NCBI GenBank assembly: GCA_902768975.1
Contig: CACXMZ010000006.1
Location: forward strand, 62,001 to 126,000
Origin: an uncultured Coriobacteriaceae bacterium
GTDB lineage: Bacteria; Actinomycetota; Coriobacteriia; Coriobacteriales; Eggerthellaceae
Length of the DNA stretch: 64,000 nt
Direction: 5' to 3'
Part shown: in pieces, positions 1-64,000 of the stretch
Position numbering within the stretch: the stretch's first letter is position 1
How the letters are laid out: each line of letters starts with the position of its first letter
Notes under the pieces: model-generated
What the model was told of the DNA's origin: nothing
The model's input: only the letters and a program-made list of their open reading frames with translations
Database searches by the model: none
Translations under genes and position numbers: made by a program

Positions 1-69
1 TTCGTAGGGGTGCTGCGGACTGTCTTCAGTTTGTAGCCCATGGAAAACTATAAAAGGAGGAAGAGTTAG

Positions 70-1962
70 ATGAATGCAATGTTATTGCTAGTCGTCGCTG
101 CCATCGTGCTCGTAGTTGGGTACGTCGGATATGGCAAGTGGCTCTCCAAGGAGTGGGGCATTGACCCAAGCAGGCCCACCCCGGCCCATGAAATGGCCGA
201 CGGCGTGGACTATGTTGCGGCTCCGCCGTACGTAGTGCTCGGTCACCACTTCAGCTCAATCGCAGGCGCTGGCCCCATCAACGGTCCTATTCAGGCTGCC
301 GTTTTTGGTTGGGTGCCCGTAGCTCTGTGGGTTATCATCGGTGGCATCTTCTTTGGCGCTATGCACGACTTCGGCGCGCTGTTTAGCTCCATTCGCCACA
401 AGGGCCAGACTCTGGCCATCGTTGTTCGTGACAACATGGACAACACTGCAAAGACGCTGTTCACCATCTTTGCATACCTCACCCTCGTGCTCGTTGTTGC
501 AGCATTTGCTTCTATCGTAGCTGGTACCTTTGGTGTAACCGGCGCAGACGCTGCTACCGACGACCGCAACGCAACCACCGCTTCGATTTCTATCTTCTTT
601 ATCTTGGCTGCTGTTATCTGGGGTCTCGCTCTGCGCGGCCGCAAGATTCCTGGCGCTGTCAATATTGCTCTGGCAATCGTTGTGCTGGTTATCTGCGTTG
701 CTGCTGGTATGGCGTTCCATCCTATCGCCCTTCCGGCAAACACCTGGATGTGGGTCCTGGCTGTGTACATCCTTATCGCGTCCCTGGCGCCGGTTTGGAT
801 TCTGCTCCAGCCTCGCGACTATCTGTCCAGTTACCTGCTGTACGGCATGATTATTCTTGCCTTCATCGGCATCGTTGGTGCTGGCCTGAATGGCGCTGCG
901 TCCAACCTCGACATTCCTGCCTTCACCGGTTTCACGGGTTCCAACGCTGCTATGGCTAATGGCGCTCCTGTTCTGGCAGACGCCGACGGTGTTAAGTACT
1001 ACGCCGACTCCGCTGCTGCTACCGTATACGCCACGGCCGACGGCCAGGTATACACCGGTGCTATTGAAGAACTGACCAAGGTTGTAAACAAGGCTGGTGC
1101 TTCGGGCTATCTGTTCCCGGCTCTGTTTATTACCATCGCTTGTGGTGCTATCTCTGGCTTCCATAGCCTGGTTGCTTCTGGTACAACCTCCAAGCAGATC
1201 GACTCCGAAGCTCATGCACAGCCCATCGGCTACGGCGGCATGCTCATCGAGTCCCTGCTGGCTATCATCTCTCTTTGCGCTGTTGGTTATGTATGGACCA
1301 AGTACCAGGCTGGCGACTTCGCCGCCCCGACTGCCGTATTCGCAGGCGGTCTGTCTGGCATGCTCGGCACCTTCGCACCTCAGTTCGAAGCGGTTGCTTA
1401 CCAGCTGCTCATCTTGGCAGTGTCTGCATTCTGCCTGACCTCTCTTGACACGGCTACCCGTCTGGCCCGCTACATGTTCCAGGAACTCTGGATCCCGGCC
1501 GGCGAAAGCCTCGAAACCATGACTGGTTGGCGTGCAACTCTGTCCAATCCTTATGTTGCTACGGTTATCACCGTTATCCTCGGCATCGGCCTTGGTATGA
1601 CGGGTTACACCATCATTTGGCCGCTGTTCGGTGCTGCTAACCAGCTCCTTGCTGCTCTGGCTCTGCTGGCAGTTGCTACATGGCTCAAGAACATGGGTCG
1701 CAACAACAAGATGTTCTACATCCCGATGGTATTCATGCTTTGCGTAACTCTTACCTCGCTGTTCTTCACCATCCAGCAGAAGATCAACCTCTTCGGCGCT
1801 GGTGCAGAAGCTCTGGCCAAGCAGGCCGGTGGCGCAGCGGGTGTTGGTGCTCAGCTTGTTATCGCCATCCTGCTGTTCGTTCTGGCTATTGTGCTTACCG
1901 TTCGCGGTGCCAAGACCCTGTTCGGCAGCAACGAAGTCAAGCAGGACCAGGCTGCTGCTTAA
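70..1962 (+). CDS. cstA: CstA family transporter, copy 1
   Basis: Carbon-starvation protein A family: a polytopic inner-membrane carrier. Relatives import peptides (CstA) or pyruvate by proton symport (BtsT); the substrate here cannot be decided from sequence. The 630-residue product shows the family blocks GPINGPIQAAVFGW (about residue 70), QPRDYLSSYLLYG (about 250), GFHSLVASGTTSKQI (about 365), LTSLDTATRLARYMFQE (about 455) and WPLFGAANQLLAALALLA (about 515), with many hydrophobic segments. The start is supported by AAGGAGG about 8 nt upstream. Compared with the adjacent paralogue it has an extra Ala/Tyr-rich segment of some 30 residues in the loop before GASGYLFPALF. It appears to favour gct and ctg codons more than its neighbour, which may indicate high expression. 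A strong terminator follows, so it is probably transcribed alone. Confidence 0.95.
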   Translation: MNAMLLLVVAAIVLVVGYVGYGKWLSKEWGIDPSRPTPAHEMADGVDYVAAPPYVVLGHHFSSIAGAGPINGPIQAAVFGWVPVALWVIIGGIFFGAMHDFGALFSSIRHKGQTLAIVVRDNMDNTAKTLFTIFAYLTLVLVVAAFASIVAGTFGVTGADAATDDRNATTASISIFFILAAVIWGLALRGRKIPGAVNIALAIVVLVICVAAGMAFHPIALPANTWMWVLAVYILIASLAPVWILLQPRDYLSSYLLYGMIILAFIGIVGAGLNGAASNLDIPAFTGFTGSNAAMANGAPVLADADGVKYYADSAAATVYATADGQVYTGAIEELTKVVNKAGASGYLFPALFITIACGAISGFHSLVASGTTSKQIDSEAHAQPIGYGGMLIESLLAIISLCAVGYVWTKYQAGDFAAPTAVFAGGLSGMLGTFAPQFEAVAYQLLILAVSAFCLTSLDTATRLARYMFQELWIPAGESLETMTGWRATLSNPYVATVITVILGIGLGMTGYTIIWPLFGAANQLLAALALLAVATWLKNMGRNNKMFYIPMVFMLCVTLTSLFFTIQQKINLFGAGAEALAKQAGGAAGVGAQLVIAILLFVLAIVLTVRGAKTLFGSNEVKQDQAAA

Positions 1963-2002
1963 TCGCAGGTTCAGCTCTAATCCTAGCTGGCTTAACGCCA
2001 AG

Positions 2003-2036
2003 AAGAGTGGCTCGGGTTTCCGGGCCACTCTTTTTT
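2003..2036 (+). terminator. Rho-independent terminator of the first cstA gene
   Basis: A 13-bp stem (AAGAGTGGCTCGG paired with CCGGGCCACTCTT, one G-T wobble) with a 4-nt loop is followed by six T residues. It lies 40 nt after the first cstA stop codon. Confidence 0.9.
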
Positions 2037-2192
2037 GTTCCGCCGTTCTTTCGAATGGCAGCATTGTCGGACCGTGCGCTTATTTCTGGCACTCCATCTG
2101 GCGCTTTGTCCGCTTTCCCCCACGTATTTTTGGTATCATATAGATAGTTGAAAATGGAAAAACGTAGAGGCTGAAAGGGAACGTTCGCGCAG

Positions 2193-3986
2193 ATGAATGC
2201 CATGTTGCTTTTGTTCATAGCTGCGGTCGTACTTGTGTGCGGCTATGTGTTCTATGGCAAATGGCTTGCTGAACAGTGGGGCATAGACGCGGGGCGCAAA
2301 ACCCCTGCCCACGAAATGGCAGACGGCGTCGACTATGTACCAGCCCAGCCTTATATTGTCCTTGGTCACCACTTTTCTTCTATCGCAGGCGCAGGCCCCA
2401 TTAACGGGCCCATTCAGGCTGCTATTTTTGGCTGGGTGCCCGTGACCCTCTGGGTGCTTATTGGCGGTATTTTCTTTGGCGCCATGCACGACTTTGGCAG
2501 TTTGTTTGCGTCCCTGCGCCATAAGGGGCGGACTTTGGCCATTGTGGTGAGCGAAAACATGGACGGTACGGCAAAAACCCTCTTTACCATTTTTGCTTAC
2601 CTGACGCTGGTGCTTATCGTGGCGGCTTTTGCTTCCATCGTCGCGGGTACCTTCGGCGTGACGGGTAACGCCCTTTCAGACGAACGCAACATGACCACCG
2701 CTTCCGTTTCGATGTTCTACATTGTGGCGGCGGTGCTGTGGGGCCTGTTCTTCCGCGGGCGTGAATTAGCGGGCGCTTCGCACATTTCGCTGGCAATTGT
2801 GGTCCTGGTCCTGTGTATTATGGCGGGCATGTCTTTCCACCCTTTGGCGCTCACGCCCAATCAGTGGATTGTGGTGCTAGCGGTTTATATTCTTATTGCT
2901 TCGCTGGCGCCCGTATGGATCCTGCTCCAGCCGCGCGACTACCTTTCAAGTTACCTGCTCTACAGCCTTATTATCGTGGCCTTTATTGGCATTATTGGCG
3001 CAGGTCTAGCAGGCAAGGCGACGCTTGAAATCCCAGCATTTACGGGCTTTTCGGCGAGCAATGTTGCGGTGGATGCTGCGGGCGTGCCCATTTTGGACGC
3101 AGACGGTAACCCTGTTATTAACAAGGCTGCCGCTTCGGGCTATTTGTTCCCGGTGCTCTTTATTACGGTTGCCTGTGGTGCTATTTCGGGTTTCCACAGC
3201 CTCGTTGCTTCAGGCACCACGTCCAAGCAGATAGACACTGAAGCCCATGCGAAACCCATTGGTTTTGGCGGCATGTTGTTGGAATGCCTCGTTGCCATCA
3301 TTTCCTTGTGTGCGGTTGGTTTTGCCTGGACGCAGTATCAAGCAGGTGGTTTTGCGGCGCCTACTCAGGTGTTTGCGAGCGGCCTGTCCGACGTGCTCGC
3401 CGACGTGTTTGGGGCGCAGGCGCAAAGCATTAGTTACCAGCTGCTCATCCTGGCGGTTTCGGCGTTTTGCCTGACGTCGCTCGACACGGCAACGCGTCTT
3501 GCACGTTATATGTTCCAGGAGCTGTGGATTCCGGTGGGCGAAAGCCTCGAAACCCTCACGGGGTGGCGCAAAGTGCTTGCGAACCCCTACGTGGCAACTG
3601 TTATTACGGTGGCATTCGGCATTTGCTTGAGCATGACAGGCTATACCATCATTTGGCCGCTCTTTGGCGCGGCGAACCAGTTGCTGGCAGCCCTTGCCTT
3701 GCTTGCGGTGGCCACGTGGCTGCGCAATATGGGGCGCAACAGCAAGATGTTCTACCTGCCCATGGTCTTCATGATGCTGGTTACCTTAACTTCGCTTACT
3801 TTGACCATTGTTCAGAAGGCCAATATCTTGCTGCTGGGCAACACGGCGGCTCAGACAGGTGGGTTCTGGGGCGTGGTTGCGCAGCTTGCCATTGCGTCCT
3901 TGCTCTTCGTGCTTGCCATTGTGCTTATGGTACGTGGGGTGAAAACCCTGCGCGAAAAGCCCCAAGCCAAGGATCTTGCGGCCTAG
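2193..3986 (+). CDS. cstA: CstA family transporter, copy 2
   Basis: Second carbon-starvation/pyruvate-type transporter, 597 residues, collinear with the upstream copy over its whole length and near-identical in all family blocks (GPINGPIQAAIFGW, QPRDYLSSYLLY, GFHSLVASGTTSKQID, TSLDTATRLARYMFQELWIP, WPLFGAANQLLAALALL). It lacks the roughly 30-residue insertion of copy 1. Codon choice differs: gcg/gcc and att/ggc are frequent, where copy 1 prefers gct/ctg. The two genes thus look like an old duplication with separate expression regimes. The 230-bp gap upstream holds the terminator of copy 1 and a possible -10 (TATCAT, 2134-2139). The ribosome-binding site is weak (AAAGGGA about 15 nt upstream). 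Its stop codon adjoins the left arm of a palindromic element. Confidence 0.95.
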   Translation: MNAMLLLFIAAVVLVCGYVFYGKWLAEQWGIDAGRKTPAHEMADGVDYVPAQPYIVLGHHFSSIAGAGPINGPIQAAIFGWVPVTLWVLIGGIFFGAMHDFGSLFASLRHKGRTLAIVVSENMDGTAKTLFTIFAYLTLVLIVAAFASIVAGTFGVTGNALSDERNMTTASVSMFYIVAAVLWGLFFRGRELAGASHISLAIVVLVLCIMAGMSFHPLALTPNQWIVVLAVYILIASLAPVWILLQPRDYLSSYLLYSLIIVAFIGIIGAGLAGKATLEIPAFTGFSASNVAVDAAGVPILDADGNPVINKAAASGYLFPVLFITVACGAISGFHSLVASGTTSKQIDTEAHAKPIGFGGMLLECLVAIISLCAVGFAWTQYQAGGFAAPTQVFASGLSDVLADVFGAQAQSISYQLLILAVSAFCLTSLDTATRLARYMFQELWIPVGESLETLTGWRKVLANPYVATVITVAFGICLSMTGYTIIWPLFGAANQLLAALALLAVATWLRNMGRNSKMFYLPMVFMMLVTLTSLTLTIVQKANILLLGNTAAQTGGFWGVVAQLAIASLLFVLAIVLMVRGVKTLREKPQAKDLAA

Positions 3987-3988
3987 GT

Positions 3989-4236
3989 AAGGGGCAGGAG
4001 GCACTAATCGCGACCGCTTCCGCTGTTCGTGCAAACAATTCACTGGATTATGCGCTCAGCTTCGCTGAGCTGCATGCTCCCTCTCGGTCGCCTAGTTCGT
4101 ACTAAACAAGCCATTTAGGCTTGTTTACCATGCGCTCTCGCTTGACGCTCGTTCACCTAGTTAAGTGCAATTTTCGGCAACAGCGAAAATTGCGGAGTTT
4201 GAACTCACGACATCGCTTTAGTGCCTCCTGCCCCTT
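3989..4236. repeat. Palindromic MITE-like element with terminal inverted repeats
   Basis: A 248-bp intergenic block is bounded by perfect 19-bp inverted repeats (AAGGGGCAGGAGGCACTAA at 3989-4007; its reverse complement at 4218-4236). Partial complementarity extends beyond both arms. Inside are three clean hairpins: 4054-4060/4064-4070 (GCTCAGC stem), 4103-4112/4118-4127 (TAAACAAGCC stem, 5-nt loop) and 4167-4176/4184-4193 (GCAATTTTCG stem). GCGACCG at 4010-4016 also complements 4085-4091. It has no coding capacity of its own, although an open frame runs through it into the NUDIX gene. The layout resembles a non-autonomous mobile element or an extragenic palindromic repeat; a single copy is seen in this window. 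Confidence 0.75.
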
Positions 4237-4264
4237 GCTTAGCTTTAGCGCGTCTGTTTTCCTT

Positions 4265-4270
4265 TACAAT
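4265..4270 (+). promoter_or_regulatory. -10 hexamer for a leaderless NUDIX transcript
   Basis: TACAAT ends 6 nt before the ATG at 4277, which places the expected transcription start at the start codon itself. No good Shine-Dalgarno lies upstream and no convincing -35 is visible. Confidence 0.5.
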
Positions 4271-4276
4271 AAACAT

Positions 4277-4756
4277 ATGGAACACGAGATGACAGAAGAA
4301 GAGTTTTTGGCGCAATACGACGCGAGCAAGTGGCCGCATCCGGCGCTTACGGCCGACATTGCCATTTTCCGTCATGCGCCCGAAGGCGCAGAAATCCTGC
4401 TCATACAACGCGGTAACCACCCCTATAAGGGCTATTGGGCCTTGCCAGGGGGCTTTTTCGAACCTGGGGAAACCATCGAGCAAACGGCAGCGCGTGAACT
4501 GCGCGAAGAAACGGGGGTGGAAGGCGCGCACTTGCAATTGGTGGGCATCTACAGCAAGCCCAATCGCGACCCTCGCGACTGGGTGGTAACCGCCGCCTAT
4601 GCCACCATGCTGCCCGAAGGCGCACTCGTTGCCGCGGGCGACGACGCGGCGGACGCACGCTGGTTTAGCATCGAAGACGTGCTGGAAAAAGAAAAGCTGG
4701 CTTTTGATCACGCAGAAATAATTGCCGATGCAATTGCCGCTATAATGAAGCCATGA
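4277..4756 (+). CDS. NUDIX hydrolase (ADP-ribose pyrophosphatase-like)
   Basis: Hydrolyses a nucleoside-diphosphate linked to another moiety; the substrate is not fixed by the sequence. The 159-residue product carries a complete Nudix box at residues 59-81 (GGFFEPGETIEQTAARELRE followed by ETGV), matching GX5EX7REUXEEXGU. The preceding LIQRGNHPYKGYWALP resembles the ADP-ribose/NrtR branch. The open frame extends upstream into the palindromic element, but homology starts near PALTADIAIF. The ATG at 4277 sits 6 nt after a TACAAT hexamer, so a leaderless start is preferred; ATG 4289 is an alternative. Its stop overlaps the start of the barnase gene by 4 nt (ATGA), implying co-translation. Confidence 0.88.
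   Translation: MEHEMTEEEFLAQYDASKWPHPALTADIAIFRHAPEGAEILLIQRGNHPYKGYWALPGGFFEPGETIEQTAARELREETGVEGAHLQLVGIYSKPNRDPRDWVVTAAYATMLPEGALVAAGDDAADARWFSIEDVLEKEKLAFDHAEIIADAIAAIMKP
4741..4746 (+). promoter_or_regulatory. Possible -10 hexamer for the barnase-type gene
   Basis: A perfect TATAAT ends 6 nt before ATG 4753, inside the last codons of the NUDIX gene, again the spacing expected for a leaderless transcript. It could be chance, since the bases also encode Ile-Met and the genes are coupled by an ATGA overlap. Confidence 0.35.
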
Positions 4757-5478
4757 ATAAGAACGTTATCATAGCTGCCTTGGCGGCGCTCATCATAGGT
4801 ATCGGTATTGGCTTTTCCATGGCCCAGGTTAACAGGGCAGACGTGGGGGAGCCTTCAGCGGTAAGCACTTCCGCAAGCGCCGAAAGTGGAGCGAGCCAGG
4901 ATTCTACGGCTTCTAGCAGTGCTTCGGCAAGCCAGGATTCTGCGGCTTCTAGTTCCACGAGCTCCACTAGCGAAGCGGACCAAACTTCTGCGGCTTCGAG
5001 CAGTGTTTCGGCAAGTCAGGATTCTGCGGCTCAAAGTTCAGCAAACCAGGGCTCCGCGAACGACGCTGAGTCTTCGGCTTCGGCGGAACCTTCCCAGAAC
5101 AGTAGTGCTGCGTCCCAAACTTCGGCGGGCGTAGCCGTTGAAGAAGGTGGCGCTTACACCAGCAAGGAAGAAGTGGCTGCCTACATTCATGAATTTGGCC
5201 ACCTGCCTTCAAACTACATTTCCAAGAGCAAGGCCAAAAAGGCGGGCTGGGTTTCCAACAAGGGTAATCTTGACGAAGTGCTGCCCGGCATGAGCATAGG
5301 CGGCAGCGAATTCTATAACGACGAAGGCCTGCTGCCCGACGCGCCGGGGCGCACCTGGACAGAATGCGACATCAACTACGAAGGCGGTTACCGCGGGGCA
5401 GAGCGCATCGTGTTTTCAAACGACGGGCTCATTTTCTACACGGCCGACCACTATAAAACCTTCGAGCAACTCTATTAA
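4753..5478 (+). CDS. Exported barnase-family guanyl-preferring ribonuclease with Ser/Ala-rich stalk
   Basis: C-terminal residues about 133-241 align along their length with barnase: YISKSKAKKAGW, SNKGNLDEVLPGMSIGG, GRTWTECDINYEGGYRGAER and TADHYKTF. The catalytic set is intact: Lys158, Glu204 (general base, barnase Glu73), Arg214, Arg218 and His233 (general acid, barnase His102). The N-terminus is a hydrophobic helix (residues 4-24) acting as signal peptide or anchor. A low-complexity Ser/Ala/Gln/Asp tract of about 100 residues follows, containing repeats of ASQDSAASSS. The enzyme should therefore act outside the membrane on RNA. A barstar-type inhibitor gene follows after 17 nt. It could serve nutrient scavenging or competition; the sequence does not decide. 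Confidence 0.93.
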   Translation: MNKNVIIAALAALIIGIGIGFSMAQVNRADVGEPSAVSTSASAESGASQDSTASSSASASQDSAASSSTSSTSEADQTSAASSSVSASQDSAAQSSANQGSANDAESSASAEPSQNSSAASQTSAGVAVEEGGAYTSKEEVAAYIHEFGHLPSNYISKSKAKKAGWVSNKGNLDEVLPGMSIGGSEFYNDEGLLPDAPGRTWTECDINYEGGYRGAERIVFSNDGLIFYTADHYKTFEQLY

Positions 5479-5495
5479 TAAGCGAGGCTAGGGCA

Positions 5496-5879
5496 ATGCG
5501 CGAGATTATCATCGACGAAGACAACTTTACATCTGCGGAAGAAGTTCATGCATTTTTAGCGGCCGAACTGGGTTTCCCTGCCCATTATGGTGCGAATCTC
5601 GATGCCCTTAACGACTGTTTGGAAGACATAGACGAAGCATGCAAGGTAGGCCTGTATGTGGGCGAAGCGGCGGGTGAAGAAAGCGAATTCGCGGCCTGGT
5701 TCCCGAAGCTAGTACGGAGCTTCCTGCGCGCTTCTTCCAAAAACGACGCCCTGGACGTGCTTGTGTTCACGGCTTCTTTTGCTTCGATCGAGCGTCTTCT
5801 TGAATGCAAGGGCGTGCGCGAATTACTTCAAAGTAACGAATACTCAACCCAAATGTTGGTAACGTCGAGCGCGTTATAA
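5496..5879 (+). CDS. Barstar-family ribonuclease inhibitor
   Basis: A 127-residue cytoplasmic protein of the barstar family, expected to bind the active site of the upstream ribonuclease and protect the producer before export. The motif HYGANLDALNDCLEDI at residues 30-45 matches barstar HYGENLDALWDCLTGW-type sequence. Asp36 and Asp40 occupy the positions of barstar Asp35 and Asp39, while the barstar Trp38 position is Asn39. A C-terminal extension of about 35 residues beyond classic barstar is present. It has no signal peptide. The start ATG follows GAGGCTAGGG, and the gene lies 17 nt after the nuclease gene, so the two form one transcription unit. The stop codon overlaps the TATAAT assigned to the next gene. 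Confidence 0.92.
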   Translation: MREIIIDEDNFTSAEEVHAFLAAELGFPAHYGANLDALNDCLEDIDEACKVGLYVGEAAGEESEFAAWFPKLVRSFLRASSKNDALDVLVFTASFASIERLLECKGVRELLQSNEYSTQMLVTSSAL

Positions 5880-5880
5880 T
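5875..5880 (+). promoter_or_regulatory. -10 hexamer upstream of the ECF sigma gene
   Basis: A perfect TATAAT overlaps the barstar stop codon and lies 40 nt before the GTG start of the sigma factor. The -35 is not obvious. A short hairpin (GCCGA/TTCGGC) lies between it and the start. Confidence 0.45.
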
Positions 5881-5920
5881 ATCTTGCGCCGACATTTCGG
5901 CGGGCTTAATCGTGTAAAGA

Positions 5921-6415
5921 GTGAAGGCAAGGACCCGCGTGCAGCAAGGCACCAACATAGAGGCCATCTTCAACCGTCATATGAAGACGGTTTACAAGCT
6001 GTGCTATTCCTATTTGGGGAATGCCGCCGACGCTGAAGATGCCACTCAGCAGGTGTTCATGAAGCTCGTGGACAAGCCGCGTGCCTTTTCGGGGGAGGAA
6101 CACGAACGAGCCTGGCTTATTGTGTGTGCACAGAACCTGTGCAAGGACGTGTTGAAAAGCGCCGCGCGGACGCGGAGGGCTGAAATGCCCACAGACGTGG
6201 CAGACCCGAGCCAGCGCGCAGAAACAGATGAAACGCTCGAAGCGGTCCTTGCCTTGCCAGACGTGTATCGGGAGTGCATTTATTTGTACTACTACGAAGG
6301 GTATTCGACGGCCGACATTGCGGCCATGTGCGGTGCGCCGCCTTCGACGGTGCGCAATAGGCTGGCGGATGCGCGGAAGATGCTTAAAACTGCTTTAGGA
6401 GGTGAACAGGCATGA
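5921..6415 (+). CDS. ECF-type RNA polymerase sigma factor
   Basis: A 164-residue extracytoplasmic-function sigma factor. Region 2 is seen at about residues 15-75 (YLGNAADAEDATQQVFMKL, then ERAWLIVCAQNLCKDVLKSA). Region 4 is at about 105-155 (LPDVYRECIYLYYYEGYSTA and the helix-turn-helix IAAMCGAPPSTVRNRLADAR). There is no region 3, as usual for the class. The start is GTG 5921; ATG 5981 would cut into region 2. The downstream gene overlaps by 4 nt and encodes a single-pass membrane protein, the standard sigma/anti-sigma layout. The signal and target genes are unknown, but the vWA lipoprotein downstream is a natural candidate target. Confidence 0.92.
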   Translation: MKARTRVQQGTNIEAIFNRHMKTVYKLCYSYLGNAADAEDATQQVFMKLVDKPRAFSGEEHERAWLIVCAQNLCKDVLKSAARTRRAEMPTDVADPSQRAETDETLEAVLALPDVYRECIYLYYYEGYSTADIAAMCGAPPSTVRNRLADARKMLKTALGGEQA

Positions 6416-7374
6416 GGGGCGTGCGCGACCACAACGACGCAGAGTTTTTCGACAACGAACTAGAAGCGAAGCTGCAAGCGGCATTTGCAGAAGTCGAGCC
6501 GAGCGATGAAGCGGCAGCCCGTATGCTTGGCAACCTCAAAGCGCGCGAAGCGCAGGTGCAGGAACAAGCGGCAGCCCAGGCAGCGGCGGTGGCGGCGGCT
6601 CAGGCAGCGGCTGTGGCTGCGGCACAAAGGGCAGCCCAGGCCAGCGCGGCGTCTGTTGAAGAAACCAAGGACCCTGAAGCCATGAGCGCCGAAGCGGCTC
6701 AGATTATTGCTGCGGCGCGTGAAGCAGCGCCGAAGCCCAAGCGTGTTATTCGCCCCTGGCAGGTAATCGTTCCTGCGGCGGCTGTGCTGGTGTTGGGTGC
6801 CGTGGCAATTGCTTCGGGCCCCCTGCTGAGGAATATTTCTCTTGACCATGCGGACCAGCAGGCAGCGCAACCCGCAGCAGTTGAGGCCGCAAGCGAAGAA
6901 GCTGGAAAAGCGGCGAACGAAGCGCCGTCGAGCGCCATGGGCGATGCGGCTTCTTCGGCAACGAGCAGCACGGGTTCAAGCGCAGGGTCTTCGGCGGGCA
7001 TAGAAGAACAAGAGTTTGGCTTGGCGCCCAGTGCGTCTGCCGAAGCCGCCAGTTCCGCAGGCGAAGATGTGCTTTCCGAAGATCTTTCAGCCATGGATGC
7101 GGAAAAGGGTGCCGCCATGGAAGAGTTTTGGGCGCGCGACTTTACCGCCATCGAAGGGGACAATGGGGAAGCGTACAGTCTTGTCGAAGGCGCTGCTTCG
7201 GCACCGGTGACGGCCGCTTCTGAAGTGGGCGACCTGGTGTGCGCAGCCGTGGCCTACAATGCCGGCGAAACCGCTTCGGTTACCTGCGAAATATTCACGT
7301 CCAAGAATAATCCTGACGAATTCTTGGTTTCCTATTTGGGCGAAGAAGTGTATTACAAGGCCCGTAAGGCCTAA
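6412..7374 (+). CDS. Single-pass membrane protein, probable anti-sigma factor
   Basis: 320 residues. The N-terminal cytoplasmic part (1-115) contains an Ala/Gln-rich, probably helical run at about 50-80. One membrane helix lies at about 117-138 (VIVPAAAVLVLGAVAIAS). The outside part is a Ser/Ala/Glu-rich linker followed by a small domain of about 90 residues at the C-terminus. The ATGA overlap with the ECF sigma gene and the topology make it the likely anti-sigma factor. The usual zinc anti-sigma motif (HxxxCxxC) is absent, so the assignment rests on position and topology. Three imperfect 16-bp tandem repeats run across its stop codon. Confidence 0.7.
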   Translation: MRGVRDHNDAEFFDNELEAKLQAAFAEVEPSDEAAARMLGNLKAREAQVQEQAAAQAAAVAAAQAAAVAAAQRAAQASAASVEETKDPEAMSAEAAQIIAAAREAAPKPKRVIRPWQVIVPAAAVLVLGAVAIASGPLLRNISLDHADQQAAQPAAVEAASEEAGKAANEAPSSAMGDAASSATSSTGSSAGSSAGIEEQEFGLAPSASAEAASSAGEDVLSEDLSAMDAEKGAAMEEFWARDFTAIEGDNGEAYSLVEGAASAPVTAASEVGDLVCAAVAYNAGETASVTCEIFTSKNNPDEFLVSYLGEEVYYKARKA

Positions 7375-7409
7375 AGACCCGCAAGGCTAAAGGCCCGCAA
7401 GGCTTAAAT
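7361..7409 (+). repeat. Three tandem 16-17 bp repeats across a stop codon
   Basis: Units CCCGTAAGGCCTAAAGA (7361-7377), CCCGCAAGGCTAAAGG (7378-7393) and CCCGCAAGGCTTAAAT (7394-7409). The first contains the stop codon of the membrane protein gene. The remaining 210 bp up to 7620 hold no gene and no clear terminator. Confidence 0.6.
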
Positions 7410-7620
7410 ATCTTCCGCAAAAAGTTAAAGCCCCACCTTGGCCAGATTGCAGCTGGTGCAGTTTTCGCTATGTTCGCCCAGATTGCTGTTGCACAAAGTT
7501 TGGTGTCATTCGCGTGGACAGGCAGCACCTGCGTGACAAATGAATTGTTCAAAATTCCTCCGACATTTTTGCTGCCCCGTTCGTGTTAAGGGTGAACAGG
7601 CAAAAACCAAGGAGGAAACC

Positions 7621-9411
7621 ATGAATACCAATACCACGCTTGAACAGGCATTTTTGCGTTATATCGCACTCGTGCTGGTGGCTGTTTTGGCTGCGAGTGC
7701 CCTTGCGGGGTGTTCGTTGCTCGGCGGGAACGGCGGGGTTTCGGGCGCGGGTTCGTCCGCGTCGCCCACTTCGACCACGTCCCCTTCGTCGCCCTTGCCG
7801 CCCACGCCCGGCCAGCAATATAACAGCGCCAAAGACTACGCTGCCACGGAAGCCATGGAAGGCAGCGCGGAAATGGGCTATTGGGACGGCGGCGAAATCT
7901 ACCCCTATGACGGCCCCTTCAACACCGAAGAATACAAAGACATCGACGAAGGTGGCTTCATTAGCGTAGCCACGCGCCCCCTTTCCACACTTTCGGCCGA
8001 CGTGGACACGGCCAGCTATTGCAACCTGCGCCGCATGATCCGCGACGGCTACTTCACTGAAGAAGTTCCCGAAGGGGCAGTGCGCATCGAAGAAATGCTC
8101 AATTATTTCACCTACGACTACGCGCTGCCCGAAGGCAAGGACCTGTTTGGCACGACGGTGCAGGTGGCGGACTGCCCGTGGAACAAGAATACCAAGCTGC
8201 TGGTTATGGGCTTTGCAACAGCCCCTGAAGAACGCGACACCAGCGCGGGCAGCAACCTGGTCTTTCTGATCGACGTTTCTGGTTCCATGGAAAGCGCCGA
8301 CAAACTTGAATTGCTCCAAGACGCCTTTGGTGTGCTCGTGGACGAGCTCGACGAAAACGACCGTGTGAGCATCGTGACCTATGCGAGTGGGGAAGACGTG
8401 GTGCTGGAAGGCGCGAGCGGTGCGGAAAAGAAGAAGATCATGCGCGCCATTAATCGCCTGCATGCCGACGGTTCCACCAATGGCGAAGCGGGCCTGAAGA
8501 TGGCTTACGAAATTGCCCAGGACAACTTCATCGAAGGTGGCGTGAACCGCATCATCCTGGCGAGCGACGGCGACCTGAATGTAGGTATGACCGACGAAAG
8601 CAGCCTGGAAGCCTATGTGGCTAAGCAGCGCGAAACGGGCGTCTACCTTTCGGTGCTGGGCTTTGGTAGCGGCAATTACAAAGACAACAAGATGGAAACC
8701 TTGGCCGACAATGGCAACGGATCCTACCACTACATAGACTGCATTGAAGAAGCCGAACGCGTCTTTGGTGAAAAGCTGACGGCGAACTTGGTGCCGCTGG
8801 CCAACGACGTGAAGCTGCAGGTGGAATTTAACCCTGCGCAGGTGAAGGGTTACCGTCTTATTGGCTATGAAAACCGTGCCGTGGCCGACGAAGATTTCCG
8901 CAACGACGAAAAGGACGCGGGCGATGTGGGCCCGGGGCATCAGTTTACCGTGGCCTATGAAATTGCTCTGGCGGACTCTGAGCAGGAAATTGGCGTAACG
9001 GAGCTGAAGTATGGCGAAGGCGCAGGGGCTGCGGGCAGCAACACCAACGGCAGCAGTGACGCAGGCGAGGGAAGCAGTGGTGCCAGCGGTGACGCGGGTG
9101 GCGAAGCCGGCGACATCAGCAGCGAATGGCTGACCTGCACCATGCGCTATATGCCTGTGGGTGAAGCGGCTGCTCAGGAACAAAGCTTTGTGGTGGATGC
9201 TTCGGCACTTACCGAAAACCCGAGCGAAGACTGGCAGTTCGCCGCGGCTGTTATCGAAGCAGGCATGGTGCTGCGCAACAGCGACTATGCTAATGGGGCC
9301 AGCTTAGATGACGCCCTTGAATTGCTGGGCAGGCAAAAAGCCGCCGACCGCGCCGAATTCGCCGAACTCCTCACCGAGCTTGAATACGAACCTGTGGTGG
9401 ATTACGAATAG
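7621..9411 (+). CDS. Surface lipoprotein with von Willebrand factor A domain (YfbK-like)
   Basis: 596 residues from ATG 7621, chosen because AAGGAGG lies 6-8 nt upstream and the lipoprotein signal follows directly; an in-frame start at 7540 has no such support. Lipobox ALAGC gives lipidated Cys31. The N-terminal conserved block LSADVDTASYCNLRRMIRDG, followed by VRIEEMLNYFTYDY, is typical of the YfbK family. The vWA domain begins near residue 210 with the MIDAS motif DVSGSM (Asp218, Ser220, Ser222). A Gly/Ser-rich insertion lies at about residues 460-500 before a conserved C-terminal part ending in an LLTELEYE segment. It probably acts as a metal-dependent adhesion or scaffold protein outside the membrane, within the ECF sigma module. 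Confidence 0.9.
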   Translation: MNTNTTLEQAFLRYIALVLVAVLAASALAGCSLLGGNGGVSGAGSSASPTSTTSPSSPLPPTPGQQYNSAKDYAATEAMEGSAEMGYWDGGEIYPYDGPFNTEEYKDIDEGGFISVATRPLSTLSADVDTASYCNLRRMIRDGYFTEEVPEGAVRIEEMLNYFTYDYALPEGKDLFGTTVQVADCPWNKNTKLLVMGFATAPEERDTSAGSNLVFLIDVSGSMESADKLELLQDAFGVLVDELDENDRVSIVTYASGEDVVLEGASGAEKKKIMRAINRLHADGSTNGEAGLKMAYEIAQDNFIEGGVNRIILASDGDLNVGMTDESSLEAYVAKQRETGVYLSVLGFGSGNYKDNKMETLADNGNGSYHYIDCIEEAERVFGEKLTANLVPLANDVKLQVEFNPAQVKGYRLIGYENRAVADEDFRNDEKDAGDVGPGHQFTVAYEIALADSEQEIGVTELKYGEGAGAAGSNTNGSSDAGEGSSGASGDAGGEAGDISSEWLTCTMRYMPVGEAAAQEQSFVVDASALTENPSEDWQFAAAVIEAGMVLRNSDYANGASLDDALELLGRQKAADRAEFAELLTELEYEPVVDYE

Positions 9412-9492
9412 GTTGCGCGCTGGTAAAAAAGTTGTAGGTCGCCCATGGTAAAGAGTCCGAGGTCGCCCATGGTGAAACAGCGAGCGCGGCAT

Positions 9493-9576
9493 CCAGTGCT
9501 TCAGATAGCCCCGCCGCGCGACCGAGCGTACTTCGTACGTGAGGGTAAGCGCAGAAGGGGCTAGATGATGCGCTGG
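9493..9576. repeat. Imperfect palindromic intergenic sequence
   Basis: CCAGTGCTTCAGATAGCCCC (9493-9512) is largely complementary to 9557-9576. A CGTAC-TTC-GTACG hairpin (9528-9540) lies in the middle, and GCGCGACC at about 9516-9523 complements GGTCGCGC just past the right arm. Two copies of AGGTCGCCCATGGT precede it (about 9436 and 9464). No gene is seen between 9412 and 9606. Confidence 0.5.
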
Positions 9577-9606
9577 GGTCGCGCGCAGCGTCTGGTCGTA
9601 TGGTAT

Positions 9607-9636
9607 GAAAAAAGCGCCGCCCGGTTTGGGCGGCGC
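9607..9636 (-). terminator. Rho-independent terminator of tmRNA
   Basis: Read on the minus strand: a 9-bp GC-only stem (GCGCCGCCC/GGGCGGCGC, 9614-9636) with a 5-nt loop, followed by seven T residues, starting 9 nt after the tmRNA CCA end. Confidence 0.92.
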
Positions 9637-9644
9637 AAAAACGT

Positions 9645-10008
9645 TGGTGGAGGCGCGGCGAATCGAACGCCGGTCCAGGGTAAGCAATCCCCGTGGCACT
9701 ACAAGCTTAGTCGATGAAAAGATTTAAGTGCCAGTTTGCTCACCGACAAACGACCAGCACCGAGTTCGTTCAGTCTTTTATTACCACCATACGAACTACG
9801 TGTGGTAATAGCATCTCCCTCAAATGACGCTTACCGCAGGACAGGAGAAGATCCCACTTAAAGCGGCTGCAAGTAAATTAAGCAGCGAGGGCCATACGGC
9901 CAGTATAGTTTTTGTCAATTAAATTTGACGGTACCCCTGTTTAACGTGGCGAGGAGACCACGACTTGCTCCCCAGTTCAAACCTACCGTGTCGAAACCAG
10001 TCGCCCCC
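9645..10008 (-). ncRNA. ssrA: tmRNA (trans-translation RNA)
   Basis: 364-nt transfer-messenger RNA that rescues stalled ribosomes with SmpB. The 5' end GGGGGCG (10008-10002) pairs with CGCCTCC just before the 3' ACCA (9655-9645), forming the acceptor stem with one G-T pair. GACTGGTTTCGACACGG follows the 5' end as in other tmRNAs. The T arm GGCGTTCGATTCGCC is present next to the 3' end. The tag reading frame ends ...NLIDKNYTGRMALAA followed by TAA (9878-9880 on the complement), with the usual C-terminal ALAA degron. The exact resume codon (AAT or the preceding TCA) is uncertain. A terminator follows. Confidence 0.95.
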
Positions 10009-10152
10009 ATAATGCGGTCGAATCCTTCAGGGACCGACGGCCTTACGCGGGACGCGCGGCCAAAACGGCAAAGAGCGCGTATCCACCTGTCAAAGTACGT
10101 CGCTTAGGGCATTTCGCTCAAAAGCGGAAGAGCATTGTAGCAAATACCTTCC

Positions 10153-10181
10153 TTGTTGCCTACTATTCTTTTCACTACAAT
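10153..10181 (+). promoter_or_regulatory. Sigma-70-type promoter of rdgB
   Basis: TTGTTG (10153-10158), a 17-nt spacer and TACAAT (10176-10181) predict transcription from about 10188, giving a leader of roughly 40 nt before ATG 10230. The rest of the gap from 10009 shows no gene. Confidence 0.6.
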
Positions 10182-10229
10182 GGGGCAAGATTTTAAGGCG
10201 CGTGAAACACAAGGCAGATGGGGTGTTTT

Positions 10230-10850
10230 ATGAAGGTTGTCATTGCCACTAATAATGCTCATAAGGTTGAAGAAATCAAAACCGCCCTGGACTTTGAGGG
10301 CTGGGAGTTTTGCACGCTGCGGGAAGCGGGCCTTAGCTCCGACCCAGCAGAAGACGCGGACACCTTTTTGGGCAATGCACGCATAAAAGCCCAGGCAGCG
10401 CGGGAGGCAGCACTGGCGGCAGGAATGACCTGCGCGGTTTTGGCCGACGACTCCGGTATTGAAGTGGACGCGCTCGGCGGCGCGCCGGGGGTGTATTCTT
10501 CACGCTATGCTGGCGTCGACGGCGACGATGCGGCAAACAACGCCAAGCTTTTGCGCGAACTCGAAGGCGTGCCGGACGAGGAGCGTACCGGGCGTTTTGT
10601 ATGCACGCTCGTATTTTTGGACGAAACGGGCGCGGAAACCTGCGCGCGTGGCACCATTGAAGGGCGCATAGGCTACGCTGAAGCGGGGAGTGGCGGCTTT
10701 GGTTACGACCCCCTGTTCATCCCCGACTGCTTCGGGGGCGAAGTCACGCTTGCCCAGGTTTCCCAAAGCGAAAAGAATGGCGTTTCGCATCGCGGCAACG
10801 CCCTGCGCGAATTAAAGGCGCTACTCGGTGCCCATGTTCCAGGAGTTTAG
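10230..10850 (+). CDS. rdgB: XTP/dITP diphosphatase (Ham1/RdgB)
   Basis: Removes non-canonical purine nucleotides (dITP, XTP) by pyrophosphate hydrolysis, keeping inosine and xanthine out of DNA and RNA. The 206-residue product opens with [17 protein letters not shown] (family phosphate-binding SxNxxK-type motif). It contains [20 protein letters not shown] at about residues 69-88 and [12 protein letters not shown] at about 148-159. ATG 10230 is chosen because homologues start at this MKVVIATNN; an in-frame ATG at 10218 would add four residues. The 3' end overlaps the 3' end of the convergent ahcY gene by 30 bp. Confidence 0.95.
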
Positions 10851-12080
10851 GTAGGCTTCCTGTTCGGGCGTAAGCGTGTCAATGCTAATGCCGAGCGTTT
10901 CCAGTTTTAGGCGCGCAATTTCGGAGTCGATTTCTTCAGGCACCACATAGACGCCCGGTTCCATTTCCTTAGCATGTTTGACCATGTATTCCGCACCCAG
11001 GGCCTGGTTGGCAAAGCTCATGTCCATGACGTTGGCGGGGTGGCCTTCAGCGCCCGAAAGATTTACCAAGCGCCCTTCGGCCAAAAGCACAATGGTGCGG
11101 CCGTCGGCGAGCGTGTATTCGTCCACCATGGGCTTGAGGCTTTCCTTTTTCACGGCATGTTCTTCGAGCCACGGAATGTTGATTTCGCTATTGAAGTGGC
11201 CTGAATTGCAAATGATGGCGCCGTCCTTCATGTTGGTGTAGCAGCATTCGTCAATTACATTCATGTTGCCCGTAACCGTGCACCACACGTCGGCCAGCTT
11301 GGCCGCTTCTTCGCGCGGGAGCACCTTGAAGCCGTCCATGTATGCTTCCAGCGCGGCCGTCGGGTCAATCTCGCATACGATTACTTGGCAGCCCATGCCC
11401 GCTGCGCGTTTGGCCAGGCCTTTCCCGCACCAGCCATAGCCGCTCACCACAAAGGTGCGGCCCGCAAGCAGACGGTTGGTCAGGCGAATAATACCGTCGA
11501 GGGTGGACTGGCCCGTGCCGTAGCGGTTGTCGAAGAAATGCTTGGTCTTCGCGTCGTTGACCGCAATGATGGGGTAGCGCAAGTCGCCCTTGGCCGCCAT
11601 GGCTTCCAGGCGCACCACACCCGTGGTGGTTTCTTCGGTGCCACCGATGATGTGTTCGAGGGCTTCGGGGCGGGACTCATGTATGCGGCTTACCACGTCG
11701 GCGCCGTCGTCCATGGTGATCTGGGGTTTGGAATCTATGACGGCATCCACATGCTGGTAGTAGGTTTCGGTGTCTTCGCCGCAAATAGCATGCACTTCAA
11801 TGCCGTATTCCTTAACGAGGGCGGCGGCTGTGTCGTCCTGGGTGGAAAGCGGGTTGGAAGCGCAGAGCACCACCTTTGCGCCGCCCGCCACGAGGGTGCG
11901 CATGAGGTTGGCCGTTTCGGTGGTTACGTGCAAGCAGGCGCCAATGGTTACCCCTTCGAGGGGCTTTTCACGTTCGAAGCGCTCGCGGATGTTGGCAAGC
12001 ACGGGCATGTCGCGGTCGGCCCAGAGGATGCGTGCAACACCAGATTCAGCAAGGTTTATGTCTTTAATTTCGGATGCCAT
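10821..12080 (-). CDS. ahcY: S-adenosylhomocysteinase
   Basis: Hydrolyses S-adenosylhomocysteine to adenosine and homocysteine, closing the methylation cycle; cytoplasmic and NAD-dependent. The 419-residue product has [13 protein letters not shown] near the N-terminus, TMDDGADVV at about residue 118, and the NAD-binding loop [20 protein letters not shown] near residue 210. The length and absence of the roughly 40-residue insertion place it in the short archaeal/Thermotoga-like group. ATG 12080 is preferred (GAAAGGAA upstream, and [14 protein letters not shown] matches family N-termini) over an in-frame start at 12128. The 30-bp tail-to-tail overlap with rdgB leaves no room for a separate terminator. 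Confidence 0.95.
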
Positions 12081-12113
12081 GAGGTTCCTTTCAGTTTTAA
12101 AAGCGTGGAAGCG

Positions 12114-12119
12114 ATTATA
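12114..12119 (-). promoter_or_regulatory. -10 hexamer of ahcY
   Basis: On the minus strand a perfect TATAAT lies 34 nt before ATG 12080, predicting a leader of about 27 nt. A TTGACA lies only 3 nt upstream of it and so cannot be its -35. Confidence 0.5.
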
Positions 12120-12188
12120 GCTTGTCAAGAAACCATGAAGAACTGTTACTTGATAATACGCAATTTATTTACGTGCTTTGAACAGCCG

Positions 12189-12275
12189 TGAGACATTTTT
12201 GAGACCTTTTTGAGGTGCGTTTGTTGAGATTTCTGAGTACATTTTTGAGACATATTTGAGACCTTTTTGAGGTGC
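12189..12275. repeat. Two 30-bp direct repeats with 57-bp period between ahcY and comF
   Basis: 12189-12218 and 12246-12275 are identical except for one base. The core TGAGACCTTTTTGAGGTGC is preceded by TGAGACATTTT-like sequence, and further TTTTGAGAY motifs lie between. The block sits in the divergent intergenic region (12120-12371), upstream of both genes. The rest of the gap holds no gene. Confidence 0.75.
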
Positions 12276-12371
12276 TTTCTGTGACCTTTTATGTGTAAGC
12301 TAGTAGCTGTAGATGGGAGGCCGAGGGTTACTACACGAAGAGCCCGAAGGCATTTGAATAGGGGATAAGAA

Positions 12372-13124
12372 ATGCAGGCCTCCCACGCTCTAAGACAATA
12401 CGCGCATGCATATGCGCAAGCGGCAGCAGAAGTGGTAGCAGAATCATTATGGCCCACGCGATGTGTGGTCTGTGGCGCCTTAGGGGAAGTGCTCTGTTCG
12501 TCTTGCGTAGCGCAGCTTCCTTTTATAGACCAGGCGCGGGCGTGCCCCCGCTGCGGGGCTCCTTTTGGGCAGCATCAGTGTTGCGAATGCAATAGCTTTA
12601 GCTTGAAGGGTTTGGGGCGCAGTTGCCTTCCTTTTAATTCCTGTGTTTCAGCGGTGCATTACAGCGAAGACGTGGCGCGCATTGTGCGCGCCCGCAAAGA
12701 CCACGATGAACGGCGGCTTGCGCGGGTCATGGCTTTCTACATTGCCTGCGCCATTCCGCCTGCATGGATGGAAGAGCCTGCGGTACTGGTTCCAGTTCCT
12801 GGGACGGTAGCGGCGCTGCGTAGGCGTGGTTTCGACCATGGCCTTGAACTTGTGAAAGAGGTAGGGCAGCTTATAGATCTTCCGGTTAAGAGCGTGTTGC
12901 GTGTGGCTCAAACGCAGGATCAGCGCGGCCTGGGGCGCCAGCTGCGTGCCCAAAATGTTTCAGGACGTTTTTCGGTGCAAGGGGTGGGCGTTACCCATGT
13001 ACCTGCGCGCGTCATCTTGGTGGACGATGTGTATACCACGGGCTCAACCGTTATGGCAGCAACAGATGCCTTGCGCGAAGCGGGGGCAGCCGAAGTTTTT
13101 GTAGCAAGCTTTGCCCGCGTGTAG
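12372..13124 (+). CDS. ComF-family amidophosphoribosyltransferase-like protein
   Basis: 250 residues. The N-terminal zinc-ribbon-like part has paired cysteines (C31/C34, C42/C45, C58/C61 and C70/C71/C73). A type I phosphoribosyltransferase domain follows, with the PRPP loop VILVDDVYTTGST at 214-226 and LVPVPGTVAALRRRGFDH earlier. This is the layout of ComFC/GntX proteins, associated with DNA uptake in competent bacteria, though many carriers are not known to be competent. The start ATG follows AGGGGATAAGAA. It is divergent from ahcY and is followed by two tRNA genes. Naming it a competence factor would be inference from family only. Confidence 0.88.
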   Translation: MQASHALRQYAHAYAQAAAEVVAESLWPTRCVVCGALGEVLCSSCVAQLPFIDQARACPRCGAPFGQHQCCECNSFSLKGLGRSCLPFNSCVSAVHYSEDVARIVRARKDHDERRLARVMAFYIACAIPPAWMEEPAVLVPVPGTVAALRRRGFDHGLELVKEVGQLIDLPVKSVLRVAQTQDQRGLGRQLRAQNVSGRFSVQGVGVTHVPARVILVDDVYTTGSTVMAATDALREAGAAEVFVASFARV

Positions 13125-13146
13125 CTAAGTTATGAATCCCATACAC

Positions 13147-13177
13147 TTGCACCACGCGCACAGATTATTGCTATAAT
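13147..13177 (+). promoter_or_regulatory. Promoter of the tRNA-Pro/tRNA-Gly pair
   Basis: TATAAT (13172-13177) lies 15 nt before the first tRNA base. TTGCAC (13147-13152) is a possible -35, though the 19-nt spacer is long. Confidence 0.6.
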
Positions 13178-13192
13178 AGCTACTCCGTAATT

Positions 13193-13269
13193 CGGGACGT
13201 GGCGCAGTTTGGTAGCGCGCTTGCTTTGGGAGCAAGATGTCGCAGGTTCGAATCCTGTCGTCCCGACCA
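13193..13269 (+). tRNA. tRNA-Pro (anticodon TGG)
   Basis: 77-nt cloverleaf with CCA encoded. Acceptor CGGGACG/CGTCCCG, D stem GCGC/GCGC, anticodon stem CTTGC/GCAAG with loop TTTGGGA (TGG), and T arm GCAGG-TTCGAAT-CCTGT. One nucleotide separates it from tRNA-Gly. Confidence 0.97.
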
Positions 13270-13270
13270 C

Positions 13271-13344
13271 GCGGGCGTAGTTCAATGGTAGAACCGGAGC
13301 CTTCCAAGCTCCTGACGCGGGTTCGATTCCCGTCGCCCGCTCCA
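13271..13344 (+). tRNA. tRNA-Gly (anticodon TCC)
   Basis: 74-nt cloverleaf with CCA encoded. Acceptor GCGGGCG/CGCCCGC, anticodon stem GGAGC/GCTCC with loop CTTCCAA (TCC), and T arm GCGGG-TTCGATT-CCCGT. Co-transcribed with tRNA-Pro. Confidence 0.97.
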
Positions 13345-13568
13345 TTAAATCGTTCACTAAGCACCCTTTTTCCCCAGCCAGGTTTTCGTTCATCATTTCA
13401 CCACGGGCGACCAGGTCATAACCGTGCCTTATGGTAAAATTACAAGGCTTTATGCGGCTGTAGTTGCGGGGTGTGCGCCGCATTGTGTGCACTCCAAGTC
13501 CATGGCAGATGCGGTCAAAAGGACCCACGTAAACGGTGTATATGCGGCAACGCACGTGCACGGTGAGC
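13345..13568 (+). other. Intergenic region after the tRNA pair
   Basis: No recognisable gene or clear hairpin terminator. A possible -10 (TAAAAT, 13435-13440) could serve the downstream operon. An open frame from GTG 13424 to a stop at 13580-13582 (52 codons) is seen but lacks a ribosome-binding site and resembles nothing known to me. Confidence 0.4.
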
Positions 13569-13712
13569 ATGGCGCATTCTAGAAGTAAGTCGCACCGCCC
13601 GTTATTGCGGCATCCGGCTGCACGGGCGAGAGGGCGAAAGGCCAGGCAGGCAGCGCAAAACGCTGTGGTCAAGGTCGCAGCCCCAGTGCGCGAGTGTGGG
13701 GGCAAAGACTAG
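13569..13712 (+). CDS. Possible small, strongly basic protein
   Basis: A 47-codon frame (MAHSRSKSHRPLLRHPAARA at the N-terminus) very rich in Arg, Lys and His. It ends 58 nt before the lipoprotein start. The ribosome-binding site is poor (GGTGAG) and I recognise no homologue. The frame that leads into the lipoprotein gene just downstream is also strongly basic, so the whole stretch may be a translated leader, a degraded 5' extension, or non-coding. Low certainty. Confidence 0.22.
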   Translation: MAHSRSKSHRPLLRHPAARARGRKARQAAQNAVVKVAAPVRECGGKD

Positions 13713-13770
13713 GTCAGCGCGTAAAGCCTACAAAAGAAAACCGGCCAGAAGAAGGAAGGCCCAAAACGCC

Positions 13771-15003
13771 ATGAAACGTACGAACCGCAAGCTTTCTTTA
13801 GTGTTAGTTGCCCTGTGTGCCTGCGCCATCGCGGCGGCGCTCAGTGGTTGCGAAGCCCTTGGTATTGGCAATACCGGCAATGGCATCCCGCAGGTGGGGC
13901 AGGCCAAGGTTGCCGCGCCTACCATCAGCGAAGAAGGTGTTTTGCGCGTGGGCGTAGACGCAGCTAATGCGCCGTTTTCCACGTTGGTCGACGGCAAAAT
14001 GGTGGGCATCGACGTAGACATCGCAGCGGCCCTGGGCGACGAGTTGGGCGTGAAGGTTAAAGTGGTGGACGTAGGCGCCAACCCCGAAGAAGCGCTCGAC
14101 AAGGGCACAGTCGACGTGGTCTTGGGCATGGACGCTTCCGACACGGCTGCTACCTGCTGGCTTTCCGACCCCTACCTTTCAACGGCCGTGGCTATTTTCG
14201 CAACATCTTCGGGGGCCATTATGCCCACGGCGGCAAGCAAGCCCGTCATTGAAGCCCAGGAATCTTCCATGAGCGCCTGGGAAATTACCAACCAATTCGG
14301 CGAAGAAGCGCTTAAGACGGCTCCGGATCTGCGCACGGTGTTTGAAGACCTCGAAAGCGGCAATACCACCTATGCGGCGGCGGACGCCATTATTGGTTCG
14401 TACGTGGCCCACACTTCGGGCGGAAAGGCCCAGATCATTGGCCTTATGCAAAAGCCGGGCGGTTATTGCGTGGGCGTGGCTGCGGCCAACAACGACCTTA
14501 AGCCCATCATCGCCGACGCGGTGAAGGCCCTGCGCGAGTCGGGCGTGATTGGCGTGGTGGCAAGCAAATGGCTGGGCAGCTCCATTAATATGAGCGCGCT
14601 GGCGCTTACCGAAGCGGCGGCAAAGGGCGACGCTTTGGCGGCCGAAGAAGACAAGGGCGAAGAAGCATCGAGTTCGAGTGAGCCAAAGGAATCGAGCATA
14701 GGCGCGGTAGGTGGCAATGCGGTGAACTTGCAGGACGACGGTACCCAGCCTGGCCAAACTACTGCCGATGCTGGTGCCACGACCGATGCCTATTGGGGCT
14801 ACACCTACGACACGACCGACTACGGCAATACCTATACAGAGCCTGAAGCGACTTATACCGAACAGACTGACGGAGGTGCGGCTTATACCGAAGATGCGGG
14901 CGTCCAGGATGCGGGCGACGCTGGCTATGTTGACGGTGGTGGAACGGACGCAGCTGCTGAAGGTGGCGAAGCTCCGGCTGGTGCAGAAGGTGAAGCAGCC
15001 TAA
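13771..15003 (+). CDS. Family 3 solute-binding lipoprotein (amino-acid ABC type) with Tyr/Thr/Glu-rich tail
   Basis: 410 residues from ATG 13771, the start that puts a proper lipoprotein signal (KRTNRK, hydrophobic core, lipobox LSGC, Cys27) at the N-terminus; in-frame GTG 13696 would add 25 basic residues. Residues of about 50-275 form a periplasmic-binding-protein type 3 domain (EGVLRVGVDAANAPFSTL, VGIDVDIAAALGDELGVKVK, LSDPYLSTAVAIFA). The last 100 or so residues are a low-complexity Ser/Glu then Tyr/Thr/Ala/Gly-rich tail, unusual for a binding protein. No ABC permease or ATPase is adjacent; instead two acidic membrane proteins follow (TAATG overlap). It could be a sensor rather than a transporter part. 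Confidence 0.85.
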   Translation: MKRTNRKLSLVLVALCACAIAAALSGCEALGIGNTGNGIPQVGQAKVAAPTISEEGVLRVGVDAANAPFSTLVDGKMVGIDVDIAAALGDELGVKVKVVDVGANPEEALDKGTVDVVLGMDASDTAATCWLSDPYLSTAVAIFATSSGAIMPTAASKPVIEAQESSMSAWEITNQFGEEALKTAPDLRTVFEDLESGNTTYAAADAIIGSYVAHTSGGKAQIIGLMQKPGGYCVGVAAANNDLKPIIADAVKALRESGVIGVVASKWLGSSINMSALALTEAAAKGDALAAEEDKGEEASSSSEPKESSIGAVGGNAVNLQDDGTQPGQTTADAGATTDAYWGYTYDTTDYGNTYTEPEATYTEQTDGGAAYTEDAGVQDAGDAGYVDGGGTDAAAEGGEAPAGAEGEAA

Positions 15004-15332
15004 TGCCAAGTGAAAAGGACTTTTCGTTAATTAGTGTGTCTTCGGACGAAGAAGACGACATTGTCATACAGGCGGGTGCAGTAAGCGCGCCTGCTTCGGA
15101 AGCTGGGGTTGAAGTTAGTGGAGCCGAGGAAGGCGAAGATTTCGGCGACTACGAAGACGAAGCACCTGCCCCACGCAGGGCTCAGGCGGCCAACGGCATG
15201 CTCACGTCCGAAGAAGACCTCAACGCGCCCATGCCTTATGCCGGCATGCAGCGCGCAATTATGATTGGGTTCGTCCTGCTGCTTGCTGCGGCAGTGGCGT
15301 ATTGGTTTTTCATTCGCCCCGTAAGCGGCTAG
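15003..15332 (+). CDS. Small acidic protein with C-terminal membrane helix
   Basis: 109 residues. The first 75 or so are acidic (EEDD, EEGEDFGDYEDEAPAPR-like runs) and likely disordered. One membrane helix lies near the C-terminus (IMIGFVLLLAAAVAYWFFI), followed by a few residues. The start codon overlaps the stop of the binding lipoprotein (TAATG), so the two are translationally coupled. I do not recognise a family. The large cytoplasmic acidic region matches the style of the next gene product, hinting at a joint complex. Confidence 0.75.
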   Translation: MPSEKDFSLISVSSDEEDDIVIQAGAVSAPASEAGVEVSGAEEGEDFGDYEDEAPAPRRAQAANGMLTSEEDLNAPMPYAGMQRAIMIGFVLLLAAAVAYWFFIRPVSG

Positions 15333-15369
15333 CAATTGCTGGCGCGCAAGCGGGTGGAGGCCTGCGAAT

Positions 15370-16908
15370 GTGCAGGCGCAAAAGATAGGTTGGTTAGGCA
15401 TGTTCAAATGGCGTAAAGACGAAGAACGAACTGAATTAGATGCGGCTTGGGAAGACGAAGCCCCTAAGCCTTATTTTGCGGGAGCTGCTGCCGAAGGGGA
15501 AGCCTGGGACGCCGCCGAAGATGCGCTTGATGGGGAAGCGCAGGGGACTGAAGGTGCAGGCGAAGGTGAAGCATGGGGTGCTGAAGAAGCAGCCCAAGGC
15601 GCCTTCCCCGAACCCAACGACTTCGATCTTTCGGGCGATGACGAACCTATCGACGACGAAGAACGCGAAGTTGTAAGCGACACCCCCTTCGACACTGAAG
15701 ATTCATTCGCCTACGACGCCGAAAGCGAAGAATTCACCGAAGGCGACGCAACGGGCTTTTTGGACGATTCGCATACCGACTTTTATGAGTACGGCGAAGA
15801 AAAACACGGCGTGCATGACGCCCCTGAAGTGCCTGAAGCTGCTGGCGTGCCCGAAAGTCCTGCCGTGGTTGCAGGTCGCACGGGTGTGGGCCGCCATGGT
15901 TCGGGGCTTACGACCAAGCAGGCGAAGCTCGAAGCCATGCCCGAGCATCAGAAGCGCAGCCGCCGCATGCGCCGCTGGCTCATTTTAGTGGCCCTGTTGC
16001 TGGTGGCCTTGCTGGGCGCTTTGGGTTACTTTGGTTGGAAGCTGTACCAGGAAAGCCTCGCGGCGGTTGAGCAGGAAACCACCGATGTCACCACCGAAGT
16101 TGAAGTAGCTGCCGACACTGAAGAAGTCACCGCCGACACGGGTTCGGTTTCCACGAAGAAGACCACCGTCCCCAATTTGCTGGGGCTTTTAGGCAAAACG
16201 CAAAGCGAAGCAATTGCTACCCTGGGTAGTGGCGCCACCGTAACGCTTGAAACCGAAATCGCCGACGAAACCAGCCCCATGATGCAGCGCTCAACCGTGG
16301 TGCTCACCGAAGAACCGACCGACACGAAGTCGGGCGCGCCTACGGTGTATTTGGGCCTGGACACGGAAGGCAAGGTTGTTATCGCTGGTTATTCGGCTGC
16401 AACGGCCAGCCTGGGCTATGGCACGCTTTCTTTTGTGGACGTGGTCACCAGCCAGCACGTGGTGGAGCAGACTCTGGGCGAAGCGGGCCTGAACCTGCCT
16501 GAAGGCAGCGTGGTTTTGCCCGACAGCAGCAAGTATTCCACCTATGCGGCCGACAAAACGACTCTGGTCAAGGAGCAATGCACCTTCGAAGGGAACGTGA
16601 ACCAGGACGGCAAGGACTACAACTGGACGAGCGTGCTGGTGTACAACTACACCGCTGCCAATGCCACGGGCAATTTGGCCGACACGGTGCGCCAGGTCTA
16701 TGTGTACGTGAGCGACAAGGCCGCGGCCGATACGGCTCTAGAAGCCAAGAGCAAGGTGCTGGAAGAGCGCAAGGCTGAAGAGGCAAAGAAGGCCGAAGAA
16801 GAAGCCAAGGCTGCCGAAGCCGCTGCGTCGAGCGCTGCTGCTGAAGCTGCTGCTTCCAGCGCACCTGCCGAAGCCGCCGATGCTGCCGCTTCCAGCTCCG
16901 CTGAATAA
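15370..16908 (+). CDS. Single-pass membrane protein with acidic cytoplasmic part and PASTA-like outer domain
   Basis: 512 residues. GTG 15370 is supported by GGAGG 9 nt upstream; ATG 15400 is an alternative. Residues 1-200 are very acidic and Gly/Ala-rich, followed by a basic stop (KRSRRMRR), a membrane helix at about 202-224, and an outer part. The segment TTVPNLLGLLGKTQSEAIAT (about 265-284) resembles the start of a PASTA domain. The C-terminus (about 455-512) is an Ala/Glu/Lys-rich coiled-coil-like tail ending in Ala/Ser repeats. It is the third gene of the operon with the binding lipoprotein and the small acidic membrane protein. Function unknown; a wall-linked sensor or scaffold is a guess from topology. 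Confidence 0.75.
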   Translation: MQAQKIGWLGMFKWRKDEERTELDAAWEDEAPKPYFAGAAAEGEAWDAAEDALDGEAQGTEGAGEGEAWGAEEAAQGAFPEPNDFDLSGDDEPIDDEEREVVSDTPFDTEDSFAYDAESEEFTEGDATGFLDDSHTDFYEYGEEKHGVHDAPEVPEAAGVPESPAVVAGRTGVGRHGSGLTTKQAKLEAMPEHQKRSRRMRRWLILVALLLVALLGALGYFGWKLYQESLAAVEQETTDVTTEVEVAADTEEVTADTGSVSTKKTTVPNLLGLLGKTQSEAIATLGSGATVTLETEIADETSPMMQRSTVVLTEEPTDTKSGAPTVYLGLDTEGKVVIAGYSAATASLGYGTLSFVDVVTSQHVVEQTLGEAGLNLPEGSVVLPDSSKYSTYAADKTTLVKEQCTFEGNVNQDGKDYNWTSVLVYNYTAANATGNLADTVRQVYVYVSDKAAADTALEAKSKVLEERKAEEAKKAEEEAKAAEAAASSAAAEAAASSAPAEAADAAASSSAE

Positions 16909-16962
16909 CACTCAAACCATTATATGTAGTGATATGTGTAGTAGTGACGATAGGGGACTAGT

Positions 16963-19302
16963 ATGAAACGTGTCAGTATTGCATTGTTTGGAATACTGCT
17001 CGCTCTGGCAGTTGCGCCAATGTGCGCCTTTGCCAACGAGGGCGACAACGTTGCACCTGAAGAAGGTGCGACAGATGCGGCGTTGGTGCCTAACCAGGAA
17101 GCTTCTGAGGGGGATGAACAGGGCAACAGTAATCTGGGAAATCCTGGTGCTGAACAGGGGGATCCAGCTAATTCAGACGAAGAAAATGTCGATATTCCTT
17201 CCGAAGCAACTAACCTTGCGGGAACTCCTGAGGCTGCTTTGACGTCTGAAACACCAGAGACACCCGATGCCTCCGAGGTACCAGAAGCGCCTGATGCCGC
17301 ACAATCTCAGGGCGCATCTAAGGCCGCCAATGCAGAAGGACCAGCTAATGCCAACACCCCCGCGGCTCTTCCCTTAGCCCATGAGGCGGCACCCGCGTCC
17401 GTTCCTGCGGCAGCAACAGTTGCTTCTGTTCCTGCTGAAGAAAAAACACCGGCAAAAGCAACTGCTGCAACAACCGCAAAGAAGGCTACCACGCAAGCAC
17501 CGGCGACCCAGAGTAAAAAAGCTCCTGCCGCTAAGGACAGCCTTGCGACTCTCATTAATAATGCCGTCTATCGCATCTCAACTGCGCTTGCCGCGAAAGA
17601 CACAAAGGTGCTTGACGTAAGTGGGGGCTCCACTAAGAATGGAGCAAATGTTCAAATATTTGAAGCAAACGATACGCTTTCGCAGTATTGGCGGGCGGAA
17701 TACCAGGGCAATGGCATTTACCATTTGGTTAGCTATAATGGCGGGCATCTCCTCGGCATCTCTGGTAAACCTGTTTCCCAGGCAAACGTCGTAAACATCG
17801 ACAAGAGTAATATCAACTGGCGAATTACCAAAAACTCCGACGGCACTTATTCGCTTGCTCCAGCAAATGCAACAAGCCTTCGCCTTGACGTTAAGTTGGG
17901 GAAACCAACCAATGGCACTAACGTGTGGGTTTATTCCTCGAACGGAACCAAGGCTCAAAAGTTCCATTTTGTGGAACAGGCAGGCCTTACTGAGGCATGG
18001 GCATTGGGCAAGACGGCAACCCCTGGTGTTGTTGAAATTGCACTGCAGGGCGACGAAACATTGCGTGTGGATATCGCTAATGAATCAAGTAGTTCTGGTG
18101 CGAACGTGCAGCTGGAAAAAGACTCCAAGGCCATGTCTCAGAAGTTCCAGATGCGCTACATTGGCAATGGGCTATATGAATTCCAAAATGCTATCTCTGG
18201 TAAGTGTCTTGATGTTTCACGCGGTTCCAAAAAAGCTGGTGCTAATGTTCAGCAGTTTGATAAGAATGAAACTATCGCCCAGTATTGGTACCTTAAAAAA
18301 ACAGGCAGCGGCTATCAGATTAAATCTGCTGGTAGTGGTCTTGCTCTCGACACGAAAGATTCCAAGGCGAATGCAGGCGCAAATGTGCAGATGGCTAAAG
18401 CATCAAATGCAGCCACACAAAAATATAACCTCAAGAGTGTCGCGCTTATTGAAAATGGTACCTATGTTATCCAGAGTGCCTTAATTGCTCCTATGGTTTT
18501 AGACGTGGCTGATGGTTCAAGCGCTAACGGAGCTAACCTTCAGCTTTGGCGTTCCAATGGCACTAATGCGCAGAAGTTTAAGATTACTCATCTTGGCAAC
18601 GGTCTCTATAGCATTGTGGGCGTGGGATCGGGTAAGTACGTGGATGTTGCTGGCGGTTCAACTAAGTCAGGCGGGAACGTGTGGATGTACGAAGGCAACA
18701 ACACGGAAGCTCAGAAATGGTATATCGAAGTGGACAGCAAGGGCCTTATGTTCAAATCGGCTAAGAGCGGGAAGTACCTTGATGTAAATAAAGGTCGAGT
18801 GAACAAAGGTACTAACATCCAGCAGTATAACGGCAACAAGACTATGGCCCAACACTTCATTCTGCATGACGAAAACTGGACGTATTATCCAAAGAATACC
18901 AATTTGAACGACTTAAAAATAATTGTAAAGGCCGAAGAGTACGATGGCTGGCCCTATCGATGGGGCGGCCGTAGACCATCTACGAGCTTTGACTGCGCAG
19001 GCCTTGTTATGTACTGCTCTAACCAGGTTTGGGGTACTAATTTCGACCTTATGATGACAAATGCTGAACGGCTTTACAGCTTGTGCAAACCGGTAGCAGA
19101 AAAGGATGCCAAAGTGGGCGACCTAGTGTTTTACCGTGGCACCTATGGTAGCAACGTGAATTACATTTCGCATGTGGTTATCTATGCTGGTAAAGGTATT
19201 ATGTATGGTGCGGGCGATCCCATTGGTTATGCGAAAGTTGATTCAATTAGAAATATTAGGAAGCAAAAAGCAGTCTATATGTACGCACGCATCCGTCACT
19301 AA
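16963..19302 (+). CDS. Secreted NlpC/P60 wall hydrolase with ricin-type lectin repeats
   Basis: 779 residues. Signal peptide 1-25 (cleavage after AFA). A low-complexity Ala/Pro/Glu linker runs to about residue 185. From about 190 to 640, ricin-type trefoil repeats carry the recurring pattern LDVxxGSxxxGANVQxxxxNxxxxQKW, probably for binding wall glycans. The C-terminal NlpC/P60 domain has GWPYRWGGRRPSTSFDCAGL with catalytic Cys678 and His737 (ISHVVIYAG). It should cleave peptidoglycan peptides in the wall. Reading starts at ATG 16963, 8 nt after AGGGG. It is monocistronic, ending in a strong bidirectional terminator shared with rplT. Confidence 0.9.
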   Translation: MKRVSIALFGILLALAVAPMCAFANEGDNVAPEEGATDAALVPNQEASEGDEQGNSNLGNPGAEQGDPANSDEENVDIPSEATNLAGTPEAALTSETPETPDASEVPEAPDAAQSQGASKAANAEGPANANTPAALPLAHEAAPASVPAAATVASVPAEEKTPAKATAATTAKKATTQAPATQSKKAPAAKDSLATLINNAVYRISTALAAKDTKVLDVSGGSTKNGANVQIFEANDTLSQYWRAEYQGNGIYHLVSYNGGHLLGISGKPVSQANVVNIDKSNINWRITKNSDGTYSLAPANATSLRLDVKLGKPTNGTNVWVYSSNGTKAQKFHFVEQAGLTEAWALGKTATPGVVEIALQGDETLRVDIANESSSSGANVQLEKDSKAMSQKFQMRYIGNGLYEFQNAISGKCLDVSRGSKKAGANVQQFDKNETIAQYWYLKKTGSGYQIKSAGSGLALDTKDSKANAGANVQMAKASNAATQKYNLKSVALIENGTYVIQSALIAPMVLDVADGSSANGANLQLWRSNGTNAQKFKITHLGNGLYSIVGVGSGKYVDVAGGSTKSGGNVWMYEGNNTEAQKWYIEVDSKGLMFKSAKSGKYLDVNKGRVNKGTNIQQYNGNKTMAQHFILHDENWTYYPKNTNLNDLKIIVKAEEYDGWPYRWGGRRPSTSFDCAGLVMYCSNQVWGTNFDLMMTNAERLYSLCKPVAEKDAKVGDLVFYRGTYGSNVNYISHVVIYAGKGIMYGAGDPIGYAKVDSIRNIRKQKAVYMYARIRH

Positions 19303-19320
19303 TAACCAGGCAACATAAAC

Positions 19321-19354
19321 ATCAAAGAAGCCAGCAGATGCTGGCTTCTTTGAT
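19321..19354. terminator. Bidirectional terminator between the NlpC/P60 gene and rplT
   Basis: A perfect 16-bp inverted repeat (ATCAAAGAAGCCAGCA and its complement) with only 2 nt between the arms. T-rich sequence follows on the plus strand. It lies between convergent genes. Confidence 0.85.
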
Positions 19355-19395
19355 TCTTTCTTGTTCCGCCCTTTTCAGGGAAGGAAGCAAGTAAG

Positions 19396-19749
19396 CTACA
19401 GCGCCTTCTTGGCAACCTCGGTCAGTGCGGTAAAGGCGGCAGGGTCGTTAACGGCCATGTCGGAAAGGATCTTGCGGTCCAGTTCCACGCCAGCCTTCTT
19501 TAGGCCATTCATGAATACCGAATAGCTCATGCCATTCTGGCGGGCGCCAGCATTGATGCGGGTAATCCACAGGCGGCGGATTTCACGCTTCTTGTTGCGG
19601 CGGTCACGATACACATACTGCAGCGAATGCTGTACCTGTTCTTTCGCAGCGCGGTAGGAACGCGACTTTGCACCATAGTAGCCCTTCGCACGGTTCAAAA
19701 CGGTGCGACGCTTCTTATGTGCATGTACGGAACGCTTTACACGTGGCAT
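19396..19749 (-). CDS. rplT: Ribosomal protein bL20
   Basis: 117-residue 50S subunit protein, needed early in assembly and often a repressor of its own operon. Full-length and typical: [20 protein letters not shown] at the start, [20 protein letters not shown] in the middle. The start codon follows AGGGGGTG. Third gene of infC-rpmI-rplT, 15 nt after rpmI. The leader of this operon contains a terminator that L20 may control in related bacteria. Confidence 0.98.
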
Positions 19750-19764
19750 TATTCACACCCCCTT

Positions 19765-19962
19765 CTAGCGCAGGCCCAGGCCGCGAGCCAGCACCTTCTG
19801 GTCTGACTTGGCCACCTCGGTCTCGTGGCGGAAATTACGCTTACGCTTCTGGCTTTTCTTGGTGAGGATATGGCTCTTGTAAGCCTTCGAGCGCATGATT
19901 TTACCGGAACCGGTAACGCGGAAACGCTTGGCGGTACCGCGATGGGTCTTCATCTTAGGCAT
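19765..19962 (-). CDS. rpmI: Ribosomal protein bL35
   Basis: 65-residue 50S subunit protein beginning [20 protein letters not shown], the usual N-terminus and length. The open frame extends upstream but homology fixes ATG 19962. The start overlaps the infC stop by 8 nt, so the two genes are translationally coupled, as usual for this operon. Confidence 0.97.
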
Positions 19963-20515
19963 CCTCTTCTCCTTCCTGAACTTCTTTCTTCTTCTTGCCA
20001 GCCCCAGCGAGCGGTGCAATAAGCATGTGCATGTTGCGACCTTCCATCTTGGGCTGGGCTTCAATTACGGCTACGTCTTTGAGGTCGTCGGCTAGGCGCT
20101 CCAGAATGGAAAGGCCCTGTTCGGGGTGGGCCATTTCGCGGCCGCGGAACATGATGGTGATCTTCACCTTGGAACCAGCATCCAAGAAACGCAGGATGTG
20201 CTTTTTCTTGGTGGTGTAGTCGCCCACGTCAATCTTGGGGCGGAACTTCATTTCCTTGGTTTCGATCTTGCTCTGGTTCTTCTTAGCCTGCTTTGCCTTA
20301 ATGGCCTGGTCGTACTTGAATTTGCCGTAGTCCATAACCCTGCACACCGGTGGGTCGGAATTGGGGGCAATTTCTACCAGGTCGAGCCCTTCGTCGTCGG
20401 CGACCTGCTGGGCAGATGCAATGGGGTAAATGCCCATCTGTTCGCCGTCGTAGCCAATCAGACGCACTTCCCGTGCGGTGATTTCTTCATTGAGCCTTGG
20501 CTCCTGTGCTGCTAT
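19955..20515 (-). CDS. infC: Translation initiation factor IF-3, apparently starting at AUA
   Basis: 186 residues. IF-3 binds the 30S subunit and proofreads start-codon choice. N-terminal domain [21 protein letters not shown]-terminal domain with [20 protein letters not shown] and [12 protein letters not shown]. The C-terminal Lys/Glu tail is longer than in many relatives. No ATG, GTG or TTG fits: the strong ribosome-binding site AAGGGAGGTGAG is followed 4 nt later by ATA at 20515-20513, directly before [16 protein letters not shown] at 20545 lies upstream of the ribosome-binding site. Non-standard AUU/AUC/AUA starts are the known basis of infC autoregulation, so AUA is preferred here. Confidence 0.9.
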
Positions 20516-20572
20516 CGCACTCACCTCCCTTGGTGGTTTGTGCAAGCCCTTTTGCTTGCCTGCGCTGGCAAC

Positions 20573-20597
20573 AAAAAACCCGCATGGGTGGGCGGGT
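20573..20597 (-). terminator. Attenuator-like terminator in the infC leader
   Basis: On the minus strand, ACCCGC/GCGGGT (6 bp, 8-nt loop) is followed by six T residues, about 60 nt upstream of the infC start and inside the predicted leader. A second small pairing (CACC with GGTG) overlaps the infC ribosome-binding site. The position suggests transcription attenuation of infC-rpmI-rplT. Confidence 0.75.
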
Positions 20598-20707
20598 GAA
20601 ACATGTGTGGTGCGGGCGCTAAGCCCAAACCTTTAACTATTTCGCCAACCCATCAGCTTTCGCCGAAGCAGGTGGGGGCACCTTGCCCCGCTTGTTGCAG
20701 CTTGCAT

Positions 20708-20735
20708 ATAGTAGCAGAAACCTACCTGAGTGCAA
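20708..20735 (-). promoter_or_regulatory. Promoter of infC-rpmI-rplT with upstream tandem 11-mers
   Basis: On the minus strand, TTGCAC (20735-20730), a 16-nt spacer and TACTAT (20713-20708), giving a leader of about 185 nt. The leader contains further hairpins such as GGGGCA-AGG-TGCCCC. Adjoining the -35, two exact AAGCGCTTGTG units lie head to tail (20735-20745, 20746-20756). Confidence 0.65.
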
Positions 20736-20947
20736 AGCGCTTGTGAAGCGCTTGTGATTAGGGCGCGCTCGGAGGTATTTTTCGTACCATTTTTGGCTCT
20801 GCTAATTCCTTTTTAAATAGTCCTATAAATCCAGGTGAATAGGGGTATTCTATTGTCTGCAATCCCTAGAAAAAGCCCAGGTAATAAGATATACTATTGT
20901 CATCGTAAAGGCACGTTACTAAACGTATTGGCGCTAAGGAGGCTCGC

Positions 20948-23900
20948 ATGGGTGCGACGTCTGTTTTCCGCAAAGTTTTTTCCATTTTTATGGCTGTTGT
21001 CATGGTGCTTACCCTCCAGGTTTGGGTACCGCAAAATGCCTTTGCCGAAGAACCGGATACAAACGGGGAAGGCCCACAGCTACTCACATTCGGCGATCCA
21101 GACGATTCGGCTGAAACCGAAGGGGAAGTGCTAGCGGAAGAAGTGGTGGTGGAGGAAGAAACCATCACGCCTGTTGTTCCCGTGGACGAACCTGAAGCCT
21201 TGCTTGAGGACTATATTACGGTTCTTACCGCTGAAGTGGCGGAATCCTACGACACAGTAAGCGCAGAAGCGATGAACAGCGTTATCGTGAGCAACCAGAG
21301 GGGTTCGAGGCTCACCGGCGCCGAAAAGAATGCCTATGATCTGCTACGCAGCTTTATTGAAGAGATTGCAGCTGGCAGCGACGGAGTAGAGACGACCGAA
21401 ATCACGCTGAGTTTTAGGCAGTTGTTTCCTGAAAGCGTGCTAAATACTCGATATACAGCCGATGATCTAGGGGTTGAGGCTATTGCTGTTCAAGATCCCA
21501 CGAGTGGAGAATACAGTATTACCAAAGAGGCAAAAACTGCTACAGCCCAGCAATATAACCTGAACTTGGCCCAAGTGATTAATGCCCTGCTTTTTGATTG
21601 CCCCTACGAGTTGTTCTGGTATGAAAAAACAGCGGGCGTAGATTGCGGCAGGGGTAGTGTGGTTGGTGCCTCCTGGAATAATGGTGAATGGCTGGCGTAC
21701 TGCGACCCAGATGAAAGCGACTTTACGTTCACCTTTGCCGTGTCGAACGATTATGCGCCAAGCTCCTTCTATGTACATGAGTTTAATGGTGTTAACAAGC
21801 CCATTCAAACCAATCGCGAACGGATTCAAGACATTCAAACAGCGGTTACGAATGCGGCTGGCATTGTGGCCGATGCAGCTTCCGCCCAGGAAAGCGACTA
21901 CGACAAGCTGACTTATTACAAGGACCAAATTTGCGAGGCTGTGGTATATAACGAATTTGCATCGAAGAAAGAGAACGACGTTCCTTATGGCGATCCTTGG
22001 CAGCTTGTCTCTGTCTTCGACAAAGACCCAAGTACTAATGTGGTGTGTGAAGGCTACTCCAAGGCATTTAAGTATTTGTGCGATCTGACAACTTTTGATG
22101 ATGGCAGCCTTGACTGCTATACCGTCACGGGTGAAATGGGCGGCGGCACGGGCGCTGGCGGCCATATGTGGAACCTTGCTGTTGTTGGCGGCGAAAACTA
22201 TCTTGTTGACGTGACCAATTGCGACGAAGGTACCATCGGTGACCGGTCTCCAGAACCAGATGCCCTTTTCCTAGTGGGCAACGACAACCCCCAAGCAGCC
22301 ACGGTTGAGGGTCTTGATTCAATTACATATACCTTCACTCCGAACAACTCGCAAGTAACATATACCTACGATGAAGACACCGTGCAAGCTTTTCGTCTTG
22401 CCGAGCTCACCCTCGCAACAAGTGACTATAGCGTGCCCGAGGCCTACTTCTCCGACAGCTTCCATGTAAACGAGGATGCCACGAACTGGGCTTTGTACTA
22501 CGTGGAAGGTGCTAGCGGTACGGTAGCACCTGAAATATCCGTGCGGCGTAATGGAGCGGATTTGCCCTCTACTGCCTACACCATTTCTTATGAGCATAGT
22601 TTGGGATTTGATGCCAACGACCAGGAAATTTTCGAACCCGCCCAGCCGCCATTCGGTCCGGGCACCTATCGTGCCTGGGTACAGGGCACAGGGGAACAGG
22701 GTTTCGATGGTACGCTGGGGCCGCTGTGGATTGACGTGGAAAATCCCTACGATCTTTCTTCGCCCTTTGCTGACATTTACTTTGCTCAGGGCGCTAGTTA
22801 CCAGCACAATATCAACCCAATGAACTCCGACTACTACGTGATTCCGCTTAATCAGCTTGCCAGTGTGCTTGGCTCGCTCGAAGTGCGCGTGGGTGGCGAA
22901 AACAGCCAAGAAAACCCCCATGACGGTACCTTGCTTGATTCTAGTTCTTACGACGTCACCTACTACCCGGCAGACGTAGACGCGGCTTATGGCGAGGGCG
23001 GTGCTAGCTCGATTGCTGGTGCTGCGCTCGAAGGTATTCCAACGGCGCGTGGGGCCTACGTTGCGGTTATTTTGGGCAAGAGCCCCTATTCTGGCACGCA
23101 CGAGGTACTCATCGACGTGCAGGGCTCGATGGGCGATGCAGAGATTGCACGTATCGATGATCAGATGTACGCAGGAAGCCCCATTGAACCTGAGATTTCG
23201 GTTTCGCTTGGTGGTCAGAAACTGACTGAAGGTGCCGACTACACGGTTTCTTTCTCTGGCAACAACGGCCCAGGCACGGCAACCGTTACCATCGCGGATG
23301 CGTACCCCATCAAGGAGAACAAGACAGGGCAGCCAGAATTTCTTAACGATGGGCGTTTCCTAGCAGGCACGAAATCTGCCACGTTCGCCATTGGGCTCCA
23401 AGCGCCCACTAACCTTCAGTGGCTGGAGGAAGACGGATGGCAGTGGGCCACCTGGAACGGTGTAGATGGAGCTGAAAAATACTATGTGGAATTGAGAAAA
23501 GACGGCGCGACGTACGAATCTCCCTGTCTCGAGGTGGGTTCTCAGCCCGATGTGGCCGGCACGCAGCGCCGCCAAGACCTGACTTCTTTGATTAATAGTG
23601 GTGGTACAGGTGACTATACCTTTGTCGTATTTGCACAAGTAGGGGAATATCCAAATAATACCGACTCCGCTTCGGTTGAGTCTGCGCAGAAACACTTTAC
23701 TACCTATCAAGTCGTGGTGGAAAATGGAGCTGCCTCTGACACCCAGGGTAGACCGCTGCAATCCGGTACGGCCGTACCAGGCACGCCGATTCTTGCTCAG
23801 TATGATGTTCCTAGATATGAAGAGTACATGGCTTTTGACCACTTCGAAATCTTGTCAGGCTTGGATGAGACCGAGTTCGACCAGACCACTAGGTCATTCA

Positions 23901-25699
23901 TCATGCCAGCAAATGACGTGAGTATGCGTTCTATTTACTGCATCACCAAGATGGATCTGGGAAATATTTGGGGCGCTACGGCCCGTACGCCGCTTGTGCC
24001 CACGCAAAGCATTCCCTTTACCACTCAATTCGATCCAGACGGCGTTTTGAATAACTTAGTGGAATTCGCAGACCAATGGTGGAAGGACACGAGTACTGGG
24101 GCCGAAATCCATGTGGGAAGTAAAACCACGCCCATCGTGGGGCACACGTACCAGTTCTACGTGAAGCTTAAGCTTAAGGGCGACTATGGTTTTACCGCAG
24201 GAAAGTTCAAGCCCTTCATCGTGGGCGGCAGCGAAGTACCTGCTGCAAGGCAGCAAAAGACCTTGAACACCGATGGTACGGCAACGTTGACCTGGGGTCT
24301 TACCGCAACGTGCAAGGTGGTTGATATTACCGGGGCCACCGTCACGAACATTGTTGCGCGGACCTATAACGGTAAAGCCCAGACACAGGCTCCAGCGGTT
24401 AAGCTGGACGGCAAGACTCTTATGAGCGGCACCGACTACACGCTGTCCTACAAGAACAACAAGAACGCTGGCACGGCTACCGTCACCATAACGGGCAAGG
24501 GTAGCTATACGGGTAGCATCTCCAAGACCTTCAAGATCAGTCCTGCTTCAATTGCTAAGGCGACGGTCAGCGGGTTGAAAGACGTAACCTACAACGGTAA
24601 GGCACAAACTCAGGTACCAACAGTGAAACTTGGTAGTACTACGCTTAAGAGCGGCACGGACTACACCATTGCTTACAAGAACAATGTAAACGTAGGTACT
24701 GCAACAATAACCATAACAGGCAAGGGCAACTACACAGGTAGCGCGACCAAGACTTTCAAGATTAACAAGCCTTCCAAGATCTGGTACCGCCTGTTTGGCA
24801 ACACGCTTTTTGACACTATGCAAGAAATCGTCAAACAGGGCTGGTCTGGTAAAGGCGGTACGGTTATTATCGCAACTTCTGGAGGTTTTGCCGACGCGCT
24901 TTCTGCGGCAGGTATTGCAGGTCTAGAGGGTGCCCCTGTGTTGCTGGTTAATAAAAACTCGCTTCCTTCTCAGACTGAAAATGAACTTATACGCTTAAAG
25001 CCAAAGAAGATTATTATTGCTGGTGGCGACGGTGCTATCAGCAATAGGGTTGCTAACCAGATTAAAACTACTACAGGAGTTGCTCCGAGGCGTATCTATG
25101 GAGAAACCGCTACAGGAACAGCTGCAAAGCTAAATGAAGCTTATATAGGCAAATGGACAAGTGGAATAGCTATTCTGGCCACCAATGCTAGCTTCTATGA
25201 CGCTTTAAGTGTGGCCCCTATTTCGTATGCCAAACACTATCCTATCTTCTTAACAGAGGGTAAGAGAAGCGTTTCAAAGGAAACCATTAACGCCATGAAA
25301 AAGTGCGGTATAAAACAAGTCATTGTAGTGGGTGGTACTGGTGCCATTCCAGACAAGATTGTAAACACCCTTAAAAGCAACGGTATTGGTCTAAAGGTAC
25401 GTCTTTGGGGGGAGACCGCCTATGATACGAGTGCAGCTATTGCTAACTGGGGCCTTATTAATGGCATGAGCGCTAACAACATGGGGGTAGCAACTGGAGC
25501 GAGTTATTACGATGCTTTGTGCGGTGCCTCTTTGTGCGGCAAGAACAATGCTGTCCTTGTCTTGACAGAAAAGAATAAGGCCAGAAATACAGTTGTTCCA
25601 AAGAATAAGAACGCTCAGATTGGCAGAGCCTATGTCTTCGGTGGCGATGGTGCAGTGTCGGACAAGGTCTATAAGGCTTTCGAGGCTACAACTAAATAG
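20948..25699 (+). CDS. Large exported transglutaminase-like protein with cell-wall-binding type 2 repeats
   Basis: 1583 residues; AAGGAGG 6 nt before the start. Signal peptide ends NAFA-EE near residue 35. A transglutaminase-like domain is centred on Cys367 (VVCEGYSKAF), His406 (GGHMWNLAV) and Asp421 (LVDVTNCDE), the classic triad order. Long beta-rich segments follow, then two copies of an Ig-like repeat (YNGKAQTQ...LxSGTDYTxxYKNN...GTATxTITGKG) at about 1135-1275. Residues of about 1280-1583 are three cell-wall-binding type 2 repeats (FADALSAAGIAG, IIIAGGDGAIS, VIVVGGTGAIP, AYVFGGDGAVS), which hold such proteins to anionic wall polymers. The catalytic domain could cross-link or cleave peptide bonds in the wall; substrate unknown. 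Confidence 0.9.
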   Translation: MGATSVFRKVFSIFMAVVMVLTLQVWVPQNAFAEEPDTNGEGPQLLTFGDPDDSAETEGEVLAEEVVVEEETITPVVPVDEPEALLEDYITVLTAEVAESYDTVSAEAMNSVIVSNQRGSRLTGAEKNAYDLLRSFIEEIAAGSDGVETTEITLSFRQLFPESVLNTRYTADDLGVEAIAVQDPTSGEYSITKEAKTATAQQYNLNLAQVINALLFDCPYELFWYEKTAGVDCGRGSVVGASWNNGEWLAYCDPDESDFTFTFAVSNDYAPSSFYVHEFNGVNKPIQTNRERIQDIQTAVTNAAGIVADAASAQESDYDKLTYYKDQICEAVVYNEFASKKENDVPYGDPWQLVSVFDKDPSTNVVCEGYSKAFKYLCDLTTFDDGSLDCYTVTGEMGGGTGAGGHMWNLAVVGGENYLVDVTNCDEGTIGDRSPEPDALFLVGNDNPQAATVEGLDSITYTFTPNNSQVTYTYDEDTVQAFRLAELTLATSDYSVPEAYFSDSFHVNEDATNWALYYVEGASGTVAPEISVRRNGADLPSTAYTISYEHSLGFDANDQEIFEPAQPPFGPGTYRAWVQGTGEQGFDGTLGPLWIDVENPYDLSSPFADIYFAQGASYQHNINPMNSDYYVIPLNQLASVLGSLEVRVGGENSQENPHDGTLLDSSSYDVTYYPADVDAAYGEGGASSIAGAALEGIPTARGAYVAVILGKSPYSGTHEVLIDVQGSMGDAEIARIDDQMYAGSPIEPEISVSLGGQKLTEGADYTVSFSGNNGPGTATVTIADAYPIKENKTGQPEFLNDGRFLAGTKSATFAIGLQAPTNLQWLEEDGWQWATWNGVDGAEKYYVELRKDGATYESPCLEVGSQPDVAGTQRRQDLTSLINSGGTGDYTFVVFAQVGEYPNNTDSASVESAQKHFTTYQVVVENGAASDTQGRPLQSGTAVPGTPILAQYDVPRYEEYMAFDHFEILSGLDETEFDQTTRSFIMPANDVSMRSIYCITKMDLGNIWGATARTPLVPTQSIPFTTQFDPDGVLNNLVEFADQWWKDTSTGAEIHVGSKTTPIVGHTYQFYVKLKLKGDYGFTAGKFKPFIVGGSEVPAARQQKTLNTDGTATLTWGLTATCKVVDITGATVTNIVARTYNGKAQTQAPAVKLDGKTLMSGTDYTLSYKNNKNAGTATVTITGKGSYTGSISKTFKISPASIAKATVSGLKDVTYNGKAQTQVPTVKLGSTTLKSGTDYTIAYKNNVNVGTATITITGKGNYTGSATKTFKINKPSKIWYRLFGNTLFDTMQEIVKQGWSGKGGTVIIATSGGFADALSAAGIAGLEGAPVLLVNKNSLPSQTENELIRLKPKKIIIAGGDGAISNRVANQIKTTTGVAPRRIYGETATGTAAKLNEAYIGKWTSGIAILATNASFYDALSVAPISYAKHYPIFLTEGKRSVSKETINAMKKCGIKQVIVVGGTGAIPDKIVNTLKSNGIGLKVRLWGETAYDTSAAIANWGLINGMSANNMGVATGASYYDALCGASLCGKNNAVLVLTEKNKARNTVVPKNKNAQIGRAYVFGGDGAVSDKVYKAFEATTK

Positions 25700-25740
25700 G
25701 ATGCCAATAAGGGTTTGTCCATCATGTTAGTTGCCAATAA

Positions 25741-25770
25741 TACGGGTCGCGAAACGCGGCCCGTATTGTT
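25741..25770 (+). terminator. Terminator after the first wall-binding transglutaminase-like gene
   Basis: TACGGGTCGCG (25741-25751) and CGCGGCCCGTA (25755-25765) form an 11-bp stem with one wobble and a 3-nt loop, followed by TTGTTT. Confidence 0.75.
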
Positions 25771-25992
25771 TCGAAAATGTTGCTAATAAGCAACTTATTT
25801 TGGTGAATTATTTTGCGGAAAACCTGGCTCTAAAGTCTAGTAAAAAAGGGGATTTTTTAGTAAAATTTAGCCATATTGGAAAAGTCTATAAATTTGCCAC
25901 TTTTACCAGTAAATTTATACGTACTTCTTCCAGTAAAACTGGCAGTTTATCAGCACGTTTGGCAACGTATGGGCAAACAAGGAAGACTGAGC
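25771..25992 (+). other. AT-rich upstream region with recurring AGTAAAA motifs
   Basis: Four AGTAAA-type motifs (near 25839, 25859, 25909 and 25931) occur in the 150 bp before the second wall-binding gene; the last forms a small hairpin (CCAGT-AAA-ACTGG). They could be binding sites. No separate gene is visible. Confidence 0.35.
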
Positions 25993-28900
25993 ATGCAGAA
26001 AGGAAAGCAACATATCGTAGAGAGTGCCCAAAAACGCACCTCAAGTTTTTTGCAGCCTGGTGCGGCCGCACGGGTTCTTGTTGCCTTTTTCTTGGCCTTT
26101 AGTCTTTTCCCGGTTAATGCTTTTGCAGCCGGTTCGGACGTAACTACCAACCCCGACGTTCCGATTTTTACTACGGGGGGTGAAGATGCAGCAGACGAAA
26201 CAGCTATAAACATATTGCCTACTGAAACAGCGGGCAACCCCGATGAAGCTAATACCTTAAGCACCACACCAGATTCTGCCAGCACTAACAACGCCAATAA
26301 AGAAATCGCAATCCCATCCCTTACGGGCGAAACGCCTGAGCTCACCATATTTGAGCTTACGGAAGGAAACGACTACCTTCCAGCCACGTTTAATGGTGTA
26401 GCAAACGAAACTATTGGTATTGGCATCGAGCCTCTCAATCTTATTCAAAATGGTGACTATGATGCATTAGATGCTGCTTCAATCGCTTCGGTTTATGCCA
26501 CCACTGTTTCTGGTGCTGCGCCTACCGCCGATCAACGTAACCGCATTAAAGCACGTTTGAACACAGCTCTTATGAATGTTGAATACAGCACTTCCTATGA
26601 CGGCACAACAATGTGGTGCATTCTTGACGTGTCTGACCTGAAGGCCCCGCTTTCATCCAATGCGGTTGCATATGCCAAGGGCATTGTTGAAGAAGTCATT
26701 AATGCAAACCCAGACCTATTCTACGTAGGTGCAAGCTATGGCGCTGGCACGGGTACGTCAACCACTTCAACGGGTGGTAAGGTAACTATACTCACAAAGG
26801 TTCTCGTGCGTTATTACTATGCCCCGAGCACTGTTTCTTCTATGAAAACCAAATACGAAAACGCAATGAAAGGCATGCTTGACTGGGTTTCAAAAGATAA
26901 GAGTTACAAAAACAGTACCGACGCAGAAAAGGCAAAAGCAGTCCATGACTGGCTCGTGCGTAACTGCAAATACAATTACACCGCTTACCTTAAAGGTGGC
27001 CCAACAGGTTATAACTCGTGGAGCCCCTGGAGCGCCTATGGCGCAATCGTCGAAAAGGCACCTGTTTGCGAAGGCTATTCGCTCGCATTTATGGCTGCAA
27101 TGAGCCGCCTGGGCATTCAATCGAGCTTTGTTACTAATGCAGGCCATGGTTGGAATCGTGTTCGCTTAAATGTGAATGGTACCTATTATTGGTATAACCT
27201 CGACATTACCTGGGACGACCCGTTAAAGGCTGGCAATAATTCTGTCGATGGAGGATACAATAGTACTCCCTCAACGAAGTACTTCCTTAAGTCAGATGCA
27301 GTGTTTAAGGGTTTCAAAGATGGGACGCACGACAAATGGACTCCTGCGGGCACTGCGGGAAACAACACTACTTTCGACGGTACATGGGGAGGTGGTATTT
27401 ATCCACTCTCCGGTAATACGCATACAGTTACCTCCCTTTCTGTTTCGCCTACTACCTTAACTTTGGCAGATGACGGAAGTGCTCAGCTGAAGCTTTCGGC
27501 TACAGGATCTAACTTTGTTTTGGGTCAAGCAAAGTGGACGAGCTCGAACCCAAGTATTGCTTCCGTTAGTTCGGACGGTATTGTTACTTCAGGGTCTAGA
27601 ACGGGCACTGCAACCATAACGGTTACGCTAGACGGGAAAACAGCGAAGTGCACGGTAACCGTAAAGAAGCTTCCTCGTGTGAATAATTCGACCATTTCCT
27701 TGGCACCCAACACACAGCAAAGCGCTGAAAATCAATCACCTTTACAGTATAAAAGTGGCGTAGCTCATAGGCCTGTGCTCGTGGTTAAAATGAATGGTGT
27801 TACCCTTAAACTGAACACCGACTACACCATAACCTGGCCTTCAGACGCGACTAACCCAGGTGTAAAAACAGCAACCATTTATGGTAAAGGTAACTATGCT
27901 GGTTCTACTACCTTTAACTATACGGTCGTGTGCCCGCTTTCGAAAACATCTAAGTCTGGCAATGGTTTAAGCGGGGGCACCATAACCGTGAAAAAGGGTG
28001 AAAAGAAAGCACCTGTGATTACTTTCAGTGGCAGCAATAGTTACAAATATACCCTGAAAGAAGGTACGGACTATACCGTTACTTGGCCAAATGTTACGAC
28101 TACGGGTACAAAGAAGGTAACCATGACCGGGCGTGGCGCATGGACAGGCGTCTATACGTACAATCTTAAGGTTATTGGTGGTGCAACCTGGACTCGCCTT
28201 TGGGGCAACTCGCTATTTGATACTATGCAGTCCATTGTCAAAACGGGTTGGTCGACTACTGGTGGCACCGTAGTTATAGCAACGGCGGGCGGCTTTGCGG
28301 ATGCTTTATCAGCCGCAGGTGTAGCAGGTCTTACAGGTGCACCCATATTGCTCGTAAATAAAAATAGCTTACCCTCTCAAACAAAAACTGAGCTATCAAG
28401 GTTAAAGCCGAAAAGTATCATTATTGCAGGTGGTGATGGCGCCGTGAGCAATAAGGTGGCCAACCAGATTAAGTCTGTTACTGGCGTTGCACCAAAACGA
28501 ATCTACGGTGAAACAGCAACAGGTACGGCTGCTGCCCTCAATAAAGCATTTGCTAAACAGTGGACAAGTGGTGTTGCGATTTTGGCAACAAACAAGACGT
28601 TCTACGATGCGCTATCTGCTGCTCCAATTTCGTATTCTAAGCATTATCCAATCTTTTTATCAGAAGGCAATAGTAACGTTTCTAACGAAACAATTAATGC
28701 TATGAAGGCTTGCGGCATTAAACAAGTTATCGTCGTCGGTGGCGATGGCGCAGTGAAGGACAGCGTCGTTAATAAGCTTAAGAGAAACGGCATTGCTCTC
28801 AAGATACGTCTTTGGGGTGAAACAGCATATGATACTTCCAGGTCTATTGCGACCTGGGCAGTCCAAAATGGCATGAGTGCAAATAACATGGGCGTTGCAA

Positions 28901-29106
28901 CTGGCAAGAGTTTCTACGATGCCCTTTGTGGCGCTGCTCTTTGCGGAAAGAATAATGCTGCGCTTGTGCTTGCAGACTCCAAGAATTCTAAGAACTCAAC
29001 ATTTGCCAGCGCGAACAAAAACAGCATTTTGCAGGGCTATGTGTTTGGTGGCGACGGCGCCGTTCCCAATAGTGTTTACAACAAGTTTGTAAGTGCGACC
29101 AAGTAA
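25993..29106 (+). CDS. Second exported transglutaminase-like protein with cell-wall-binding type 2 repeats
   Basis: 1037 residues from ATG 25993 (AAGGAAG 7 nt upstream). Upstream in-frame starts lack a ribosome-binding site and would precede the signal peptide by 39 residues. The signal peptide ends NAFA-AG. Transglutaminase-like domain: KAVHDWLVRNCKYN, Cys359 (APVCEGYSLAF), His385 (NAGHGWNRV) and Asp404 (YNLDITWDD). A bacterial Ig-like domain of the Big2 type follows (SVSPTTLTL ... WTSSNPSIASVSSDG). Residues of about 732-1037 are three cell-wall-binding type 2 repeats, closely related to those of the upstream gene. Probably a wall-anchored cysteine hydrolase or cross-linking enzyme paralogous to its neighbour. 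Confidence 0.9.
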   Translation: MQKGKQHIVESAQKRTSSFLQPGAAARVLVAFFLAFSLFPVNAFAAGSDVTTNPDVPIFTTGGEDAADETAINILPTETAGNPDEANTLSTTPDSASTNNANKEIAIPSLTGETPELTIFELTEGNDYLPATFNGVANETIGIGIEPLNLIQNGDYDALDAASIASVYATTVSGAAPTADQRNRIKARLNTALMNVEYSTSYDGTTMWCILDVSDLKAPLSSNAVAYAKGIVEEVINANPDLFYVGASYGAGTGTSTTSTGGKVTILTKVLVRYYYAPSTVSSMKTKYENAMKGMLDWVSKDKSYKNSTDAEKAKAVHDWLVRNCKYNYTAYLKGGPTGYNSWSPWSAYGAIVEKAPVCEGYSLAFMAAMSRLGIQSSFVTNAGHGWNRVRLNVNGTYYWYNLDITWDDPLKAGNNSVDGGYNSTPSTKYFLKSDAVFKGFKDGTHDKWTPAGTAGNNTTFDGTWGGGIYPLSGNTHTVTSLSVSPTTLTLADDGSAQLKLSATGSNFVLGQAKWTSSNPSIASVSSDGIVTSGSRTGTATITVTLDGKTAKCTVTVKKLPRVNNSTISLAPNTQQSAENQSPLQYKSGVAHRPVLVVKMNGVTLKLNTDYTITWPSDATNPGVKTATIYGKGNYAGSTTFNYTVVCPLSKTSKSGNGLSGGTITVKKGEKKAPVITFSGSNSYKYTLKEGTDYTVTWPNVTTTGTKKVTMTGRGAWTGVYTYNLKVIGGATWTRLWGNSLFDTMQSIVKTGWSTTGGTVVIATAGGFADALSAAGVAGLTGAPILLVNKNSLPSQTKTELSRLKPKSIIIAGGDGAVSNKVANQIKSVTGVAPKRIYGETATGTAAALNKAFAKQWTSGVAILATNKTFYDALSAAPISYSKHYPIFLSEGNSNVSNETINAMKACGIKQVIVVGGDGAVKDSVVNKLKRNGIALKIRLWGETAYDTSRSIATWAVQNGMSANNMGVATGKSFYDALCGAALCGKNNAALVLADSKNSKNSTFASANKNSILQGYVFGGDGAVPNSVYNKFVSATK

Positions 29107-29113
29107 AAAAGAA

Positions 29114-30133
29114 TCAACGTATTTCGAATTCTGATGCGTCTGGGAGAATTTGCTCGAAGGCGGCGTGGATTTGGTTTTTAACAATTTCAAAGTGATCAGG
29201 TTGAATATCGCCGTCGTTAATGCATATCACATGTAGGCTCTGGTTTGTTATGCATTGTGATAGTTCTTCCGTTCGCGCGAGGGTATCTTCCCAAAGGTAA
29301 AAGGTTTTACCAAATTTGACAGAGCGGGGCACAAAGCTTCCTTTGGCAAACTGCCAGTTTTCCATTAGCCACTGGTTTACGTCGGTCCTATCTCGGAATT
29401 TATGGCTCGATGTTTCCGACAAGATTTCTTCTTCCTTGCTCCACACTTCTTCGAAGGTGCTTTTTAAAAATGAATTGGGGATATGCAGTTCTTTAAAACC
29501 ATAAAAGAATGGGTATGGCATCATCAGGAGGGACGAAAAGAGCAATCGGCCGTATTTCGGGTTGACCCATTTCAGGAAATTTTCTCGGACTGTTTTGCGA
29601 GCAGCGAAATGTTCATTAAGAATCGCTACATTATTAATCGGGGGTGTGAACCAGTCGTTCTTTACCGTTCGGAAGGGCATAAGAATAGCCGAAGAACAAG
29701 GTAGACCGTTTTTAAAGAAATCGGTTTTTCTGACTGGACTTATAAGAAATGTATCATCGTTAAAGTAAACAAAATGGTCGGTTAGCCCGTTAATACGATG
29801 GATATTTAGCTCAATAGGATGCGACGAAAAAGTTGGAAGCCACTGGTTAGGAATGAAATCTTCATGACGAACTATATTGAGCTTCGGACAATCCTTGTTA
29901 AGCCACTCAGGTGTATGCCCCCAGGTAATAAAATGAACTTTATTAACCCATGGGGAAAACTTTTCAATACCTCTGAACCAGTATTTCAATAGTCCCCAGT
30001 CGCGGAAACGAAATTCTAAGGCAGCCTCGTCGCTTGTAGAGAGATAAGCATCTCTGCATGCTTGCCACGCTGGATCGTCACCGTCCACCCAGGGGATAAC
30101 AAAATCTATTGGATGTGTCGCCTCTTTGTTCAC
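29114..30133 (-). CDS. Stealth-family sugar-phosphate transferase
   Basis: 339 residues. Conserved region 1 IDFVIPWVDGDDPAW (10-24), region 2 FRFRDWGLLKYWFRGIEKFS (about 41-60) continuing VNKVHFITWGHTPEWLN, and a later YFNDDTFLISPV. Members transfer hexose-1-phosphate from a nucleotide sugar to build phosphodiester-linked polysaccharides such as capsules. GTG 30133 follows AGGATAGG. It is convergent with the wall-binding gene, 7 nt apart with no visible terminator, and divergent from the deacetylase-like gene. First gene of the surface-polymer locus. Confidence 0.9.
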   Translation of the reverse strand: MNKEATHPIDFVIPWVDGDDPAWQACRDAYLSTSDEAALEFRFRDWGLLKYWFRGIEKFSPWVNKVHFITWGHTPEWLNKDCPKLNIVRHEDFIPNQWLPTFSSHPIELNIHRINGLTDHFVYFNDDTFLISPVRKTDFFKNGLPCSSAILMPFRTVKNDWFTPPINNVAILNEHFAARKTVRENFLKWVNPKYGRLLFSSLLMMPYPFFYGFKELHIPNSFLKSTFEEVWSKEEEILSETSSHKFRDRTDVNQWLMENWQFAKGSFVPRSVKFGKTFYLWEDTLARTEELSQCITNQSLHVICINDGDIQPDHFEIVKNQIHAAFEQILPDASEFEIR

Positions 30134-30164
30134 ATAAAGCCTATCCTGAAAGAACCATGCCTAT

Positions 30165-30170
30165 ATTATA
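30165..30170 (-). promoter_or_regulatory. -10 hexamer of the Stealth-type gene
   Basis: TATAAT on the minus strand, 31 nt before the GTG start at 30133, giving a leader of about 25 nt that carries AGGATAGG. Confidence 0.5.
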
Positions 30171-30270
30171 GGGCCTAGCTGCATGTTGGTCACAACTCTT
30201 CGTGCCATACAGTGTGGAGTTTTTGATTCTGCTGCATTTAGTGTTTCTGTAAAACCACCTTACTATCTTT

Positions 30271-30276
30271 TATAAT
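30271..30276 (+). promoter_or_regulatory. -10 hexamer for a leaderless transcript
   Basis: A perfect TATAAT ends 6 nt before ATG 30283. No Shine-Dalgarno is present in the gap. Confidence 0.6.
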
Positions 30277-30282
30277 TTAGAT

Positions 30283-31407
30283 ATGTTAAACCTTGCAAAT
30301 AGCGCCAAAGATTTATTGTCGTTGGCTGGATACCGTTCCCCACAAAACATAATCGTGTTTGAATCTGATGACTGGGGCGGTATTCGTATACCGTCATCCG
30401 AAGCCCTAGAGGAGCTTCAAGGGAAATATCCAGACTTACCCCTTGATCATTATCAAATTTATGATGGCCTTGAATCGGCAGAGGACTTAGCTTTATTGGG
30501 CGATACATTGAGGAGATTTGAAACTAAGTCTGGATTCCCTAAGTTTACTCTGAACTATGCAACTGCCAATCCTGTATTTGATATGCGCATCATCGAGGAT
30601 GAGGAATTGTCACCCTTTTCCTATGAGCCTATTACAGATACTTTTGAACGATATGACGGGTCTGACTCTGCCCTTAACTATTACTTAAACAATCCAAGTT
30701 CTAGTAGCTGCTTTCTTGCCCAGCTTCATGCCAGGGAGCATCTTAATGTAACTCGCTGGATGCAGGGCGCTAGAAACATCGACCATCAGAGGGACGCTTT
30801 CATGCTTGGTGTTCTGGGATTTAATACAGAAAAATACAACAGCATGGATCCTTTAAACACGAGCAATGTACTCGTTAATAGGACGCAATATATCACTGAC
30901 GCAGCTAAATTGTTTAAGGAACAATTCGGGTTTGTTAGTAGTAGTTTTATTCCGCCTTGTTATGTGATTAATGGCGACGACTATGAAGTACTTAGCCGTG
31001 TTGGTGTTGAAACAATTCAGGGCGCGTGGTTAATGAATAGGCCAAAACCAGACGGTAGTTTATCGCGACGCCTTTCAGTACCTGGGAAAATAAACCGTTA
31101 TTCGCAGGTTCAACTTGTGCGAAACTGTTCTTTTGAGCCGTCGAAGTATTTCTTCCATGCTCTAGACGAGGAAGAAAGCGTTACACGAGCAATGGCCGAG
31201 ATTTCTGCAGCGCTTAAGAGGAAGCAGCCTGCCATTATTTGCAGTCATAGGGTTAACTTTACTTCCAGAATTAGTAAAGCGAACAGGGACTATTCATTAC
31301 GCTGCCTGAATAAACTTCTTAATCGTATTGTTGAAGAGGTGGAAGATCCAGTCTTTATGTTCTCTGACCAGCTCGGTAAAGCAATCAGAGAAGCAAAGGG
31401 ACTCTAA
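30283..31407 (+). CDS. Polysaccharide deacetylase-like protein of the glycopolymer locus
   Basis: 374 residues, no signal peptide. The opening FESDDWGGIRIPS, the block QLHAREHLNVTRWMQGARNI and the late IICSHRVNFTS fit the glycoside hydrolase/deacetylase superfamily proteins found in capsule-type loci. The Asp-Asp pair and the two His-containing motifs would form a metal site. A TATAAT exactly 6 nt before the ATG argues for a leaderless message. It lies divergent from the Stealth gene and overlaps the convergent GNAT-like gene by 4 nt at its 3' end. The substrate is unknown, and deacetylation is inferred from the superfamily only. Confidence 0.7.
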   Translation: MLNLANSAKDLLSLAGYRSPQNIIVFESDDWGGIRIPSSEALEELQGKYPDLPLDHYQIYDGLESAEDLALLGDTLRRFETKSGFPKFTLNYATANPVFDMRIIEDEELSPFSYEPITDTFERYDGSDSALNYYLNNPSSSSCFLAQLHAREHLNVTRWMQGARNIDHQRDAFMLGVLGFNTEKYNSMDPLNTSNVLVNRTQYITDAAKLFKEQFGFVSSSFIPPCYVINGDDYEVLSRVGVETIQGAWLMNRPKPDGSLSRRLSVPGKINRYSQVQLVRNCSFEPSKYFFHALDEEESVTRAMAEISAALKRKQPAIICSHRVNFTSRISKANRDYSLRCLNKLLNRIVEEVEDPVFMFSDQLGKAIREAKGL

Positions 31408-32306
31408 GACTGAAGCTTCTTTATTGAGTGATACAGTTCAATCAGGTGATTCATTATACTGTTTCGGTAATAATACCCATTGTACACAGCGTCTTCTAAA
31501 CTGCCGTACCTTTTTTTATAGTCGTATTTTCCGCCAAGGAGGTAAATTTCGCCGACCTTTTTCTCGATGAGCTTTTTAAGGTACAGATCGTACAGAACCT
31601 GCCCTGCGGAAAGCTTTTTATACTTGGGGTCGTAGCTAAGGTTTTCTAAATAAACTACAGGAGTTTGTTCACAAGATAAAATGACTGCGAGAGGTGTGTC
31701 ATTGTTTTTTGCCATGAGGGCATAGATGTCGGTGACATGATACTTATCGCAGTATTCTTCGGGCGATAAGTTGTATTGAGTGCTGTAAGTTTCTTCTTTG
31801 AACTTGAAGTAACTGTTCCAAATAGGTATTGCAGTTTTGTCATTAGCGCTGGCTTCAAAGAGGCATATTTCGCCCATCTCTTCTTCGATAATGCGTTTTT
31901 CGCGCCGAATGTTGTACCGTCCTTTGCTTGAAAGGCGTGAATCTAAATCATCTTTGGTTGCAGGTAGAAGAATTCGAAAATGATTCGTTTGTGATAAGCC
32001 GGGTAAGCTGTTTAATATGTTTGACAACTTTATTCGTTTTGCCTGTGGGTAAGAAGCAAAACAGTGTTTTACTATATGCTTAAAAGCCTTTTCGCTTGCT
32101 GGAACTAACCATAAGCCAAGCTCAATATCTTTTCCCTTGTCTAGCGTTTCGTAATAGAAATCTTCGGAAGCAGATGTGTAGTGCCACAAAGAGAAACATG
32201 TGTCCGAAATAGCGGGCCATAAATCGTATCTGTTATATATGAATGCGGGGAGCTGGTCTGCACGTGGTGTCGAAGCGCACTTTGTAATACTGTAGTTTTC
32301 CGTCAT
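31404..32306 (-). CDS. FemAB/BioF2-like GNAT transferase
   Basis: 300 residues. The motif SSKGRYNIRREKRIIEEE at about 127-144 and a C-terminal LGGKYDYKKRYGSLEDAVYN are typical of the CelD/FemAB branch of GNAT acyltransferases. In polysaccharide clusters these modify a sugar by N- or O-acylation or add an amino acid. The start overlaps the upstream flippase stop by 4 nt (ATGA-type coupling), so both belong to one minus-strand operon. Its acceptor cannot be told from sequence. Confidence 0.75.
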   Translation of the reverse strand: MTENYSITKCASTPRADQLPAFIYNRYDLWPAISDTCFSLWHYTSASEDFYYETLDKGKDIELGLWLVPASEKAFKHIVKHCFASYPQAKRIKLSNILNSLPGLSQTNHFRILLPATKDDLDSRLSSKGRYNIRREKRIIEEEMGEICLFEASANDKTAIPIWNSYFKFKEETYSTQYNLSPEEYCDKYHVTDIYALMAKNNDTPLAVILSCEQTPVVYLENLSYDPKYKKLSAGQVLYDLYLKKLIEKKVGEIYLLGGKYDYKKRYGSLEDAVYNGYYYRNSIMNHLIELYHSIKKLQS

Positions 32307-33637
32307 GTTATATAGCCTTTTTCAGTTGTATTGAGCCACTTTGAAACAATAATCTTCTTCGACTGTATGGAAATGGCAAATTGTACTGCCATAGCCAAAA
32401 GAACGGCGTATACATCAATATAGCCTACAAGTGCAAAAGCAATAACGAGATACATAAGATTTGCTATAAGAGTAATAAATGTGTCTGCTTTTACTTTTCC
32501 TATTGCGTAAAAATAGGGATGTAGGGCCACGTAAGAAATTCCATAGGCCTGGATAATAAACAGTGCCAAGAACAGAACAATATTGACTGCGTATTCTTTG
32601 CCAAAAAACAGTTCAAGCAATGTGGGCGCTGCAAAAATGCAGAGCACGAATACTACTACCAGAAGAGCGGCAATGTAATTTCTGATTTTGAGAACCGCCT
32701 TGTAAGCATCCCTGCTTTTGTCACGGGATACCAATTCAGATATTTGTGGCATGATAGCTGCAGAAATAGGGCTTGTTAGCAATGAAAAAGCTTGCAAAAG
32801 CTGCTTATATACTTTGTAAATTGCGACCATTTCTACAGATACAGCAGAAATAATAAAGACATCTAAATACTTAACCGGAATGTCAACCGTGGTGCCTAAA
32901 TTGGACCATATAGTAAAGTTCACCATTTTTTTGTCTGAGAACTGTAGGCTTGTCTTAAATAATCTGCGAATTGAATACTTTCGTGAAATGAAAATTAGAG
33001 CAACAACCAGAAGGGAAATATGCTTGATAATGTCTGTTGCAACATATATGGTAACTATGCCAAAAAATGTGCAAGAAAAAGGCCCAAAAATATATATCGA
33101 AAGGCACAACAATTTTAGTGCCGCGTTGACAACCCCGTGTATTGCGACCCAGTCGAACTTATCAAACAATCTCAAAATTCCTATAGAGCTCCCTTCGATA
33201 TGAAAAACAATTTCGAGCGAAAAAAGAAATGCAGCAGAAATGAGCATTTCGGACCAGCTTAAGAACGACGCCACAATTGGGAGCAGAAGTAGGGCCACGG
33301 CCATCCCTAGTACTGCAGTAACGCCATCTACAAGAAAGCCAGTTTTCATGTTGGCAAGTAATCTGTTTTCGTCGTTATGGACCTTGGCATCTGTCCCAAA
33401 CTTTATAACTGCCTGCCAGGATTGGAAATTTGCTATTCCGTCAATTAGTATCATGTACTGTTGGGCGAGGACAAGTAGCCCATATGCGGATACTTCTAGG
33501 AACTGCACTGTTACAGCTAGCGAAATAAGCTCGATAACACTGGCTGCCGTAGTTCCAAAAAAGGCTATAGAAGCGTTTTTGAACAGCTTATTCCAAAAGG
33601 GTGATGAATGCAGTCTTTTCGTTATAAAGTTAGACAC
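32303..33637 (-). CDS. Wzx-like lipid-linked oligosaccharide flippase
   Basis: 444 residues with about 12-14 hydrophobic segments and the polysaccharide-synthesis (MVF/RfbX) pattern near the N-terminus (SIAFFGTTAASVIELISLAV, then SAYGLLVLAQQY). Expected to move an undecaprenyl-linked repeat unit across the membrane. GTG 33637 is preceded by AAGGG. It is divergent from the glycosyltransferase at 33780 and coupled to the GNAT-like gene. Two ABC exporters also lie in this locus, so at least two export routes are encoded. Confidence 0.85.
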   Translation of the reverse strand: MSNFITKRLHSSPFWNKLFKNASIAFFGTTAASVIELISLAVTVQFLEVSAYGLLVLAQQYMILIDGIANFQSWQAVIKFGTDAKVHNDENRLLANMKTGFLVDGVTAVLGMAVALLLLPIVASFLSWSEMLISAAFLFSLEIVFHIEGSSIGILRLFDKFDWVAIHGVVNAALKLLCLSIYIFGPFSCTFFGIVTIYVATDIIKHISLLVVALIFISRKYSIRRLFKTSLQFSDKKMVNFTIWSNLGTTVDIPVKYLDVFIISAVSVEMVAIYKVYKQLLQAFSLLTSPISAAIMPQISELVSRDKSRDAYKAVLKIRNYIAALLVVVFVLCIFAAPTLLELFFGKEYAVNIVLFLALFIIQAYGISYVALHPYFYAIGKVKADTFITLIANLMYLVIAFALVGYIDVYAVLLAMAVQFAISIQSKKIIVSKWLNTTEKGYIT

Positions 33638-33713
33638 AAATTGCCCTTGTAGTATTCGTAGTAAATATCTTTTACCATTCTATAGGTATTTCTATATAAA
33701 CTTTTGGTTTGGG

Positions 33714-33719
33714 TATAAT
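33714..33719 (+). promoter_or_regulatory. -10 hexamer of the 33780 glycosyltransferase operon
   Basis: A perfect TATAAT, 61 nt before ATG 33780. The leader carries AAAAGGAAG. No good -35. Confidence 0.45.
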
Positions 33720-33779
33720 TTCTCCAGGTTTGCCCTATTATTCTATTAGGCAAGTTTTAAAAGGAAGCAATACACCAAA

Positions 33780-34463
33780 ATGGCCGCAGATGTTCTTCTA
33801 ATTATTCCTGCTTATAACGAGGCGGACAATATCGCACGTGTTGTTGGGCATTTAGAAGCAAATTATCCCCAGTATGACTATGTTGTCGTGAATGACGGAT
33901 CAACAGACACTACTGCTGAAATATGTCGTGCAAACAAGTATCGATTCCTAGATTTGCCCACGAATTTAGGGCTCTCTGGTGCCTTTCAGACAGGAATAAA
34001 ATATGCCTATAGGCATAATTATTCTTATGCCGTTCAATTCGATGCAGATGGGCAACACCTTCCGGAATATATTGAAAGCTTAATTGAGGCATGTGCAAAT
34101 AGCGATATAGCAATCGGGTCGCGTTTTCTTACTGAAGAAAAGCCCCGCAGTATGCGCATGTTTGGCAGTACGCTCCTAGCTGCCATGATCCGCATTACAA
34201 CAGGGAAGCATTTATCGGATCCTACGTCTGGAATGCGAGCATATAGCAGGCGCGCGATACAGGAACTTGTTCAAGGTCCAAATTTGGGGCCAGAACCAGA
34301 TACAATCGCGTATCTTATGAGAAAAAAAGCTCTACGAGTTTCCGAAGTGCAGGTATCGATGGGGGAACGGCTAGCTGGCGAAAGCTATCTTAATTGGCGT
34401 AATTCATCGTTATATATGGCGCGCATGGCGCTTTCAGTATTGGTAATCCAGTTTTTTAGGTAG
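33780..34463 (+). CDS. Family 2 glycosyltransferase, dolichol-phosphate-sugar synthase type
   Basis: 227 residues, cytoplasmic face of the membrane. LLIIPAYNEADNIARVVGHL starts the nucleotide-binding fold. VVVNDGSTDTTAE and FDADGQHLPEYIE (DxD-like metal site) match polyprenyl-phosphate mannose/glucose synthases, and SDPTSGMRAYSRRAI is the acceptor-region motif of that branch. It probably loads a sugar onto polyprenyl phosphate. The next gene (DUF2304) overlaps at the stop codon, a common pairing. Confidence 0.88.
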   Translation: MAADVLLIIPAYNEADNIARVVGHLEANYPQYDYVVVNDGSTDTTAEICRANKYRFLDLPTNLGLSGAFQTGIKYAYRHNYSYAVQFDADGQHLPEYIESLIEACANSDIAIGSRFLTEEKPRSMRMFGSTLLAAMIRITTGKHLSDPTSGMRAYSRRAIQELVQGPNLGPEPDTIAYLMRKKALRVSEVQVSMGERLAGESYLNWRNSSLYMARMALSVLVIQFFR

Positions 34464-34861
34464 TGACTACTGTGACTTTTGCACTTCGAATAGTTTTAAT
34501 TTGCGCCGCAGTTTTTGTCTTTATTTTCGTCATCCTTAATGTACGGAAATCCAGAATGCGTATTGAAGATTCGTTGTTCTGGGTAGCAATGTCGCTGTTA
34601 ATCCTGTTTTTATCAATTTTCCCTCAGGTAGGAACACTGTTTTCTGAGCTTCTTGGCTTTTATGCCCCAGTCAACTTTGTGTTCCTCTTCTTTATCTTCG
34701 TGTTGTTTGCAAAATGCTTTGCAATGAGCAGGCATGCGTCACAACTTGAATCGAAAATTAAGGAACTAGCTCAACAAATTGCAATCGATAATCTTGAACA
34801 TTACGAGCGAACGCATGCCAGTCGGTCACTAGAGTCAAAAGACAGCGCAAGCACAGACTAA
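34463..34861 (+). CDS. DUF2304 membrane protein
   Basis: 132 residues. Three hydrophobic helices (IVLICAAVFVFIFVILNV, LFWVAMSLLILFLSIFPQV, FVFLFFIFVLFAKCFAM) with RKSRMRIEDSLFW between the first two, the DUF2304 signature, and a charged coiled-coil-like C-terminus. GTG 34463 overlaps the stop of the preceding polyprenyl-phosphate glycosyltransferase. This family regularly accompanies such transferases and is thought to be a partner or membrane anchor; its exact job is not established. Confidence 0.85.
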   Translation: MTTVTFALRIVLICAAVFVFIFVILNVRKSRMRIEDSLFWVAMSLLILFLSIFPQVGTLFSELLGFYAPVNFVFLFFIFVLFAKCFAMSRHASQLESKIKELAQQIAIDNLEHYERTHASRSLESKDSASTD

Positions 34862-34866
34862 ATAGT

Positions 34867-35925
34867 TTGGCCCTGAAGACCGATAGGTTCACTTTGAACA
34901 CGCAGCCAAAAGTAAGCATAGTAATTCCAGTTTATAACGCCGAGGCAAGTCTTGGCCGTACACTCAAGTCTTTAGAATCGCAAGAATATGGCAATCTGCA
35001 AATAGTGCTCATAGATGACGGGAGCACAGATTCTTCTTCTTCCATGGCTGATAGTTTCGCATCTAACTGTGCAAGCCCTGAGGTTCTAGTGCGACATATA
35101 GATAACTGCGGGGCTTATAAAGCGCGTGAGGTTGGTATCGATATTTCTGATGGCGACTACGTCGCCTTTTGCGATGCTGGTGACGTTTTGGAGAGCAGCT
35201 TTGTTACTCGCATGGTCGAAATGGCTACGGTTTCGGATGCCGATATTTGTGTCTGTGCTTTTCTAAGAACCGATGGCAATACCAACAAAGTTGAAATGAA
35301 GGATTTCGGATCAGGATGCGTTAGCGTTGACAATGAGTGCGGGTGGCTCTCATCTGTTAATACATCTTTATGGAATAAACTATTTAAGAGGCAGTTGCTA
35401 GAGAAGCGTATTTTGCTTAATAAAACTCCGCGTATTGGCGAAGATGCAATGCTGCTTTTTTCAATTTATCCATCTGCGAAAAAAATAGCTTTTACAGATC
35501 AGGTTCTATACACGTATTTCGTTGAAGACGGTTCTGCAATGAGCACCTTAAGTACTGCGGAATTATCGGATATTGTTGAATGCTGGGTTCAGGTGCGCAA
35601 TAAGACTGTTAGCTCTCAAACTGGCTTTGAGCGAATTATCGACCTTGCGGCTATGGTTCATTTGGGCGTTTCGGCCCAATTGGTCATCGCGAGGACGCCA
35701 AATGAAAATCCTAAAAAAGTTGAAGCGACTATTAGCCGTGAGCTCTCTTCTTCATTTCCCCTATATCGCAATAGTGTATTTGTGACAAATGAGTATGTTA
35801 AAAAGTTTCCTCAGATGAAAAAGATTGCAGCTATGCATTTCTGCGTTACGCATAATCTGATGGCCTTGATGGCCCGCATATATAGATTTGCTTCAGAGCG
35901 TCTTAATATAAAACTAGGCTGGTAG
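34867..35925 (+). CDS. Family 2 glycosyltransferase
   Basis: 352 residues. GT-A fold start VSIVIPVYNAEASLGRTLKS, VLIDDGSTDSSSSM, and a modified metal site FCDAGDVLESSFV where many relatives have DADD. No membrane helix. The start is uncertain: TTG 34867 lacks a ribosome-binding site, and TTG 34894 (after GATAGG) would still retain the whole domain. It is third in the operon with the polyprenyl-phosphate glycosyltransferase and DUF2304. It adds a sugar to the polymer repeat; donor and acceptor unknown. Confidence 0.85.
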   Translation: MALKTDRFTLNTQPKVSIVIPVYNAEASLGRTLKSLESQEYGNLQIVLIDDGSTDSSSSMADSFASNCASPEVLVRHIDNCGAYKAREVGIDISDGDYVAFCDAGDVLESSFVTRMVEMATVSDADICVCAFLRTDGNTNKVEMKDFGSGCVSVDNECGWLSSVNTSLWNKLFKRQLLEKRILLNKTPRIGEDAMLLFSIYPSAKKIAFTDQVLYTYFVEDGSAMSTLSTAELSDIVECWVQVRNKTVSSQTGFERIIDLAAMVHLGVSAQLVIARTPNENPKKVEATISRELSSSFPLYRNSVFVTNEYVKKFPQMKKIAAMHFCVTHNLMALMARIYRFASERLNIKLGW

Positions 35926-35933
35926 GAAACCCT

Positions 35934-36752
35934 TTACAGCTTAATTTCAAGAGGCATATGGTTTACTCGCTGGTCTTCAGGGGGAAGCTTTTTCCAGTCG
36001 CCAAATTGAATTTCTAATACCTTTTCTGCGTTTTTTGGCACCATAATTTCTGTGTTTTCGAAAGGGTGCGCCCTTACGGGAAAAACGTCATTGTATGGCC
36101 ACTCGTTTGCTTCTTCCCCGCGGGATGAAATGAGCTCACTAACTTCACTGTTGTACTTTTGTATATGTTGATCATATTTATCAAAAAGCCATCTTTTACT
36201 AACAGGCATTAAAAGGATGTGCGAGACGCAGCGATATATTGTGCCTAGTATTTTTATTATTGGCTTACAGTTTGCTGTTATTACAGCAACATTCTTTGAT
36301 ATATATAATTCTTTCCAGAATCGGGCGCCCCGCCGGTACTTTCTTAGCTCTTTTTCGTCGGTGGTGACGTAGTCAAATGGCATTATGTCAATAAAAACGC
36401 CATGATTCATTTTGGTATGCTTTCTTCCAGGCTCGACAAATAACGTACCTTTTCTTCTAACCTTTATAAAGTAGACCGCCGCATTTGGATCAGTGCTGAA
36501 ATGTTGGACAACAAGGCTCTCTGGAAGTTTCGATGGTGCTATTTCGAGGAATTTGTTATAGTCGTCGCGCATCATGGCAATGTCGATGTCGTCATCCCAG
36601 GGAATAAAGCCGTTGTGTCTTAGAGCCCCCAGATTTGTCCCCCCAATGGCAAAATACGTTAAACCATTTTCTTCGCAGACTTTCTTAACATCTTCCAAAA
36701 TGGAGAGCTCGGCTTCTTGAACTTTGCGCAGTAGTTCCGAATTGTATTCCAT
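35934..36752 (-). CDS. LicD-family phosphotransferase
   Basis: 272 residues. The core motif GGTNLGALRHNGFIPWDDDI at about 38-57 is the LicD nucleotidyltransferase-fold signature, with metal-binding Asp residues in WDDDIDIAM. Relatives transfer phosphocholine or other phospho-substituents from a CDP-linked donor onto teichoic acid or glycan. No choline-uptake or licABC genes are in view, so the donor is open; a CDP-glycerol supply is implied by tagD downstream. It lies 30 nt after a family 2 glycosyltransferase in the same direction. Confidence 0.9.
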   Translation of the reverse strand: MEYNSELLRKVQEAELSILEDVKKVCEENGLTYFAIGGTNLGALRHNGFIPWDDDIDIAMMRDDYNKFLEIAPSKLPESLVVQHFSTDPNAAVYFIKVRRKGTLFVEPGRKHTKMNHGVFIDIMPFDYVTTDEKELRKYRRGARFWKELYISKNVAVITANCKPIIKILGTIYRCVSHILLMPVSKRWLFDKYDQHIQKYNSEVSELISSRGEEANEWPYNDVFPVRAHPFENTEIMVPKNAEKVLEIQFGDWKKLPPEDQRVNHMPLEIKL

Positions 36753-36782
36753 GCTTTTCCTTAATAACCAGCTGTCGAAAGA

Positions 36783-37736
36783 TTATTTGCGTTCAAAGTG
36801 GCTGACTACGAGCCAGATATAGTAGTAGAGTCTGTCAAAATAAATCTTTAAAAAGAGCTTCGCTTTGAACAAAAGGGGTACCTCTTTATTCTTAAATACG
36901 GAAGCCTGATTTTCCTTAAGAAGCTTAGCGTAGTATTTATATGTTGCTTTGTCGCTCCCTCCCTGAAGCATTATGTTTAGCAATCTATACAGTACACGTG
37001 CCTGAACATATTCGGCCTCTTGCATTAATTTGGGTCTGTGCTCTTTAATATGCTCGTAGAATCTGTTGCCAACAGTTAGATATGAGAGATGCTTCTCATT
37101 AAAAGACGCGAGGCTAACCGAAGTCGAGGACTGTCGATAGTTGTACGTCTTTATTGTTCCAAAAGCAACAGTCTTAGCTTTTAGGAAGGTCTTCCAAATA
37201 AAACTAAAGTCTTCCCCATAATGTTCGTCAGGCATGAAAGTTACATTTTCTACCAGTGTGCTCCTAAATAATTTATTGACCAAATACCACATATAGTCGT
37301 CGTGGCCTTTATAAATAACTTTTTTGAGAGCATCTTCGCCACTCAGGACTTCTTCGCATTGCTTTGGTAAATCCCGTTTTATGGGCGAACAGGCAATATC
37401 ATGTTTACTATCTAGTAGTTGAACCATATTGCTGATGTGGTCAGGATCAATGGTGTCATCACTGCCCGAAAAGGTAATATACGCTCCCTTTACTGCCGTT
37501 AATCCAGTATTCAGTGCTCCGCTTACACCTTTGTTGTGCTGATGGATAATATGAATACGGCTATCGTTTTTCGCGTAGTAATCGCAGATTTCAGGGCACC
37601 TATCGGTACTCCCATCATCTACAAGGATAATATCTAGATTCCGATACTCCTGTTGTGTAATGGAGTCTAGGCATTCAGCTAGATACTCTTCCGTGTTGTA
37701 TACAGGTACTATTATGGATACGAGGGGGCTGTCCAT
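36783..37736 (-). CDS. Family 2 glycosyltransferase
   Basis: 317 residues. VSIIVPVYNTEEYLAECLDS, IILVDDGSTDRCPEICD and a metal-site region TFSGSDDTIDPDHI (SDD in place of the common DADD). A long C-terminal helical part (about 200-317) is typical of capsule glycosyltransferases. AGAGG lies 5 nt before the ATG. First gene of a two-gene minus-strand unit with licD. Confidence 0.88.
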   Translation of the reverse strand: MDSPLVSIIVPVYNTEEYLAECLDSITQQEYRNLDIILVDDGSTDRCPEICDYYAKNDSRIHIIHQHNKGVSGALNTGLTAVKGAYITFSGSDDTIDPDHISNMVQLLDSKHDIACSPIKRDLPKQCEEVLSGEDALKKVIYKGHDDYMWYLVNKLFRSTLVENVTFMPDEHYGEDFSFIWKTFLKAKTVAFGTIKTYNYRQSSTSVSLASFNEKHLSYLTVGNRFYEHIKEHRPKLMQEAEYVQARVLYRLLNIMLQGGSDKATYKYYAKLLKENQASVFKNKEVPLLFKAKLFLKIYFDRLYYYIWLVVSHFERK

Positions 37737-37897
37737 TTTTCCTCTTTAGGTTTGTCTTGAACAGAAATACTATAGGTCAAAAAAAGTATGAGCCATTAAT
37801 CTTCAAACATTTATCGTACTGAAATTCTAATAAATCAAAAGCTTTCTTAATCCACGCGGCCTGCTGGCACCCGTCGAATTGCGTCACGAAGAACGGC

Positions 37898-37903
37898 TAT
37901 AAT
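37898..37903 (+). promoter_or_regulatory. -10 hexamer upstream of the GT2-GT4 fusion gene
   Basis: TATAAT 33 nt before ATG 37936, followed by a leader with GGGAGAA. The 200-bp divergent gap holds nothing else recognisable. Confidence 0.45.
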
Positions 37904-37935
37904 ATTTACAATTATCAAGTCGTTTTGGGAGAATT

Positions 37936-40194
37936 ATGCCACTGGTATCAATTGTCATTCCTGTTTACAACGGAGAGCAGGTTATTACTCGTTCTGTGGC
38001 TTGCTGTTTGAACCAGACAGCCCATGACGTAGAAGTGATTGTTGTCGATGACGGCTCAATTGATTCCACGGCAAACCTTGTGGCGCAAATAGCACAGCAG
38101 GACCCCCGTGTTGTGCTGTATCAGCATCTTGCAAATAAAGGCAGGCTTGAAGCCCGTCGCACCGGCATAAATGCGGCAACTGCTCCCTTTATTATGTTCC
38201 TCGATGCAGACGACGAACTTCTTCCAGATGCCATCGAACAGGCTTTTATGGCGCATAATGGCCAATACGATATTGTCCAACTCGGCTTCGACGTTCGCTA
38301 TAACACGTATGTTCCAGAAGAAAAAAGGCAGGCAGATAACAAGCTCCTTCAGCCTCCTACTACCGTGAAAACAGGTGACGACGTTACCCACCTTTTCTTT
38401 AGAGATAGAAAAACATCATGGAGCCTCTGCGCAAAACTCATGCGTACAGAGCACCTTAAGGCTGCAATTGCGCAGGTTCCCGAACAGCCCATGCAACGTG
38501 CTGAAGACGCATGCATCTTTTTTATTGTGTCTTGTATGGCCAGGTCGTATAGGGGGGTGCCTTTCTACAAGGGCTATGTTTACAACATTGACGAAGGCGG
38601 GTCTGCGGCAAATAGTAGCCATTCTTCTGTCGAAGACTTTGAATACAACTGCCACAGCATTGAAGCTATGGAATGTGTGCGCAATTACTTACTGCGAGAA
38701 GGGCGCTTTGAAGCTTTGCGTGCGGACTACGAAGTCATGCGTTCTTGCCATAGTCGGGCATCTGCCGAAAAGCTCTTGCTTACCATGAACAAGAACGATA
38801 TGCCCCAAGCTCTGGAACGCTTTACTGCCATATGGCCAGCACAAGAAGCTATATCGTCGATAGCTGCAGTTGGCTGGGACAATGCGGGCGATACCATTTG
38901 TGCTCTTGCGTCTTCTGCGGCTCTTAAAGTCGCGCCGCACGATATTAAGACGGTTGGCATTTACCACTACAGCATGCAGGTAGGTGGTGCAGAACGCGTT
39001 GCCGGGTGGCAGGCGAACTTGTTGCATTCAATGGGTTATAAGGTGGTTTTCTTTGCAGACGAGCCACGTGAGCAGTGTGTATTTGATTTGCCGGAAAGCA
39101 TTCCATGGGTTCAACTCCCGCCATCCTTTGAAACCAAGGCAGATACCTATTCTCAAAGGGCGGACCTTATTGCAGGTGCTGTACATGATTACGGGATAGA
39201 TGCGTTTGTACACCATCAGTGGTGGAACCCGCTGCTTCCATGGGACATCATGCTTATAAAAGCTCTGGGTATACCTTTTGTGCTTTACAACCATGCGCCT
39301 TATAAGATTTTCTTTGCGCAACCGCACCCATGGGAGCTTGAAAACGTGCGTGCGGTACGTTTTGTGGACGGCATGGTGGTGCTTTCTGAAGAAGACAAGA
39401 ATTTCTGGAGCAAGTTTACGCCGCGCGTGTGGCAAACACCTAATCCTTCTACACTTAATCCAGCTACGGCCCCTCAAAGTAATTTACGGTCGCATGAAAT
39501 AGTGTGGGTAGGGCGCCTTGCCTCTTACGACAAGCAGCCTATGGAAGCAGTAAAGATCTTTGCCGAAGTCGCCGCGCGGGACCCACAAGCAAAACTTACT
39601 TTCGTGGGTACGGCGACATCGCAGTTCGAATTTATGCAGCTTAAGGCGTTTATAAAGGCTAATGGGCTTGAAAACCGCATAGAACTTGCTGGGCAACAAA
39701 AGAACGTATTGCCCTTCTATGAGCGGGCTGGGCTTATGCTTGTTACATCCAATTCGGAAAGCTGGGGCTTGGCACTGGCAGAAGGCATGGCTTGTGGCCT
39801 GCCAGTGGTCATGTATGAAATACCTCATCTTGCGCTTGCCAAGAATAACGAAGGCATTGTGAGTGTTCCGCAGGGGGACTATCACGCAGCTGCCGAAGCT
39901 ATTCTGGGCCTGCTCGAAAATAGCGAAGAGCGCATATTGCGGGGAAAGCATGCTCACAATTATATTTCTGCTGTTGCAAATTTTGATTTTCAGGCTTTTT
40001 GGCAAACCATTATCTCTGAATTAGCCAAGGGAAGTCCTGAACGTACAGGCTTTGAAGAAGCGGATGATGAATGGGATACGGTCCTGGCAGGCTTCCAAAC
40101 ATCCATGGCCAAGGCAATAGATTTGCGTGTTCTTTCTTATGGCAAGCGAAAGGTCTTTAAATATGCTCGAAAGGCAAAACAGTTTCTTCAGTAA
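37936..40194 (+). CDS. Two-domain glycosyltransferase (GT2 fused to GT4)
   Basis: 752 residues. The N-terminal family 2 domain has VSIVIPVYNGEQVITRSVAC, VIVVDDGSIDSTANLV and FLDADDELLPDAIE. The second half is a GT-B fold: GIYHYSMQVGGAERVAGWQA near residue 340, IVWVGRLASYDKQPMEAVKI at about 522, and the family 4 E-x7-E motif in ESWGLALAEGMACGLPVVMYE. Two catalytic domains in one chain suggest consecutive sugar additions. The start follows GGGAGAAT. It stands alone between a divergent promoter region and tRNA-Glu. Confidence 0.9.
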   Translation: MPLVSIVIPVYNGEQVITRSVACCLNQTAHDVEVIVVDDGSIDSTANLVAQIAQQDPRVVLYQHLANKGRLEARRTGINAATAPFIMFLDADDELLPDAIEQAFMAHNGQYDIVQLGFDVRYNTYVPEEKRQADNKLLQPPTTVKTGDDVTHLFFRDRKTSWSLCAKLMRTEHLKAAIAQVPEQPMQRAEDACIFFIVSCMARSYRGVPFYKGYVYNIDEGGSAANSSHSSVEDFEYNCHSIEAMECVRNYLLREGRFEALRADYEVMRSCHSRASAEKLLLTMNKNDMPQALERFTAIWPAQEAISSIAAVGWDNAGDTICALASSAALKVAPHDIKTVGIYHYSMQVGGAERVAGWQANLLHSMGYKVVFFADEPREQCVFDLPESIPWVQLPPSFETKADTYSQRADLIAGAVHDYGIDAFVHHQWWNPLLPWDIMLIKALGIPFVLYNHAPYKIFFAQPHPWELENVRAVRFVDGMVVLSEEDKNFWSKFTPRVWQTPNPSTLNPATAPQSNLRSHEIVWVGRLASYDKQPMEAVKIFAEVAARDPQAKLTFVGTATSQFEFMQLKAFIKANGLENRIELAGQQKNVLPFYERAGLMLVTSNSESWGLALAEGMACGLPVVMYEIPHLALAKNNEGIVSVPQGDYHAAAEAILGLLENSEERILRGKHAHNYISAVANFDFQAFWQTIISELAKGSPERTGFEEADDEWDTVLAGFQTSMAKAIDLRVLSYGKRKVFKYARKAKQFLQ

Positions 40195-40201
40195 TTTTTA
40201 T

Positions 40202-40229
40202 TTGCACTCGGGGCGCTTTTTGCTACAAT
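40202..40229 (+). promoter_or_regulatory. Promoter of tRNA-Glu
   Basis: TTGCAC (40202-40207), a 16-nt spacer and TACAAT (40224-40229), 31 nt before the mature tRNA. A TTGACA at 40252-40257 is too close to the tRNA to act as -35. Confidence 0.6.
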
Positions 40230-40260
40230 AGGCAAGCTGTTTTGAGCAACCTTGACATAT

Positions 40261-40335
40261 GTCCCCATAGTCTAGAGGTTAGGACGCGGCCCTTTCAAGG
40301 CTGAGACACGAGTTCGATTCTCGTTGGGGGCACCA
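40261..40335 (+). tRNA. tRNA-Glu (anticodon TTC)
   Basis: 75-nt cloverleaf with CCA encoded. Acceptor GTCCCCA/TGGGGGC (one G-T), anticodon stem CGGCC/GGCTG with loop CTTTCAA (TTC), and T arm ACGAG-TTCGATT-CTCGT. A terminator follows. Confidence 0.97.
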
Positions 40336-40345
40336 CCGACTATCG

Positions 40346-40368
40346 CGCCGCTTATATGCGGCGTTTTT
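40346..40368 (+). terminator. Terminator of tRNA-Glu
   Basis: CGCCGC/GCGGCG stem with a 6-nt loop followed by five T residues, 10 nt after the tRNA. Confidence 0.9.
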
Positions 40369-40377
40369 AATATGGCG

Positions 40378-40383
40378 TAAGAT
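40378..40383 (+). promoter_or_regulatory. -10 hexamer for a leaderless gtrA transcript
   Basis: TAAGAT ends 6 nt before ATG 40390. There is no Shine-Dalgarno between them. Confidence 0.45.
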
Positions 40384-40389
40384 ATACCT

Positions 40390-40782
40390 ATGCAAAACCT
40401 TATAAAACAAATCATGAAGTTTGGCGTGGTGGGCACCCTCGCCTTTCTTATCGACTTTGGCACCATGACCTTCCTTACGGAAGTCTTCGGTGTGCCCTAT
40501 TTGGCGTCAACCACCATTGGCTTTACTGTTTCGGTTATCTTCAACTACCTGGCGTCCATGCGCTTTGTGTTTGCTCATAAAGAAGACATGAGCCGCAGGC
40601 GTGAATTCATCATCTTTATTGTGCTTTCCGTCATTGGTCTGGGTTTGAACGACCTACTTATGTTTTTAGGCGTGGACCTGGTAGGCATCGACTACCGCAT
40701 TACCAAAATAATTGCAACAGCCGTTGTGATGGTTTACAACTTCGTTTCACGTAAACTATTGCTTGATGCAGGGCAGGAATGA
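40390..40782 (+). CDS. GtrA-family membrane protein
   Basis: 130 residues, four hydrophobic helices. FGVVGTLAFLIDFGTMTFLT at the start and NYLASMRFVF near residue 60 are GtrA hallmarks. Members are thought to flip or present polyprenyl-phosphate-linked sugars for side-chain addition. The stop overlaps the next glycosyltransferase start by 4 nt (ATGA), so both work together. The ATG is 6 nt after a -10-like TAAGAT. Confidence 0.9.
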   Translation: MQNLIKQIMKFGVVGTLAFLIDFGTMTFLTEVFGVPYLASTTIGFTVSVIFNYLASMRFVFAHKEDMSRRREFIIFIVLSVIGLGLNDLLMFLGVDLVGIDYRITKIIATAVVMVYNFVSRKLLLDAGQE

Positions 40783-41705
40783 GCATGGCAAGAGTAGCAG
40801 CCGTCGTGGTTACATATAACAGGTGCCTTTTGCTCAAGCAATGTATCAGCCATTTGCATGCGCAAAAAATACCCGAAGGCGTTCAGCTTGACGTGCTGGT
40901 TATAGACAATGCCAGCACGGACGACACGCTCTACGAGCTTACTCCTTTCATCGAAGACGGCTCCATCCATTATTACAATACGGGTTCTAATCTTGGTGGC
41001 GCTGGGGGCTTTGCCTTTGGCATGAAAACGGCGGTCGAGGCCGGCTATGACTACGTGTGGGTTATGGATGACGACTGCATGCCTGCCCATGACGCCCTCT
41101 GGGGTTTCTGGAATGCGAAAGCAAAGCTTGAAGGCGGCAGTGCTGCAGCGTCTGAGCAAGCGTGGGGCTACCTTTCCAGCGTGGTGAAATGGAAAGACGG
41201 CACGCCGTGTGCCATGAATGTGCAGCGCCATCCTTTGTTTAAGAACATTGAAGATTTCACTCCCGAACTTCAACCCTGTACTCTGGCGTCCTTTGTTTCC
41301 CTGCTTGTTCCCGCCAGCGTTATCCGCGATGTGGGCCTGCCTTTCGCCGAGTTCTTTATTTGGACTGACGACTGGGAGTTTACGCGTCGTGTAAGCAGGA
41401 AGTACCCTTGCTACGTGGTAGGGGAAAGCCAGGTTACGCACGCAAGCCAAACTAACAACCCGGGCAATATTTATACCGACCCAGAAGAGCGCCTAGGGCG
41501 CTATCAGTACATTTATCGCAATGATGTTGTGCTCTATCGCGAAGAAGGCATCAAAGGCATCCTGTTCCTTTATGCGCGGGCAATTTATCATACGCTGCAA
41601 GTGCTTGTGTCCGACGTGGGCCTTAAGCAGGACCGCATTGATTTAATTTGGAAGGGCACTAAAGACGGTTTTAGCTTTAAACCTATTATTCAGTTCCCGT
41701 CTTAA
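40779..41705 (+). CDS. Family 2 glycosyltransferase, galactofuranosyltransferase (GlfT)-like
   Basis: 308 residues. VAAVVVTYNRCLLLKQCISH, VIDNASTDDTLYEL, SNLGGAGGFAFGMKTA and VMDDDCMPAHDAL match the branch containing rhamnosyl- and galactofuranosyltransferases; FIWTDDWEFTRRV is the catalytic-base region of that group. It is translationally coupled to gtrA. No galactofuranose mutase gene is in the window, so the sugar is unproven. The 3' end is convergent with an ABC ATPase gene 8 bp away. Confidence 0.88.
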   Translation: MSMARVAAVVVTYNRCLLLKQCISHLHAQKIPEGVQLDVLVIDNASTDDTLYELTPFIEDGSIHYYNTGSNLGGAGGFAFGMKTAVEAGYDYVWVMDDDCMPAHDALWGFWNAKAKLEGGSAAASEQAWGYLSSVVKWKDGTPCAMNVQRHPLFKNIEDFTPELQPCTLASFVSLLVPASVIRDVGLPFAEFFIWTDDWEFTRRVSRKYPCYVVGESQVTHASQTNNPGNIYTDPEERLGRYQYIYRNDVVLYREEGIKGILFLYARAIYHTLQVLVSDVGLKQDRIDLIWKGTKDGFSFKPIIQFPS

Positions 41706-41713
41706 GGCGTGTA

Positions 41714-42535
41714 TTAGTTTTCGGGTGCGTTGTAGGCGTCCAGTACTGCATCGACATCGCCTACCATACGCATGGTTCCACGGTCTATCCAGATGGCACG
41801 ATTGCATACCCGTTTAACTTCATCACTATTATGCGAAACAAATAACAGGGTGGTGCCATGAGTTTCCACAAGCTCATTAATACGCGCTTCGCACTTCTGG
41901 CGGAACTTAAAGTCGCCAACAGAAAGCGATTCGTCTACAACAAGAATGTCGGGTATGGTAGCCGTAGCAATGGCAAAAGCTATACGTGCCTGCATGCCGC
42001 TTGAATAGTTCTTTAAGGGCATGTCCACGAAGTCTTCGACTTCAGCAAAAGAGATAATCGAATCGAAGTTTTTGTCAATAAAGTCTTTGGTATAACCCAA
42101 AAGAGCTCCATTGAGGTAGGTATTCTCACGGGCGGTAAGCTCGGGGTCGAAGCCTGCGCCAAGTTCAATAAGGGGAGCCATGGTGCCATAGCAACGCACG
42201 CAGCCCTGGGTGGGATCCAGAACGCCTGCTATGCACTTTAACAGGGTTGATTTGCCGGACCCATTTATGCCAACGAGGCCATAGCGTTCGCCTGGGTAGA
42301 TATTAAGACTTACATTTTTCAGTGCAATAAATTCGCGATAAAACAGTTCGCCTTTCGCAATTTTAATAAAGTACTCTTTGAGGTTGGTAAGCTGTTCGTT
42401 GGCTATGTTGAAGATCATTTGTACGTCTTCTATTTCAATAATGGGGTCTATGCCCTTGTGGGCTTCATTGTTTTCGCGAAGAGCTGCCAGGACTTCTTCG
42501 GATAAAGGTTCAAGAGGTGTGAGCTTCTTAGCCAT
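41714..42535 (-). CDS. ABC exporter ATPase of TagH/Wzt type, system 1
   Basis: 273 residues. Walker A GINGSGKST, signature YSSGMQAR and Walker B ILVVDESL, with the FGVGxxF-free short layout of polysaccharide/teichoic-acid export ATPases. It drives export of a completed lipid-linked polymer through the permease encoded 8 nt upstream. There is no C-terminal carbohydrate-binding extension of the long Wzt kind. Third gene of a minus-strand operon after a two-domain glycosyltransferase and the permease. Confidence 0.92.
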   Translation of the reverse strand: MAKKLTPLEPLSEEVLAALRENNEAHKGIDPIIEIEDVQMIFNIANEQLTNLKEYFIKIAKGELFYREFIALKNVSLNIYPGERYGLVGINGSGKSTLLKCIAGVLDPTQGCVRCYGTMAPLIELGAGFDPELTARENTYLNGALLGYTKDFIDKNFDSIISFAEVEDFVDMPLKNYSSGMQARIAFAIATATIPDILVVDESLSVGDFKFRQKCEARINELVETHGTTLLFVSHNSDEVKRVCNRAIWIDRGTMRMVGDVDAVLDAYNAPEN

Positions 42536-42543
42536 AGCTTATC

Positions 42544-43362
42544 CTACACGTGCAGAACGAACTTACGCTCGGTCTTGCGGAAGACATACAGCCCAATTGC
42601 AAACTGAACAACAGCAAAGCCGAGGCACATAAGATTCATCTTAAGGTCGGGTGTAATATTCCAAAGCATAATGTCGCGATAATACGTAATGTAGTGGTAC
42701 ATGGGATTAAGCTGCTCTAGTGCCGCCAGCCATTCTGGCCAAAGGTCCGCAGGGTAGAACAAAGGTGTTGCGTACGTCCATGCAGTTAGAAGTACGCTCC
42801 AGAGATATTCAATATCGCGGAAGAACACAACAGCAGATGCAAGTAGCATGCCCAGCCCGCTGCAGAACAAGACCATGTAAAGCAATAGCAGGGGAAGAAA
42901 AACAATATTGACCGTAGGGGCAATACGGAAGAAGACCATTACTATTACCACCGCGATGAAAGAGGTGGCAAAATTGATGAGCTCAAACACAATTTTCTGA
43001 AGGGGAAAAACAATTTTATTTATCTTCACCTTTTTAATGAGCGGGGCAGAGTCCATGATAGAACGCAAGGCACCGTTGGTTGAGTTGCTCATAAGCGTGA
43101 AAAGCGTATTCCCCAAAATCAGGTAAAGCGGGTAGTTTTCTATTTCAAAACGGAACATGTAAGAAAACACCGCGGTAAGAACCAGCATCATCATCAAAGG
43201 GTTAAGCACACTCCAGGCAACGCCAAGAATGCTGCGGCGGTACTTTAGCTTAAAGTCTTTAGACACCAATTCACGCAGCACAAATATACTGTGTTGGAAT
43301 TCAGAGACCTGGGTGCGCCGTTCTATGCGGTTATGTTTCAATTCGGCTTCAGCCATGCGCAC
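42544..43362 (-). CDS. ABC exporter permease of TagG/Wzm type, system 1
   Basis: 272 residues, six hydrophobic helices of the ABC-2 type. The block DFKLKYRRSILGVAWSVLNP near residue 36 and TPLFYPADLWPEWL near 208 are characteristic of polysaccharide/teichoic-acid export permeases. It lies directly between its ATPase (8 nt downstream) and the two-domain glycosyltransferase (9 nt upstream). A second, separate permease of the same family is encoded at 51800. Confidence 0.92.
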   Translation of the reverse strand: MRMAEAELKHNRIERRTQVSEFQHSIFVLRELVSKDFKLKYRRSILGVAWSVLNPLMMMLVLTAVFSYMFRFEIENYPLYLILGNTLFTLMSNSTNGALRSIMDSAPLIKKVKINKIVFPLQKIVFELINFATSFIAVVIVMVFFRIAPTVNIVFLPLLLLYMVLFCSGLGMLLASAVVFFRDIEYLWSVLLTAWTYATPLFYPADLWPEWLAALEQLNPMYHYITYYRDIMLWNITPDLKMNLMCLGFAVVQFAIGLYVFRKTERKFVLHV

Positions 43363-43371
43363 TATTTTACC

Positions 43372-45447
43372 CTACATAATGCTTGGGCGCTCAATTTCGC
43401 TGGGGTAGCGTTCACAAAATGCTTCAGGGCTTTCAAGAAGTTCCTTGAGCAGGGCTTTATATCCCGAAGAAAAATAGTCTTCATTCAGTCGCCCCGCAGC
43501 TTTTTCCCTCGTAATGTCACTTGCCCAACGTTGTGCAAATTCCAGGTGTGCGCTGGGCGAAATACGGTTGTAATTCCATAGGTAGTTGCCCATGCGCGCT
43601 ACGTTAATCCAAGGGGCAAGAACACTCAGTTTTTCTGGGGCAAAGCTTTCAATAAAGGCCATGGTACGGTCGTATTCTTCGTTAACGGCATAGAGTTTGT
43701 CATTTGAATTTGAAGAAGACTGTTCGTTGTCGGTGCGGTAGTGATAGAAGCTTTCTTTAAGTAGGTAGATTGACTTTGCGGCAATAAGGCACTGTTGTGA
43801 AAAGGAAAGATCTTGGAACGAAGCCCCTGGCGAAGGGGTAAAGCTAATTCCCGCATCAAGAAGCATCTGTCGTCTATAGAGGCCTGTCCAAATGGTCGGC
43901 GCTGCAAATAAAAGCTGGGGGCAGCCTTCAAGTGTTATTGGATAATCGTAAGGGTAGGGGTCCAAGAAGCGAATTGCCTGCGGGTCCTGTCCCTTGCCCC
44001 TGGCTTCGTTGTAGTTGGACTTTACTATGTCGCAGTTGGCTTTAACTGCTTCGTTTGAAAGTGCTTTGAGCATGTCTGGGCTGTAATAGTCGTCAGGTTC
44101 ACAGATGGCAATGTAAATGCCGTGCGCTTCTGCGAGTGCCTTGTTCATAGAGTCGCCATAGCCTGTATTTTCCTTATGTATGACGCGGAGGCGTTTATCT
44201 TGTTCAGCATAGGCGTCTAGAATTATGGGGCTGGTATCGGTCGATCCGTCGTCAATACAGATAATTTCAATATCTGTGAGCGTTTGCCCTATAAGCGAAT
44301 GCAAGCATTGTTCAAGGTAAGGTTCCGCGTTATAAACAGGCACCAGTACCGAAACAAGGGGCGTTCCAGTTGTTGTAGTTGCCGTCTGGCGGCCACGGAG
44401 TGCCTTGCGTGCTTTTATCTTTGCAGAAAGGGCTAGAAGCTTTGCCGTACCTACTGCTTCGTTATTGCTTTCTATAATAGAAAGCGCTTGTTCAACATCG
44501 GTATCTTCTATAGCACCTGAAGCAGTCCGTCTTCCAAACGCCTTTGTTGGCACACGCGGCGAACTTAGCCCAAGCTCTTCCAAGCCTCCGTTGTGGAGTG
44601 CCTGGTATACCTTCAGGTAGGCGTCTTTGTCGCGCAGCTCAAGTAAGTTAAGCATGCAGCTAAGGCCCACCCATTGCGTATAGGTTGTTTTGAATTTGTC
44701 CATCAGGTTATGGGTTTCAAGGTATTTCTTTAATAGCTTGCAGCTTTCAAAAAAATCCAGGGGGTAAGCCGCGCGAGTGCTCGTTGAACTATGAGGATTG
44801 TTGACTCGGTAGGTATATAGGTCGTCGTCGGCAAGAGCAATGCAGCTTGCGCTTGCAAGAGCGGCAGATGTAAAGGGAAGGTCGTCGGTACGATAGTGAG
44901 GGGCAAAACGAATACCATTTTCGTGTATGAATTTTGTTCGATATAGCTTCGCCTGGGCAAGCGTGCGCAGGCCTCCAAAAAGGTCACTGGCGTAGTCTTT
45001 GGGGTTAAACACTTTGGGGTAGGTGTGTGCGGGGAAGCGGTCGGGGCTTGCCGTAATTGCTCCCGTAGCTTCGTTGAATTGTTCAATTTGGCAAATACTA
45101 ATATCGGCATTATGCTCGAGGGCATTTTTCACAAGCACTTCCAGGTAGCGGGGGTGCAAGAAGTCGTCTGCATCAAGAAAGGTAAAATAACTGCCATTGA
45201 GTTTTTCAAGACCGAGGTTTCTTGCGGCACCTATCCCTTTGTTTTCTTGTTCAAAGAGCTTTATGCGCTTGTCTGCATCCATGTATTTGCGAACACCTGC
45301 AGCAGTGTCGTCCTTGGAACCGTCGTTAACAATGACTGCTTCGTAGTTTTGATAGGTCTGACATTCAAGCTGCGCAAACATGCTTTCAAGGTAGCGCGAA
45401 GCATTAAAGAGTGGAATTATTATGCTTACCAAAGGGAGTTTTTCCAT
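43372..45447 (-). CDS. Glycosyltransferase with two family 2 domains
   Basis: 691 residues. Domain 1: VSIIIPLFNASRYLESMFAQ, VIVNDGSKDDTAAG, FLDADDFLHPRYLE. Domain 2 from about residue 362: VSVLVPVYNAEPYLEQCLHS, CIDDGSTDTSPII, CEPDDYYSPDMLK. The second domain has EPDD instead of DADD, so the two probably differ in donor or activity. No membrane helices. First gene of the operon with ABC system 1, suggesting that it builds the polymer exported by that system. It is divergent from the first LCP gene. Confidence 0.9.
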   Translation of the reverse strand: MEKLPLVSIIIPLFNASRYLESMFAQLECQTYQNYEAVIVNDGSKDDTAAGVRKYMDADKRIKLFEQENKGIGAARNLGLEKLNGSYFTFLDADDFLHPRYLEVLVKNALEHNADISICQIEQFNEATGAITASPDRFPAHTYPKVFNPKDYASDLFGGLRTLAQAKLYRTKFIHENGIRFAPHYRTDDLPFTSAALASASCIALADDDLYTYRVNNPHSSTSTRAAYPLDFFESCKLLKKYLETHNLMDKFKTTYTQWVGLSCMLNLLELRDKDAYLKVYQALHNGGLEELGLSSPRVPTKAFGRRTASGAIEDTDVEQALSIIESNNEAVGTAKLLALSAKIKARKALRGRQTATTTTGTPLVSVLVPVYNAEPYLEQCLHSLIGQTLTDIEIICIDDGSTDTSPIILDAYAEQDKRLRVIHKENTGYGDSMNKALAEAHGIYIAICEPDDYYSPDMLKALSNEAVKANCDIVKSNYNEARGKGQDPQAIRFLDPYPYDYPITLEGCPQLLFAAPTIWTGLYRRQMLLDAGISFTPSPGASFQDLSFSQQCLIAAKSIYLLKESFYHYRTDNEQSSSNSNDKLYAVNEEYDRTMAFIESFAPEKLSVLAPWINVARMGNYLWNYNRISPSAHLEFAQRWASDITREKAAGRLNEDYFSSGYKALLKELLESPEAFCERYPSEIERPSIM

Positions 45448-45513
45448 GTAGGCAGCGCGTCCTTTCCAATATTTAAGTAAGTATAGGGTATCATTTTTTG
45501 CATTGTATTAGTC

Positions 45514-46740
45514 TTGAATAGGTTATTGGGATTATTGGCTAAACACGCTGCACATACTGAAGATAATCAGAGTACTGAAATACTTGGTGGGTATTCGGGT
45601 GGCTATACTTACCCTGATGGCAGCACGTACGGTGCGCCGGCGGGTAGCCAAGCCGCAAAGGAAAAGGCCCAGGCGGCCCCCTATAGTCGAAATAACGTTG
45701 CGAACTATACAACTCTTTCTTCGGTGTACACCCAAAGGCTTCAGAAGAAACGCCGGAATAAGCGTATTGCTGCCGTGGTGAGCGCTGTGCTTATTGCGCT
45801 CGTTCTAATTGGTGGCGCAGGTCTATTATTTGTGAATAAGGCAGACTCCAATTTGGGTTATGCCGATACAAGCTATGCAAAAAGCGTATTTGACCAACTT
45901 GCGAAGCAGGAAGCAGAGCATCTTTTCTATATGCTTCTTATTGGCTCAGATACAGAAAGCATCGACGGAAAACCCGTGAATCGTTCACGTTCTGACGTTC
46001 TTATACTTGCGCGTGTCGATACTGAAAAACAGCAAGTTACGCTCGTTTCAATACCTAGGGACACTCCTTGGAAACAGGACAATGGGCAATATACAAAAAT
46101 TAACGAAGCGTATCATGCTGGAGGGGCACCAGCTGCCGTAGCAGCGGTCGAACAGGTGTCGGGCATTCGTGCAAACCATGTTGCAGAAATCAATCTAGGC
46201 CAGCTTGCAGATTTTATTGACTCAATAGGCGGTCTAGATTTTGAAGTTCCCATCGACACGCATTTTTACAATCGTGAAACAGGTGAAAAATTTGACATAG
46301 ATGCAGGCCAGCAGCATTTAGACGGCAGGAGCGCCTTGGCGGTTGTTCGCATGCGTAAAGATTATGAGGGGAACCAGGACGCTGGACGCCAGAGCACTAT
46401 CCGCGAAATCGTAACTGCTCTTTATAAGCAGGTAACATCTCGTCCGACCACCGAATTGCCAAGCACAGTATTGGCTGCGGCTGAATGTGTCGACACCGAT
46501 CTAAGCTCCTTGCAAATTCTTAGCGTGTTATCAAGTTTAGGGTCTAATGCGACCTTCTACAACGTATCTGCCCCTTCTGCAGGTGACCTTGATCCAGGGT
46601 GTGGTACATGGCTTTGCTATAGCAACCCCGATGGTTGGGAACGCCTTATGGGTATGGTCAAGGCGGGTGAAGACCCTAGTTCAATCTCGTATGCGGAAGA
46701 CGCGGTATACTATCCCAGTACAGGAGAACCTGTATCTTAG
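45514..46740 (+). CDS. LytR-CpsA-Psr family ligase 1
   Basis: 408 residues. A cytoplasmic N-terminal tail of about 80 residues, one membrane helix (about 82-105), then the LCP domain: MLLIGSDTESID, SRSDVLILARVD, VTLVSIPRDTPW and VRMRKDYEGNQDAGRQ (conserved Arg residues that hold the lipid pyrophosphate). LCP enzymes transfer teichoic acid or capsule from the polyprenyl carrier to peptidoglycan outside the membrane. TTG 45514 is the longest start; TTG 45526 and 45535 are also possible. Two more LCP genes follow, interleaved with a TagO-like gene. Confidence 0.9.
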   Translation: MNRLLGLLAKHAAHTEDNQSTEILGGYSGGYTYPDGSTYGAPAGSQAAKEKAQAAPYSRNNVANYTTLSSVYTQRLQKKRRNKRIAAVVSAVLIALVLIGGAGLLFVNKADSNLGYADTSYAKSVFDQLAKQEAEHLFYMLLIGSDTESIDGKPVNRSRSDVLILARVDTEKQQVTLVSIPRDTPWKQDNGQYTKINEAYHAGGAPAAVAAVEQVSGIRANHVAEINLGQLADFIDSIGGLDFEVPIDTHFYNRETGEKFDIDAGQQHLDGRSALAVVRMRKDYEGNQDAGRQSTIREIVTALYKQVTSRPTTELPSTVLAAAECVDTDLSSLQILSVLSSLGSNATFYNVSAPSAGDLDPGCGTWLCYSNPDGWERLMGMVKAGEDPSSISYAEDAVYYPSTGEPVS

Positions 46741-46758
46741 TTTTAGTGGAGGTACGTT

Positions 46759-47784
46759 ATGCAGAAGAAACGGACAAGTCTTTTCATCCTCCTAGCTCTT
46801 AGCACCCTTTTTGTTTTAGGTTTGCTATTTGTGCCTGGGTGCAAGCAAGAAGTACCCCAGCAGAATTCCGATCCAGAAGCTATGCTTGATGCGGTTCTAG
46901 AACGTGCAAAAAACGAAGCAGAACTTGAAAAAGCTCGTTTAGCCCATGAAGCTGAACTGAAAGAGCCGTTCTATGTCCTATTGATGGGTGGCGACGCTCG
47001 CGAAAATACGGCTGAAGGTAATACTGCAGAACCTGGTTATAATCCTGGCCGCTCTGACACAATGATCCTAACAAAGGTTTGGCCCGAAACGGGCAGTATT
47101 ACTATGGTGACTATTCCACGCGACACACGCGCTACTTACGAAGGTTCGCCCATTAAAATTAACGATATCCTTTTCAGGCATGGTCCTGAAGCAGCTGTAG
47201 ATACCGTTGAATCTATGGCAGGAGTAGATATTAAGTATTACTACGTTACGGATTTTGCGCGTTTTATACAGTTAATCGACACGATTGGTGGCGTTACTGT
47301 CAATTCTCCCGGTGCTATGAATTTCAAGGATGTAATGACTGGCGATCGTATTTACATCGAAGAAGGGGAAAACAGCTTAGACGGCGCAGGAGCCTTGGTA
47401 TTTACGCGTATTCGCAAGGCTTTTGCTGGCAACCAGGATGCTTGCAGGCAAATACAAGATCGCCAGGTGGTACAGCGAGTTCTTGAATCTGTACCCGGCA
47501 TGAGCAATACAGACCTTTTAAACATTCTTGAAGGCATAAACAAAAATACCGATACCAACCTTCCTTCTGAAGACCTGGCGTTTTATGCGAACTACTTTAG
47601 TAAGCTAGAAGACGGCATTCACATTCAGCAAGGTACATTCCCTTACGAGGGGTGGCTAAACGAAGATATCGACATGTGGGCCGTTCCCTACGACGAAGGG
47701 AAATGGAAAGAAGTAATTGCCAAGGTTGAAGAAGGCGGCAATCCTGCCGACGTTGTGCAAAACCCTGAAGTTTTATTTAACTAG
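46759..47784 (+). CDS. LytR-CpsA-Psr family ligase 2
   Basis: 341 residues; GGAGG 8 nt before the ATG. The N-terminus is a signal or anchor with a possible lipobox (LFVPGC), followed by a Glu/Ala-rich helix and the LCP domain: VLLMGGDARENT, RSDTMILTKVW, ITMVTIPRDTRATYEG and FTRIRKAFAGNQDACRQ. It lies 18 nt after LCP 1 in the same operon. The basic and acidic residues that bind the polyprenyl diphosphate are kept, so it should be active. It might serve a different polymer than its neighbours. Confidence 0.9.
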   Translation: MQKKRTSLFILLALSTLFVLGLLFVPGCKQEVPQQNSDPEAMLDAVLERAKNEAELEKARLAHEAELKEPFYVLLMGGDARENTAEGNTAEPGYNPGRSDTMILTKVWPETGSITMVTIPRDTRATYEGSPIKINDILFRHGPEAAVDTVESMAGVDIKYYYVTDFARFIQLIDTIGGVTVNSPGAMNFKDVMTGDRIYIEEGENSLDGAGALVFTRIRKAFAGNQDACRQIQDRQVVQRVLESVPGMSNTDLLNILEGINKNTDTNLPSEDLAFYANYFSKLEDGIHIQQGTFPYEGWLNEDIDMWAVPYDEGKWKEVIAKVEEGGNPADVVQNPEVLFN

Positions 47785-47814
47785 TCTGCCAACCCGCTAA
47801 CGGTGCGAATGCGG

Positions 47815-47820
47815 TAGAAT
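47815..47820 (+). promoter_or_regulatory. Possible -10 for the TagO/WecA-like gene
   Basis: TAGAAT, 39 nt before ATG 47860, in the 75-bp gap after LCP 2. No clear -35. Confidence 0.35.
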
Positions 47821-47859
47821 TACGCTCTAAGACTTGTATGTGTTAGGGCAAGGAACTGC

Positions 47860-48987
47860 ATGCCTATTTTGCCGGGTTTAATAGTGTTTGCCACTGCATT
47901 TGCAGTTACCTATGCTATGGTTCCAGTTTCAAAATATCTGGCTGAACAGCTTGGCGCTATAGACTTTCCTGGCGAACGCCGCGTCAATGAACAAGCGATT
48001 CCTCGCGCAGGCGGCATTGCCTTATATGCAGGCTTTTTGGCAGGATGTGCTGCCCTTTATATCCTCATGAATGCTTTTCCTTGGCCGTACGAAGACCTTT
48101 ATTCGGTTCGAGGCGTAGACTATGTCTTGCTATTTCTTGGTCTTTCAATAGTCTTTATCGTTGGCCTCATTGACGACGTGTCGCCCCTTTCGCCGCGTAG
48201 CAAGCTTGCTGGTCAAATTGTTGCAGCGGTTATTATTTGTCTCTCTGGTATTACCATAGGGTCATTTCGTTTCCCTATTACAGGTGACTATATAACACTT
48301 GGCTGGCTGGACTTACCCGTTTCCATCGTGTACTTCCTTGTATTTATGAATGCGATTAATCTCATTGATGGACTCGACGGTTTGGCGGCAGGTATAACGG
48401 CAATCGTTTCTACGGGTCTTTTGTATCTAGTTGGTATTCGTGGCAGTATTACTCTTGCTATGTGTTGTCTTATGGTTATAGCAATTTGTCTTGCGTTTTT
48501 ACGCTTTAACTTTAATCCCGCGTCAATCTTTATGGGCGATTCTGGTTCGTTGCTACTAGGTACCTTGCTTGCTATTATTTCTGTTTCTGGCGTGGCACGT
48601 ACGCAAGGTCTTGCCGTTTTTATTGTGCCCTTGGTTATTGCAGGTGTTCCTGTGCTCGATACCGGAACAGCCATTATTCGGCGAATCCGTGAAGGAAAAC
48701 GCATTGATGAAGCCGACATGGAACACGTACACCATCGTATGATGGCGTATGGAATGTCACACCGGCGTACCGTTCTTATTCTATATGGTTTTTCTGCTGT
48801 CCTGGCTATTATAGGTTGTGTTATGGGGCGTTTTTCTGGGCCAACGCGCTGGACAATCGTTATTGTTCTGGGGGCAGTCGTTTTCTATATTATTGCGCGC
48901 ATGCACCTGCTCGACCCAGTTCTGCACCATTATTATCGTCGTCGAAAAAAGGCGGAGCCGCGTCGCGATACTAACAAGACATTCTAG
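47860..48987 (+). CDS. Polyprenyl-phosphate GlcNAc-1-phosphate transferase, TagO/WecA type
   Basis: 375 residues, about ten membrane helices. LIDDVSPLSPRSKLAGQ (metal-binding Asp-Asp), NLIDGLDGLAAG, FMGDSGSLLLG and the WecA-branch HVHHRM are all present. It starts polymer synthesis by moving a sugar-1-phosphate (usually GlcNAc) from UDP onto undecaprenyl or decaprenyl phosphate at the inner face of the membrane. AAGGA precedes the ATG. It is placed between LCP genes 2 and 3, so the first and last steps of wall-polymer assembly are encoded side by side. Confidence 0.93.
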   Translation: MPILPGLIVFATAFAVTYAMVPVSKYLAEQLGAIDFPGERRVNEQAIPRAGGIALYAGFLAGCAALYILMNAFPWPYEDLYSVRGVDYVLLFLGLSIVFIVGLIDDVSPLSPRSKLAGQIVAAVIICLSGITIGSFRFPITGDYITLGWLDLPVSIVYFLVFMNAINLIDGLDGLAAGITAIVSTGLLYLVGIRGSITLAMCCLMVIAICLAFLRFNFNPASIFMGDSGSLLLGTLLAIISVSGVARTQGLAVFIVPLVIAGVPVLDTGTAIIRRIREGKRIDEADMEHVHHRMMAYGMSHRRTVLILYGFSAVLAIIGCVMGRFSGPTRWTIVIVLGAVVFYIIARMHLLDPVLHHYYRRRKKAEPRRDTNKTF

Positions 48988-48995
48988 TTACCTGC

Positions 48996-49001
48996 TACAA
49001 T
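48996..49001 (+). promoter_or_regulatory. Possible -10 for LCP 3
   Basis: TACAAT, 28 nt before ATG 49030, giving a short leader with AAAGGT. Confidence 0.4.
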
Positions 49002-49029
49002 ACAGAAGTTATTGTATAAAGGTAATGGG

Positions 49030-50025
49030 ATGTCCGAAGAATCTTCAAGCATTAATTTAACGCCCCTGCGTGAACGATCGCGTGGCTTACTGCTGGGTAT
49101 ATTAATGGCTTTGATTGTGTTTGCCATGGGCTGGTATCTGGTTTCGCCAACAGATATGGGAGTACCAAACGAAACAAAAACATCTGCTCCGTTGCCAGAT
49201 GCAGAACAAGAACCTGTTTATATTCTTCTTATTGGGACCGACTCTCGTAAAGGAACGGCGCTCTATACAGGTAAAGAATGGGAAGAAGGGCAGACTACAT
49301 GTAAGGCTGATGTCCTTACACTTGTGCGTATTGACCCAGCCAATCAAGTACTAACGTTTCTAACTATTCCACGCGACACTCTTTCTATTGGAACCAAAAC
49401 AAAGATTAATGGGTGGTTAAAAAACGACGACCCCGAACGCACGGTCCAAGAAGTCGAAAAGCTTACGGGTGTAGAAATACCATACTACATGATGGTTTCT
49501 CTTTCTGGTTTTGAAGATATTGTCAATGCAATTGGCGGAATAGTAATTGACGTTCCTACGAATGTGGAAATGCTCGACCCAGCAACTGGTGGGGAGGTTA
49601 AAGTTATTGCAGGACCCGCGCAGCAGCTTGATGGGGCAAAGGCCCTGGCGGTAGCAAGTGCCTGGGACAATACCAATGAACTCGAACCTCTTCGTCAGAT
49701 GTGCGTACGTGCCATTGAGTATGCGATGGTAGATAAAGTTATAGAGGGCGGCAGCGATTTACTGCGGCAAGCTGTTTCTGCTTTATATAACAAGGTAACA
49801 ACCAATATGGACAAAGACACGGCCCTCGCATTGGCAAATGATTACGCACAGAACCGCGGTAGCTATACGGTGTATTTAGGGAGTGGCCCATACCAGGGCC
49901 AAATGACCAATGAAGGTGTTTGGGTCGTGAATCGCGACGAAGAAGCATGGAAAGAATGCATGGCAGTGGTCGATGCAGGCGGAAACCCGAATACGGTTGT
50001 AGTTTCGCTTTCAAGTGGGGCTTAG
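49030..50025 (+). CDS. LytR-CpsA-Psr family ligase 3
   Basis: 331 residues from ATG 49030 (AAAGGT 6 nt before); a TTG at 49012 would add six residues. One membrane helix (about 20-37), then the LCP domain: ILLIGTDSRKGT, CKADVLTLVRID, LTFLTIPRDTLSIG. The late region reads VASAWDNTNELEPLRQM, where the other two copies have R-x-R-K-x-x-x-GNQDACRQ. One of the lipid-phosphate-binding arginines may thus be missing, making this the most divergent of the three. Followed after 3 nt by a large membrane protein. Confidence 0.85.
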   Translation: MSEESSSINLTPLRERSRGLLLGILMALIVFAMGWYLVSPTDMGVPNETKTSAPLPDAEQEPVYILLIGTDSRKGTALYTGKEWEEGQTTCKADVLTLVRIDPANQVLTFLTIPRDTLSIGTKTKINGWLKNDDPERTVQEVEKLTGVEIPYYMMVSLSGFEDIVNAIGGIVIDVPTNVEMLDPATGGEVKVIAGPAQQLDGAKALAVASAWDNTNELEPLRQMCVRAIEYAMVDKVIEGGSDLLRQAVSALYNKVTTNMDKDTALALANDYAQNRGSYTVYLGSGPYQGQMTNEGVWVVNRDEEAWKECMAVVDAGGNPNTVVVSLSSGA

Positions 50026-50028
50026 TAG

Positions 50029-51822
50029 GTGCTTAATTCGGCTAAGAAAAAACGCGCTATTGTTTATGCAGGTATTTGGACTCTCTATGCATGTTTTTCC
50101 TTAATTGCAGCTGTCCTGATTAATGAATATGTAAAAGTGTCGTACCCGCATCTAGTTCAAGCTTTTTTAAGCTGGCTGCCAGACAGTTTTGACGCTTCAA
50201 TTGCAATTGCTGTGCTGTTCGCTTGTGTAACCGGTATTTGTTTCTATTTGTTCCTGACAAAGTATTCTTCAATTAACCAGGTTTTTCGCAGATTCAGTAT
50301 TCCAGGGCTATCACTTCACTTTTTACGTAGGGACGTCATCATTGCTTCTGTAGTCATTTTTTTATTCTGGCTACCAATTATCGTCATCATGTATCCTTCG
50401 GGCTTTACCATGGACACGCATAATCAGTTGTATATGTTTCAGGCGGGCGCTCCAACGTATTACACCACCACGGGTGAAACAATAAATGCCGAAATAATCG
50501 ATTCGCATCCTGCAACGCTGACGCTACTATATGGCGCTTTTTGGTCTTTAGGGCATGCATTTGGATCGCAAAACTTCGGAATCTTTCTTTTTGTCGTGCT
50601 CCAAAGTATTGTGCTTGCAGTTGAGCTCGGTCTTACAACTTGTTATTTAGAACGCCAAAAAGTTCCCTATGGCTTGCGCTTTCTAACCCTTTTCTTTTTT
50701 GCAGTATTTCCCCTGTTTGGCCATTACGCGGCCACTATGCTTAAAGATGTGAGTTATGTTGCCGTTTTTCTCCCTTGGTTTCTTATGTGGCTGGAAATTG
50801 CTCGCTCCAGAGGGGGCGTCCTAGAAGATAGGCGTTTTATAGTTGCCTTTTTCCTTCTAGGCGGCTTTTGTATCTTGTTCAAAAAGCTTGGCGTGTACGT
50901 ATTGGTCGCATGCTTAATTGTTTTGATTGGAGCTCTCGGGAAGTTTAGAGCACGTTTTTTGGCACTATCGATAGCAACAGTTGTATGTTTTTCGCTCTTT
51001 GTTCCTTGGATTGTGAGCCCATTAGTGGGGGGCGTTGCCCCGGGCGGTAAGCAGGAGATGCTCTCCCCGGCCATACAGCAAACAACTACGCTTCTTATTG
51101 AGCAGCCAGACTCCTTTTCAGAGGCTGAACTACTTGATATCAATAAAGTCTTCGATACCTCTCGCGCACAACGCGACTATGAGGTATTTCGTGCGGATGG
51201 GGCGAAAAATACTTTCCACTCGAGCGCTACAGGTCAAGACATAATCCAGTTTCTTCAAATCTGGTTGCAGAAGGGTATCCAGCACCCTATTGAGTATGCC
51301 TATTCAATAGCAGGTACAACGGCTATGCAGTATATTCCTTACCTGAAGTTTACGTACTATACCGATGAAGACTATGGCTACAGAAATGAACTGTTTGCCT
51401 CAGTGAGCCCTGGCTATGCCGTCGATATTTCGCAACCCAAAGCACTCATAGAACTGAATAATTATCTTGAATTCGACTCTATTGAAAGCAAGATTAGCAA
51501 CCTACCTTTAGTTTCGTTGTTCTTCACGCAAGGGTTTTATGGCGGATGGATTCCCGTTTTTGCATTGTTGGTGGTTTTGTATGCACGGCGCATTCAGACG
51601 TGTGGTAGCGCAGATGAGCGCAGCTCCCAACCCATGCTTTTATTAGGCCTGGTACCCGCTTTAATTGTTATGGCATTTTTCTTTGTTTCACCCGTTTCGT
51701 CGCCACGCTACGTGCTACCTATGCTCTACATAAGTCCTCTATTGCTTGCTTGGGCGTGGTATGCCTTATCGGGTACAATTGTGCAAGACAAAACACAGGA
51801 TGAACTGGAGCAGTGTGCTTAA
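50029..51822 (+). CDS. DUF6020-like polytopic membrane protein
   Basis: 597 residues with about a dozen hydrophobic helices and an extracytoplasmic loop of about 150 residues (about 340-490). The block TMDTHNQLYMFQ, then SHPATLTLLYGAFWSLG after the second or third helix, is typical of a family of putative membrane glycosyltransferases (DUF6020) seen in wall-polymer loci. If so, it would use a polyprenyl-phosphate sugar outside the membrane; this is inference. GTG 50029 lies 3 nt after the LCP 3 stop. The next gene, an ABC permease, starts within its last codons. Confidence 0.7.
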   Translation: MLNSAKKKRAIVYAGIWTLYACFSLIAAVLINEYVKVSYPHLVQAFLSWLPDSFDASIAIAVLFACVTGICFYLFLTKYSSINQVFRRFSIPGLSLHFLRRDVIIASVVIFLFWLPIIVIMYPSGFTMDTHNQLYMFQAGAPTYYTTTGETINAEIIDSHPATLTLLYGAFWSLGHAFGSQNFGIFLFVVLQSIVLAVELGLTTCYLERQKVPYGLRFLTLFFFAVFPLFGHYAATMLKDVSYVAVFLPWFLMWLEIARSRGGVLEDRRFIVAFFLLGGFCILFKKLGVYVLVACLIVLIGALGKFRARFLALSIATVVCFSLFVPWIVSPLVGGVAPGGKQEMLSPAIQQTTTLLIEQPDSFSEAELLDINKVFDTSRAQRDYEVFRADGAKNTFHSSATGQDIIQFLQIWLQKGIQHPIEYAYSIAGTTAMQYIPYLKFTYYTDEDYGYRNELFASVSPGYAVDISQPKALIELNNYLEFDSIESKISNLPLVSLFFTQGFYGGWIPVFALLVVLYARRIQTCGSADERSSQPMLLLGLVPALIVMAFFFVSPVSSPRYVLPMLYISPLLLAWAWYALSGTIVQDKTQDELEQCA

Positions 51823-52624
51823 AACACTGGGAACCATATTGAAGGACAACTGGGAATGGCGTGGGCGTATAGCCAACCTTTCTCTGTTTGAATTGCGCAA
51901 AAAAAGCCGGGGCGCCGTGCTTTCGTGGGCGTGGTTTTTTATCAAGCCTGCGCTTTATATTTTTTGCTTTTGGTTCGCCCTTGAAATTGGCTTGCGTGCG
52001 GGGGAGTCAACGGATGGTCCGCCGTATATCCTTTGGCTTTGCGCAGGTCTTATCCCCTGGTTTTTTATGTCGGACATGATTAACCAGGGTTGCGACGTGT
52101 TGCACCGCTATTCCTACTTGGTGAATAAGGTCAAGTTTCCCATTAGCGGTATTTCGGGTATTTTTACGGGCGCAACCATGATTGTTCAAGTTTTTTTGCA
52201 GCTGGCACTTCTTGTCATTTATTTTGCATGCGGGCAGCAGCTCGATATATACCTTTTGCAAGTGCCAATTCTTTTGCTACTCATGTTTGTTTTCTGGGAT
52301 ATGTTTTCCATTATGCTTTCGCAGCTTTCTGCCATAAGTAAAGACGTTGCGAATCTTATGAAGGCTTTTGGCACCCCAATTTTTTGGCTTTCGGGTGTAA
52401 TCTTCAATGTGAATAACATCCCTATTCCATGGCTTCACACTTTGCTTCAATTTAATCCCGTCACTTTTTTTGTGGTGGCATTTCGCTCTGCTTTTTACGA
52501 TAAAGCTTGGTTCTGGGAAGACCAGGGTGCGTTGCTTGGCTTTGCAGTAGTTTTTGTATTAACCCTTGTCGTAATGTTGCTAGTTTATAAAAAGTTTAAT
52601 GAGGAGGTGGCCGATGTCCTCTAA
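51800..52624 (+). CDS. ABC exporter permease of TagG/Wzm type, system 2
   Basis: 274 residues, ABC-2 type with six helices: LFELRKKSRGAVLSWAWFFI near the N-terminus, LWLCAGLIPWFFMSDMINQG and FWLSGVIFNVNNIPIPWL. ATG 51800 is chosen because homologues begin near here; it overlaps the preceding gene by 23 nt, while an earlier ATG at 51746 would extend further into that gene. Its partner ATPase overlaps by 11 nt. Neighbours tagD, two CDP-glycerol transferases, TagO and LCP genes point to export of a glycerol-phosphate polymer. Confidence 0.9.
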   Translation: MNWSSVLKTLGTILKDNWEWRGRIANLSLFELRKKSRGAVLSWAWFFIKPALYIFCFWFALEIGLRAGESTDGPPYILWLCAGLIPWFFMSDMINQGCDVLHRYSYLVNKVKFPISGISGIFTGATMIVQVFLQLALLVIYFACGQQLDIYLLQVPILLLLMFVFWDMFSIMLSQLSAISKDVANLMKAFGTPIFWLSGVIFNVNNIPIPWLHTLLQFNPVTFFVVAFRSAFYDKAWFWEDQGALLGFAVVFVLTLVVMLLVYKKFNEEVADVL

Positions 52625-53420
52625 CGAAGAAGCAAAAGCCCCTGCCTTAAGCGACGCAAAAGATTTGCATAAAACCAGTTCAACTGGCGAAACTGCTATT
52701 AAGTTCGACCACGTTACTAAGACCTATAACCTTTATAAAAATGACCGTGGCCGCTTCTTGGGAATTTTTAACTACAAACGCAAAGGGGTGTTTCTTGGCA
52801 GCGTTAATGCCAATGACGACCTTTCGTTTGAGATAAAAAAAGGCGAAGCGGTTGCCTTTTTGGGTCACAATGGTGCAGGAAAAAGTACTGCGCTCAAAAT
52901 GATTACGGGGGTTGCACACCCCACGAGCGGCAAAATTGAAGTTAACGGGCGCGTGAGCGCATTGTTGGAGTTGCAAGCTGGTTTTGATATGCAGCTTACG
53001 GGGCGTGAAAACATCGGGCTCCGTGGTCAGATTCTGGGGCTTTCTAAGCAAGAGATTGCAGAAATTGAACCTGAAATAATTGAATTTGCTGAACTTGGCC
53101 TTTATATAGACCAGCCTATGCGCTCTTACTCCAGTGGCATGAAGGCACGTCTGGGCTTTGCATTTGCTGTAGCAATAGACCCAGAAATTCTTGTGGTTGA
53201 CGAAGCTCTTTCGGTAGGGGACAAAGCCTTTCAGCGTAAATGTATTGACCGCATCCGTGAAATAATGATGGACGAAAATGTCACGGTACTTTTTGTTACC
53301 CATTCTTCTAGTACAGCCCAGCAATTTTGCAGCCGTGGCATTGTGCTTGACGAAGGGAAAAAGGTCTTTGACGGATCAATCGAAGACGCAACGGTCTTCT
53401 ATGAAGAAAATTATGCATAG
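52614..53420 (+). CDS. ABC exporter ATPase of TagH type, system 2
   Basis: 268 residues from ATG 52614, which has AGGAGGT 6 nt upstream; an earlier in-frame ATG at 52599 overlaps that site. Walker A GHNGAGKST, signature YSSGMKAR, Walker B ILVVDEALSVGD and switch His in VTHSSS. As in TagH, the domain begins with a variable N-terminal segment (KTYNLYKNDRGRFLGIFNYK). Encoded with its permease, immediately ahead of CDP-glycerol transferase genes. Confidence 0.93.
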   Translation: MSSNEEAKAPALSDAKDLHKTSSTGETAIKFDHVTKTYNLYKNDRGRFLGIFNYKRKGVFLGSVNANDDLSFEIKKGEAVAFLGHNGAGKSTALKMITGVAHPTSGKIEVNGRVSALLELQAGFDMQLTGRENIGLRGQILGLSKQEIAEIEPEIIEFAELGLYIDQPMRSYSSGMKARLGFAFAVAIDPEILVVDEALSVGDKAFQRKCIDRIREIMMDENVTVLFVTHSSSTAQQFCSRGIVLDEGKKVFDGSIEDATVFYEENYA

Positions 53421-53429
53421 TGTTGGGCT

Positions 53430-54575
53430 ATGAATCTTTTTATTAAAAAGCTTTTAGCAAGTTGTATACGTGGCATGTTTGCCATTTTAAGCTTGTTGCC
53501 GCAGCAAAACACTATTGCGTTTTTGTCGCGCCAGTCGGCGAAGCCTTTCGACTTTCAACTTCTTGAACCAGAGTTCAATAAGCATTTCCCCGAGTACAAA
53601 ACTGTATGGGCATGCGTGCCCAAGGGTGGGGAATTGGGCATTGTGCTTTTTCTAAAACAGCTTTATTTGGTAGCTACTTCAAAGGTGTGTTTTGTAGATG
53701 GCTATGTGCCAGCAGTGTCCATTCCTTCTGCTCATAAAAGTGTCTGTATTCAGCTTTGGCATGCTTCAGGGGCAATAAAAAAGTTTGGGTATCAGTGCCT
53801 CGATACGCCAGCAGGACGAAGCAGCGAAGACGCGGAAGCCTTTCGCATGCATAAGGGCTATGACTACGTTATTGCCGGTTGTTATGGCGCTAGACCAGCT
53901 TTTGCGCAGGCATTTCATGTCAATGTTGGGAATATTCTTTCGTTAGGTTTGCCACGGCAAGACTACCTCTTGAGCCCTGAATATGAAGAAATGCGCCAAG
54001 AAGACATAAGGGCCGTAAAAGAACAGTTAGGTATTAGTGAGGGGTCGAATGCAAAGGTAGTTTTATATGCACCTACCTTTCGCAAGGGCAATAGCAATTC
54101 AAATTGGCTTGAAGAAAATGTTATGACTCTTGCCCGTGCTTTTGCGGGTAAAGATGTATTGCTGGTAGTTGCGGGCCATCCGCTCGACAAAGTATTCCAA
54201 TGGGAACTGTCGAATGAAGGTGTTCGGGTTGTTACCTTGGAAAGTCCAACAATAAAAGCGCTTCAAGTTGCCGACGCGGTAATTAGTGATTATTCTGCTA
54301 TCGCGCTTGATGCCGGCATAATAGGGAAGCGCGTATTGTTTTATGTACCAGACATTGAAGAATACCGTGAAAGCCCTGGCTTAAATGTCGACCCATGGGA
54401 TGTATTTCCAATTGATACATTTGCCGTAGCGGCAGATATCGTTGATGCCTGTTTCAAAGAAGACAAGTATCGTACCAAGGGTACTTTTAGTGCTTTTATT
54501 AACGAATACGCAGGCAACGTGGAGGGGGGTAGCATTAGTTCTGCTCTACACCTTCTTTCAGGTATTATTAGATAA
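53430..54575 (+). CDS. CDP-glycerol glycerophosphotransferase, TagB/TagF family
   Basis: 381 residues, single catalytic domain. CIQLWHASGAIKKFGY (catalytic His), VLYAPTFRKGNSNSNW, VVAGHPLD (second His) and AVISDYSAIALDAGIIGKRV are the family motifs. It transfers glycerol-phosphate from CDP-glycerol to a lipid-linked acceptor. The short N-terminus and basic/hydrophobic start suggest peripheral membrane association, resembling the priming enzyme TagB more than the polymerase. The next genes make CDP-glycerol and a second transferase. Confidence 0.9.
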   Translation: MNLFIKKLLASCIRGMFAILSLLPQQNTIAFLSRQSAKPFDFQLLEPEFNKHFPEYKTVWACVPKGGELGIVLFLKQLYLVATSKVCFVDGYVPAVSIPSAHKSVCIQLWHASGAIKKFGYQCLDTPAGRSSEDAEAFRMHKGYDYVIAGCYGARPAFAQAFHVNVGNILSLGLPRQDYLLSPEYEEMRQEDIRAVKEQLGISEGSNAKVVLYAPTFRKGNSNSNWLEENVMTLARAFAGKDVLLVVAGHPLDKVFQWELSNEGVRVVTLESPTIKALQVADAVISDYSAIALDAGIIGKRVLFYVPDIEEYRESPGLNVDPWDVFPIDTFAVAADIVDACFKEDKYRTKGTFSAFINEYAGNVEGGSISSALHLLSGIIR

Positions 54576-54620
54576 AGCACTACGTTGTATAACTTGTTTA
54601 AGATAGTTTAAGGAGTCTTC

Positions 54621-55106
54621 ATGGGAGCACGTAATGAAGCAGTAGATGCCGAAAAAAAGCTTGAAATAGTTGAAGGCATTGCGGTAGATAAGACTTATAC
54701 GGGCTTAAAGCGTGTTCTCACTTATGGAACTTATGACCTGTTGCACTATGGCCATGTGCGCTTGCTCCGAAGGGCCGCTCAGCTGGGGGACTATCTTGTA
54801 GTAGCTCTTTCAACTGACGAATTTAATGCAGGAAAAGGAAAGAAAAGCTTTTATCCTTACGAAGTACGTCGTGAAATGCTTGAAGCCGTGCGTTATGTAG
54901 ACCTTGTTATCCCGGAAAATACCTGGGAACAAAAGGTGGACGATATTAAAGAATATGGCATTGACGTAGTGGTTATGGGTGGCGACTGGGCAGGGTCGGA
55001 TCGCTTTGAATACTTGCGCGATTACTGCGAACTGGTTTACTTGGACAGAACCCCTGGTATTTCCACCACCCAGGTAAAAGAGCGCCTTGATAAAGGTGTA
55101 AATTAA
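54621..55106 (+). CDS. tagD: Glycerol-3-phosphate cytidylyltransferase
   Basis: 161 residues. Makes CDP-glycerol from CTP and glycerol-3-phosphate in the cytoplasm. VLTYGTYDLLHYGHVRLLRR (residues 32-51) holds the HxGH nucleotidyltransferase motif (His42, His45), and RTPGISTTQVK near the C-terminus is the RTxGISTT motif. It is about 28 residues longer at the N-terminus than classic TagD; no internal ATG fits before the motif. Its last base overlaps the next transferase start, so donor synthesis and use are coupled. Confidence 0.95.
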   Translation: MGARNEAVDAEKKLEIVEGIAVDKTYTGLKRVLTYGTYDLLHYGHVRLLRRAAQLGDYLVVALSTDEFNAGKGKKSFYPYEVRREMLEAVRYVDLVIPENTWEQKVDDIKEYGIDVVVMGGDWAGSDRFEYLRDYCELVYLDRTPGISTTQVKERLDKGVN

Positions 55107-56389
55107 TGAAAACGTTTTTCGAAAGTAGTTACTATTTCAGAAATGCTGCTCTAAGTGTATTGCGCCATATGCCAAGGACGCGCCTTGCTGCGCGAAAATT
55201 ATATTGGGGACTTCAGCAAAAACGCTACGAACAGATTGCACGTAATGTCCCCATTGATGAAAAGCTGATATTCTTCGAGTCTTTTTTTGGGCGTTGGTAT
55301 GCCGATTCGCCAAAGGCAATATATGAAGCAATGCTGCAAGATTCGCGGTTCGACGATTATATCTTCATATGGTCTTTTAGGCCTGATGTAGAAATAGACG
55401 TAAGCAGATTCGATACAGAAAGAACTATTTTTATCAAACGGGGGAGGCAGGAATACTTCCAGGCCCTTGCAACTGCAAAATACATTATTATAAACACGCG
55501 GCTTCCTGAATATGTATACCCCAAGGAAGAACAAATCTACGTTCAATGTTGGCATGGTACTCCTCTGAAAAAGCTCGGGGCAGACGTTGCCATTGAAACC
55601 GCGAATGCCCTTAATACCACAAGCGAACTTGCGTGGCGCTTTGCTATCGACAGCCAAAAGTGGACCTATATGCTTTCGGCTTCGCCCTTTGTAACAGAGC
55701 ACCTAACTAGCGCATTTTCCCTCCCAGAAGATCGGAAGGCCAGCGTTGTGCTTGAAGTCGGGGACCCCGGAAATGACGCCTTGGTAAAAGCAAAAAACAA
55801 TCCTCAGATTACCGAAGTAATGCGGCAAAGGCTTGGTGTTCCAGCTGGAAAAAAAGCATTGCTGTATGCGCCAACCTGGCGTGATGATTCTTATAAAGCA
55901 GGGGAAGGTTACACGCTTGATTATTTGCTCGATTTTGATTACTTATATGAACATCTAGGTAAAGAGTGGGCAGTTCTTTTCCGTCCGCACTACTACATTG
56001 CGAATACGTTCGACTTTGAAAAATATGACGGCTTCGTAATTGATGTGTCAAAAGTCGACGATATAAATGACTGCATGATTGCTTCAGACGTGCTCGTTAC
56101 CGACTATTCAAGTGTTATGTTTGACTACTGCAATACAGGGAAGCCTTTGCTGCTGTATGTCCCGGACCTTGAGCACTATTCTGGTGACGTTCGCGACTTC
56201 TATTTCGATATTCATGATGTGCCGGGGGTCTTATGCACCACTACGGTGGAGCTGTCTGATGCTTTAGGACAAATTGAGAGCTATTTCGAACACTACGGCG
56301 ATGAATACAAACTCTTCATTGATGAGTTTTGTCCTTGCGACGACGGACGGTCCGCTCAGCGTTTACTAGGAAGTATTATAGTTGCTTAG
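55106..56389 (+). CDS. CDP-glycerol glycerophosphotransferase, TagF-like
   Basis: 427 residues. VQCWHGTPLKKLGADV (catalytic His), LLYAPTWRDDSYKAGEG, LFRPHYYIAN (second His) and VLVTDYSSVMFDYCNTGKPL match the glycerophosphotransferase domain of poly(glycerol-phosphate) polymerases. It lacks the long extra N-terminal domain of Bacillus TagF, so polymerase versus primer activity is not certain. The start overlaps the tagD stop by one base. The 3' end overlaps the convergent HAD phosphatase gene by 14 bp. Confidence 0.92.
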   Translation: MKTFFESSYYFRNAALSVLRHMPRTRLAARKLYWGLQQKRYEQIARNVPIDEKLIFFESFFGRWYADSPKAIYEAMLQDSRFDDYIFIWSFRPDVEIDVSRFDTERTIFIKRGRQEYFQALATAKYIIINTRLPEYVYPKEEQIYVQCWHGTPLKKLGADVAIETANALNTTSELAWRFAIDSQKWTYMLSASPFVTEHLTSAFSLPEDRKASVVLEVGDPGNDALVKAKNNPQITEVMRQRLGVPAGKKALLYAPTWRDDSYKAGEGYTLDYLLDFDYLYEHLGKEWAVLFRPHYYIANTFDFEKYDGFVIDVSKVDDINDCMIASDVLVTDYSSVMFDYCNTGKPLLLYVPDLEHYSGDVRDFYFDIHDVPGVLCTTTVELSDALGQIESYFEHYGDEYKLFIDEFCPCDDGRSAQRLLGSIIVA

Positions 56390-56948
56390 TAGGCCATGGT
56401 TGTATTGCGTCTTTGGTAACGTACCAGGCGCGATTTGCTAATCTTGCAAGATGTTTGTCGTAGGTAAGTGAATCTGAAAAAAAATTATCAATAGCAGCAT
56501 CTGGGTGCTTTTCAAATAAACGCGTAACTTTTTCTGCACCATGACAGTTCTTCGAAAAAAAGCATCCGTTTGATGGGTTGACCTCCGAAGCAATAAGGTG
56601 ATTTATTTGAAGCCTTCTGCAAATTTCGGCTAGAAGAAATTGTGGTGAAGCAGAAACCACTATATCGTCATCCCTATGAATTTCGATATACCATGATTTA
56701 ATCTTGCTTTGGTTGGAATCCCAAAACAGAGCAACAGCAGTCTTGATATCTGGAATATTACATAGGAATGAAAAAAAAGATTCCTTGAGCGTCTCTTTTT
56801 CTATTTTCCCTAATTTGTAATAAAAAAGACTTCGTGTAAACCGTGGCAACATTTTAATTGTTGACGGATGCTTTCTTAGGCAGAAAAAAAAGAAGTCCAC
56901 CGATGAGTCACCACGGTAAATCGTTCCGTCGAAATCAAAGACGTTCAT
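56376..56948 (-). CDS. HAD-family phosphatase (subfamily IB)
   Basis: 190 residues. Motif I NVFDFDGTIYRGDSS (nucleophile Asp5, Asp7), motif II VVSASPQFL, motif III Lys in GAEKVTRL, and motif IV FSDSLTYDKHLARLA. Similar to phosphoserine-phosphatase-like HAD enzymes. With a UbiA prenyltransferase of the decaprenyl-phosphate phosphoribosyltransferase type two genes upstream, it could remove the 5'-phosphate from a polyprenyl-phosphoribose; that is inference from context. The start overlaps the acyltransferase stop by 14 nt. Confidence 0.82.
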   Translation of the reverse strand: MNVFDFDGTIYRGDSSVDFFFFCLRKHPSTIKMLPRFTRSLFYYKLGKIEKETLKESFFSFLCNIPDIKTAVALFWDSNQSKIKSWYIEIHRDDDIVVSASPQFLLAEICRRLQINHLIASEVNPSNGCFFSKNCHGAEKVTRLFEKHPDAAIDNFFSDSLTYDKHLARLANRAWYVTKDAIQPWPTKQL

Positions 56949-58023
56949 TTCGGGCCTCCAAAAATGCGCACAATCTCAAAACAATTTTCTCTGCTTGTTG
57001 GCGCATTAAATCAAAGCAGGCACCAAACACAAAAATTGAAAGAGTTGCAATAATAATTTGTATTGCCAAGTCATCTCGTCCAATCATTGTATTCGTGTTA
57101 AAAATATTGTTCCACAACACTGTTTTTAGGTGGCCATCATGAAGTAGATAGATGCCAAAAGTTGTAGATGCCATTATGTTAACAAGAGATATTGAGCCAA
57201 TTTTAAGTTTTTGAAATCCCATAAAGAGCGATAACGATAAAGCAAGAGTGATTAAGGAATTTGGCGGCCAAAAGATTTGCGCAGAATTTATACCGAATGG
57301 GCTCAAAAGATTTGGATGGAGTTCCGTAAGCAAGAAAAAAAGACCGAGAATAATAAGCAGTAAAAAAGTTAGCATGAAATAAAAGCGGGCTGGAAATAAG
57401 AATGGTTTGTCGCTATCGTAGATTCTTATATAAGAAGCAATAAAAAATAGTGTTACCATCCAGATAAAACGGTTGTAGTTTAAAAAACCTTCACTATAGC
57501 CAAGAAAGCCAAACGAGGCGCCTTTGGTAAGTCCCATGAAACTGGGAATTAAAGAAAAGATAAGGAAAAGGGTTACGATTAGTTTGCGAACATCTTTCTT
57601 GCTAAGGGCGAAAAAACTTTTTGTGAGATATGGGGAAAAAATATATAAGAGAATATACGCAGTTGCAAACCAGTAGACTCCAAATAGCGTTGGGAAAACA
57701 TTGGAAATGGTAAGCGAAGATAAAAATACATCGAGTTTGCAATGCGATACCATAAATAGAGAGAGGTAATTGTAGAATTGCACCTCTAAAAGCAATAGAA
57801 GTAGTTTCTTTTTTGAAAAACTACCTTTAATAAGGAAATAACCAGATATCAGAATGAAGCAATTGACACCAACCTCGCCCAGCATAATAAAGTAGTCTGC
57901 AGTGATCTTGTTGATAAGGCTTGCATTTGAATAATCCCATCCTGCCTTTAGAGCATAATGAAACGAAATGATAAATAGCATTGATAATATGCGCAATATT
58001 TCAAAATTAGATTGCCTAGCCAT
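56935..58023 (-). CDS. Acyltransferase family 3 membrane protein
   Basis: 362 residues, about ten membrane helices. The N-terminal motif SNFEILRILSMLFIISFHYA with the conserved His, and FILISGYFLIKG further on, identify acyltransferase family 3, which O-acylates sugars of surface polymers using acyl groups passed across the membrane. Visibly AT-rich. Member of the minus-strand operon with the UbiA and HAD genes (9 nt after UbiA). Confidence 0.88.
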   Translation of the reverse strand: MARQSNFEILRILSMLFIISFHYALKAGWDYSNASLINKITADYFIMLGEVGVNCFILISGYFLIKGSFSKKKLLLLLLEVQFYNYLSLFMVSHCKLDVFLSSLTISNVFPTLFGVYWFATAYILLYIFSPYLTKSFFALSKKDVRKLIVTLFLIFSLIPSFMGLTKGASFGFLGYSEGFLNYNRFIWMVTLFFIASYIRIYDSDKPFLFPARFYFMLTFLLLIILGLFFLLTELHPNLLSPFGINSAQIFWPPNSLITLALSLSLFMGFQKLKIGSISLVNIMASTTFGIYLLHDGHLKTVLWNNIFNTNTMIGRDDLAIQIIIATLSIFVFGACFDLMRQQAEKIVLRLCAFLEARNERL

Positions 58024-58032
58024 GATTTCTTT

Positions 58033-58896
58033 TTAAAGGTAAGAAGGTAGGTTAGTATACAGGCTTAAAAAAATAGTTATGACAAAAGCCATTGTAAGCC
58101 CAATGAGAACCCTGTCGTTCATTATTATTTCCATCGGGTCTCCATCCGATTCACCTTCTATTATTAATGAGTATTTCATAGAAAGAGCCCATAAGAAGGG
58201 CACAGATAGAAGCATGCCTGGCGCTGCTTCACGGGCCCACAAGGCGTAAAGCACGTTTGCCAAAGCAAGGAAAAGATACATCATCTTATCAAGAAAAGGA
58301 TACGAGTATTTTGAAAGAACTGGTCGAGTAGAAAGGCCCTTGTCAATCTGAGCGAGCTCTCCACGACGCTTCCCCAGCCCTAGATAAAATGATCCAGCCA
58401 GTACGGTAAGGTAAAGCCATGCTGATACATGGATGTCCTCGACAATACCACCATAGAGAACGCGAATGATATAGCCTGCCGCAAGAATGATAACGTCTAA
58501 AATGGGTATTTCTTTGAGTCCGCCTATGCTATAGGCGATGTTAATGGCGAAATAAATAACAAGTAACAAAAAGCCTTTTGGATGTAAGGTTAAATACTGG
58601 AGAATCAAGCTAAGGGCGATGAGCATGGTGACCACAATAATTGCATTTTGCTTTGAGATTGCTCCTGATGCCAACGGTCGTTTTCTTTTTTTGGGATGGT
58701 TGCGGTCTTTTTCTATATCACCAATATCGTTAATAATATAAATGGCGGATGCCAAAAAAGAAAAAGCAAAAAAGGCGAGTAGTGCGTTATATAGTTTGTC
58801 TGTAGATGTTACTTGACCAGCAAAAATAAGCGGAAAGAAAATGAGTATATTTTTGACGTAGTGATGAACGCGCATCAACTTTAGGTATTGTTTCAT
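58033..58896 (-). CDS. UbiA-family prenyltransferase, decaprenyl-phosphate phosphoribosyltransferase-like
   Basis: 287 residues, about eight helices. The Asp-rich site NDIGDIEKDRNHPKKRKRPL (from Asn56; Asp57, Asp60, Asp64) and YSIGGLKEIPILDVIILAAG are those of enzymes that put phosphoribose from PRPP onto polyprenyl phosphate, the route to polyprenyl-phospho-arabinose in mycobacteria. Here it sits in a glycopolymer locus with a HAD phosphatase and a large membrane protein. A ribose- or arabinose-containing polymer is a reasonable inference. The start overlaps the preceding gene by 4 nt. Confidence 0.85.
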   Translation of the reverse strand: MKQYLKLMRVHHYVKNILIFFPLIFAGQVTSTDKLYNALLAFFAFSFLASAIYIINDIGDIEKDRNHPKKRKRPLASGAISKQNAIIVVTMLIALSLILQYLTLHPKGFLLLVIYFAINIAYSIGGLKEIPILDVIILAAGYIIRVLYGGIVEDIHVSAWLYLTVLAGSFYLGLGKRRGELAQIDKGLSTRPVLSKYSYPFLDKMMYLFLALANVLYALWAREAAPGMLLSVPFLWALSMKYSLIIEGESDGDPMEIIMNDRVLIGLTMAFVITIFLSLYTNLPSYL

Positions 58897-60680
58897 GCTT
58901 GTGACCCATCTGGTTTAATAAATCGATACGAGACAGAATAAAACGTTCCATCTGGATTTGACATTAATTCATCTGTTTTATAAATGACGCATTCGATGTT
59001 GTTGTCATAAAAAGTGTAAATTGGGCCAGGTCTATTACGCCACGATACTTCAAGAAGAACATTCTCTGATTCGCATTTCTCCTTGATTTCTTTGAGTTGA
59101 CTATTCGTCATGTTGCTTTTTCCGTAATTTGCTGCCACGCCAAAAGTGAGCCAAAGATAGCAGTTGGTTATAAGCAAGAAGACCAGTGAGCATTTTGCGA
59201 AGTGGCATAAGTGCGAGTATATTTGATTAGTGTTAATGGGACAGAGAGAGTAGTAAGCTAAAAGAATAATATTGGAATAATAAACATAGGGACTATAACG
59301 TGCCCACCAGCTATCTGATATTCCGAAAGCGAGTGCCGCAGAAACGATGGTATAAGTTAGGACAATATAAAAAACAATCCGCTTTCTTTTGAAGCTTGTT
59401 ATAAGCATTCCGATATATAGTGGGATACTAATGAGAATTATTCCACTATATAAAACCCCAAAACCGCTTATTCGAAGATCCGGAACAGAAAGTGTTTCTA
59501 ATTCCGTAGTTGAAATAGATAGAGGTATTTTCAGAACGGGTTCACTACGTATACCTTCATTATCTCTGGGAAGATTCGATGCTTCTGAAAAATAAGAGTA
59601 TACCTGCTTTTCAAAAGTACTCTTACTCTCAAAAGATGGAGGTTCATTGTATGAGATAATGTCAACTTTCTCTTCCCCTGCCAAGGGGTAAAGAGGGTTG
59701 CCATTGTGCAGGAAGTTCAATACATAGCTACTGCAGCCAAATACTAGTACAGATAAAACAACTGTTATTAGGAAGTAGCAGCCTGTGCTAACAAGTTGTT
59801 GCAGTGTTTTTGCATGTGAATCACGTTTTACCCAAAGAAAAAAATAAAGCAATAAAAATGCGAGAGCAAATACGCCTGCGTATGCAAGACCCGTGAACTT
59901 TGTATTTGTGCAAAGTAAAAAGGCTGATGAGATTTGTAGCAAGAAGGCTTTTCGATAGGTCGAAAACGAAGATGGTATTATGAAAATAAGACCAAGCAAT
60001 AGAATAGCGAGTCCGCTGTATAAAAAGCCATCGCAATAAAAAGTTGTAAATTGTGCGAGATTAGCGGGGCTTATTGCGGCCAAAAGGCCAATGCCTAGCG
60101 AGCGAATGATACCAACTCCACTCATCGCAAGTAATGATGCAGTTAACAGTAGTAAAGAAAAAGCAAGGAAGACTGTAGTTGCCTTAGCCATTTCAATATT
60201 ATTAAAAGCATCGTAGATTGAAGATTGGATAAGCCAAAGTCCGTGTGGGTAGTGATCAATCCATAAAGCCTCTTCGTTCGTTGGGTATAGTTCGCTATAT
60301 AAGGTGGTTGATGAAACTGACCCACTGAGTGGGTTCCACCCATTTTTAAGTGCATAAATAGCAGTCTTATGATAATTGTTGCCATCCCAGCTAAGATCTA
60401 CAAAAACTGATGCGAGAAGCAGCGAGATTGCGACTGCAATGATGACAAAGATGAGGCCAAGTAAGTAAAGGTGAATATCTTTGATGAGTTTATGTGTTGT
60501 AAAGAATAAAAGGGCAGCAGTTGCTATGACCGCGAGAAGTGCAGTATGTATGCTCGGGGCTTTTGAAAAGAAAAGGCCGAGAACAGATAGGCCAGACAAC
60601 GAGGCTAGCAATACTATAATAGCTAGACCCGCGAGGAATAATGCGTAAACAAGCGACGATGTTGTGTTTGTGTTATCCAT
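58893..60680 (-). CDS. Large polytopic membrane protein, putative GT-C glycosyltransferase
   Basis: 595 residues, about 12 membrane helices, with an acidic loop near the first helices (VDLSWDGNNYHKTAIYALKN) and PHGLWLIQSSIY. The former resembles the catalytic Asp loop of GT-C enzymes that use polyprenyl-phosphate sugars. A soluble C-terminal end of about 60 residues follows. No family is recognised with confidence. It is coupled to UbiA (4-nt overlap), which would make the lipid-linked donor, and its start overlaps the stop of the GT2-TagF fusion by 8 nt. Confidence 0.65.
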   Translation of the reverse strand: MDNTNTTSSLVYALFLAGLAIIVLLASLSGLSVLGLFFSKAPSIHTALLAVIATAALLFFTTHKLIKDIHLYLLGLIFVIIAVAISLLLASVFVDLSWDGNNYHKTAIYALKNGWNPLSGSVSSTTLYSELYPTNEEALWIDHYPHGLWLIQSSIYDAFNNIEMAKATTVFLAFSLLLLTASLLAMSGVGIIRSLGIGLLAAISPANLAQFTTFYCDGFLYSGLAILLLGLIFIIPSSFSTYRKAFLLQISSAFLLCTNTKFTGLAYAGVFALAFLLLYFFLWVKRDSHAKTLQQLVSTGCYFLITVVLSVLVFGCSSYVLNFLHNGNPLYPLAGEEKVDIISYNEPPSFESKSTFEKQVYSYFSEASNLPRDNEGIRSEPVLKIPLSISTTELETLSVPDLRISGFGVLYSGIILISIPLYIGMLITSFKRKRIVFYIVLTYTIVSAALAFGISDSWWARYSPYVYYSNIILLAYYSLCPINTNQIYSHLCHFAKCSLVFLLITNCYLWLTFGVAANYGKSNMTNSQLKEIKEKCESENVLLEVSWRNRPGPIYTFYDNNIECVIYKTDELMSNPDGTFYSVSYRFIKPDGSQA

Positions 60681-63216
60681 TTATGCGACTCAGAGCTTTT
60701 TCTTTTTTATTCCATACGAAAGCATCCCTGTATTCTGCTGGATACTCTCTGCAGTATGTTTCAGCTAATTCTTTTGATGTGAATAATAAGCCAGTTGGTA
60801 CAAGTTCTTTTTCGAACTTGGATAGTTCGCCAATACTGAATATTGGTAAGTACTGGATTCCATATTTCGAAAAATCGTGGGTTAGATTGCTGCTGGACTT
60901 GATGGTATCTTCACAAAGATGTAAGAACAATATATTCCTTTTTTGATCTGAAAAAGGAGGGTTTGCCGCTATTTCTGTTATTGTTTCTCTAATGTTTTCT
61001 GCTTGGCTAATTGTGAAAATATAACTTGGCAAAACATTTTTTTTCAGTAATAGCCTGTGGATGAGGTTGCTTACGGCGTGTTTTGGAATATTATTTTGGA
61101 CGAAATACTTTCTTATTAATTCGTTAGTATTACGGTGTGAATCATTTTTTATCATGGATGCCAATTCGGAGCAATTGTCTGTTGTTAGAGGTTGTAAAAC
61201 GTTCCATATCTCCTGATATACGCCACGGTAGTAGTCAAATTTGTCGAAATCAGTGATATAAAGCAGAACTTGAATGTTGGCAGCAAATGCATCAAAAAGA
61301 ACAGAGGAATAGTCGGTAATAACGTAGTCTGCGATTATAAGCAGTTCTTGTGTTTCGTCGTCGGGAGAGATAGTTGACACATTGTCCTTATTGTGGAGAT
61401 AGGAATGGTCTTTGCTTATTACTAAATAGTCGTCTCCAAGTAGGCCTTGTAGTTTGTCTGTGTCAAGAAGATATGTAAAGTCCATTTGGCTTTCATCGCG
61501 GCCGTAGTTGTAATCTCGCCATGTTGGGAGATAAAGCACTATTTTTTTGTCGGAATTTAAAGAGAACTTTTTTGAAAGTGTATTCCGAAGAGACTCATTA
61601 TTTTTGTTAGTGATGAGATAATTTACGCGTGGATATTGACTCAAGAGTATCTTTTCTTGGGGAACCAGGAAGGCTGTTTCAAAAATACGTGAAGAAAGAC
61701 TGCTTTCTGCAACGAGGTAGTTCCAGCGGCGTATATCTGCATAATGGTTGTTCTTGCTTTGAGGATTAACCGAAAAAATTGCTTTTTCTTCTGAATCAAA
61801 GAGCATCTTTTTAAAAGGTAAGCCATGCCATAACTGAATCCAGTATTGACCAGGTTGTTTTTTAAATGACTTCGGAATCCACGATTCAAATACCAGTATT
61901 CTTGCAGAGCTGAGTTCTGCAAGAAAATCAGGATCATCTGGTGATATGCGGTGCTCATCATCAACAAGAGTGCTGTTTGTAGCAAAAACCATACGGTAGT
62001 CATTGGGCGAGGTATCATTCTTATAGCGCTGCAAAAGAGATTCAAATAAATACCTTGAATTTCCCGTATAACGATGGTCGAAACCAATAAAGAGAATAGT
62101 ATTGCTTTGTCGAACTATTTCTAACGCGTCTTTTCTGGCATTGGGCCTAATCGTTATGTTGGAGCCGGAGTCCTTTGTCTGCAGTTGTTTTTTAATTTTG
62201 TTGATAAACCTTTTTTTTGCGGTTCTACCTTTTCTCATATAAAACGTTAGCATTCGTAAGAGGAATTTCCTTTTACGAACAAAAACATGGTTCTTTTTGC
62301 AAAATGCCAGAAACTTGTCATTTTCATAAAGAATAGGGAAATCGCCGAGTTTTGATAGAGCGTCGAGAAAGGCGTCAAGGAATTCATTCCGGATACTTTT
62401 TGGAACTCGGTCATAGTAGTATCTCATGAATCGTCTAGTGGCATAATATGTGTAGTAATACTTTGCCGTTTCAATACTTGCATCCTCATTGTGTAATAAG
62501 AGCAAGTCAACACATTTTCTTACTGCAGAAATATAATCGTCACAATGCTTCCTGGTATCGGTGTCTGTTTTTGTGGATGAGCCAGAATGGACGCGGACAT
62601 TATAGAGGGGTGAATGGATAATGCTAACTCTATTTGCACACAAAACAGCTTCAGTTATAAAGGGGTTATCCTCATAAAGGTGTCCCTCAGCGAATTTGAT
62701 GTTGTGAGTATCTAAAAACTCTTTTTTATAAAGACGCGTAACCGAAAAATATGCTTTACAGTCTAATATGCGATTAACCTGCTCACGTCCCTCAAGAATT
62801 CTTTCTCCAAAAAACCGTTCTGTGTTGTTAAATTTTTGGGTTGCGCCTCGAAAATACTTAAACGAAAAAAGTGCAAAGTCAGAATCGTCATTTTCAATGC
62901 GTTGCAGTACGGTTTGTAACGCAGTACGTTCTAGCGTATCATCAGCATCGAGGAAGAGAATATATTTTCCCGTAGCGAAATTCAGCCCAAAATTTCTTGC
63001 ACGACCTTGTCCGCCGTTAATAACGCTTACTACGTGGACGCGCGAGTCCGTGAGAGAATACCTTGTAGCAATTGCTTGGGTATCATCAGTAGAGCCATCG
63101 TTGACAACAATCAGCTCAAATGACTGATGAGTTTGTATAAGCACCGACTCCATGCACTCGGCAAGATATAAACCTGCGTTATAGGCGGGGACGATGATGC
63201 TTATTTTCTCCAACAT
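60673..63216 (-). CDS. Fusion of family 2 glycosyltransferase and CDP-glycerol glycerophosphotransferase
   Basis: 847 residues from ATG 63216, with AGGGAAAG 5 nt upstream and homology starting at once; the open frame continues 26 codons further up. Domain 1: ISIIVPAYNAGLYLAECMES, VVNDGSTDDTQAI, FLDADDTLERTAL. Domain 2 (about 400-790): IQLWHGLPFKKMLFD, VLYLPTWRDYNYG, ISKDHSYLHN and VITDYSSVLFDAFAA. One chain may therefore add a sugar and then glycerol-phosphate, as expected for an alternating sugar-glycerol-phosphate polymer. First gene of the AT-rich minus-strand operon with the membrane protein, UbiA, acyltransferase and HAD genes. Confidence 0.92.
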   Translation of the reverse strand: MLEKISIIVPAYNAGLYLAECMESVLIQTHQSFELIVVNDGSTDDTQAIATRYSLTDSRVHVVSVINGGQGRARNFGLNFATGKYILFLDADDTLERTALQTVLQRIENDDSDFALFSFKYFRGATQKFNNTERFFGERILEGREQVNRILDCKAYFSVTRLYKKEFLDTHNIKFAEGHLYEDNPFITEAVLCANRVSIIHSPLYNVRVHSGSSTKTDTDTRKHCDDYISAVRKCVDLLLLHNEDASIETAKYYYTYYATRRFMRYYYDRVPKSIRNEFLDAFLDALSKLGDFPILYENDKFLAFCKKNHVFVRKRKFLLRMLTFYMRKGRTAKKRFINKIKKQLQTKDSGSNITIRPNARKDALEIVRQSNTILFIGFDHRYTGNSRYLFESLLQRYKNDTSPNDYRMVFATNSTLVDDEHRISPDDPDFLAELSSARILVFESWIPKSFKKQPGQYWIQLWHGLPFKKMLFDSEEKAIFSVNPQSKNNHYADIRRWNYLVAESSLSSRIFETAFLVPQEKILLSQYPRVNYLITNKNNESLRNTLSKKFSLNSDKKIVLYLPTWRDYNYGRDESQMDFTYLLDTDKLQGLLGDDYLVISKDHSYLHNKDNVSTISPDDETQELLIIADYVITDYSSVLFDAFAANIQVLLYITDFDKFDYYRGVYQEIWNVLQPLTTDNCSELASMIKNDSHRNTNELIRKYFVQNNIPKHAVSNLIHRLLLKKNVLPSYIFTISQAENIRETITEIAANPPFSDQKRNILFLHLCEDTIKSSSNLTHDFSKYGIQYLPIFSIGELSKFEKELVPTGLLFTSKELAETYCREYPAEYRDAFVWNKKEKALSRING

Positions 63217-63817
63217 TAATTCTTTCCCTGCTTTCAGCAACTTCAAGGACCGTATCTCTGTGATGTTTCGAAGCAAATGCCGTTTTTGCAACATCGACTA
63301 GAGAATAATCTTATACGTTAAGTATAAAAGATTTGTCGTGGTGGGAGCAGGAAAACATGGGAGAAGAAGCGCACGGGGTTGCTACCAGCTAGTTCTCTTA
63401 TAAAGAATACACAAATACTGAGACAATAATCAATGCTTTTGGCGCACCATTTCGTGCTTCTTTTTTGGACTTAAAAGTCCATTATTAATGCGTACGTACC
63501 TTGTTTGTATATTGGACTTCTATTTTGGGTTTAAAAGTTGAAGCTTATTGTTAGGTACGTATATTTTGGTTCATAGCGTGTTTGCAGCCGTTGATGATAT
63601 AAGTTCACCTTGGACTGCGTTGTATGTGGAAGACTGTTTTGGAATCAAACGTGCAAGTGTAATATTCGGAAACTAGTTTCTGATACGCCTAGTTTGATCA
63701 TATGAATCCTGTTTTCTTTCATAATTGCTGATATTTTATAATTCAACTGAAGGTAGCTGGTTTTATGAAGGCCACTGTTTGTATACAATACAGCCAGTAT
63801 TGAAAGAAGGAGCTCAA
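63217..63817. other. AT-rich 600-bp intergenic region with several short palindromes
   Basis: No convincing gene. Seen: TTATAC-GTTAA-GTATAA (63311-63327), probably part of the promoter of the minus-strand operon. TGGACTT-AA-AAGTCCA (63466-63481) is a hairpin with a degenerate second copy near 63513. TACGTACC (63493-63500) is inverted at 63554-63561. A near-palindrome CTGTTTGTATACAATACAG (63775-63793) overlaps the likely -10 of the next gene. Confidence 0.5.
63784..63789 (+). promoter_or_regulatory. -10 hexamer of the aminotransferase gene within an operator-like palindrome
   Basis: TACAAT lies 28 nt before ATG 63818 and inside CTGTTTGTATACAATACAG, whose arms pair with one extra base. This could be a repressor site; no regulator is identified. 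Confidence 0.4.
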
Positions 63818-64000
63818 ATGACAGTCCCATTTCTAGATTTAAGTCGGCAGTATAGTCAAATACAGAATGAAGTCGAATCGGCAGTTTTAGAAGTTATGCG
63901 TTCAGGTGCCTTTGTAGAAGGCCCCGCTGTTAAAAGTCTTGAAGCAGAGCTTGCAGAATACATTGACGTAAAGCATGTAATCACCTGCGGAAATGGCACC
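63818..64000 (+). CDS. DegT/DnrJ/EryC1 aminotransferase, 5' part only
   Basis: Only the first 61 codons are in the window. MTVPFLDLSRQYSQIQNEVE, VLEVMRSGAFVEGPAVKSLE and HVITCGNGT match the N-terminus of PLP-dependent sugar aminotransferases, which make amino sugars on nucleotide carriers for surface polysaccharides. AAGGAG lies 5 nt before the ATG. The gene starts a plus-strand unit that continues beyond the window, presumably with nucleotide-sugar genes for the same locus. The PLP-binding lysine is outside the window. Confidence 0.9.
   Translation, partial: MTVPFLDLSRQYSQIQNEVESAVLEVMRSGAFVEGPAVKSLEAELAEYIDVKHVITCGNGT

Follow-up and report, generated by a model that had tools for sequence, protein, structure and literature searches.

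Paired CWB2-anchored proteins with transglutaminase-like heads next to a predicted teichoic-acid-type locus in an uncultured Eggerthellaceae bacterium

Surface proteins of C. difficile, including the Cwp proteins and SlpA, carry three tandem CWB2 repeats as a non-covalent anchor, and these repeats are described as binding the polymer PSII (PMC4973711). The locus that probably makes PSII, with its glycosyltransferase and polymer-attachment genes, is located immediately downstream of cell-wall protein genes, and PSII is tied to mannose genes (PMC4973711). Transglutaminase-like (TG) proteins with solved structures include TglA of S. pyogenes (9CRN) and the TGase of S. suis (4XZ7; PMC10318531). 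A further enzyme with a Cys-His-Asp triad, HvyA of the BTLCP family, works at a glycan surface in Caulobacter, where it limits the capsule and sets a precedent for a TG-like enzyme acting on surface glycan display (PMC4241560). HvyA is periplasmic and differs from the proteins reported here in having no wall anchor.

Here, we report two adjacent genes, P1 and P2, in which TG-like heads are combined with CWB2 anchors. Both are located in the window, meaning the whole stretch of 64,000 nucleotides that was analysed, from an uncultured Eggerthellaceae bacterium with a genome of 1.89 Mb that is 96% complete. Unlike the C. difficile proteins, P1 and P2 belong to the actinobacterial class Coriobacteriia, and a search of titles and abstract openings found nothing treating TG heads with CWB2, nor CWB2 in Coriobacteriia. 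As far as the literature searched shows, the parts and the pairing of CWB2 with a polymer in C. difficile are known, whereas the TG-CWB2 combination and a positional rule across the class are new.

P1, P2 and the neighboring polymer locus

P1 and P2 are arranged head to tail, with the IF3 and L20 genes immediately upstream of P1 and the polymer locus directly downstream of P2. The features of the pair and of the locus, in window coordinates, are as follows.

20948..25699, plus strand: P1, 1583 amino acids, with a TglA-like TG head, an Ig-like region and three CWB2 repeats (ORF, Pfam, alignment, AlphaFold model, fold)
22046..22210, plus strand: P1 triad codons C367, H406 and D421, the TG core covering approximately residues 300-450 (alignments)
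24788..25669, plus strand: P1 CWB2 triple, residues 1281-1574 (PF04122)
25876..29106, plus strand: P2, an ORF of 1076 amino acids from a TTG, with a TglA-like TG head, Big_2 and three CWB2 repeats (ORF, Pfam, fold)
27067..27204, plus strand: P2 triad codons C398, H424 and D443 (alignments)
28195..29076, plus strand: P2 CWB2 triple, residues 774-1067 (PF04122)
29114..45447, no strand assigned: first part of the polymer locus, with Stealth, GT2, flippase-like, LicD and GtrA proteins and a TagGH-type ABC transporter (Pfam)
45514..50025, plus strand: three LCP proteins and a TagO/WecA-type transferase (47860-48987) (Pfam, NCBIfam)
51746..56389, plus strand: second TagGH pair, two TagF-type transferases and the glycerol-3-phosphate cytidylyltransferase TagD (54621-55106)
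60673..63294, minus strand: fusion of GT2 and TagF-type parts

The first-pass annotation had described two exported proteins, each with a Cys-His-Asp TG-like site, Ig-like domains and three CWB2 repeats, directly before a wall-polymer locus. The ORFs, Pfam matches, alignments and folds bear out this architecture, and Pfam and NCBIfam matches confirm that the neighboring locus is of teichoic-acid type. PF04122 (CWB2) recognizes three tandem repeats at the C-terminus of each protein (E 1.3e-46 in P1 and 3.7e-42 in P2), and both triples match Cwp6, Cwp8 and SlpA-type chains of C. difficile. For P2, Pfam also reports Transglut_core above its cut-off (E 1.3e-7) and Big_2 (1e-10). The Ig-like region of P1 matches Sgo0707_N2 (1.3e-9), and its TG domain, for which there is no Pfam match at E<=1, is seen by the family alignment, by fold and by NCBIfam NF045980 at 4e-6, far below the cut-off of that model. 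Both proteins are predicted to be exported, as judged by eye from a signal-peptide-like hydrophobic N-terminal stretch with an Ala-x-Ala-like end. The TTG start of P2 is probably wrong and the real start the ATG at 25993, because a purine-rich AAGGAAG precedes that codon and the orthologue in locus L144 begins at the equivalent place. Matches of the CWB2 parts to DAGK_cat, lipid-kinase and phosphofructokinase models were rejected as cross-matches of the repeats that are marginal or below cut-off, and NCBIfam S-layer_Clost matches weakly through the same part, far below its cut-off.

The locus downstream of the pair contains a teichoic-acid set: a TagO-type initiator, a polyol-phosphate cytidylyltransferase, TagF-type transferases, a TagGH exporter and LCP ligases. 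TagD scores above the cut-off of TIGR01518, whereas the TagO-type protein falls below the cut-off of its nearest NCBIfam model. Just past the window, TarI (D-ribitol-5-phosphate cytidylyltransferase) is above cut-off and adjoins a dehydrogenase; the same outer part of the locus also contains a DltB-like MBOAT, which is below cut-off. The host genome has four PF04464 (TagF-type) genes, three of them in the locus inside the window and one a further ∼33 kb on, and PF04464 is present in 6/6 genomes of the genus. Two proteins inside the locus (30283-31407 and 58893-60680) have no Pfam match at E<=0.001. Predicted from genes alone, the polymer is of teichoic-acid type (TagD, TagF), in contrast to PSII of C. 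difficile, which is tied to mannose genes (PMC4973711).

P1 and P2 are, on balance, probably secreted cysteine enzymes of TG-like type that dock on the polymer of the neighboring locus, a reading for which we infer export, ligand, catalysis and substrate. The heads would act at the cell surface, the Ig-like domains would space them from the wall, and the three CWB2 repeats together would dock each protein non-covalently on the teichoic-acid-type polymer of the adjacent locus.

Triad and fold of the transglutaminase-like heads

Both heads place a Cys-His-Asp triad in a papain-like core, as in the transglutaminase-like superfamily. The first-pass annotation had named mutated triads in close relatives as a finding that would count against it; these were sought and none was found, the triad being invariant in 59/59 aligned TG relatives, a set gathered by similarity to the heads, by which broken triads are somewhat disfavored. 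In the 49 full-length proteins Tyr, Cys, His, Trp and Asp are all invariant, and the Trp beside the His and the Cys-x-Gly-Tyr region are conserved across relatives that share 20-40% identity. TG relatives are found in 84/396 genomes of the class with the P2 query and in 41/396 with the P1 query, and the nearest named relatives of P2 come from uncultured Eggerthellaceae of deer and goat gut. One relative (locus L083, genome G041) has a single in-frame TAG in its reading frame.

Structure prediction, proposed at the outset as a check, yielded AlphaFold models with mean pLDDT of 80.4 (P2) and 75.3 (P1), and both heads fold best onto TglA (9CRN), with Z 20.9, rmsd 3.0 and 232 residues aligned for P2, and Z 17.4, rmsd 3.7 and 246 residues aligned for P1. 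The match covers the complete head, N-terminal part included, with Cys, His and Asp aligned, and profile comparison with TglA agrees (E 9e-34 for the P2-type profile, with the three residues aligned, and 1.8e-11 for the P1-type). The second match is the S. suis TGase (4XZ7), which shares the core fold and the aligned triad at Z 12.6 (P2) and 9.4 (P1); matches below it are near the level of common arrangements. Identity to TglA and 4XZ7 is 14-19%, and the matched chains differ from P1 and P2 in lacking both CWB2 and the Ig stalk. Our literature search found no paper on TglA, and the likeness to it is one of fold and sequence.

The most likely activity of such a head is cysteine acyl transfer on surface proteins. 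A peptide substrate at the cell surface would be bound by the triad as an acyl-thioester, and the acyl group would then pass to an amine, giving a cross-link, or to water, giving cleavage or deamidation. Cross-linking and hydrolysis are about equally likely, with cross-linking slightly favored by the names, TGase or Tgl, of the two closest relatives of solved structure. Remodeling of peptide bridges by the heads, also raised by the first-pass annotation, is speculation.

A hydrolytic role is a serious competitor that we rate somewhat below even. Here, the heads would be surface cysteine peptidases or deamidases that trim surface proteins or limit surface glycan, with anchoring as above. The transglutaminase superfamily includes proteases and deamidases (PMC10318531), the Cys-His-Asp triad of HvyA is required to prevent capsulation (PMC4241560), and the weaker fold matches of both heads include the LapG protease (Z 8-9) and putative cysteine proteases. 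Nevertheless, TglA is the best and clearly separated match, a streptococcal TGase is the second, and the LapG score is about that expected of chance arrangements.

Separate inheritance of heads and anchors

TG heads of this kind occur on many anchors. The 49 full-length TG proteins, P1 and P2 included, comprise 10 with SLH, six with Choline_bind_3, six with DUF5648, four with CWB2 and one with ChW, and one TG relative closes with LPGTG followed by a hydrophobic tail. In this set CWB2 is carried by P1, P2, the orthologue in congener G002 and one protein in G168. Within the genus there are seven TG-CWB2 proteins in 5/6 genomes; a search of G005, made with the P1-type profile only, found none. 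The P1 orthologue of congener G004 is 56% identical over 512 amino acids and is cut by a contig end before the anchor. None of 88 TG ORFs at 75 named loci (L148-L222) carries CWB2 as detected with a profile from this genus that might overlook divergent repeats. Other Coriobacteriia Transglut_core proteins share the head type and triad with P1 and P2 and differ in their anchors (SLH, choline-binding, DUF5648, ChW or LPXTG). Heads of this type are commonly held by non-CWB2 modules in the relatives, and so this polymer is not a requirement of the enzyme itself.

Beyond the window, the same polymer island encodes one more TG-like surface protein, the third (L336:4130-6880; G000:C6:148129-150879). 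This protein combines a TG head at its C-terminus with eight repeats of the ricin-B lectin type and has no CWB2, and its gene adjoins one for a ricin-lectin glucosaminidase.

A whole-genome search of the host found six CWB2 repeats, all in P1 and P2. The repeats are present in 6/6 genomes of the genus, the five congeners having 13 to 51 each. Read from sequence, the strict PILL motif (P[ILV][ILV][LV]) occurs in 2/6 host repeats and in 4/6 if the Pro is ignored, and the second repeat of both proteins reads PIFL; the Pro is reported to be dispensable (PMC4973711). All three repeats are needed in C. difficile (PMC4973711), and by analogy the repeats of each triple would be expected to dock jointly.

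Comparison of P1 with P2 gives 74% identity for the anchors (71% at the DNA level) and 30% for the heads, which rules out simple whole-gene duplication as the origin of the pair. The relation is the reverse in the orthologues of P2, with 75% for the head and 43% for the anchor in G002, and 59% and 45%, respectively, in G004, where the anchor is of a longer type. These identities indicate that heads and anchors are inherited separately. In a set of 44 anchor triples drawn from six genomes, 27/44 have their nearest neighbor within their own genome, compared with a mean of 8.2 in shuffles and a count as high in 0/1000. Congener G002 shows no same-genome excess, its within- and between-genome identities being equal (43.9). 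Anchors could come to cluster by genome through gene conversion between neighbors, through duplication or through selection for a common ligand, and the clustering seen may come from within-genome duplication. One could imagine that the CWB2 triple of Coriobacteriia serves as a lineage-specific docking key, homogenized in each genome to its own wall polymer, with heads swapped freely between anchors; we hold this general picture tentatively and with more doubt than belief. If true, surface display would be a modular plug-and-socket system in which the anchor tracks the polymer and the head tracks the function.

Two pairs of CWB2 triples (L227/L241 and L230/L242) are 99.7% identical between G002 and G001, other anchors of the two genomes being different, as would follow if there had been recent transfer, if the species were very close or if the assemblies were mixed. 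Additionally, the CWB2 profile weakly matches glycosyltransferase-like or ABC-transporter-like ORFs (L284:13951-16173 and L290:5227-7170), perhaps through fold resemblance or as false matches.

CWB2 genes and polymer loci across Coriobacteriia

In order to examine the neighborhood of CWB2 genes more widely, we used one locus of ∼20 kb per genome (two are shorter, at contig ends) from 20 other Coriobacteriia genomes, none from the genus of the window, picked from 121 genomes with CWB2 in a way that favored few repeats. Further CWB2 loci of G312, G098, G311, G277, G092, G168 and G079 were left out. The markers were the 24 polymer proteins of the window, with thresholds fixed before a single run. 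At least one polymer-gene homologue was near in 14/20 CWB2 loci, in 0/20 control loci, which come from 7 of the 20 genomes, and in 1/44 TG loci without CWB2, some of them under 20 kb at contig ends. At least two were near in 10/20, 0/20 and 0/44, respectively. For at least two markers, Fisher tests for the CWB2 loci give p of 2e-4 against the control and 1e-6 against the TG-only loci, for genomes that are not independent, six of the 20 belonging to the single genus g48. Counted by hand per genus, at least one marker is found in 9/15 and at least two in 6/15. Distance to LCP or TagF alone, judged by eye, is short (<∼22 kb) in only five of the 20 genomes (G241, G264, G092, G020 and G175), a weak signal beside the clear one from the 24 markers. 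As read from these neighborhoods, a link between CWB2 and polymer genes exists and is not universal. The neighborhood statistics suggest that the same CWB2-polymer rule applies in a separate phylum of gut bacteria, in which case gene position would help to predict what many surface proteins dock on.

The proposal of the first-pass annotation that these enzymes are anchored to the neighboring polymer is upheld in part. The C. difficile precedent and the co-location of CWB2 with polymer loci favor it, and the frequent occurrence of the same heads on non-CWB2 anchors counts against it. By gene position and precedent, the CWB2 triples of P1 and P2 would bind an anionic wall polymer non-covalently. 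Alternatively, CWB2 could bind another glycan or peptidoglycan, the adjacency reflecting a general surface-gene island, as surface genes may be grouped in an island even when their products do not interact. In keeping with this alternative, which we consider unlikely, 6/20 CWB2 loci have no polymer marker within reach, ricin-lectin wall enzymes are found at the same island, and PF04464 has no match in 12/20 CWB2 genomes; the CWB2 ligand therefore need not be TagF-made, and a polyol-phosphate polymer cannot be assumed generally. However, among loci of TG genes with other anchors just 1/44 has a polymer marker nearby, and therefore being a surface gene is not enough, and CWB2 repeats bind PSII in C. 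difficile (PMC4973711). A role for P1 and P2 chiefly as adhesins or as structural proteins of the wall, with the TG fold a binding module of little catalysis, would suit their large size and Ig-like repeats and is very unlikely, as the invariant Cys, His and Asp and the conserved Trp and Cys-x-Gly-Tyr argue for catalysis. For docking on the adjacent polymer, the reading we prefer, P1 and P2 form a convenient test pair, having unlike heads and closely similar anchors, and being the only CWB2 proteins found in the genome, with one polymer locus.

A scan of the region for promoters and terminators gave signals little above shuffles. In congener G004, one flank of the P2 orthologue carries orthologues of the window genes at 13696 (79%) and 15370 (71%), and the opposite flank carries a polysaccharide pyruvyl transferase. 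On another G004 contig, IF3 and L20 adjoin GtrA, GT2 and TagF-type relatives. Given these conserved neighbors, the P1/P2 region resembles a stable island of surface genes whose content changes. A gene for an exported protein with ricin-B lectin and NlpC/P60 parts (16963-19302), a further wall enzyme with another anchor, is located at the edge of the same island, just upstream of IF3-L35-L20. Across the P1/P2 genes and the polymer locus, between 20000 and 64000 of the window, G+C content drops from ∼0.55 to 0.39, which suggests foreign or fast-exchanging content.
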